Assembly: GCA_903953815.1 (NCBI GenBank)
Contig: CAJBLA010000061.1
Coordinates: 1 to 32,030, forward strand
Reading direction: 5' to 3'
Length of the DNA: 32,030 nucleotides
DNA from: an uncultured Bacteroidota bacterium
Lineage (GTDB): Bacteria > Bacteroidota > Bacteroidia > Chitinophagales > Chitinophagaceae
Part shown: piece after piece, positions 1 through 32,030 of the stretch
Layout of the letters: every line of letters begins with the position of its first letter
Position numbering within the stretch: position 1 is the stretch's first letter
Program-made: the position numbers and the translations under genes
The notes under the pieces: generated by a model
Database searches by the model: none
What the model saw: the letters and a program-made list of their open reading frames with translations, nothing else
Told to the model about the DNA's origin: nothing

Positions 1-639
1 AACTATTTAAATAAGTATGCACCATCCAAATTATTTGAACCGGGTGAAAAATATTTATATAGTAATACGGGCTATGTACTATTAGCCAGCATCGTTGAAA
101 AAGTAAGCGGTAGGGATTTTATTGAATTTTGCAATACTGAAATATTCAATAAGTTAAAAATGAATCATACTGCCATTCGCAGTTTAGCTGAAAAAGCGGC
201 CATTAAAAATTTTGCTTTAGGGCATGTATATGTTCCAGAAAAGAGCGCCTATATAAGAGCTGATTCATTTCCTTCATCTAATTATACCATTTGGTTAGGG
301 AATAGAAAAGGCCCAGGAAGGATAAGTTCAACCGTAGCTGATCTTTTAAAATGGGATCAGGCATTATATACTAATAAGTTAATAAGCCAGACTGCTATGG
401 CAGAAGCCTTTACGCCCATGCATTTAAATAATGGGGCTATTTCCAATTATGGGTTTGGTTGGGATTTAAAGCTTGCTGAAAATATAGTATGGCACAATGG
501 TGATAACCCAGGGTATAAAACCATCATTATCAGGTTTTTAAAAACAAATAAAACATTAATCATTCTCTGCAATAATGCAACCGATGCCTTTGAACACTTA
601 ACTGCCGAATTGAAAAATTGTGTTCAGCCTGCTAAATAA
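1..639 (+). CDS. Serine hydrolase, beta-lactamase/class C fold (5' end outside window)
   Basis: The reading frame is open from the first base and ends at TAA 637-639, so this is the C-terminal ~212 residues of a longer protein. The ATG at 160 is internal. Near the beginning it reads YSNTGYVLLASIVEKVSGRDF, with YSN as the second active-site motif of class C beta-lactamases and DD-peptidase-like esterases. Near the end WHNGDNPGY fits the third (HxG-like) motif. The SxxK nucleophile motif would lie upstream of the window. Known members act on beta-lactams, D-amino acid peptides or esters; the substrate here cannot be told. It converges on ppx with a 15-bp gap, and no terminator is visible there. 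A second member of the superfamily lies at 5995-7293. Confidence 0.8.
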   Translation, partial: NYLNKYAPSKLFEPGEKYLYSNTGYVLLASIVEKVSGRDFIEFCNTEIFNKLKMNHTAIRSLAEKAAIKNFALGHVYVPEKSAYIRADSFPSSNYTIWLGNRKGPGRISSTVADLLKWDQALYTNKLISQTAMAEAFTPMHLNNGAISNYGFGWDLKLAENIVWHNGDNPGYKTIIIRFLKTNKTLIILCNNATDAFEHLTAELKNCVQPAK

Positions 640-654
640 AGTTAATTAACCTAA

Positions 655-1536
655 TTAGTCATGTATAACCATATCATATAAATGGTGGATTAGCCCATCC
701 GCTAGTCCTATTTTCGGTACATGAATTTCTGAAACTGCTGCCCACTTGCATATTGCGTTATAAATAGTTAATGCAGGTACAATAACTTCAGCCCGATCTT
801 CTTTAATCGTGTATTTTTTCATTCTTTCATCTATAGCGAGCGGCTCCATTTCCTTATAAATATCTTTCAAAGTTTCATAGGATATTGATTTGCCTGCTTT
901 TGCTCCGCTAATTGAAAATAGTTTATTGATATTACCTCCTGATCCAATCCCAATGATATTTTCGTATTTTTTTGAAAGGTCCTTTAAGGTCTCCTTCATT
1001 TCATCCCAAGTTTCGTCCTTGACCTTTTTTGTAAGAATACGAACAGTGCCAATATTAAATGATTTTTGCAGAATTATATTGGATTTGTGATATAAAGTAA
1101 GCTCGGTACTTCCACCACCTACATCAATGTATAAATAACTCTTATCGTTATCTAATAATTCTGCAATATGGTTTTCGTAAATTATTTCTGCTTCTAATTC
1201 ACCAGTGATTACCTCAATCTCAATACTGGTTTCAGATTTTATTTCTTTTATTATTTCTTTGGCATTTTCAGCATCACGCATGGCACTTGTTGCACAAGCC
1301 ATATAGTGATCAACTTCGTATACTTTCATTAAGTTGTTAAAAGCTTTGATGGTATTAATCAGCATCTTCTTTTTTTGTCCACCAATATGCCCTTTTTCAA
1401 AAACGTCAAACCCTAATCGAACTGGGATTCTTAAAAGATTCAATTTATTAAATTCTGTGGCTTTCCCTTTTTTTATTACTTCACAAATGAGTAATCTGAC
1501 CGCGTTACTACCAATATCTATTGCTGCAAGTATCAA
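655..1536 (-). CDS. ppx: Exopolyphosphatase / guanosine pentaphosphatase family (Ppx/GppA), short form
   Basis: The 293-residue protein has the actin-like ATPase fold of Ppx/GppA enzymes, which release phosphate from the ends of polyphosphate or hydrolyse pppGpp. Visible motifs are DIGSNAVRLLI at residues 7-17 (first phosphate loop), GELEAEIIY near 110 containing the probable catalytic Glu, DVGGGSTEL near 139 (second phosphate loop) and GIGSGGNINKL near 196. It is much shorter than E. coli Ppx (about 510 residues) and keeps only the two N-terminal domains, as many Bacteroidota and GppA-like proteins do. The ATG at 1536 lies 6 bases after the ppk1 stop, so the two are surely cotranscribed as a synthesis/degradation pair. 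Whether it prefers polyphosphate or pppGpp is not decided by the sequence. Confidence 0.88.
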   Translation of the reverse strand: MILAAIDIGSNAVRLLICEVIKKGKATEFNKLNLLRIPVRLGFDVFEKGHIGGQKKKMLINTIKAFNNLMKVYEVDHYMACATSAMRDAENAKEIIKEIKSETSIEIEVITGELEAEIIYENHIAELLDNDKSYLYIDVGGGSTELTLYHKSNIILQKSFNIGTVRILTKKVKDETWDEMKETLKDLSKKYENIIGIGSGGNINKLFSISGAKAGKSISYETLKDIYKEMEPLAIDERMKKYTIKEDRAEVIVPALTIYNAICKWAAVSEIHVPKIGLADGLIHHLYDMVIHD

Positions 1537-1542
1537 AGTATT

Positions 1543-3606
1543 TTATTTTTTACCAATTAAGTAGTTGTAAGTAGCTACCTGTGATTTGCAATGTTTTTTA
1601 CCAACGGAAGATACATAATTATTGCCTAAATTTTCATCCAAAATTCTGGCTTTTTGATTGTCTTTCAATTGAACATTGATGATCTCAACCAATTCTTTTT
1701 TTAATTTTACATCTAAAATAGGTGCAGCAACTTCAATTCGATGATCTAGATTACGTACCATCCAGTCGGCACTTGAAATGTATACTTTTTCATTTCCTTT
1801 ATTGTGAAAAATCATTACCCTGGCATGCTCTAAATATTGATCTACAATACTTATAGCGTTTAGTTTATTTTTCAATTTTTCACTTCCCTTTTTCAATGTC
1901 AATATTCCGCGAATAATTAAATGTACTTCCACACCCGCTTTGGTTGCTTTGTATAAATGATCTATGAGCGTGTGGTCACTGATTGAGTTTGATTTGATAA
2001 TTATTTTAGCACTCTTCCCTTGTTTTGCATGCTTAATTTCATTTTCAATTAATTGGATAATTGAATTGCGCATATTAATAGGCGAAATAAGTAAGTTCCT
2101 AGTTTTGCCAATAGGCTTATCTCCTAATTGCCAAGTTTCTAGATAAGTGAATACCTTGTTTACTTCCATTAATAAGGGTCTGGAAGCGGTTAATAAACAA
2201 TGATCAGCATAAATTTTAGCTGTTTTTTCATTTAAATTACCTGTGCTTATAAAGCCGTATTGTAGTAGCTTTTTTCCCACCCTTTTTTGTATCACACAAA
2301 TTTTAGCGTGCACTTTAACATTCGGGATACCCACTAAAACCTTTACACCTTCTTCTTCCATTAATGTTTTCCATTCCAAATTTGCTTCTTCGTCAAATCT
2401 TGCTTTTAATTCTAAAAACACGGTAACTTTTTTCCCATTACGCGCTGCGTTGATTAAAGCGTTAATCACTTTTGAATTGCTAGCCAAACGATAAGCAGTT
2501 ATTTTGATGGATTCAACTGCATCATCCATAGCGGCCTCCCTTAACATATCAATCACGGGATCAAAACTGTGGTAAGGAAAATGTAACAAAACATCTTTCT
2601 GTAATATCACTTCTGAAACCTGATTCTTATTTCTAAAGGATGGATGGATAAAAGGTTTAGGACGTTCCGCTTTTTCCACGAGAACATCTGGAAAATCCAT
2701 GAAATGTCTAAAATTATGAATATGCCCACCTGGTATAATACTGCTTTTCCGCGTTAAATGTAGCTTTTGAATTAAAAAATCAAGTAGTTCAGCATTCATC
2801 TCTTTATCGTATACAAAACGGACAGGCTTTCCTTTTCGTCTATTTTTAATTCCTTTAGAAATTTTTTCTACAAAATTTAATCCAACTTCTTGGTCTAAAT
2901 CAATTTCAGCATCCTTGGTTATTTTAAATACATGGGCTTCAAATTTATTAAACTTGAAGTGTGAAAATATAATGGGTAAATTATACTTCACAATATCTTC
3001 TAATAAAATGATTGATTTTGTAGCACCTGTAGATGGCAAAATAACGAATCTGCCTATGGATTTAGAGGGTATTTCAATTAATGAAAATTTTTCATGATAA
3101 GCATCCATCTTATTTTTCATCACAATTGCCAAATACAAACTCTTATCTCTTAAATAGGGAAGCTCTGGTAAATTTTCAATCATTAAAGGAATAATGTATG
3201 GGCGCACTACATTATCAAAATAGTCTCTAACAAATTCTTTTTGTACGGCATTTAATTTTCGTTCATTAATAATTAATACTTTTCTTTTTATTAATTCTTT
3301 ATTAATGTTACCCCAAATACGTGCAAATTCACTTTGTTGTTTTAAAACGACTCTTTGAATTTCATCGAGTATTAGTTGAGGTGATTCAAGAATATCTATA
3401 TTGGTATTCTTCTTTTTATCAACAAATTCAACCATTCTTTTTAAGGTGGCTACCCGTACCCTGAAAAATTCGTCTAAATTATTTGAAAAAATACCTAAAA
3501 AGCGGATTCTATCCTTTAAGGTCACTGTTGGATCATTGGCTTCCTGTAAAACCCTTGCGTTAAAGCTTAGCCAGCTAATATCTCTAGGAATAAACTCTTG
3601 CTTCAT
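1543..3606 (-). CDS. ppk1: Polyphosphate kinase 1
   Basis: PPK1 reversibly transfers the ATP gamma phosphate to inorganic polyphosphate. At 687 residues it is full length (E. coli 688). The N-terminal domain opens with FIPRDISWLSFNARVLQEA. The phospholipase D-like catalytic core contains ITAYRLASNSKVINAL near 369-384, LELKARFDEEANLEW near 398-412 and VKVHAKICVI near 430-439. His433 in that last motif matches the autophosphorylated histidine of E. coli (His435). EHARVMIFHNKG near 593-604 supplies the second histidine (His594, E. coli His592). The ATG at 3606 follows a consensus promoter at 3615-3645. ppx follows 6 bases downstream. A Pho-box-like repeat lies about 80-100 bases upstream but points the other way. 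Confidence 0.96.
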   Translation of the reverse strand: MKQEFIPRDISWLSFNARVLQEANDPTVTLKDRIRFLGIFSNNLDEFFRVRVATLKRMVEFVDKKKNTNIDILESPQLILDEIQRVVLKQQSEFARIWGNINKELIKRKVLIINERKLNAVQKEFVRDYFDNVVRPYIIPLMIENLPELPYLRDKSLYLAIVMKNKMDAYHEKFSLIEIPSKSIGRFVILPSTGATKSIILLEDIVKYNLPIIFSHFKFNKFEAHVFKITKDAEIDLDQEVGLNFVEKISKGIKNRRKGKPVRFVYDKEMNAELLDFLIQKLHLTRKSSIIPGGHIHNFRHFMDFPDVLVEKAERPKPFIHPSFRNKNQVSEVILQKDVLLHFPYHSFDPVIDMLREAAMDDAVESIKITAYRLASNSKVINALINAARNGKKVTVFLELKARFDEEANLEWKTLMEEEGVKVLVGIPNVKVHAKICVIQKRVGKKLLQYGFISTGNLNEKTAKIYADHCLLTASRPLLMEVNKVFTYLETWQLGDKPIGKTRNLLISPINMRNSIIQLIENEIKHAKQGKSAKIIIKSNSISDHTLIDHLYKATKAGVEVHLIIRGILTLKKGSEKLKNKLNAISIVDQYLEHARVMIFHNKGNEKVYISSADWMVRNLDHRIEVAAPILDVKLKKELVEIINVQLKDNQKARILDENLGNNYVSSVGKKHCKSQVATYNYLIGKK

Positions 3607-3614
3607 ATGGTATA

Positions 3615-3645
3615 CAAATTTATAGTGCGAATTTAGTTAATTCAA
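3615..3645 (-). promoter_or_regulatory. Bacteroidota-type promoter of ppk1-ppx
   Basis: Read on the minus strand, TAAATTTG at 3622-3615 matches the -7 consensus TAnnTTTG exactly. A TTG at 3645-3643 lies 20 bases upstream, a plausible -33 element. The -7 box ends only 8 bases before the ppk1 ATG, so the transcript would have almost no leader. Confidence 0.5.
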
Positions 3646-3674
3646 GATTAAGTAATATTCTGTTCACTATTTCT

Positions 3675-3703
3675 TAATACTATGGTAACATGTCGGAAAC
3701 ATT
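3675..3703 (+). promoter_or_regulatory. Putative Pho box (PhoB-type direct repeats)
   Basis: TAACATG (3686-3692) and AAACATT (3697-3703) are separated by TCGG, a 7+4 arrangement with an 11-bp period as in the E. coli Pho box. A weaker unit TAATACT at 3675-3681 is in the same phase, with spacer ATGG. A near-identical arrangement with the same spacing lies before the TonB receptor (23954-23982). The repeats read on the plus strand and end 41 bases before the metallophosphoesterase ATG, so control of that gene is more likely than of ppk1. That PhoB binds here is inference. Confidence 0.45.
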
Positions 3704-3744
3704 AAAGTTACAGCGTATTGCGTTATTTACATAAAATACAACCC

Positions 3745-4584
3745 ATGGACAAGCGACCAATGGAAATATGTATCGTAAGTGACCTGCATCTAGGCACATT
3801 TGGATGTCAAGCTAAGGAAGTACTTAATTATTTAAAAAGTATAAAACCTAAAACTTTGATTTTGAATGGGGACATTATTGACATTTGGCAATTCAATAAG
3901 CGTTATTTCCCTAAAAGTCATATGGCGGTGATTAAACAAATATTTAGTATGGCGAGTAAAGATACAAAAGTGATATATATCACCGGTAATCATGATGAAG
4001 CTTTACGAAAATATGCCGACTTTGAGATGGGTAATATTCAATTGACTGATAAAATTGTTTTTGAAATTAATGGAGAAAAGAATTGGGTTTTTCATGGTGA
4101 TGTTTTTGATCGAACAACTAAGGGAAGCGCTAAGCTATTAGCAAAATTGGGTGGGTATGGTTATGATTTATTAATACTTATCAATAGTCTATTAAACTGG
4201 AGTTTAAAAATTATGGGTAAGGAGAAAATGAGTTTAAGTAAGAGTGTTAAGAACGGGGTAAAAAAAGCGGTATCCTGGATCAATAATTTTGAACAAACAG
4301 CAGCTGAATTGGCCATTGAGAACAATTACCAATATGTTATTTGCGGACATATTCATCAGCCACAACAACGTGTCGTTACCACTGATAAGGGATCTGTTAC
4401 TTATTTAAATAGCGGCGATTGGATTGAAAATTTAACATCTTTAGAATATTTCGATAATGCTTGGCGCTTATACCAGTATGATCCGAAACAATTTGAAGAA
4501 ACTAATAAAAAAAGTAAAATCATACAACTACAGGAGGAACTAAGTGTGATTACGCAGGAAGTTGCCTTTCAGGTATCTATGTAA
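3745..4584 (+). CDS. PlcP-like calcineurin-type metallophosphoesterase (LpxH/UDP-diacylglucosamine hydrolase superfamily)
   Basis: This 279-residue protein (ATG 3745) has the complete metallophosphoesterase set: SDLHLGT (Asp13, His15), NGDIID (Asp43), GNHDE (Asn82, His83), FHGD (His118) and CGHIH (His202, His204). Beyond the catalytic residues it shows traits I recall from PlcP, the phospholipase C of Sinorhizobium that degrades phospholipids under phosphate starvation: GTFGCQA after the first motif, VKKAVSWINNFE near 172-183 and GDWIENLTSLEY near 224-235. LpxH-type members lack most of these. No signal peptide is seen, so it acts on the cytoplasmic side. A glycosyltransferase follows after 10 bases and a Pho-box-like repeat precedes it. 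An in-frame TTG at 3718 would add nine residues, but ATG is preferred. The alternative is a role in lipid A synthesis. Confidence 0.75.
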   Translation: MDKRPMEICIVSDLHLGTFGCQAKEVLNYLKSIKPKTLILNGDIIDIWQFNKRYFPKSHMAVIKQIFSMASKDTKVIYITGNHDEALRKYADFEMGNIQLTDKIVFEINGEKNWVFHGDVFDRTTKGSAKLLAKLGGYGYDLLILINSLLNWSLKIMGKEKMSLSKSVKNGVKKAVSWINNFEQTAAELAIENNYQYVICGHIHQPQQRVVTTDKGSVTYLNSGDWIENLTSLEYFDNAWRLYQYDPKQFEETNKKSKIIQLQEELSVITQEVAFQVSM

Positions 4585-4594
4585 AGTTGATCCT

Positions 4595-5593
4595 ATGAAA
4601 ATATTTTACGCAATTCAAGGGACGGGAAATGGCCATTTAAGCAGGGCTGAGCAATTGTATCCTTATTTACAAAAATACGGGGAGGTAGACTTTTTTTTAA
4701 GCGGATCAAATGCTCAATTAAATACGCGTATACCAATTAAGTACAAAAGTCAAGGACTTAGTTTACATTATAAACATACCGGTGGGTTGGATTATACTAA
4801 TATCGCAAAATCCATTTCTTTTAAATTATATAAAGATGCTAAGGCTTTGCCTATTGATAATTATGATCTAATTATCAATGACTTTGAATTTATAACCTCA
4901 CTTGCTTGTGGCATTAAACGAAAAAAAAGTATTCAATTTGGTCACCAAGCAAGTTTTCAGAGTAAATTAACGCCAAGGGCTAAAACAATCAATCCCATTG
5001 GGAAATTAGTTTTAGAAAATTTTGTCAGAAGTTCCTCTTTCCTTGGTCTTCATTTTGAATCCTATGATGATCAAATTTATAACCCAATCATTAAGGATGA
5101 AATTATAAGTGCAAATAAGGTGAATAAAGGCCACATAACAGTGTATTTGCCACAATATACGATTGCCTATATTACTCCTTTTTTACATGCACAATCACCA
5201 TTTCATTTTGAGGTATTTACAAAGGAAGTAACGGAGGTGACTCATTCAAAAAACATTACCTTTTCCCCAATTAGTGGTGCTACATTTACCAATAGCTTAA
5301 TTAGCTGCCATGCCATTATTACTGCTGGCGGCTTTGAAACACCTGCGGAAGCAATGTATTTGAATAAAAAGTTGTTAAGTATTCCCATCTTACATCATTT
5401 TGAACAAGAATGTAATGCGGCTGCGATGAAAAAGATGGGGGTAACGGTATTAAAAAAATTAGACCAACATTTTGCAGAACATTTCAAAATATGGATCAAT
5501 CAAGATAATTCCGTTAAAATTTCCTTAACCCATTCTACGAAGGATATTGTGGAGGTACTGATGAACAAAACCTTAGCAAAAGATTATAAATAG
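4595..5593 (+). CDS. GT-B fold glycosyltransferase (MurG/UGT-like)
   Basis: This is a 332-residue protein starting at ATG 4595, 10 bases after the preceding stop. The N terminus MKIFYAIQGTGNGHLSRAEQ is the glycine-rich loop of GT-B enzymes resembling MurG and diacylglycerol glucosyltransferases. ITAGGFETPAEAMYLNKKLL near residues 249-268, followed by an H-FEQ-NA segment, is the typical nucleotide-sugar binding site of the C-terminal domain (compare GGxxTxxEA in MurG). No membrane segment is obvious. The tight coupling to a PlcP-like phosphoesterase suggests it glycosylates the diacylglycerol that enzyme would release, giving glycolipids. That substrate is inference; family resemblance alone supports only transfer of a sugar from a nucleotide donor. 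Confidence 0.75.
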   Translation: MKIFYAIQGTGNGHLSRAEQLYPYLQKYGEVDFFLSGSNAQLNTRIPIKYKSQGLSLHYKHTGGLDYTNIAKSISFKLYKDAKALPIDNYDLIINDFEFITSLACGIKRKKSIQFGHQASFQSKLTPRAKTINPIGKLVLENFVRSSSFLGLHFESYDDQIYNPIIKDEIISANKVNKGHITVYLPQYTIAYITPFLHAQSPFHFEVFTKEVTEVTHSKNITFSPISGATFTNSLISCHAIITAGGFETPAEAMYLNKKLLSIPILHHFEQECNAAAMKKMGVTVLKKLDQHFAEHFKIWINQDNSVKISLTHSTKDIVEVLMNKTLAKDYK

Positions 5594-5641
5594 TGACTTT
5601 AAATATCAAGTAAACAATTTCACTTCATTAATATAAACATT

Positions 5642-5986
5642 ATGTATTTAATACAAGATCAAAAAAAAGAAACAATTGCCTATATCGAAAACATGATGAT
5701 TTTAGATACCAACCATGAGCATGTAATTGGTATTTTAATTGGAGATTGTTTTTTCGGCCATAATAAAAAAGTGGTAGGAAAGATTATCAATCAAACAGTT
5801 TACTTATTAAATGGAGAAATTGCAGGTAAGGTTGAATTAAATCAAGAATATAAAAATACCAGTATCAAAAAAAGTTTAATGGTGGAAGCCTGGGATTTTT
5901 TAATGAATATCAATGAACATACTGGCGCATGGATTGAAATAACAAAAAAATGGAGTAAAACTCCATTTTTAAGTCATTTAAATTAA
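5642..5986 (+). CDS. Small beta-rich protein of unknown function (4-fold beta flower-like)
   Basis: The 114-residue product has no signal peptide, membrane segment or catalytic motif. Short repeated strands can be seen: IAYIENMMILDTNHEHVIG, then CFFGHNKKVVGKI, then VYLLNGEIAGKVE. Each has a hydrophobic pair followed by an asparagine-containing turn and a G-K/I step. This pattern recalls the '4-fold beta flower' proteins common in Bacteroidota, a family without known function. It lies 48 bases after the glycosyltransferase in the same direction and may share its transcript. It converges with the next gene only 8 bases later. The assignment to that fold is by eye and uncertain; that the gene is real is supported by codon use and spacing. 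Confidence 0.6.
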   Translation: MYLIQDQKKETIAYIENMMILDTNHEHVIGILIGDCFFGHNKKVVGKIINQTVYLLNGEIAGKVELNQEYKNTSIKKSLMVEAWDFLMNINEHTGAWIEITKKWSKTPFLSHLN

Positions 5987-5994
5987 TAGTGTAA

Positions 5995-7293
5995 TTAGTT
6001 TATTCTGCTTCCGTAAATAATTCTTTCAATAATTCCGCCAAGCTCTCCATGCGAATTTGGGTTATGTTGCGTCATGATTAAAACTACTAATTTATCTTTT
6101 GGATCAGCCCAATAGCTGGTGCCGTAATAGCCGCCCCAGGAGAATGAACCCTTATTTCTAAAATTTAAATTGGCTGATTTTTCAGAAGTAATTCCAAAGC
6201 CCAAACTAAAATCATCCTGCCCATTAAATTTAAAATCCAACTGCGGGCTTGTCATAATTTCAGCAGTTCTTGGTGCAATAATTTGTTTGCCATTGTACTT
6301 GCCACCATTCAAAATCATTTGTAAGAATATTGCATAGTCATACGCGGTGGAAGATAAACCTGCGCCACCTGAGAAATAGGTTTTAGGGATGATTGGATAA
6401 TTTGGATTGATATCTCTAAAGGTGGGCGACCATTCAATAATTTTATTGGAATCATCTTCCGTATAAACTGTCGGCATTCTTTCCGCTTTTGACATAGGAA
6501 CATTGAAATAAGTATCCTTCATCCCTAATGGGTCAAAAATATTTTTTTGACAATAAGCTTCTAAGGATAAACCACTCACCACTTCAACAATACAGCCAAG
6601 TAAGTCTGTATTTAATCCATAGGTGAATCTTTCTCCGGGCTGATGTAATAAAGGCAAGCTTCCAAGAATTTTCATTCTATCAAGTAAGCTCGCATTAAAA
6701 TCACCTAATCCTGAAGGAATGCCTGCCTTGGTATAAATTGCATTCATTTTAGGGGTACCAATAGCTGTATAATCAATCCCAGAGGTATGGGTTAATAAAT
6801 CACGAATGGTTAATTCTCTTTTTGCAGGAATGGTGGTGTAGCTACTGTCCTTTGTATTAAAATCTTTTAAAACTGTGGGATTTTTAAAGCTGGAAATGAT
6901 ACTTGAAACATTTTGGTCAAGACTAAGTTTGCCTTGTTCATATAATTGCATAATCGCTAAACTAGTAATGGCTTTGGTTTGACTCATGATGCGATAAATG
7001 GCATTGGTCGGCATTGCTTTTTTACTCGCCTCATTAGCGTATCCGAAACCTTTGTGGTAAACCACTTGGTTATCTTTTACCACTATGACTGTTGAACCGA
7101 TTAACCATCGATTACTTATATATTTATTAACTAGTGTATCAATTTGTGCAAGCTTAGTATAATCAAACTTATTGCTTTTCACAGTTTCAAATGAAAGCAC
7201 TTGGCTATTGCCTTTAATTGTAATTGCAAAAGTAAATACCATAATACTACCTACGATTAGTAGTTGATTTATTTTTAAAGAGGCATTTTTCAT
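5995..7293 (-). CDS. Secreted serine hydrolase, class C beta-lactamase / family VIII esterase-like
   Basis: Starting at ATG 7293 gives 432 residues with a signal peptide (basic start MKNASLK, hydrophobic core LLIVGSIMVFTFAITI, likely cut near NSQ). An earlier non-ATG start at 7338 would overlap the preceding gene and spoil the signal peptide. The nucleophile motif is SQTK (Ser104, Lys107). The tyrosine motif is YGLN at 225-228, with one more residue than the YxN of true AmpC enzymes. The C-terminal SWGGYYGTSYW resembles the W-GG-x-G segment of family VIII esterases/EstB. It probably acts in the periplasm on esters or small D-peptides rather than as a resistance beta-lactamase. It follows the dehydratase gene by 26 bases. 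Confidence 0.82.
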   Translation of the reverse strand: MKNASLKINQLLIVGSIMVFTFAITIKGNSQVLSFETVKSNKFDYTKLAQIDTLVNKYISNRWLIGSTVIVVKDNQVVYHKGFGYANEASKKAMPTNAIYRIMSQTKAITSLAIMQLYEQGKLSLDQNVSSIISSFKNPTVLKDFNTKDSSYTTIPAKRELTIRDLLTHTSGIDYTAIGTPKMNAIYTKAGIPSGLGDFNASLLDRMKILGSLPLLHQPGERFTYGLNTDLLGCIVEVVSGLSLEAYCQKNIFDPLGMKDTYFNVPMSKAERMPTVYTEDDSNKIIEWSPTFRDINPNYPIIPKTYFSGGAGLSSTAYDYAIFLQMILNGGKYNGKQIIAPRTAEIMTSPQLDFKFNGQDDFSLGFGITSEKSANLNFRNKGSFSWGGYYGTSYWADPKDKLVVLIMTQHNPNSHGELGGIIERIIYGSRIN

Positions 7294-7319
7294 ATTTCTG
7301 TCAATTTTATTTTTGTCAT

Positions 7320-8276
7320 TTATTTTGCTGGGAACCAAGTTCCAAATTTAGTTAAATCTACATTTCCACCGGATAAAATGATACCTACCTTTTTTCCTTT
7401 AAATAAATTTGCATTGCGCATGGCCGCAGCCAACGGAACTACACAACTAGGCTCAACAATTATTTTCATTCTTTCATACACCAATCGAAGTGCATCTATG
7501 ATTTCTGCTTCCGAAACTAATAATATATCAGAAACATGTTCCTTTATAATTCCTAAGGTTTGTTCACTTAAGGTGGTCAATAATCCGTCAGCGATGGTTT
7601 CAATAAATGGTGCTTTTTCAACCTTGCCTGATTGTAAACTTAAAACTGCGTCTGCCGCTCCTTCAGGTTCTCCGCCATATACTTGCAAACCCGGTTTAAA
7701 ATAAGATGCACCTAAGCAGGTTCCGGATAATAAACCACCGCCACCCACTGGTGTAATTACGACGTCTAAATCGGGTACATCTTCCAATAATTCTTTGACG
7801 CAAGTAGCTTGACCAGTAATCACGCGATAGTCATCATAGGGATGAATAAATTCCGCACCCGTTTCTGCTACCACTTTATTTAATGCTTCCTCTCTTGCGG
7901 CCTGATTTGCTTCACATATTATTACAGTAGCACCGTAACCTTTCACTGCATTCACTTTTACCTGCGGGGAGGATTTAGGCATAACGATGTATGCTTTGAT
8001 GCCCAATCTTTTTGCTGCAAATGCCAAGGCTTGCGCGTGATTGCCTGAGGAATGTGTTGCAATTCCATTTTTTAATTGTTCTGGACTTAACGTGAGCGTC
8101 GCATTCATGCCACCTCTTATTTTAAAAGCCCCTATTTTTTGAAAGTTCTCACACTTAAAATAAAAATCAATGCCAGTCATTTCATTAATACTATGGTTAG
8201 TCATTACCGGTGTGCGATGTATATAGGGCCTTATCCGTTCATGTGCACTTAAGATATCTTCTTTAGATATTTTCAT
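7320..8276 (-). CDS. PLP-dependent threonine/serine dehydratase (or serine racemase), fold type II
   Basis: The 318-residue enzyme contains ENFQKIGAFKIRGG with Lys52 as the probable pyridoxal phosphate Schiff base, SSGNHAQALA at 74-83 contacting the cofactor, and the phosphate-binding loop PVGGGGLLSG near 174-183. It lacks the C-terminal ACT-like regulatory domain of biosynthetic IlvA, so it matches catabolic threonine ammonia-lyase (TdcB) and eukaryotic-type serine racemase, which have about 320 residues. These activities cannot be separated by sequence reading, so no symbol is given. Products would be 2-oxobutyrate or pyruvate plus ammonia, or D-serine. ATG 8276 is clear. It is the first gene of a minus-strand pair with the secreted serine hydrolase and diverges from the PhyH gene. 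Confidence 0.88.
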   Translation of the reverse strand: MKISKEDILSAHERIRPYIHRTPVMTNHSINEMTGIDFYFKCENFQKIGAFKIRGGMNATLTLSPEQLKNGIATHSSGNHAQALAFAAKRLGIKAYIVMPKSSPQVKVNAVKGYGATVIICEANQAAREEALNKVVAETGAEFIHPYDDYRVITGQATCVKELLEDVPDLDVVITPVGGGGLLSGTCLGASYFKPGLQVYGGEPEGAADAVLSLQSGKVEKAPFIETIADGLLTTLSEQTLGIIKEHVSDILLVSEAEIIDALRLVYERMKIIVEPSCVVPLAAAMRNANLFKGKKVGIILSGGNVDLTKFGTWFPAK

Positions 8277-8439
8277 TTTGCGCTCTCATTTATTTGCTTA
8301 CAAAAAGCTAATTTAATATATAAAATTGTTTGTTTCCTGATATGAATTTAATGAATTATTCATCAATTTACTGCTCAATATAAACCAATTAATATTTTCG
8401 ATTTTATTAATTCTCTAAGATGATTTATATTTAGTAACC

Positions 8440-8452
8440 ATTGTAAAACAAT
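8440..8452. promoter_or_regulatory. Short inverted repeat before the PhyH-family gene
   Basis: ATTGT and ACAAT flank AAA, ending 4 bases before the ATG at 8457. A weak -7-like TATATTTA lies at 8426-8433. It could be an operator or chance in AT-rich DNA. The rest of the 180-base divergent gap 8277-8456 shows nothing else clear. Confidence 0.2.
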
Positions 8453-8456
8453 AACT

Positions 8457-9299
8457 ATGTCAACGACTACTTTAACCCCGCAACAAATTGCATCCTTTCA
8501 TAAAGATGGATATGTGATTGTTAAAAACTTTTTAGCACCAAAAGCGGTTGAAAAGCTTTACAGTACTGCAATAGGGGACAATGCGATGGAAAACAATGCC
8601 ATTAATGTAACGGATCAAAACGGTAAAAATTCAAAATTATCACTTTGGTTTACACCAGGTAATGATGTTTTTGGTTATTTGACACGTAGTGAACGAATCG
8701 TGAATAGTATAGCTGCATTATTAGATAGTGATGCACCTGTTTGTCATTTCCATTCCAAATTGATGCAAAAAGAACCTAAAGTAGGAGGTGCTTGGGAATG
8801 GCACCAAGATTATGGTTATTGGTACAAAAATCAATTCATGTTTCCTGATCAATTAATCAGTGTGATGGTTGCATTAACGCCAGCGAATAAACAAAATGGC
8901 TGTTTACAAGTGATTAAAGGTTCGCATAAATTAGGTCGTATTAATCATGGTTTTGCTGGTGAACAAGTTGGTGCTGATATGGTCATGGTAAACAATGCAC
9001 TTAAAACAATGGATTTAGTATATGTGGAAATAGAACCAGGAGATGCTTTGTTTTTTCATAGTAACATTTTACATCGCTCTGAAGCCAACTTATCGGATCA
9101 TCCAAGATGGTCCATTATTTCTTGTTATGCTTCTCAATCCAATTTGGCGTATAATGAAGTCTCCACTTCCTGGAAAACACCTATCGAATTGGTGCCTGAT
9201 AATGCCATAACTGACTGGGAATCAATTAGTTTGTCCAATGCTGATTTCTTGAAAAAGGAGAATGACCCCGCATTAAAAGAGACGGGTTGGGAAAAATAA
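8457..9299 (+). CDS. Phytanoyl-CoA dioxygenase (PhyH) family Fe(II)/2-oxoglutarate oxygenase
   Basis: This is a 280-residue protein with the double-stranded beta-helix facial triad: WEWHQDYGYW (His116, Asp118) and FFHSNILHRSEANLS (His206, with Arg207 near the 2-oxoglutarate site). GDALFFHSN and SHKLGRI are typical of the PhyH family. Such enzymes hydroxylate diverse small molecules, including ectoine, secondary metabolites and phosphonates; the substrate cannot be inferred. It stands alone between divergent and co-directional genes. Downstream, GCCTT/AAGGC (9324-9337) forms a small hairpin without a U-tract, a poor terminator. ATG 8457 fits the start of the family (TPQQIASFHKDGYVIVKNFL). Confidence 0.88.
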   Translation: MSTTTLTPQQIASFHKDGYVIVKNFLAPKAVEKLYSTAIGDNAMENNAINVTDQNGKNSKLSLWFTPGNDVFGYLTRSERIVNSIAALLDSDAPVCHFHSKLMQKEPKVGGAWEWHQDYGYWYKNQFMFPDQLISVMVALTPANKQNGCLQVIKGSHKLGRINHGFAGEQVGADMVMVNNALKTMDLVYVEIEPGDALFFHSNILHRSEANLSDHPRWSIISCYASQSNLAYNEVSTSWKTPIELVPDNAITDWESISLSNADFLKKENDPALKETGWEK

Positions 9300-9439
9300 A
9301 TACGCTTTAGGTTGGGCGAAGTAGCCTTTATTAAGGCAGTAAAAATGATTGCCATAACGCTGTCCTATATCTTACTTAAAATGTCATATTAGTTCCTTAA
9401 TACTATTATTTATTTCTTATTTTTAGAGATAACAATCTC

Positions 9440-9466
9440 CCCCAAATATTGGGGTCAATAAGTTTA
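9440..9466 (+). promoter_or_regulatory. Putative xylB promoter with palindromic operator
   Basis: CCCCAA (9440-9445) and TTGGGG (9449-9454) are perfect inverted arms around ATA, striking in this AT-rich sequence. Directly after it, TAAGTTTA (9459-9466) matches the -7 consensus TAnnTTTG at all but the last base and ends 6 bases before the xylB ATG. A palindrome in the spacer of a promoter is a usual repressor position. No xylose regulator gene is in the window. Confidence 0.4.
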
Positions 9467-9472
9467 ATCTTT

Positions 9473-10948
9473 ATGTATTTATTAGGCATAGATATAGGCA
9501 CTTCATCCATCAAGGTGTCGGTCGTAGAAGCAAGTACAAGTCAATGTATCGCATCAGCACAATTTCCTGAAACCGAATCAGCAATTACCTCCCTTGAAAA
9601 AGGTTGGGCAGAGCAGTCTCCTGAAATGTGGTGGGCGCATATTCAACAAGCCATTTTAAAATTAAATAACACCAAAAAATTTGCACCTGCTGATATTAGC
9701 GCGATTGGAATTTCCTATCAAATGCATGGATTGGTTTTAGTTGATAAAAATAAGCAAGTACTAAGAGATAGTATTATTTGGTGTGATAGTAGGTCGGTAA
9801 GTATTGGTGATGCTGCGTTTAATGCCATTGGCCCTGAAAAATGTTTAAGTCATTTATTAAACTCACCTGGAAATTTTACTGCATCAAAATTAGCATGGGT
9901 GAAACAAAATGAACCTGCAATTTATGATAAGATTGCGCATGTGATGCTGCCTGGTGATTTTGTTTCAATGAAATTTACGGGGAATATTACCACGAGTATC
10001 TCTTCTTTATCAGAAGGTATTTTTTGGGATTTCAAGAACAATGAATTGTCAAAAGATATTTTGAATTATTACGGATTTGATCAATCAGTATTGCCAAATA
10101 TTCAACCTGTATTTAGCAATCATGGTGAATTACTTCCTGAAGTTGCTACTAAATTAAATTTGAAACCAGGCATCCCTATTACTTATAAAGCAGGCGATCA
10201 ACCCAACAATGCATTATCCTTAAATGTTTTGGAGCCCGGTGAAGTTGCAGCAACAGCAGGCACTTCGGGGGTGATTTATGGGGTTACAGATAAAATTACC
10301 TATGATCCACAATCAAGGGTAAACACTTTTGCGCATGTGAATCACACTGATCAATTAAACAGATTGGGGGTTTTACTTTGTATTAATGGCACCGGTATTT
10401 TAAACAGTTGGGTGAAAAAAATGGTAGGTGCTGGTAATGATTATCCGCAAATGAACCAAGCCGCCAGTCATATTCAACCCGGAAGCGATGGTTTACAAAT
10501 TATGCCTTTTGGTAATGGGGCTGAGCGTATTTTTAATAATAAAATGATTGGCGCACAATTTGTAAATATTGATTTCAATAAACACAGTGAAGCACATATT
10601 TTTAGAGCAGCGCAGGAAGGTATTGCTTTTACTTTTAGATATGGTCTTGATATTATGCGTGAAAACGGCATGAATCCAAGTATTATTCGTGCAGGGTTTT
10701 CAAATATGTTTTTAAGTGATGTATTTACAGACGCTTTTGTAAATGCCACCAATGTGCCAGTGGCATTATACCATACGGATGGCAGTGTAGGCGCAGCGAT
10801 TGGTGCAGGAATTGGTTCTGGTACGTATAAAAATGCCACCGAAGCATTTAGTAATTTTAAACCTATTAAAGTAGTGGAGCCATCCAACGCAACAGGGTTT
10901 AATGAATTATATTTGGATTGGCACAAATCATTAGAAAAGTATTTATAA
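9473..10948 (+). CDS. xylB: Xylulokinase
   Basis: This FGGY-family sugar kinase phosphorylates D-xylulose to xylulose 5-phosphate for the pentose phosphate pathway. From ATG 9473 it has 491 residues. The N-terminal ATPase loop is LLGIDIGTSSIKVSV (Asp6), the substrate segment YQMHGLV near 82-88 (Met84, His85) is diagnostic of XylB, and AGDQPNNAL holds the catalytic base Asp242. TAGTSGVIYG near 259 is the second phosphate-binding segment. The longer frame from TTG 9449 begins inside a palindrome and is rejected. xylA follows after 39 bases and completes the isomerase pathway of xylose use. Gene order kinase then isomerase suits a Bacteroidota xyl operon. Confidence 0.94.
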   Translation: MYLLGIDIGTSSIKVSVVEASTSQCIASAQFPETESAITSLEKGWAEQSPEMWWAHIQQAILKLNNTKKFAPADISAIGISYQMHGLVLVDKNKQVLRDSIIWCDSRSVSIGDAAFNAIGPEKCLSHLLNSPGNFTASKLAWVKQNEPAIYDKIAHVMLPGDFVSMKFTGNITTSISSLSEGIFWDFKNNELSKDILNYYGFDQSVLPNIQPVFSNHGELLPEVATKLNLKPGIPITYKAGDQPNNALSLNVLEPGEVAATAGTSGVIYGVTDKITYDPQSRVNTFAHVNHTDQLNRLGVLLCINGTGILNSWVKKMVGAGNDYPQMNQAASHIQPGSDGLQIMPFGNGAERIFNNKMIGAQFVNIDFNKHSEAHIFRAAQEGIAFTFRYGLDIMRENGMNPSIIRAGFSNMFLSDVFTDAFVNATNVPVALYHTDGSVGAAIGAGIGSGTYKNATEAFSNFKPIKVVEPSNATGFNELYLDWHKSLEKYL

Positions 10949-10987
10949 ACAAAAAATAATTTTAGTAAATTTTTTAAAAATTAAGTT

Positions 10988-12316
10988 ATGTCAGTTGTAT
11001 TAGGTGAAAAAGAATTTTTCAAAGGAATTGAAAAAGTAAAATTTGAAGGACAAGGAAGTGATAACCCTTTAGCGTATCGTTGGTATGATGAATCCAAAGT
11101 GGTGGCAGGTAAGCCAATGAAAGAATGGTTGCGATTCGCAGTTGCTTATTGGCATAGCTTTGTTGGCAATGGTGCTGACCCATTTGGGGAACCCACTTTA
11201 ATATATCCATGGAATAATAATGCAGATGCAGTTGGACGTGCAAAAGATAAAGCAGATGCTGCATTTGAATTTATTACCAAATTAGGTTTGCCTTATTATT
11301 GTTTTCATGATGTGGATGTGGTTGATTTTACAAATGATGTTCATGACAATGAAAAAAGATTAGCTTCATTAACTACTTATCTTAAACAAAAGCAAGACGC
11401 GAGTGGTGTGAAACTATTGTGGGGTACTGCGAACGTGTTTAGCAATAAGCGTTATATGAATGGTGCATCCACCAATCCTGATTTTCATGTTTTAACACAT
11501 GCGGCTACACAAGTAAAAGGGGCATTAGATGCAACTATCGCTTTGGGTGGCGAGAACTATGTATTCTGGGGTGGTCGTGAAGGATATATGTCCTTGTTAA
11601 ACACCAACATGAAAAGAGAAAAAGAACATTTGGCGAAATTTTTACATACAGCAAAAGATTATGCGCGTAAAAATGGTTTCAAGGGTACTTTCTTTATCGA
11701 GCCAAAACCATGTGAGCCAACTAAGCATCAATATGATTATGATTCAGAAACCGTAATTGGTTTTTTAAGACAATATGATTTACTGAATGACTTCAAATTA
11801 AATATTGAAGTGAACCATGCAACACTAGCGGGTCATACTTTCCAACATGAATTACAAGTTGCAGCAGATGCAGGCATGTTAGGTAGTATGGATGCGAATC
11901 GCGGTGATTATCAAAATGGATGGGATACCGATCAGTTCCCTACCAATATTAATGAGTTGGTTGAATCTATGTTGATCATTGTTGAAGCGGGTGGCTTCCA
12001 AGGTGGTGGCATTAATTTTGATGCAAAACGCAGAAGAAATTCAACGGATGCTGCTGATTTATTCCATGCACATATTGGCGGTATTGATACTTTTGCGCGC
12101 GCATTAATTACGGCAGATGCAATTTTACAAAAATCTGAGTATAAAAAAATTCGTGCAAATAGGTATGCTTCTTTTGATTCAGGCAAGGGTAAGGAATTTG
12201 AGCAAGGAAAATTAAGCTTGGAAGATTTACGCAACTTTGCTATTGAAAATGGAGAACCAGCATCCATCAGCGGACAGCAAGAATTAATAGAGAACATCAT
12301 TAATAGGTATATTTAG
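10988..12316 (+). CDS. xylA: Xylose isomerase (group II)
   Basis: Converts D-xylose to D-xylulose in the cytoplasm using two divalent metals. The length, 442 residues, is that of the longer group II enzymes. Motifs include [12 protein letters not shown] (catalytic His107, Asp110), [38 protein letters not shown] and [17 protein letters not shown] with metal-binding acids and histidines, GSMDANRGD, and [24 protein letters not shown]. The start [11 protein letters not shown] is the common beginning of the family. It lies between xylB and, after only 3 bases, an amino acid antiporter gene, so all four plus-strand genes up to 14544 may share a transcript. Confidence 0.97.
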
Positions 12317-12319
12317 GCA

Positions 12320-13657
12320 ATGCAAACAGCCGATAAAAAACTGGGTTTATGGACTAGTACTTCTTTAGTAGTAGGCAATATGATAGGTGCGGGTGTTTTT
12401 TTAATGCCCGCTACATTAGCTAGTTTTGGAAGCATTAGTTTACTAGGTTGGGTTTGTTCGGCCATTGGCGCTTTTTTACTTTCAAAAGTATTTGCGCATT
12501 TAAGTTGGTTATTACCAGCGGCCAATGGAGGTCCTTATGCTTATTCTCAAAAAGGCCTCGGTGATTTTGCCGGCTTTTTAGTAGCATGGGGTTATTTGGT
12601 TTCGGTATGGTGTACCAATGCAGCTATAACGGTCTCTTTTATTAGTGCATTAAGTACTTTCATACCAGCATTAGCAACTAATGCAACACTAGCCATCATC
12701 ACAGGTTTAGCAACCATTTGGTTTTTAACTTGGGTAAATTCTTTGGGGATATTTACATCTGGCGTAGTACAATTAATATCGACCATCTTAAAAATCGTTC
12801 CTATTATATTGATTGGCGTTGTGGGACTATTTTATATTCAATGGGAAAATTTCTTACCTTTTAATACCAGTGGCACAAGTAATATTGCAGCAATAACAGC
12901 TACAACTACGTTGACATTTTTTGCTTTTTTAGGTATTGAATGTGCTACGATTCCTTCGGGCAGTGTAACTAATTCTGCTGCTACCGTGGCCAAGGCTACA
13001 ACACTCGGAACGCTGATTGCCACAGTGGTATATATTTTAAGTACAGTGAGTATTATGGGCATGATTCCAGCAGCACAATTAAAAAATAGTGTAACACCTT
13101 TTGCAGATGCTGCTGTATTAATATGGGGCCATGGTGCAGCCTATTGGGTAAGTGCAGGGGTTGCTATTGCTGCATTTGGGGCCCTGAATGGCTATATATT
13201 AATTCAAGGGCAATTGCCATTTGCGATTGCGCAGGACAAATTATTTCCCACCGTTTTTATGCAAGTGAATTCAAAAGGGATACCGGTTTTAGGCGTGGTA
13301 ATTTCAAGTGTATTTGTTTCTGTGTTAATGTGTATGAATTATACCAAAGGGTTGGTTGACCAATTTAAATTTTTAATGCTAATGACTACTTCTACTATTT
13401 TAATACCCTATATTTTTTGTACAGCTTCTTATTTGATTCTGCGTTTTAAATTACCTTTCCAATCAAGTAAATATTTAGCGCTAGCTATTTTATTGGCTGC
13501 CCTTACTTTTATTTTTTGTTTATGGTTGATGATAGGCTTAGGACAAGAAACTGTTTTCTGGGGGTTTTTCCTAACAATGTCATCAGTGCCCATCTATGTT
13601 TTTGCTGTTTGGAAGAGAGAAAAATCGGAAAGTAATTCAACTTTTCCCAAACCATAA
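12320..13657 (+). CDS. APC-superfamily amino acid antiporter, AdiC-like
   Basis: This is a 445-residue inner membrane protein with about 12 hydrophobic segments. The first helix VVGNMIGAGVFLMPATLASFG contains the broken-helix substrate motif (compare GNIMGSGVFLLPANLA of the arginine/agmatine antiporter AdiC). TFFAFLGIECAT near 199-210 and STVSIMGMIPAAQL also track AdiC closely. The gating tryptophans Trp202 and Trp293 of AdiC correspond by my alignment to Phe201 and Tyr292, aromatic but changed. A basic amino acid such as arginine, or an arginine product, is the likely substrate, supported by the amidinohydrolase gene 11 bases downstream. It starts 3 bases after the xylA stop. Exact substrates are uncertain. 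Confidence 0.82.
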   Translation: MQTADKKLGLWTSTSLVVGNMIGAGVFLMPATLASFGSISLLGWVCSAIGAFLLSKVFAHLSWLLPAANGGPYAYSQKGLGDFAGFLVAWGYLVSVWCTNAAITVSFISALSTFIPALATNATLAIITGLATIWFLTWVNSLGIFTSGVVQLISTILKIVPIILIGVVGLFYIQWENFLPFNTSGTSNIAAITATTTLTFFAFLGIECATIPSGSVTNSAATVAKATTLGTLIATVVYILSTVSIMGMIPAAQLKNSVTPFADAAVLIWGHGAAYWVSAGVAIAAFGALNGYILIQGQLPFAIAQDKLFPTVFMQVNSKGIPVLGVVISSVFVSVLMCMNYTKGLVDQFKFLMLMTTSTILIPYIFCTASYLILRFKLPFQSSKYLALAILLAALTFIFCLWLMIGLGQETVFWGFFLTMSSVPIYVFAVWKREKSESNSTFPKP

Positions 13658-13668
13658 TATTTTTATAC

Positions 13669-14544
13669 ATGAGTCATTTAGCACACTCTGAATTTGGCAA
13701 ATTAAAATCCGTTTTTATAAAAAAAGCTAGCGCTGCTTTTATAAATGAGGAACATATACAACAGCATTGGGAATCATTAAATTATATAGGTAAACCTGAT
13801 ATTAAAAAAGCGCTAGGGGAGTATGATACATTTGAAAATATTTTAAAAGAGCATGGTGCTGAAATTTTATATTTTCCGGAAGATGCTTCTGTGAATATGG
13901 ATTCCATTTATTGTAGAGATGCTGCTATTGCAACTAGTCATGGCATGATCATTTGTAATATGGGAAAGGAAGGACGTAAAAATGAACCTGCTGCACAAGC
14001 GCGCGCTTATGCGGAACAAGGCATACCTGTTTTAGGTACCATCATTGCCCCAGGAACTATTGAAGGGGGTGATGTGGCTTGGTTGGATGCTACTACATTA
14101 GCAGTAGGCAATACTTATCGTACGAATGAAGCGGGTATTCAACAACTCAAAGATTTATTAAATCCAATAGGGGTGAAAGTGATTACCGCAGATATGCCCC
14201 ATTATAAAGGGCCGTCGGATGTATTTCATTTAATGTCGGTATTAAGTCCAGTGGATAATAATTTAGCAGTGGTATATTCACCTTTAATGCCAATTGCATT
14301 TAGAAATTTATTAATTGCGCGTGGTTTTGAATTAGTGGAAGTGCCTGATGAGGAATTTGACAGCATGGGTTGTAATGTATTGGCATTAGCGCCAAGAGTT
14401 TGCTTGATGGTCAAGGGGAATCCTATTACCAAATCTCGACTTGAAGCGGCCGGCTGTAAAGTGATAGAATACGAAGGTGCAGAAATCAGCGTTAAAGGCG
14501 GCGGTGGTCCTACTTGTTTAACAAGACCAGTTGATCGTAGTTAA
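13669..14544 (+). CDS. Dimethylarginine dimethylaminohydrolase / arginine deiminase-fold hydrolase
   Basis: This 291-residue member of the guanidino-group modifying (amidinotransferase) superfamily hydrolyses the guanidinium of arginine derivatives to citrulline through a cysteine. Visible residues are YCRDAA (Asp84), TIEGGDVAWLD (Glu132, Asp135), DVFHLMSVLSPVD (His187) and a glycine-rich KGGGGPTCLTRPV with the nucleophile Cys283 near the C terminus. This order is that of DDAH and arginine deiminase. It is shorter than classical ArcA (about 410) and close to DDAH (about 255-285). With the upstream AdiC-like antiporter it could form an uptake and catabolism module for (methyl)arginine, with the freed amine and citrulline as products. 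The true substrate, arginine or N-methylarginine, is not settled. Confidence 0.82.
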   Translation: MSHLAHSEFGKLKSVFIKKASAAFINEEHIQQHWESLNYIGKPDIKKALGEYDTFENILKEHGAEILYFPEDASVNMDSIYCRDAAIATSHGMIICNMGKEGRKNEPAAQARAYAEQGIPVLGTIIAPGTIEGGDVAWLDATTLAVGNTYRTNEAGIQQLKDLLNPIGVKVITADMPHYKGPSDVFHLMSVLSPVDNNLAVVYSPLMPIAFRNLLIARGFELVEVPDEEFDSMGCNVLALAPRVCLMVKGNPITKSRLEAAGCKVIEYEGAEISVKGGGGPTCLTRPVDRS

Positions 14545-14567
14545 TCGTTATCTTTTTATTTAGGTAG

Positions 14568-15122
14568 TTATTTTCTCCAATCCCAAAGTACAATGTCCCA
14601 ACCAATGCCGCCATATTGAATGGTATGAATAATTTCAAAACCAGTTTTCAAATGTGCTTTTATGGATCTTGGATTTTCTTGCGCCACATCGGTAATTAAA
14701 TATTGGTATTCTTTATTTAAACTTTGTTGGTAAAAGCCATACATTTTTTGCACTAGTCCATTACCCCTATACGCTTTCCCAACACATAGCTGACCTACTA
14801 AAATGTAGTTAACATCTTTTAAAGGAGTATCATTATAATTTAGTGCATCTATGGAATCAAATAAGCTATCTAATAAAGGATGTTGTCCGTAGCTATTTTT
14901 AGTTGTAATGATTACATAGCCGGCAATGGTATCGCCATCCTTGGCAATGATGGAGGGCTGAAACCGATGCATTTGTTGAAGCATTTCCATCGAATATTCA
15001 GCAGTTAAAAAACCTTCTTTACCAGCTTCTGTTTCTCCAATGAGTTTTCTTAAATTTTCTCTTTGTAATAATCGGATGCCATCTAATTCAGCATCACTAG
15101 AAACATGAACAATTTCAATCAT
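14568..15122 (-). CDS. GNAT-family N-acetyltransferase
   Basis: The 184-residue protein has the GNAT core. ILVGQLCVGKAYRGNGLVQKMYGFY near 107-131 carries the acetyl-CoA pyrophosphate loop (R-G-N-G-L), followed by YLITDVAQENPRSIKAHLKTGFEIIH, the usual N..A...K.GF region. A central strand IAGYVIITT precedes it. The acceptor is unknown. Its ATG (15122) overlaps the TGA of the CLC gene by four bases (ATGA), implying translational coupling in the same operon. It ends 23 bases from the convergent DDAH-like gene, with no terminator hairpin seen. Confidence 0.8.
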   Translation of the reverse strand: MIEIVHVSSDAELDGIRLLQRENLRKLIGETEAGKEGFLTAEYSMEMLQQMHRFQPSIIAKDGDTIAGYVIITTKNSYGQHPLLDSLFDSIDALNYNDTPLKDVNYILVGQLCVGKAYRGNGLVQKMYGFYQQSLNKEYQYLITDVAQENPRSIKAHLKTGFEIIHTIQYGGIGWDIVLWDWRK

Positions 15123-16381
15123 TGATTTCTACTTTTATTTATTAAATAATATAAAACGTATTTCGCTCCTGTTTTATATTTAGCACTATATATTCCATTG
15201 GGTCCAGAGGTAAAATAAGCAGCTACACTTGCAAGGCCAACATAAACACCTGCTTTCATTCCGAATAATTCTAACCCCAGCGCAATAGATGCAAAAACAC
15301 AATTGGTCGCACCGCTAAAAACGGCAACAAAACCCATACCGGCTAATAGCGCCATGGGCAAAGGGATAAACCAGATTAATAGATTACCTAAAGTGGCCCC
15401 AATAAAAAATAATGGCGTCACCTCACCTCCTTTAAAACCCGCGCTTAAAGTAAAACTGGTTAAAATTAATTTGATGGCGAAGTCAAATTGACCTGCATTG
15501 TTTATAAATGCATCTTGGATAGATGGAATACCCAATCCAATGAACTTTGTACTATTAAACACAACAATAAATATGGCAATAATAATTCCGCCAATAAAAG
15601 GGCGCAAAGGGACAAACTTTATTTTTTTAAAAACATTTTCAAACAATTTCCCAGTGGCAGTAAATGCAAGTGCAGTTAATCCAAATAGGATACCAGCAAT
15701 AATTGCCCAAGCTAAAGTTGTTAGGGATATTGCGGGTATACTGGGTATACTATAAATGGTATGTTTTACTTGCCAAGCCAAGCAGGAATAATGTGCGATA
15801 TAGGCAACGAATAAACTTGCTGCTAACTGATTTTTCTTTGTGTTGGTAATACTTAAAATTTCTAACGCAAAGATGGCGCCAGCCAAAGGTGTACCAAACA
15901 CAGCGGCAAACCCACTACTAATACCAATGATTAATATCGTTTTTCGATCTGCTGTATTTAACTTAAATAATCCTGTGAACTGATCTGCTATTGCACCGCC
16001 CATTTGAACAGCAGTTCCTTCCCTGCCAGCAGATCCACCAGCTATATGGGTTAGCAGCGTACTCAAAAAAACCATCGGCGCCATTTTAAATGGAACCGGT
16101 TTAGGGGTTTCTCCATTCACTAAAGAATGGTGCGTTTCAATGATTAAGTTATTTCCTTTATTCGCAGCAGTTCCATAATAATGATAGAGTAAGCCAATCA
16201 CTAAACCTGCAATAGGTAAAAAATATATGACCCAAAGATGTTCCTCACGAAACAGGGTAACATAATCTAAGGTTTGTAAAAAAAATGCGGTAGCCGTCCC
16301 TACGATACCACCAATGAGTATATAGATGGCGATCCATTTTAGCCAACTTGTGATCTTAGTATTTAATTTATTTAAGGACAT
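15119..16381 (-). CDS. CLC-family antiporter, fluoride type (CLC-F / EriC-F)
   Basis: This is a 420-residue inner membrane protein from ATG 16381; an upstream TTG at 16423 would add a polar stretch and is rejected. CLC hallmarks are GGSAGREGTAVQMGGAIAD (gating Glu121), FGTPLAGAIFALEIL and KGGEVTPLFFIGATLGN near 317-332. As I recall the subfamily, GREGT in place of GREGP, GGEVTP in place of the chloride-type GxFxP, and loss of the GSGIPE signature (here GNNLIIE) are traits of the fluoride/proton antiporters that protect cells from fluoride. Glu121 and Glu320 fall near Glu118 and Glu318 of the Enterococcus CLC-F. No fluoride riboswitch could be recognised upstream. A chloride transporter is the alternative. 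Confidence 0.85.
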   Translation of the reverse strand: MSLNKLNTKITSWLKWIAIYILIGGIVGTATAFFLQTLDYVTLFREEHLWVIYFLPIAGLVIGLLYHYYGTAANKGNNLIIETHHSLVNGETPKPVPFKMAPMVFLSTLLTHIAGGSAGREGTAVQMGGAIADQFTGLFKLNTADRKTILIIGISSGFAAVFGTPLAGAIFALEILSITNTKKNQLAASLFVAYIAHYSCLAWQVKHTIYSIPSIPAISLTTLAWAIIAGILFGLTALAFTATGKLFENVFKKIKFVPLRPFIGGIIIAIFIVVFNSTKFIGLGIPSIQDAFINNAGQFDFAIKLILTSFTLSAGFKGGEVTPLFFIGATLGNLLIWFIPLPMALLAGMGFVAVFSGATNCVFASIALGLELFGMKAGVYVGLASVAAYFTSGPNGIYSAKYKTGAKYVLYYLINKSRNQ

Positions 16382-16432
16382 CTCAGAGTAATATTTTAAG
16401 CAATCGGAATTGCGTTTGCGCAACCCAAAAAT

Positions 16433-16696
16433 CTAGTCATTTTTGGCATTATTTTTCTTCTTCTTGCTGATCATATAAATGGCAATAATGACCCAAATCA
16501 CATTCACGAACATGGAAGGGTAGGCTTTATGAAAATAAGTGTTCACTACAAAAAAAATACCGCCTATAATATTCGCTAAAACATAGGTTTTACTTGAGGC
16601 AGACAATTTGCCAGTAATATTTAAGGCATAGGAGCCTACAATTAATACAGAGGCAATCCAGCCCATGATTTCAATATATGGTTCATAAGTTATCAT
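16433..16696 (-). CDS. Small membrane protein, CBU_0592-like
   Basis: The 87-residue protein has three hydrophobic segments: IMGWIASVLIVGSYALNI, YVLANIIGGIFFVVNTYFH and MFVNVIWVIIAIYMI, followed by a lysine/asparagine-rich tail. The pattern GW.(A)..L...Y.L...GK(L)S..S..Y...N..G with a later (A)(Y)PS...N..W..IA.Y matches the uncharacterised CBU_0592 family of small membrane proteins. Function is unknown. It lies 51 bases upstream of the CLC ATG in the same direction, so it probably heads that operon. It diverges from the dab cluster. Confidence 0.7.
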   Translation of the reverse strand: MITYEPYIEIMGWIASVLIVGSYALNITGKLSASSKTYVLANIIGGIFFVVNTYFHKAYPSMFVNVIWVIIAIYMISKKKKNNAKND

Positions 16697-16792
16697 AACA
16701 TGAAAATACGAATAAATGAGTCCTAAATTATAAAACTAATCAATGTGAGCTTTCCTTTCAAAATACAATTTTATTTTATACTTATATTACAA

Positions 16793-16800
16793 TATATTTG
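16793..16800 (+). promoter_or_regulatory. -7 promoter element before the dab cluster
   Basis: TATATTTG is a perfect match to the Bacteroidota -7 consensus TAnnTTTG and lies 8 bases before the ATG at 16809. No clear TTTG -33 element is found at the expected 19-21 base spacing, where the sequence is only T-rich. Transcription from here would yield an almost leaderless mRNA for the small secreted protein and could continue into dabA. Confidence 0.45.
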
Positions 16801-16808
16801 TCTTTACC

Positions 16809-17096
16809 ATGAAAAGGCAAGTAATTTCTTTATTTTTTCTATTTATCATATCATTTCAAGTGGTACCTGTTAAAAGTTTTTTTAATTGGGAACAAATAGA
16901 GTTTGCGCAAGATATTGCAGATGATGATGTAGAAAAAAGCGAGTCTAAATCAAAAAAATTTGAATCTTGCCACTCCTTATTTTTAGAATATAGAAAAATT
17001 GCTGATATCACTAATGGTTTTGTTATAAAGATTGCCATGGGTCAATTAGCACAAGGACATTCTAGTTCCACCTTTATTCCACCCAATTTCGCATAG
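16809..17096 (+). CDS. Small secreted protein of unknown function upstream of dabA
   Basis: This 95-residue protein has a clear signal peptide (MKRQ then VISLFFLFIISFQVVPV, cut near KSF). The mature part has an acidic/serine-lysine patch (DIADDDVEKSESKSKK, near 35-50), one cysteine (Cys54) and a short conserved-looking end with IPPNF. I do not recognise a family with certainty; small Bacteroidota secreted proteins with a proline/asparagine C terminus look similar. A -7 promoter element ends 8 bases before its ATG. Between its stop and dabA lies a terminator-like hairpin, so it may be expressed more strongly than the genes behind it. A role in carbon uptake is only suggested by position. Confidence 0.6.
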   Translation: MKRQVISLFFLFIISFQVVPVKSFFNWEQIEFAQDIADDDVEKSESKSKKFESCHSLFLEYRKIADITNGFVIKIAMGQLAQGHSSSTFIPPNFA

Positions 17097-17128
17097 CAGT
17101 CAACTGCACTCTTGCTATTCATTTCCCT

Positions 17129-17169
17129 AACTTATTTTTCGAATTAATTTCGAAAAAGTTATTTTTTTT
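17129..17169 (+). terminator. Terminator-like hairpin / possible attenuator before dabA
   Basis: TTTTTCGAA (17135-17143) and TTCGAAAAA (17149-17157) form a perfect 9-bp stem with loop TTAAT. AAC at 17129-17131 can pair with GTT at 17158-17160 across a 3-base bulge. Eight T follow at 17162-17169. It ends 16 bases before the dabA ATG. The stem is AT-rich and so only moderately stable. Confidence 0.5.
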
Positions 17170-17185
17170 ACAACATATTATTGGT

Positions 17186-19729
17186 ATGCAACAAAGTCAT
17201 ATTATTGAATCTAATGATTCAATTCATGGGATTATTGAACAACTTAAACATTATCTCCCTTCACAATCTCCTTTAAAGGATTTTGTGCATCATAATTCAT
17301 TACATGCATTTCAAGACAAGTCCTTTTTCGAGGGCATCTTTAATGCAAGAGATATTTTTGGGTATAACGTAACTTTAAATATTGATGAGTTTAGAAATTT
17401 ATTTCGACTTGGTAGAATTAGCCACGAAGTGTTGAATAAAATAATTATTGAAAAAAAGGGAACTGATCAACTACAATACTGGTTAAATAAATTGCTCAAC
17501 GAGGAATTAATTTACACTAAGGATCAGCAAGTAGGTAAAATTAGGAAACTTTGGAAAAGCGAATATAAAATTGATTTAGACAATCGTGTACATCCTGTTT
17601 TGTTTAGAATTATTTGCGCATATTTAGACCAAGGCATTTCTATTTCTAATTTTCCAGATAACGGTACTGGATTAATCAATAATCTCAGATTTATTGAAAA
17701 AAATAGTTATAGTAGTTTTTTTAAATCAAAACGTGCTAAAGCCTTGTTGTTGAACGATGATATATGCATTGAAGATGTTTTGAAATTACTAGTAGGGGAA
17801 AACATTCCCAATAAAATGTATTTATTTGATCAACAATTTGCACACAGAGGTTGGTCGGGAATGGTTTCGGCAATTGAGGATAATCCCCAAACCTTATTAG
17901 ATACAAAAAATGTTTCCTTGTATGACTTTATCCATTTAGAATTACTGCTTGAAGTTGATGCTTTAGATCAGCAATTTGGGGAATCTTGGTTGCCATTAAG
18001 TTCAAAGTATCGCCATCATGGGAGTAGTGATTTTTATGCGAAACCAATTGCTATGGAGGATGAAGTACTAATTTTATTTCAAGAGGCTTTCGAATGGAGT
18101 TACTATGATAAGGTTTTATCTTCATTTAAACATAAGTATTCTACGATTGAAACAAATATTGACCTTCCAAATTTTCAAGCTGTATTTTGTATAGATGAAA
18201 GGGAATGTTCATTGCGAAGACATCTTGAGAATGTAGCATCACCATGTGTAACATACGGAGCGCCTGGCTTTTTTGGCGTAGAATTTTATTTCCAACCACA
18301 AAATGGAAAATTTTATGAAAAATTATGTCCAGCACCTGTAACGCCTAAATATTTAATTAAGGAATCTGAAAGCGCTCAAGAAAAATCTCACACCATATTT
18401 TATAGTAAACTTGCGCATTCATTTGTAGGTGGATTTTTATTAAGTTTAACAGCAGGAGTGGTTTCTGTTTTTGAATTAATACGTAATCTTTTTTCACCCA
18501 AAATGACACCTGCAATTTCCGATGCATTTGCGCATGTGGCATTAAATTCAAAGTTGACTGTTGAAAACAAAAATTTGAATGATACAGAAAATGGTTTGCA
18601 AATTGGTTTTACAATAGAAGAAATGGCCAAACGTGTCGAAGGGCAACTTAGAAATATTGGGTTGATTGACCATTTTTCTTCTATAATTTATATAGTAGCA
18701 CATGGTTCTAGTAGTGCCAATAATCCCCATCATGGAGCACATGATTGTGGCGCTTGCAGTGGTAGGCCAGGTTCAGTGAATGCACGTGTATTTGCTATTA
18801 TGGCAAACCACGTTGCGGTAAGAAAAATTTTAGCACATAATGGTATTCATATTCCAAAAGACACTTTGTTTGTAGGCGCTTTACATGATACAGCGGCCGA
18901 TCAGATTCAATATTTTGATACGCTTCTTTTACCAACCAACTTATTGGAAAAACATGTTATTTATACCCAACAATTTGAAAACGCGCTTGATTTAAATGCG
19001 AAAGAGCGTTCAAGACGCTTTGCATCTATCAATACCAAAGCAGATATTAAACATGTAAGAAAACAAATTTTGAACAGATCGGTTTCACTCTTTGAACCTA
19101 GACCAGAACTTGGACATGGATCAAATGCGTTATGCATTATTGGTCGTAGAGAGATTTCAAAAAATATATTTTTGGACCGTAGGGCATTTTTAAATTCCTA
19201 TGATTACAAAACCGATCCTACTGGTGATTTGTTGGTCAATGTAATTAGCCCCATTGGCCCTGTTTGCGGAGGCATTAACCTAGAATATTATTTTTCAAGA
19301 ATTGACAACCAAAAACTTGGGGCAGGTACCAAATTACCCCATAATGTAATGGGATTGATTGGTGTTTCGAATAGTAGTGATGGAGATTTAAGACCAGGTT
19401 TGCCATTACAAATGATTGAAGTGCATGATCCAATCCGTCTTTTAGTAGTGGTAGAACAATTCCCTGAAATTGTGTTAAAAGTACTAAAGTCATCAGAAAA
19501 TATTTTTAATTGGTACGCGAAACAATGGATTCATTTAGTGGTGATTAACCCGCAAGATGGGAATTTATATCAATTCAAAAACGACGAATTTATTTTATAC
19601 AAAACAGTGGCAGACAAAACTGAAAAGGTGGAAAACTTTCATGAATTATTTGAAAATGCCACTGAAATGTCTGCATTTACTATTGAAAATGCCACTACTG
19701 AAAACTTACCAATATATTATTTAAACTAA
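17186..19729 (+). CDS. dabA: DabA, inorganic-carbon transporter catalytic subunit (DUF2309/UPF0753)
   Basis: DabA is a membrane-associated protein with a carbonic-anhydrase-like zinc site that, with DabB, is thought to trap CO2 as bicarbonate using the ion gradient. The protein has 847 residues, full length. AVFCIDERECSLRRHLE supplies Cys335 and Asp337. HGSSSANNPHHGAHDCGACSG supplies His506 and Cys521. These match the four zinc-site residues reported for Halothiobacillus DabA (Cys351, Asp353, His524, Cys539), including the 2- and 15-residue spacings, so the active site appears intact. The N-terminal YLPSQSPLKDFVHHNSLHAF is also typical. dabB begins 4 bases after the stop. The ATG at 17186 follows a hairpin with U-tract, suggesting regulated read-through. 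Confidence 0.95.
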   Translation: MQQSHIIESNDSIHGIIEQLKHYLPSQSPLKDFVHHNSLHAFQDKSFFEGIFNARDIFGYNVTLNIDEFRNLFRLGRISHEVLNKIIIEKKGTDQLQYWLNKLLNEELIYTKDQQVGKIRKLWKSEYKIDLDNRVHPVLFRIICAYLDQGISISNFPDNGTGLINNLRFIEKNSYSSFFKSKRAKALLLNDDICIEDVLKLLVGENIPNKMYLFDQQFAHRGWSGMVSAIEDNPQTLLDTKNVSLYDFIHLELLLEVDALDQQFGESWLPLSSKYRHHGSSDFYAKPIAMEDEVLILFQEAFEWSYYDKVLSSFKHKYSTIETNIDLPNFQAVFCIDERECSLRRHLENVASPCVTYGAPGFFGVEFYFQPQNGKFYEKLCPAPVTPKYLIKESESAQEKSHTIFYSKLAHSFVGGFLLSLTAGVVSVFELIRNLFSPKMTPAISDAFAHVALNSKLTVENKNLNDTENGLQIGFTIEEMAKRVEGQLRNIGLIDHFSSIIYIVAHGSSSANNPHHGAHDCGACSGRPGSVNARVFAIMANHVAVRKILAHNGIHIPKDTLFVGALHDTAADQIQYFDTLLLPTNLLEKHVIYTQQFENALDLNAKERSRRFASINTKADIKHVRKQILNRSVSLFEPRPELGHGSNALCIIGRREISKNIFLDRRAFLNSYDYKTDPTGDLLVNVISPIGPVCGGINLEYYFSRIDNQKLGAGTKLPHNVMGLIGVSNSSDGDLRPGLPLQMIEVHDPIRLLVVVEQFPEIVLKVLKSSENIFNWYAKQWIHLVVINPQDGNLYQFKNDEFILYKTVADKTEKVENFHELFENATEMSAFTIENATTENLPIYYLN

Positions 19730-19733
19730 AACA

Positions 19734-21590
19734 ATGGAACAGTATTTAAAATTTTTTATATTTATTCCTTTTGTAGGGTACTTATTAAGTTTATTGATAA
19801 AACAAAAACAGGAAAAACTAATCGCTAACATAGCCGTTGCAACCAGCTTTTTGCAATTAGTGTTATTAATCGTTTTTTCAGTCAATTGGTTTATAGTGGG
19901 AGCTAATGTGCTCGACATTAAGCAAGTAACACTTTTAACAACACCTGAATTTGACTTTTTTATCGATTTTTATTTTGATAAAATTTCGGTTGTTTTTTTA
20001 TTTGTAGGTAGCTTATTAACGCTGCTTGTTGCCGTGTTTAGTAAATCATATATTCATCGTGAACCAGGGTTTAAAAGGTACTTTAACAATGTTCATTTGT
20101 TCTTTTTGGGGTATAGCATTGTAGTCATTGCCGGAAATTTTGAAACTCTATTTTTAGGCTGGGAAATGATTGGCATTACTTCATTCTTACTCATTTCATT
20201 TTACAAGAATAGGTATCTCCCAGTAAAGAATGCCATGAAGGTAGTTTCCCTGTACAGATTAGGTGATGTGTTTTTAATTTTAGCAATGTGGCTAAGTCAT
20301 CATTTATGGCATGGGAACATTTCATTTTTTCAAATTTTGGATTTTAATGCAACTGCAGCTTTAATACATAAGCATCAAGTTTTAGCCACATTCATTGGCG
20401 TCTCAATTGTTATGGGCGCCTCCATTAAATCGGCAATGTACCCATTTTCGTCATGGGTAGCCAGGGCCATGGAAGGCCCATCAAGTTCAAGTGCTATTTT
20501 TTATGGGTCTTTATCGATTCACTTAGGTGTCTTCCTTTTGCTAAGAACATTTCCTTTTTGGCAACATATATTTATTATAAAAGTACTAATAGCGGTTTTA
20601 GGTGTAGCTACTAGCTTAATATGTAATTCTATAGCTAAATCTCAACCCACAGTAAAAACACAAATAGCATATGCTTCAATAACACAAATTGGTATTATAT
20701 TTATTGAAATTGCACTTGGTTTTCACAATTTTGCGCTTTTCCATTTTATAGGGAATGCATTTTTTAGAACGTATCAAATTTTAGTTTCACCTTCGGTTTT
20801 ACATTATTTAATTCACAACCAATTATTTTCAGGCATTACTAAAAAAGTTACAATACCAAGCAAATTAAGTAATACATTTTATATGTTATCTATCAAAGAG
20901 TATAACATGGATGCAACTTTATTTAAATATTTTTGGCAACCTTTTAAATGGGTAAGCAACAAGCTGCTCATTTTAAATAACAAATATTTTTATATTATAA
21001 TTTCGATTTTATTTTTACTAGGCATCTATTTTGATATAAACACTTTTCAATTTCATCCCATTTTATTAAAGTCATTTGTTTATTTATTTTCATTCATTTC
21101 TTTAATGTTAATTTTACTTTCATTTAATGAACGTGCATCTAGTATCAGTGCATGGCTGAATGTAGTATATGGGCATCTATTTATAATGATGTGTGTTTCA
21201 ATTAATAGTCATATCGCGTTTTCTTATTTATTACTTTATTTATTAAGTATTTGTTTTTTTGGTTTTATAGGATTTCAAGCTATTCGAAATTTACAGAAAC
21301 AAGCTGCTTTAATAACGCTTGAACAATTTCACGGAAATGGTCAATTGCATCCCAAATTATCCATTTTATTTTTAGTTGCTTGCCTGGGTTTAATCGGATT
21401 TCCTATTTCACCTTTATACATTGGGATTGATTTACTTCTCACTTATATTGAGCGTGATCAATATATCATTATGATTTTTGTTGCATTGTGTTTAATTTTT
21501 ATAGAAATTTCGCTTTTACGTATTTATACCCGACTATTTTGTGGTATACCCTTATATTCAAACGAACCCATTTCATTTAAATCCGCATAA
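19734..21590 (+). CDS. dabB: DabB, proton-conducting NuoL/MrpA-like membrane subunit
   Basis: This is a 618-residue polytopic inner membrane protein of the complex I/Mrp antiporter family, the ion-channel partner of DabA. FLGWEMIGITSFLLISFYKNR places Glu144 in the position of NuoL Glu144. GASIKSAMYPFSSWVARAMEGPSSSSA at about 228-254 contains the channel Lys232 and the characteristic AMEGP loop. LYRLGDVFLI near 173-182 matches the family RxGD segment. About 14 or more hydrophobic segments are visible. It lies 4 bases behind dabA and 47 bases before the SulP gene. No other complex I or Mrp subunits are nearby, which separates it from respiratory or Mrp homologues. Confidence 0.92.
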   Translation: MEQYLKFFIFIPFVGYLLSLLIKQKQEKLIANIAVATSFLQLVLLIVFSVNWFIVGANVLDIKQVTLLTTPEFDFFIDFYFDKISVVFLFVGSLLTLLVAVFSKSYIHREPGFKRYFNNVHLFFLGYSIVVIAGNFETLFLGWEMIGITSFLLISFYKNRYLPVKNAMKVVSLYRLGDVFLILAMWLSHHLWHGNISFFQILDFNATAALIHKHQVLATFIGVSIVMGASIKSAMYPFSSWVARAMEGPSSSSAIFYGSLSIHLGVFLLLRTFPFWQHIFIIKVLIAVLGVATSLICNSIAKSQPTVKTQIAYASITQIGIIFIEIALGFHNFALFHFIGNAFFRTYQILVSPSVLHYLIHNQLFSGITKKVTIPSKLSNTFYMLSIKEYNMDATLFKYFWQPFKWVSNKLLILNNKYFYIIISILFLLGIYFDINTFQFHPILLKSFVYLFSFISLMLILLSFNERASSISAWLNVVYGHLFIMMCVSINSHIAFSYLLLYLLSICFFGFIGFQAIRNLQKQAALITLEQFHGNGQLHPKLSILFLVACLGLIGFPISPLYIGIDLLLTYIERDQYIIMIFVALCLIFIEISLLRIYTRLFCGIPLYSNEPISFKSA

Positions 21591-21637
21591 TAGCAATAAT
21601 ATAAAATTAACTTTTTAACTTTAAACTAAACTACTGT

Positions 21638-23140
21638 ATGAACCATTCCGCTTCTTTTTCAAAAAAATACATCAAAGATGATTTGCCTGCTGGTCTGGTT
21701 GTTTTTTTAGTTGCGTTGCCTTTGTGTTTGGGTATTGCTTTAGCATCCGGGGCTCCTTTATTTGCCGGCATTATTTCCGGTATTATTGGAGGAATTATTG
21801 TAGCTTTTATAAGTGGATCCGCATTAAGTGTAACTGGTCCTGCAGCTGGCCTAACAGTGATTGTTTTAAATGGCATCACAGAACTTGGCAGTTATGAAAC
21901 ATTTTTATTTGCTGTTGTACTTGCTGGAATTATACAAGTTGTTCTTGGATTTTTAAAGGCAGGGGTAATTGGCTATTATTTTCCTTCGAGTGTAATTAAA
22001 GGTATGTTAGCGGCTATTGGTATTATTTTGATTTTAAAACAAGCGCCAGTAGCTATCGGGTATATGAAAGACAGCGGGATGCAATATCAAATTGGCTCTA
22101 TTATAATAGCACTTGTTTCCATTGCTATTATTTTGACCTGGGATCTACCTGCCTTAAAAAAGTATGCATTTTTCAAATTTATTCCGGGTGCGCTTATTGC
22201 TGTTATTGTTGGGGTTGTTTTAAACAAGGCTTTTTATTTGTACCAACCTGATTGGGTTTTAGATGCTTCACAACTGGTTAAATTACCTAAAGCTGCTAAT
22301 GTAAACGAATTTGTAAACCAATTTACATTACCCGATTTCACGCAATTTGCTAATTATAAAGTGTATGTGTTGGCAGTAACAATTGCAATTATTGCTAGTT
22401 TGGAATCATTATTAAGCACTGAAGCTGCAGATAAATTGGATCCATTTAAAAGAATTACTCCCACCAATCAGGAGCTAAAGGCGCAAGGAATAGGGAATAT
22501 TATTTCTGGTTTAATTGGTGGCTTGCCCATGACTGCAGTAATTGTTCGTACTTCTGCAAATGTTAATGCTGGTGGAAAAACCAAATTATCTGCAATTGTA
22601 CATGGCCTATTATTATTTGTTAGTGTTGCCTTTTTTGCCGCTTATTTGAATCAAATTCCATTGCCTTGTTTGGCAGCTGTATTATTAGTGGTAGGTTATA
22701 AGTTGGCTAAAGTTTCCTTATTTAAAGAGATGTATAAGTTGGGTTGGGAGCAATTTGTACCTTTTATTATCACCATAGTTGCAATACAGTTTAGTGATTT
22801 ATTAAAAGGGATTTCATTAGGTATGCTGGTAGCCATATTTTATATTTTACGAACAAATTATCGCAGAGATTATAAATTTCATCAAGATCCAAAAGTTGAT
22901 GGCGGTTTAATAACTATTACGCTAAGTGAACATGTTACTTTTATAAATAAGGGAAGTATTGCAAATAAATTAACGCATGTTGAAAATGATTCTCATGTTA
23001 TAATTGAAGGTAAAAATGCACATTTCATAGACTTAGATGTATTAGAAATATTGTATGATTTTAAAGAAAATGCAAAGCAAAAAAACATACAAGTTGAATT
23101 CAAAAATATTCCAGAAAGAATTAAGGTAAGTGGGCACTAG
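21638..23140 (+). CDS. SulP-family anion transporter, probable bicarbonate transporter
   Basis: This 500-residue membrane protein begins YIKDDLPAGLVVFLVALPLCLGIALASGAP, the SulP entry signature, with SVTGPAAGLTVIVLNGI near 66-82 forming the central substrate site. About 10-12 hydrophobic segments are followed by a short cytoplasmic STAS-like domain (about 415-495, with ITITLSEHVTFINKGSI and HFIDLDVLEILYDF). SulP members carry sulfate, bicarbonate and other anions. Direct linkage to a beta carbonic anhydrase and to dabAB argues for bicarbonate, as for cyanobacterial BicA. This is inference from context. It is 47 bases after dabB and 64 bases before the carbonic anhydrase. Confidence 0.85.
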   Translation: MNHSASFSKKYIKDDLPAGLVVFLVALPLCLGIALASGAPLFAGIISGIIGGIIVAFISGSALSVTGPAAGLTVIVLNGITELGSYETFLFAVVLAGIIQVVLGFLKAGVIGYYFPSSVIKGMLAAIGIILILKQAPVAIGYMKDSGMQYQIGSIIIALVSIAIILTWDLPALKKYAFFKFIPGALIAVIVGVVLNKAFYLYQPDWVLDASQLVKLPKAANVNEFVNQFTLPDFTQFANYKVYVLAVTIAIIASLESLLSTEAADKLDPFKRITPTNQELKAQGIGNIISGLIGGLPMTAVIVRTSANVNAGGKTKLSAIVHGLLLFVSVAFFAAYLNQIPLPCLAAVLLVVGYKLAKVSLFKEMYKLGWEQFVPFIITIVAIQFSDLLKGISLGMLVAIFYILRTNYRRDYKFHQDPKVDGGLITITLSEHVTFINKGSIANKLTHVENDSHVIIEGKNAHFIDLDVLEILYDFKENAKQKNIQVEFKNIPERIKVSGH

Positions 23141-23176
23141 TTATATGCATGCTCGTAACAAAAGAGGTGCTTTGTT

Positions 23177-23188
23177 GTAATTAATTAC
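23177..23188. promoter_or_regulatory. 12-bp palindrome before the carbonic anhydrase gene
   Basis: GTAATTAATTAC is perfectly self-complementary and lies 16 bases before the ATG at 23205, in the 64-base gap after sulP. It may be an operator, but short AT palindromes are common in such DNA. Confidence 0.2.
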
Positions 23189-23204
23189 TAAGTAAAAAAA
23201 TAGT

Positions 23205-23837
23205 ATGAAAAAATCGTATAAAAAATTATTGATTAATAATAAAAAATGGGTTTCTGAACAATTGGAGCTAGATCCAAATTATTTCGAAAATTTAGCGCAT
23301 GGACAAACACCTGAATATCTCTGGATAGGCTGTTCTGATTCTCGTGTCCCTGCAAATACCATAACAGGCACTGATCCTGGCGAAATGTTTGTACATCGTA
23401 ATATAGCTAATATGGTTGTACATAGCGATATGAATATGTTGAGTGTTTTGTCCTATGCAGTGGAAGTATTAAAAGTGAAACACATTATAGTATGTGGACA
23501 TTATGGCTGTGGCGGTGTATTGGCAGCTATGGGAAATAAGCAGATTGGATTAATTGATAACTGGCTAAGACATATTAAGGACGTATATAGGTATCATCAC
23601 AAAGAATTAGATGCAATCGAAAATATGGAGCAAAGGGCGAGGCGTTTTGTGGAAGTGAATGTGGTGGAACAAGTTCATGATTTAGGCAAAACAAGTATTG
23701 TGCAAAATGCATGGAAAAATAAACAACCCTTACATTTACATGGATGGGTATATGATATTAATGATGGAATCATTAAAGACCTAGATGTTACTTTTACATG
23801 TACCAAGGATTTGCACAAGGTTTACCACTTAGATTAA
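23205..23837 (+). CDS. can: Beta-class carbonic anhydrase
   Basis: The enzyme interconverts CO2 and bicarbonate with a cytoplasmic zinc site. In 210 residues it has [10 protein letters not shown] (zinc ligand Cys43; Asp45/Arg47 catalytic dyad) and [14 protein letters not shown] (His99, Cys102). VHRNIANMV near 64-72 is also a family mark. The sequence ends with [12 protein letters not shown] after the usual [11 protein letters not shown] segment. ATG 23205 gives a normal N terminus. As the last gene of the dab-sulP cluster it would equilibrate imported bicarbonate with CO2, or convert CO2 for carboxylases. With DabA's own zinc site, the cluster holds two carbonic-anhydrase-like centres. Confidence 0.95.
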
Positions 23838-23866
23838 ATTTATTTTTAGGGTAAAATATAATCCAT

Positions 23867-23887
23867 AGATTATTATTGAAATAATCT
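23867..23887 (+). terminator. Weak hairpin after the carbonic anhydrase gene
   Basis: AGATTATT (23867-23874) and AATAATCT (23880-23887) pair perfectly around a 5-base loop, 30 bases after the stop codon. There is no clear U-tract, so it may serve as an mRNA 3' end stabiliser rather than an intrinsic terminator. Confidence 0.3.
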
Positions 23888-23953
23888 GACAATTAATTGA
23901 TTTTCAATTAGTTAGAAATTTTCTGAACAAATTTAAAATAGTTAATATTAAGT

Positions 23954-23982
23954 TCACGTTGCGTTAACATTCCGGTAACATT
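23954..23982 (+). promoter_or_regulatory. Putative Pho box before the TonB-dependent receptor gene
   Basis: Two identical TAACATT units (23965-23971 and 23976-23982) are separated by CCGG, and a third unit TCACGTT (23954-23960; 5 of 7 bases) sits one 11-bp period upstream with spacer GCGT. The 7+4 arrangement is that of PhoB sites. A -7-like AATATTTG at 23990-23997 follows 7 bases later, so the repeats occupy the -33 region as expected for an activator. Binding by a PhoB homologue is inference. Confidence 0.5.
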
Positions 23983-24016
23983 GAAATGTAATATTTGCTG
24001 AATAAATAATTACATC

Positions 24017-26776
24017 GTGAAAAGGTTATTACTCTTAATTTGTTTCGTAGGATTTGCAATTATATCTCAAGCGCAAAAAGCTAAAATCGCAGGTAAAATT
24101 ACCAGTGTAAAAAATGAAGCTTTAATTGGAGTTTCGTTAACCTTAAAATCTGACAAAACACAGATTGCTAAAACGGATGTAGAAGGTAGATACAGCTTTA
24201 CAATAGATGTAAATAAAAAATATACACTTACATTGTCCTATGTGGGGTATGAATCAAAAACAATCGCTGATATTTCAGCATCAAACGCAGGAGAAGAGGT
24301 TTTATTAGATATTTTACTTGAAGAATCAGGAGCTAGATTAACAGATGTTACTGTAAGTGCAACCAAAACAAGCAATAAAGGTGCTACGGACAATGCATTA
24401 ATTGCATTTCAAAAAAATACCAACACAGTTGCTTCCGTTATTTCTGCTGAGTCCATCAAAAGAAGTCCAGATCGTAATACTGCCGAAATTTTAAAAAGAA
24501 CACCAGGTGCTTCTATCCAAGAAGGGAAGTACATCATTGTAAGAGGTTTGGCGGATCGTTATAACCAAGCCATGTTAAATGGTATATTATTAACAAGTAC
24601 AGAAGCAGATCGCAAAACATTCTCTTTTGATTTGTTTCCTTCTCAAATTATTGACAATATCATTATTAATAAAGCTTTTGTTCCTGAATTGCCAGGTGAG
24701 TGGGCGGGTGGATTGATTCAAGTAAATACAAAAGATATTCCAACAAAAAATTTCTTTAATGTTCAATTAGGAACAAGTGTAAATAGCTTAATCACTGGAA
24801 AAGACTTTTTTAAAGACAAGGGTGGCAAAACAGATTGGTTAGGATTAGATGATGGATCAAGGGCTTTACCTGCTGGCTATACAACTAAATCAAATTTTGA
24901 TACTTCAAGCCTTGCTGCTAAAACTGCATTAGGAAAAACAATGTCTAATAACTGGTCGCCAGTTTTAACTACAGCAAAACCAAACATGAGCGTACAAATG
25001 AATGGCGGCTTTTCTGGTACACTATGGGGTAAAAAAATTGGGGGAATGATTGGTGTGAGTTATGCTAATTCTTACCGTTTTCAAGATAATACTAATAATC
25101 AAAACGGAATTACAGACGAAAAATTTAATCCAATCACTGAATTAAGGGATAACAAATATTTTCAGGATATTAATATGGGCGCCCTTGCTGGTTTATCCAT
25201 ATTCTTAAATCCATTAAATAAAATTAGTTATAAAGCAATTGTAAACGTAAAAACTTCTAATGTTTATAACGCTAGGGTAGGTAAGGACTATACAAGACAG
25301 GATTTAGTAAAAGGAAATGAATTTGTATTTGGACAAAACATATTTTTCACCAATCAATTAAACGGAGAACATAGTTTGTCTCAAAAATTAAAATTTAATT
25401 GGTATGGTGCATTTAATATTTTAGATGCATATACACCTGACCAAAGAAGAATAATGTATACTAAAGATATAACTGGGTCGGATCCTTATGTATTAAATAT
25501 TTCAAACACTTTATCGCAACAATCAGGTAGCAGAATATTTCAAACCTTATCTGACTATATATATACTGGCGGAGGCGACTTAACTTTGAAAGTAAAGCAA
25601 CAAACAATTAAGGCGGGTTACATGATTCAAATAAAGGATCGTTTGTACGACGCACAATTATTTGCCATCACCATGCCAGTTGATAATCCGGCGTTAAGAT
25701 TATTGCCTGCAGAATCTGCATTTGTTTCTACTAATTTTGGAACTGGTACTGATAATAAATTTGCGTTTAACTCCATTCAAAATAGAAATTTTAGATACTT
25801 AGCAAATACTATTTTAAATGCCGGCTTTGTACAATTCGATAATAAATTATCCGATGGTTTAAGAATAGTATGGGGTTTAAGGGTAGAGAATTTTGACCAA
25901 TTAGTAGGGTCTGTTAAAAAGTGGGATCCAAGACATACTTACTCAAAGGTTACGGATTACTTACCTGGTGTAAATGCAACGATTAAATTATCTCAAAAGG
26001 CTAATTTAAGAATTACAGGATCACAAACGGTAATTAGACCAGAATTAAGAGAGCTTTCAGCCCTTAATATTTATGACTTTGAATTAAACGCATCTGTTTC
26101 AGGTAATCCTTCCTTAAAAAGAACAAAGATTACGAATACTGATTTAAGATATGAATTATACCCTGCTGCAGGCGAAATGTTTACTGTCGGTGTTTTTTAT
26201 AAAAACTTTGAAAATCCAATTGAAAGTATTTTCCAAGAAGGTGCTGGCGGATCAAGTTTATTTTCTTTCCAAAATGTTTCTAAAGCAACTGCTTTTGGTT
26301 TTGAGATTGAAGGACGCAAAAAATTATCTAAACGTTTTACATTACAAGCGAATGGTTCTTATATTAATTCAAAAATTGATGATGCTGCATTGAATATTAG
26401 CAGGTCACTACAAGGTCAATCACCTTATTTGATCAACACAGGTATTTTATATGATGTTGTTGAGAAAGGTTTCAATACCACTTTATTATTTAATCAAGTA
26501 GGTAAGCGTATCTATTTAGTGGGAGATATTCAAGCGGGTGCTGGTACACCAGACGTGTATGAAAATCCAAGAGCTTTGATTGACTTTCAGATTAGTAAGA
26601 AATTTGCAAAAAATAAAGCAGAAATTAAATTAACTATTTCCGATTTATTGAATCAACGACAAATTTTCTATCAAAATAACAACTCTAATACCGATTATAA
26701 TACAACAACAGATGCAATTAGATTGTCAAGAAAATACGGTACCACCTATGGTGTAACAATTAACTATTCCTTATAA
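24017..26776 (+). CDS. TonB-dependent outer membrane receptor with carboxypeptidase-regulatory-like domain
   Basis: This 919-residue protein starts at GTG 24017, the only start that keeps the signal peptide (MKRLLLLICFVGFAIISQAQ). Residues about 22-110 form a carboxypeptidase-D-regulatory-like domain (KIAGKITSVKNEALIGVSL, then LSYVGYESK). A plug domain follows at about 130-240, with NTAEILKRTPGASIQEGKYI and VRGLADRYNQAMLNGILL. The rest is a beta barrel ending in an aromatic strand (YGVTINYSL). Such receptors import scarce ligands with energy from TonB/ExbBD. It is not SusC-like in its partner: a beta-helix lipoprotein follows after 32 bases instead of SusD. The upstream repeats suggest induction by phosphate limitation, so the cargo may be a phosphorus compound. 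That is inference. Confidence 0.9.
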   Translation: MKRLLLLICFVGFAIISQAQKAKIAGKITSVKNEALIGVSLTLKSDKTQIAKTDVEGRYSFTIDVNKKYTLTLSYVGYESKTIADISASNAGEEVLLDILLEESGARLTDVTVSATKTSNKGATDNALIAFQKNTNTVASVISAESIKRSPDRNTAEILKRTPGASIQEGKYIIVRGLADRYNQAMLNGILLTSTEADRKTFSFDLFPSQIIDNIIINKAFVPELPGEWAGGLIQVNTKDIPTKNFFNVQLGTSVNSLITGKDFFKDKGGKTDWLGLDDGSRALPAGYTTKSNFDTSSLAAKTALGKTMSNNWSPVLTTAKPNMSVQMNGGFSGTLWGKKIGGMIGVSYANSYRFQDNTNNQNGITDEKFNPITELRDNKYFQDINMGALAGLSIFLNPLNKISYKAIVNVKTSNVYNARVGKDYTRQDLVKGNEFVFGQNIFFTNQLNGEHSLSQKLKFNWYGAFNILDAYTPDQRRIMYTKDITGSDPYVLNISNTLSQQSGSRIFQTLSDYIYTGGGDLTLKVKQQTIKAGYMIQIKDRLYDAQLFAITMPVDNPALRLLPAESAFVSTNFGTGTDNKFAFNSIQNRNFRYLANTILNAGFVQFDNKLSDGLRIVWGLRVENFDQLVGSVKKWDPRHTYSKVTDYLPGVNATIKLSQKANLRITGSQTVIRPELRELSALNIYDFELNASVSGNPSLKRTKITNTDLRYELYPAAGEMFTVGVFYKNFENPIESIFQEGAGGSSLFSFQNVSKATAFGFEIEGRKKLSKRFTLQANGSYINSKIDDAALNISRSLQGQSPYLINTGILYDVVEKGFNTTLLFNQVGKRIYLVGDIQAGAGTPDVYENPRALIDFQISKKFAKNKAEIKLTISDLLNQRQIFYQNNNSNTDYNTTTDAIRLSRKYGTTYGVTINYSL

Positions 26777-26808
26777 TAAATTAAATATTTTTTTTAAATA
26801 ACAAAACA

Positions 26809-28317
26809 ATGAAACAGCTATTAATTTTATCATTCGCTTTCCTAGCCATTACTGGTTGTAGAAAAATCGAAGTAGACGGTGAAAAAGAAATCTTCGTGGT
26901 AACCAAGGAAGTTACTCCAGTGGGTGTTGTAAGCAATACAATCACTTTATCTGGGAAAATCACCAAGGATACAACCTTGTATGCCAAAGATGTAAACTAC
27001 CTATCAGGTTTGGTGTATATTACCAAAGGGGTTACTTTAACAATACAAGAAGGTGCAACAGTAAAAGGCAAATCTGGTTTAGATGTTGCATCATTAGTTA
27101 TTTGTCGTGGTGCTAAATTAATTGCAAAAGGAACGGCTGATAAACCAATCGTATTTACTTCAGCTTCGCAAAATCCACAGTCAGGAGATTGGGGAGGTAT
27201 TGTTTTATTAGGAACCGCAAAAGTAAACCAAGCTTTAACTTGGAAAGGCTCTGCAGTGACAGGATTAACTTCAGTGGAGGGTGGTGTGAATGACACACAA
27301 GTAGGATACGGATTGGCTGGATCAGGTGATGCTGATTTCCCTACGGGCAATGATGCAGATAACAGTGGTATTTTACAATATGTTAGAATTGAATATGCAG
27401 GTTATGCTTACCAACCAGATAATGAGTTGAACAGTTTAACAATGGCTGGTGTTGGAAGTGGTACCACTATTGATCACATTCAAGTTACTTACGCAAAAGA
27501 TGATGCTTACGAGTGGTTTGGTGGTACAGTGAACTGTAAATATTTGATTGCTTATAAAACACAGGATGATGATTTTGACACAGACTATGGTTATTCTGGT
27601 AATGTTCAATTTGGAATCGTATTAAGAGATTCGGCAATTGCGGATATCTCTAAATCAGAAGCCTTTGAATCTGACAACGATGGTAAAGGTTCAACTTTGT
27701 CTCCAAAAACAACTGCGGTTTTCTCTAACATCACTGCAATTGGACCAAGAATTGATCCAACATATGGTAAAGGAAATACTTTGTATTTAGCAGGTGCTCA
27801 AATCAGAAGAAACTCTGGTATTTCAATCATGAACTCAATCTTTGCAGGATGGCCTACTGCTTTATTAATTGACGCTTCTACTGGAACTGCTGTTGATAAA
27901 AACATTGATGATAGTACGATCAGAGTAAGAAACTGTACTTTCGCAGGTAACACAGTGAATGTTAAATATGTAGTTAATGGTACACCTACTGGTGCTAATG
28001 ATGCAAGTATATTAACTTGGTTTTCAAATGCATACCATGGCAATACTATTTTAACGACTGCTGCTCCTGACGTGTTAAAATTGATTCAACCGTTTAATTA
28101 TAAGAATCCTGATTTTACACCTTATGCAAGTGGTGGAAGTTTTTCTTCATCTATTGGTTCATTGGGTGTTGCAGGACATTTAGATTACAAAATAAACGGA
28201 AGTTTCACCGATACAAAATTGCAAAATGCTTTCTTTGAAAAAGTTACATTTAGAGGCGCAGTAGCAACTTCGGGTGTAAATCAAACCTGGTGGAAAGGTT
28301 GGTCTATTTGGAACTAA
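26809..28317 (+). CDS. Outer membrane lipoprotein with right-handed beta-helix, partner of the TonB receptor
   Basis: In 502 residues, the N terminus has a lipobox (FLAITGC, lipidated Cys17). The body is a run of beta-helix rungs: TLYAKDVNYLSGLVYITKG followed by TLTIQEGATVKG, then LVICRGAKLIAKGTADKPIVFTSA and GDWGGIVLLGTAKVN. EWFGGTVNCKYLIAYKTQDDDFDTDYGYSG, rich in Asp, suggests a metal- or ligand-binding face. I know this as a Bacteroidota family of unknown function, often placed next to a TonB receptor; no T9SS sorting domain is present. As a surface lipoprotein it could capture or process the ligand for the receptor. It ends 30 bases before a strong terminator, closing a two-gene operon. 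Confidence 0.8.
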   Translation: MKQLLILSFAFLAITGCRKIEVDGEKEIFVVTKEVTPVGVVSNTITLSGKITKDTTLYAKDVNYLSGLVYITKGVTLTIQEGATVKGKSGLDVASLVICRGAKLIAKGTADKPIVFTSASQNPQSGDWGGIVLLGTAKVNQALTWKGSAVTGLTSVEGGVNDTQVGYGLAGSGDADFPTGNDADNSGILQYVRIEYAGYAYQPDNELNSLTMAGVGSGTTIDHIQVTYAKDDAYEWFGGTVNCKYLIAYKTQDDDFDTDYGYSGNVQFGIVLRDSAIADISKSEAFESDNDGKGSTLSPKTTAVFSNITAIGPRIDPTYGKGNTLYLAGAQIRRNSGISIMNSIFAGWPTALLIDASTGTAVDKNIDDSTIRVRNCTFAGNTVNVKYVVNGTPTGANDASILTWFSNAYHGNTILTTAAPDVLKLIQPFNYKNPDFTPYASGGSFSSSIGSLGVAGHLDYKINGSFTDTKLQNAFFEKVTFRGAVATSGVNQTWWKGWSIWN

Positions 28318-28347
28318 GCGCTGTATTTAAAAACTTGATGTTTTATA

Positions 28348-28377
28348 AAAAACGCCCCGATAATTCGGGGCGTTTTT
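28348..28377. terminator. Strong intrinsic terminator, bidirectional
   Basis: CGCCCCGA (28353-28360) and TCGGGGCG (28365-28372) form a GC-rich 8-bp stem with loop TAAT. Five A before and five T after extend it to 13 pairs and give a U-tract on both strands. It terminates the receptor/lipoprotein operon and, from the other side, ald. Confidence 0.92.
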
Positions 28378-28439
28378 ATTGCGGGTAGTTGTCAATTAAA
28401 AATATATTTTATTGAAACTAAATGCTGTTTAAATCTTTA

Positions 28440-29525
28440 TTACACATTAAACGCATCTGCTACTCCTTTGTGTAAAATTTTTCCTGCTTTAATATTTAAT
28501 CCTTTTGCGAGTGCTGCATTTTCAACACATGCTTTTTCCCATCCTTTATTTGCAATGGCGATTGCATAAGGAAGTGTAGCTTGTGTTAACGCGCGTGTTG
28601 ATGTTTGCGGAACCGCCCCTGGCATATTTGCAACACAATAGTGTAAAATATTTTGCTCGGTATACACTGGATTTTCATGTGTGGTTGGTTTGCAAGTTTC
28701 AATGCAACCTCCTTGATCCACGGCAACATCTACCACCACCGTGCCAGCTTCCATTAATGCTAAATCAGCTTTCTTAATTAAATGTGGCGCTTTAGCACCA
28801 TGTAATAAAACAGCACCAATCACTAAGTCAACCGTTGGTAATTTTTCTTGTATCGCCATTAAAGTAGAATATTGTGTAACCACGTTCGCTGGCATCACAT
28901 CCGATAAATATCTTAGTCTTGTTAAGTTGGTATCCATAATAGTTACATTCGCGCCTAAGCCCGCCGCCATCTTCGCTGCTTGTGTACCCACAATACCACC
29001 ACCTATAATTAATACTTCCGCTGGTTTTACACCAGGTACGCCACCCAATAATTTTCCTTTTCCGCCGAATGGTTTGCCTAAATAATAAGCGCCCACATTC
29101 ACGGCCATTCTTCCTGCAACTTCCGACATTGGCACTAGTAATGGCAAGGAACCATCTGGTAACTCCACCGTTTCATAAGCAATACATACTGCAGATGATT
29201 TCATCATCGCTTCAGTTAATTCTTTGGATGCTGCAAAATGGAAATAAGTAAATAATATTTGTCCAGCTTTGATTAATGGAAATTCGACCGCTAATGGTTC
29301 TTTTACTTTGATGATCATTTCAGCAATAGCATATACTTCAGCAGCTGTTGCTAAAATAGTAGCGCCTGCTTTAATATAGGTGTCATCTGAAAATCCCGAA
29401 CCAGCACCTGCTTTTGTTTCTACATAAACAGTATGGCCTTGTCTTACTAAAGCATCAGCTCCTTCAGGGGTTAAACCTACTCTGTACTCCTGAATCTTAA
29501 TTTCTTTTGGGCATCCGATAATCAT
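28440..29525 (-). CDS. ald: Alanine dehydrogenase
   Basis: The enzyme converts L-alanine and NAD+ to pyruvate, ammonia and NADH, reversibly. The 361-residue protein starts [20 protein letters not shown] with Arg15. [16 protein letters not shown] contains Lys75, and [14 protein letters not shown] contains His96. These are the substrate and catalytic residues of Mycobacterium Ald at the same numbers. The Rossmann nucleotide loop is [26 protein letters not shown] near 172-197. Length is slightly below the usual 370. It diverges from an Lrp/AsnC regulator with a 173-base gap holding several AATATT repeats, a normal arrangement for Lrp-controlled alanine catabolism. Confidence 0.94.
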
Positions 29526-29565
29526 AATATTTGTTTTAATTACTGCATAAATATCATCAAAAAGG

Positions 29566-29623
29566 AAATATTATGTCTAATATTGAAATATTCAGTAAAA
29601 TATACTATAAATTTTAGTATTTT
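29566..29623. promoter_or_regulatory. AT-rich repeats in the ald / lrp divergent region
   Basis: AATATT occurs three times (29567, 29579 and 29587 starts). An imperfect inverted repeat AAAATATACTA / TAGTATTTT lies at 29597-29607 and 29615-29623. This is the kind of degenerate AT-rich palindrome that Lrp-family proteins bind, in the shared upstream region of both genes. No good TAnnTTTG element was found for either gene. Confidence 0.3.
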
Positions 29624-29698
29624 AAGAAATTGTCGGTAATTTTGACTGTGGTTTTGCCCTTGGGCAGAATTTATTCCTTCACCTTGAATGCAACACCT

Positions 29699-30157
29699 AT
29701 GAGTTTAGATTCCATTGATATTGCCATTTTGAAAATTTTGCAAAAAAACGCTTTGGCAAAAATTAAAGAGATCAGCGCGCAAGTGAACCTTTCCATGAGC
29801 CCAACACATGATCGCATTAAACGTTTGGAATTGGAAGGGTACATTCAAGGGTATGTGGGCATATTAGATAGAAAAAAAATTGACCTTGGTTTAATCGTCC
29901 ATTGTCATGTGACTTTAGATAAACAAACCACCAATAATTTTTCCGAATTTGAACAAATCATTGCGCAGTACCCCGAAGTTATTTCCTGTAGTTTGGTATC
30001 AGGGAATTTTGATTATTTTTTAAAATTGGTGACCAAGGATGTGGAATCATATAATAAATTTTATCAAGAAAAATTAGCCGTGCTTCCCATGGTGGCACAT
30101 ATTAATAGTTTGTTTGTGATGGATGAAATAAAAACCACCACCGAACTACCGCTTTAA
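29699..30157 (+). CDS. Lrp/AsnC-family transcriptional regulator
   Basis: From ATG 29699 the protein has 152 residues, the normal size for the family; the longer open frame from 29630 uses a TTG and adds an odd N terminus. MSLDSIDIAILKILQKNALAKIKEISAQVNLSMSPTHDRIKRLELEGYI is a typical N-terminal winged helix with a helix-turn-helix at about 25-45. The C-terminal RAM domain carries HCHVTLDKQTT and YPEVISCSLVSGNFDYFLKLVTKD, which binds an amino acid effector. Divergent to ald, so alanine or a similar amino acid is the probable effector and ald the probable target. The flavoprotein gene follows after 68 bases. Confidence 0.9.
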   Translation: MSLDSIDIAILKILQKNALAKIKEISAQVNLSMSPTHDRIKRLELEGYIQGYVGILDRKKIDLGLIVHCHVTLDKQTTNNFSEFEQIIAQYPEVISCSLVSGNFDYFLKLVTKDVESYNKFYQEKLAVLPMVAHINSLFVMDEIKTTTELPL

Positions 30158-30167
30158 TTATAAATAG

Positions 30168-30183
30168 TCAATTTGTAAATTGA
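30168..30183. promoter_or_regulatory. Inverted repeat between lrp-like gene and PaiB-like gene
   Basis: TCAATTT and AAATTGA are perfect 7-bp arms around GT, 42 bases before the ATG at 30226. It may be an operator, possibly for the Lrp protein encoded just upstream, or a small hairpin; there is no U-tract. Confidence 0.25.
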
Positions 30184-30225
30184 TGTAAACCCAATTATTT
30201 AAATAACTAAAATAAAAAGTTTATA

Positions 30226-30834
30226 ATGTATAATATACCTTATTACAAAGCCAAAGATCATCAAGAAGTTGTTGATTTTATGCACGCAAATCCTTTTGTT
30301 ACTATTTGTGGCGTAGACAAAGAGGGCTTTCCTGTGGCAACACAAGTGCCTGTATTATTAAAAATAGAAGCTGATAAAATAATTATTAGTGGTCATGTGA
30401 TGCGCAAGCAAGATCATACGAATGCATTTGAATTAAATAATAATGTACTAGTCATTTTTTCTGGTCCTTCTGCTTTTGTAAGTGCAAGCTGGTATTCGGT
30501 TAAAGGTGTTGCAAGTACTTGGAATTATCAATCAGTGCATGCAGTTGGAAAAATGGAAATGAAGGGTGAAGATCATCTGTACGACTTGCTTTCCGAGCTT
30601 ACTGCGCATTTTGAAAAAGATCCAAATGCTCCCACACAGGTGAAAAATTTAGATCCGGATTACATGCAACAAAACATGAAAGCAATTGTTTCTTTTGAAA
30701 TTGAGGTTACCGAACTTAAACATGTTTTTAAGTTAAGTCAAAACCGAGACGATGTATCTCATGAAAATATAAAAAAAGAATTAAGCAACGGAACACCTGC
30801 ATGCAAACATATGGCTGCTGCCATGAAACGATAA
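30226..30834 (+). CDS. PaiB-like FMN-binding protein (putative PNPOx-fold)
   Basis: The 202-residue protein of the split-barrel flavin family resembles Bacillus PaiB (annotated as transcriptional regulator or FMN-binding negative regulator). NIPYYKAKDHQEVVDFMHANPFVTICGVDKEGFPVATQVP is the typical start. IISGHVMRKQDHTNAF provides the GH..(R/K) segment, and VLVIFSGPSAFVSASWY with VASTWNYQSVHAVG is the diagnostic central block. Actual ligand (FMN or haem) and role are not established in most members. A cytoplasmic location is likely, as no signal is seen. It follows the Lrp-type gene in the same direction and may be cotranscribed with it. Confidence 0.8.
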   Translation: MYNIPYYKAKDHQEVVDFMHANPFVTICGVDKEGFPVATQVPVLLKIEADKIIISGHVMRKQDHTNAFELNNNVLVIFSGPSAFVSASWYSVKGVASTWNYQSVHAVGKMEMKGEDHLYDLLSELTAHFEKDPNAPTQVKNLDPDYMQQNMKAIVSFEIEVTELKHVFKLSQNRDDVSHENIKKELSNGTPACKHMAAAMKR

Positions 30835-30868
30835 AAATTGTTTACTTAAAATTGTACAAATAATAATT

Positions 30869-31492
30869 ATGCTAGCTACAAAAAATTTAATCTTCGATTT
30901 AGGAAATGTATTATACGATATTGATTTTAAAAAAATGAATGAAGGCTTTACATCCATCGGAATAAATGATATCGAGACCCATTTTACTTTAAATCAATCA
31001 CACCGATTATTTCTTGATCTTGAAATGGGTTTTGTCAATGAACAAACATTTTTTGATGGTTTTCGTGCATTATCAAATTTGCCTTTAACCAATGATCAAA
31101 TTACTATTGCATGGAATTCATTGTTAGTTGGTTTTAGAAAATCTAGTATTCAATGGCTTAAGGAAAATAATAAAACATATCCCACTTTTTTATATTCCAA
31201 TACCAATCAAATTCATTGTGATCATTTCATTCCAGAATTTGAAAGAGAGGTGGCTGATTATCCATTTGAGTCTTTATTTCAAACGCCCTATTATTCTCAT
31301 AAAATGGGGATGCGCAAACCCGATCCAGTTTCTTTTACTTATATATTAGAGAAAGAGGGGTTGGTGGCAGGAGAAACCTTATTTGTGGATGATAACGAAC
31401 CCAATATAATCGCTGCAGCTTCCGTAGGGTTGAAAGTGCTTCACCTAAAACCCGGTATGATGCTAGAAAATGAAATTCAAGCTTATTTGTAG
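30869..31492 (+). CDS. HAD-superfamily phosphatase (YihX-like)
   Basis: The 207-residue hydrolase begins NLIFDLGNVLYDIDF, with nucleophile Asp10 in the DLGNV form of motif I found in YihX, where the second Asp is replaced by Gly. Motif II is LYSNTNQIH, motif III is KMGMRKPDP with the conserved lysine, and motif IV is LFVDDNEPNI. The helical cap is inserted after motif I (subclass I). YihX dephosphorylates alpha-glucose 1-phosphate; homologues include FMN and sugar phosphatases, so the substrate stays open. It starts 34 bases after the PaiB-like gene, in the same direction. Confidence 0.87.
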   Translation: MLATKNLIFDLGNVLYDIDFKKMNEGFTSIGINDIETHFTLNQSHRLFLDLEMGFVNEQTFFDGFRALSNLPLTNDQITIAWNSLLVGFRKSSIQWLKENNKTYPTFLYSNTNQIHCDHFIPEFEREVADYPFESLFQTPYYSHKMGMRKPDPVSFTYILEKEGLVAGETLFVDDNEPNIIAAASVGLKVLHLKPGMMLENEIQAYL

Positions 31493-31563
31493 TGAATACT
31501 AAGCCACAAAAGGGGGTCCAACTATCTTAGGAGACAAAACTAAGTGATGACTAAGTCTGGGGG

Positions 31564-31812
31564 TTATTTCTTCTTAACTTCTTCAAAATCAATGTATTCT
31601 GCTTCTATTGGAGGACTAGCAGGCTTGGGGTTGCTGTTAAAAGTACTATTCGACCTTGTATTTGCATTGGCTTGTTGCTTGGCTGCGGCATCCCTAGCTT
31701 GTTCCATCGTTTGCCTCACGGTTCTTACCCCTTTACTGACTGGTACAACCACATTGAAAATCAATTTATAAAGGAAATAGATCATTATCCCGTAAAAAAT
31801 CAGCTTACTCAT
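31564..31812 (-). CDS. DUF4834-like small membrane-anchored protein
   Basis: The 82-residue protein has one N-terminal hydrophobic segment (LIFYGIMIYFLYKLIFNVVVPV), then a basic/glutamine-rich stretch (VRTVRQTMEQARDAAAKQQA), an asparagine/proline-rich linker and an acidic end IEAEYIDFEEVKKK. This order, and the (E/D)YIDFEE-like end, is that of DUF4834 proteins of Bacteroidota, whose function is unknown. The ATG at 31812 diverges from rimP. It faces the HAD gene tail to tail with 71 bases between, holding no clear terminator. Confidence 0.6.
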   Translation of the reverse strand: MSKLIFYGIMIYFLYKLIFNVVVPVSKGVRTVRQTMEQARDAAAKQQANANTRSNSTFNSNPKPASPPIEAEYIDFEEVKKK

Positions 31813-31842
31813 ACTGCAAAAATAAGGGGTCTCTTAATATTA

Positions 31843-31874
31843 TTGGGATATTTCATCCCGTTTTATTACCTTTG
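31843..31874 (+). promoter_or_regulatory. Putative rimP promoter
   Basis: TACCTTTG (31867-31874) matches the -7 consensus TAnnTTTG exactly, with TTG at 31843-31845 21 bases upstream as a possible -33 element. The transcript would start near 31880 and enter a hairpin almost at once. Confidence 0.45.
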
Positions 31875-31893
31875 GTGTAGTGTAAAAGCTATC

Positions 31894-31926
31894 GAAGGGA
31901 ACGAAATCGTTCCCTTCTTCTTTTTT
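31894..31926 (+). terminator. Terminator-like hairpin in the rimP leader (possible attenuator)
   Basis: GAAGGGAACGA (31894-31904) and TCGTTCCCTTC (31907-31917) are perfect 11-base inverted arms; the top pairs would open to give a normal loop. A T-rich run follows (31918-31926, one C). It ends 4 bases before the rimP ATG and lies after the promoter at 31843-31874. No plus-strand gene nearby upstream needs a terminator here, hence the attenuator reading. Confidence 0.6.
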
Positions 31927-31930
31927 AATT

Positions 31931-32030
31931 ATGGAACCAAGTGTATTAATCGATAAGGTAAAAGCAGTCATTGACCCTTTGTTAGCAGAGGATCAAAGCT
32001 ATTTTTGTGTTCAAATTAAAGTAAAGCCGA
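31931..32030 (+). CDS. rimP: Ribosome maturation factor RimP, 5' part (runs off the window)
   Basis: ATG 31931 opens a frame to the window end, 33 codons: MEPSVLIDKVKAVIDPLL then AEDQSYFCVQIKVKP. This matches the N-terminal helix and first strand of RimP as found in Bacteroidota (..V..L(V/L)....L(F/Y).V.(I/V).V.P). RimP is needed for 30S subunit maturation and is usually followed by nusA and infB, which would lie beyond the window. Only the start is seen, so the call rests on the short match and the promoter/leader context. Confidence 0.6.
   Translation, partial: MEPSVLIDKVKAVIDPLLAEDQSYFCVQIKVKP

Follow-up and report, generated by a model that had tools for sequence, protein, structure and literature searches.

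The locus described here raises the question whether two adjoining genes, encoding a metallophosphoesterase (MPE) and a glycosyltransferase (GT), serve to remodel membrane lipids when phosphate is scarce. The window (the whole stretch of DNA analysed, 32,030 nucleotides) corresponds to contig C61 in the 2.62 Mb genome of an uncultured bacterium, and the named close relatives of its proteins belong to Sediminibacterium, Parasediminibacterium or Chitinophagaceae/Chitinophagia. A 138-base gap (3607-3744) separates the MPE gene (3745-4584, plus strand) from a divergent gene for polyphosphate kinase 1 (ppk1; 1543-3606, minus strand), which was identified by profile matches and is followed on the same strand by an exopolyphosphatase-like gene (ppx; 655-1536; 218.8 bits, below the cut-off of 307). 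The stop codon of the MPE gene (4582-4584) and the ATG of the GT gene (4595-5593, plus strand) are spaced by 10 bases. Further downstream lies a small Bflower_2-like open reading frame (5642-5986, plus strand), which reached 30.4 bits and missed the cut-off of 38. Of 18 close loci, 17 have it downstream and the remaining one is cut by a contig end; it was not found in 12 further loci of the 30 nearest. It is possibly a member of the same unit.

The locus combines a PlcP-type protein, a GT-B partner, a tight gene order and a conserved box that is common to phosphatase and TonB receptor operons. We consider it probable that the two genes form an operon for lipid remodelling under phosphate starvation, i.e., a Bacteroidota variant of the PlcP-Agt system with a glycosyltransferase from another family.

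Identity of the phosphoesterase

The 279-residue MPE was assigned on the basis of Pfam matches, a phylogenetic tree and a motif alignment. It matched both PF12850 (59.3 bits) and PF00149 (50.6 bits) above cut-off and retained all of the calcineurin-type motifs that provide the metal ligands (SDLHLG, GDIID, GNHDE, HGD and GHIH). LpxH shares this fold class and these metal-ligand motifs, and the named close relatives of the window protein, bar one 'hypothetical protein', are called LpxH or UDP-2,3-diacylglucosamine diphosphatase, which favours the reading that the protein is an additional LpxH serving lipid A synthesis. The scores, the tree and the gene content of the genome make this reading very improbable. 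Two curated LpxH models gave 54.5 bits (cut-off 134) and 44.1 bits (cut-off 190.35) for the window protein, far below both cut-offs and matching the values of the Pseudomonas aeruginosa PlcP type (55.1 and 44.5), with which it shares 39% identity over 245 columns; E. coli LpxH scored 364.3 and 388.9 on the same models. A separate LpxH-type gene is present in the same genome (G000:C43:12127-12858). Its product, which is 26% identical to the window protein, scored higher (93.9 and 82.0), also below the cut-offs. E. coli LpxH has GNRD at the position where the window protein has GNHD, and the LpxH-type protein of the same genome also has GNHD.

A tree of 59 proteins, built without the characterised PlcP enzymes of S. 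meliloti, Phaeobacter and Pelagibacter, split the LpxH-type rows from the 46 others with support of 100/100. There were 13 such rows, namely E. coli, the own genome and 11 proteins of relatives that were weak matches to the window protein, two of them short. E. coli LpxH and Pannonibacter had long branches and an unsure exact place. On the side of the window protein, one group (99/98) was formed by nine PlcP-type rows from Proteobacteria, the P. aeruginosa PA3219 type among them. The phylogeny that had been suggested as a check of the original prediction thus placed the protein with PlcP and in a clade separate from LpxH. The three segments that had been singled out as PlcP-specific (GTFGCQA and two more) were likewise present, with the counterparts GTRDCQA, VKTAVNFISDFE and GDWVESCTALIEH in the P. 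aeruginosa PlcP-type row. Counterparts of the first two were absent from the rows of E. coli LpxH and the LpxH-type protein of the same genome, and the latter has only GDWI in common with the third.

An LpxH identity was therefore rejected, given the tree split, the model scores resembling those of the P. aeruginosa PlcP type and the separate LpxH-type gene; on sequence grounds the phosphoesterase is of PlcP type. By analogy with its nearest characterised relative, it would strip the phosphate head group from membrane phospholipids and leave diacylglycerol. In a class-wide draw, MPE matches at E 1e-25 or better were found in 183 of 346 Bacteroidia genomes. If our reading is true, a mislabelled gene of this type occurs in about half of the Bacteroidia genomes sampled.

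The glycosyltransferase and the conservation of the pair

The protein encoded at 4595-5593 matched PF13528 (97 bits, cut-off 25) and no other Pfam family, and its score on TIGR00661 (131.2 bits) was below the cut-off of 195.9, in keeping with an MJ1255/VC2487-like protein. Its predicted model (mean pLDDT 91.2) had a GT-B fold. The expectation of a GT-B glycosyltransferase 10 bases past the phosphoesterase was thus borne out, and so was the proposal that it is of another type than Agt: the GT4 domains PF13439, PF13692 and PF00534 were absent from it in the Pfam search, whereas the P. aeruginosa partner carries the GT4 set, and no significant BLASTP similarity was detected between the window GT and the GT4 Agt1 type.

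From its operon and fold, we infer that this enzyme would put a sugar on the diacylglycerol released by the phosphoesterase, giving a phosphate-free glycolipid. In the literature searched for PF13528, TIGR00661, MJ1255 and VC2487, we found no PF13528 protein whose acceptor is known and, judging by the listing, no membrane glycolipid tied to the family. If the proposed reaction is true, one more glycosyltransferase family joins lipid remodelling. A phosphate-controlled pair could also act on sphingolipids or other lipids, the head group being taken off phospho-sphingolipids and the GT producing glycosyl-ceramides (or amino- or sulfonolipid derivatives). This possibility appears rather unlikely to us; glycosyl-diacylglycerols are the products of the closest PlcP-GT pathway that has been characterised, as described in the accessible part of the P. 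aeruginosa study, where the plcP-GT pair is PA3219-PA3218 and the plcP mutant at low phosphate had no glucosyl-diacylglycerol and less glucuronosyl-diacylglycerol (PMC8528852). Diacylglycerol is the substrate that we favour for the window GT.

We examined how far the pair is conserved. MPE matches (E 1e-5) were present in 57 of 60 relatives, weak LpxH-type matches being counted in, and GT matches in 38 of 60. The GT gene directly followed plcP in all of the 30 nearest loci (some of them cut by contig ends), which comprise the window and L003-L031 and, as the best-scoring matches, are a biased choice. The neighbourhood survey thus upheld the pairing of plcP and GT, and less so that with ppk1, which was the divergent neighbour in only 19 of the 30; of the other 11, 10 had no ppk1 in the 1.0-1.5 kb covered and one (L010) ended with its contig. 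The original prediction had also regarded an adjacent ppk1-ppx operon as strengthening the phosphorus theme: the adjacency of both genes on the minus strand holds, and the strengthening is weak in view of this frequency. Separately, a PlcP-like gene adjoins ppk1 and a Ppx/GppA gene in Mitsuaria, a betaproteobacterium.

The pair also extends beyond the nearest loci. Among the best 29 further Bacteroidia loci (L055-L083), a strong GT match (at least 150 bits) was located directly downstream of plcP in 25, with a weak match in L066 and none in L064, L067 and L073, and the same plcP-PF13528 pair was found in Parabacteroides and Aureibacter records. By tblastn, a GT of the PF13528 kind was near plcP in none of 80 Flavobacterium-lineage loci, a result that holds for that lineage only; these loci (Flavobacterium and other genera taken as Flavobacteriaceae) were the 80 best matches among at least 572 relatives, and the query alignment was led by L067, which itself has no GT.

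The 11-bp array and the operons behind it

Upstream of plcP, four 11-bp units form a Pho-box-like array on the plus strand (3674-3717), with TTAATA at 3674, GTAACA at 3685, GAAACA at 3696 and GTTACA at 3707; weaker units extend it upstream, from 3652. An 11-bp-period repeat had been noted at 3675-3703. The repeat is real, and this extent was too short. Downstream of the array, a possible -7 element (TTATTTAC, 3723-3730, plus strand), placed by eye in the aligned block of the genus, is near TAnnTTTG, the Bacteroidota -7 consensus. The region has tandem 11-bp direct repeats with a TTAACA-like core beside a probable promoter, the arrangement by which PhoB/PhoP boxes are recognised.

The repeat search of the window did not report the 11-bp repeat because it is degenerate, and the upstream region of the window alone was weak on the lag measure (91 of 1000 shuffles were equally high). 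We regard the repeat as real because it is conserved across upstream regions. In 29 of these, self-identity peaked at lags 11, 22 and 33 (0.385, 0.379 and 0.337), compared with 0.249-0.317 at all other lags between 3 and 32, and genus homologues had four, sometimes six, 11-bp units upstream. The mean unit of 28 genus loci was about KTAAYAWT (K-T-A-A-Y-A-W-T-n-n-n). Arrays were scored as four TWAYA units with a period of 11 (maximum 20). The unit was derived from the regions first scored, and the TonB receptor and phosphatase promoters described below serve as independent tests. All 28 genus loci with sufficient upstream sequence scored at least 17 and 23 of them at least 18 (L010, with only 26 bases upstream, was omitted), compared with 1 of 198 control regions scoring at least 17, the controls being 150-base stretches that precede the first ATG of reading frames at least 150 codons long, spurious ones included, in other loci. 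Because the box is conserved also where ppk1 was not seen alongside, it belongs to plcP; a role as control site of ppk1 is unlikely for the same reason.

Outside the genus the array was less regular. L031, from another family, scored 14, and scores of at least 17 were reached by 3 of 4 loci of the same family (L055-L058), by 7 of the 29 further Bacteroidia plcP loci in all and by 16 of 79 Flavobacterium-lineage plcP loci (L215, too short, omitted). The box was not found at plcP of a Flavobacterium johnsoniae strain, whose upstream region scored 14, nor in Parabacteroides, which also scored 14 and where the pair is kept. The box thus belongs to this genus and some of its kin and is not general in Bacteroidia. 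Since it is absent from many Bacteroidia, phosphate control of the pair may not hold in every lineage.

Within the window only two sites scored at least 18, the MPE promoter and a second array of four 11-bp units (23942-23985, plus strand, score 18). The latter precedes a TonB-dependent receptor gene (24017-26776, plus strand; PF14905, PF00593, PF07715 and PF13715), which we consider a probable member of the same regulon from this array and the Pfam domains shared with Fjoh_0545 of F. johnsoniae. Behind it lies a gene (26809-28317, plus strand) whose product had no Pfam or NCBIfam match and is probably an outer-membrane lipoprotein, given its lipoprotein and beta-helix appearance by eye and a gene order as in Fjoh_0545-0546. 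The window receptor and Fjoh_0545 have pf07715, pf13715 and pf14905 in common, the likeness being one of domains and gene order. In F. johnsoniae, transcripts of Fjoh_0545 and the lipoprotein Fjoh_0546 rose on phosphate depletion by fold changes of 8.02 and 9.91, which we read as log2, in the accessible part of that report (PMC8115612). Among 30 receptor loci read, all 21 genus loci with the N-terminus (L176-L195 and L197) scored at least 18, and 4 of 7 loci outside the genus scored at least 17 (L199 omitted); L203 was left out, and genus matches in G004, G011 and G013 stand outside the count. TonB receptor-lipoprotein pairs without a clear box were also found, in Parabacteroides and Hymenobacter (15, and 17 and 16 of 20), so that such a pair does not by itself prove phosphate control.

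An alkaline phosphatase (PF00245) was present in 2 of 14 genus genomes. In both, it follows a phnO-like acetyltransferase gene with overlapping ends (best NCBIfam match aminoalkylphosphonate N-acetyltransferase, 99.2 and 96.7, below the cut-off of 142), and a perfect array (20/20) lies just upstream of the phnO-like gene. A single contig of G015 unites several of these elements within about 15 kb. Besides ppx-ppk1, MPE-GT and phnO-phosphatase, it carries genes for a purple-acid-phosphatase-like protein, a lipoprotein-like protein and a further phosphoesterase, and a TonB receptor gene preceded by an array scoring 18.

These operons bear on the possibility that the pair is an envelope unit unrelated to phosphate, in which the phosphoesterase generates the lipid acceptor of a surface glycolipid that is made constitutively and the array belongs to another OmpR-type regulator. 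Members of the OmpR family besides the Pho type also bind tandem repeats, and the pair occurs without the box in Parabacteroides and most of the further Bacteroidia loci read. The Riemerella PhoP motif moreover resembles that of ArcA, and the accessible text of that study stresses oxygen-related genes, with targets that are not mainly phosphate genes (PMC9603813). Against this, the box precedes phnO-alkaline phosphatase in each of the two genomes with that phosphatase and is also found before a TonB receptor-lipoprotein operon resembling the phosphate-induced one of F. johnsoniae, and we regard the envelope reading as improbable. The predicted Pho-like box is instead supported by its recurrence before these two operons and by a published Bacteroidota PhoP core, TTTAACA (PMC9603813, seen in part). 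Phosphate control of the pair is well supported by comparison of these upstream regions in this genus, and not beyond it: at low phosphate, a PhoB/PhoP-type regulator would bind the four 11-bp repeats beside the promoter and turn the operon on.

A candidate for this regulator is one of three OmpR-type regulators of the own genome, located on C297 together with a PhoR-like kinase. It was nearest to the PhoB models, scored 206.5 on the PhoB model (cut-off 296.2) and had no box at its gene. Three arrays were found when both strands of 28 regulator loci (90 kb) were scanned. No box scoring at least 18 was found in 24 PBP_like_2 loci, and none of 15 DUF47-pit loci had a sense-strand score of at least 17 in the 150 bases upstream; four of these 15 (L160, L161, L163 and L164) scored 17-18 on the opposite strand. 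PhoU (PF01895) was found in none of 16 genus genomes, where only a DUF47/PhoU_div protein occurs beside a Pit transporter, and Porin_O_P in none of 14. PF12849 matches were present in 16 of 16, that of the own genome lying, by eye, beside TPR-like and hisS-like genes and not in a pst operon. The absence of PF01895 matches raises the question of phosphate sensing in the genus.

The fuller picture, whose chances of being right we judge to be about even, is that of a PlcP operon assembled within Bacteroidota with a PF13528 GT, which in Sediminibacterium and its kin would stand under a Pho box built of four to six 11-bp units. The same box would drive the operons of the outer-membrane TonB receptor and the phosphatase as well, and the searches of this genus gave no PhoU (PF01895), only the DUF47/PhoU_div protein beside the Pit transporter. 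If this is true, the box can be read from sequence and allows part of the genus's phosphate regulon to be predicted.

Comparison with known systems

Our literature search, covering titles and the starts of abstracts, with subscription literature mostly outside it, returned no paper on a plcP-PF13528 pair, a Bacteroidetes Pho box or phosphate in Sediminibacterium. PlcP in Flavobacteria is already known (PMC4796936 and PMC8115612, both seen in part); within the literature searched, the PF13528 partner across Bacteroidia and the readable box linking the pair to phosphate genes are new.

In Dokdonia, plcP is induced by phosphate starvation, under which aminolipids and not glycolipids are made, as stated in the accessible part of the report (PMC4796936). 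The F. johnsoniae strain has a homologue of the window phosphoesterase (59% identity over 252 columns), presumably Fjoh_4577. This gene of the same phylum, labelled 'PlcP', was strongly up at the transcript level on phosphate depletion (fold change 8.59, read as log2), and its protein was undetected in the proteomes, according to the accessible sections (PMC8115612). It is labelled there an orphan, away from other predicted phosphorus genes, whereas the window plcP forms one unit with its GT, and the induced F. johnsoniae glycosyltransferase, Fjoh_0541, is a pf04101 protein in the phoBR operon, unlike the PF13528 protein of the window (PMC8115612).

As regards the box, the Riemerella anatipestifer PhoP box has a TTTAACA/TTAACA-like core like the window array; in the available text, the core TTTAACA is the most conserved part of the motif, PhoPR is up in phosphate starvation and a TonB receptor promoter was among those tested (PMC9603813). 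The regulator of the window is a candidate only, below the PhoB cut-off. In B. subtilis, the PhoP box consists of tandem units with a TTAACA-like core and an 11-bp period, and the window array resembles it in both features.

The P. aeruginosa record used here has the gene order plcP-GT-adenylate cyclase, and from PMC8528852 together with the third gene we take it to be PA3219-PA3218. With the PlcP-Agt system of this species and of marine and rhizobial Proteobacteria, the window pair shares the PlcP type, the directly following GT-B enzyme and a Pho-box-type array upstream. It differs in its PF13528 glycosyltransferase, dissimilar by BLASTP to GT4 Agt1, and in its box unit of about KTAAYAWT, compared with CTGTCAT in the part of the P. 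aeruginosa study available (PMC8528852).

A phosphorus gene island in a relative

In a genus relative (genome G015), phosphorus genes were clustered as an "island" on one contig (C29, positions 12000-29734), which comprised ppx-ppk1, the plcP-glycosyltransferase pair, a purple-acid-phosphatase-like gene, a TonB receptor gene with a lipoprotein-like gene, a phosphoesterase gene and alkaline phosphatase-phnO. The Pho-box-like array of tandem 11-bp units was present at three promoters of this island. Behind the glycosyltransferase gene of the window (4595-5593, + strand), a small Bflower_2-like ORF was found at 5642-5986, and such an ORF lay 3' of the glycosyltransferase gene in 17 of 18 close loci.

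Phosphate transporters and a probable carbon-uptake cluster

Opposite-strand arrays scoring 17-18 (maximum 20) were identified upstream of the unit formed by a DUF47/PhoU_div gene and a neighboring Pit phosphate transporter gene in four of the 15 loci read (L160, L161, L163 and L164). Two Pit-type transporter genes were detected in the own genome (contigs C33 and C115), a pair that could reflect contamination; among the 13 other genus genomes searched, 12 had a single Pit match and G033 had three, two of them partial.

Elsewhere in the window (17186-23837), a DabA gene (PF10070) is accompanied by one for a subunit resembling those of proton antiporters, which its position suggests is DabB-like. 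These are followed by genes for a transporter of the sulfate permease family and for a carbonic anhydrase. It is likely that this cluster serves inorganic-carbon uptake.

PlcP-like genes in Proteobacteria

The plcP gene studied in S. meliloti is chromosomal. A PlcP-like gene was also observed on pSymB of S. meliloti Ak57 (L043), with no glycosyltransferase annotated within the stretch shown. Plasmid records of P. aeruginosa contained a plcP-type gene as well, and in the one read (L045) a glycosyltransferase gene comes next after it. In Pannonibacter (L049), a gene annotated as ceramide glucosyltransferase is paired with a divergent PlcP-like gene.
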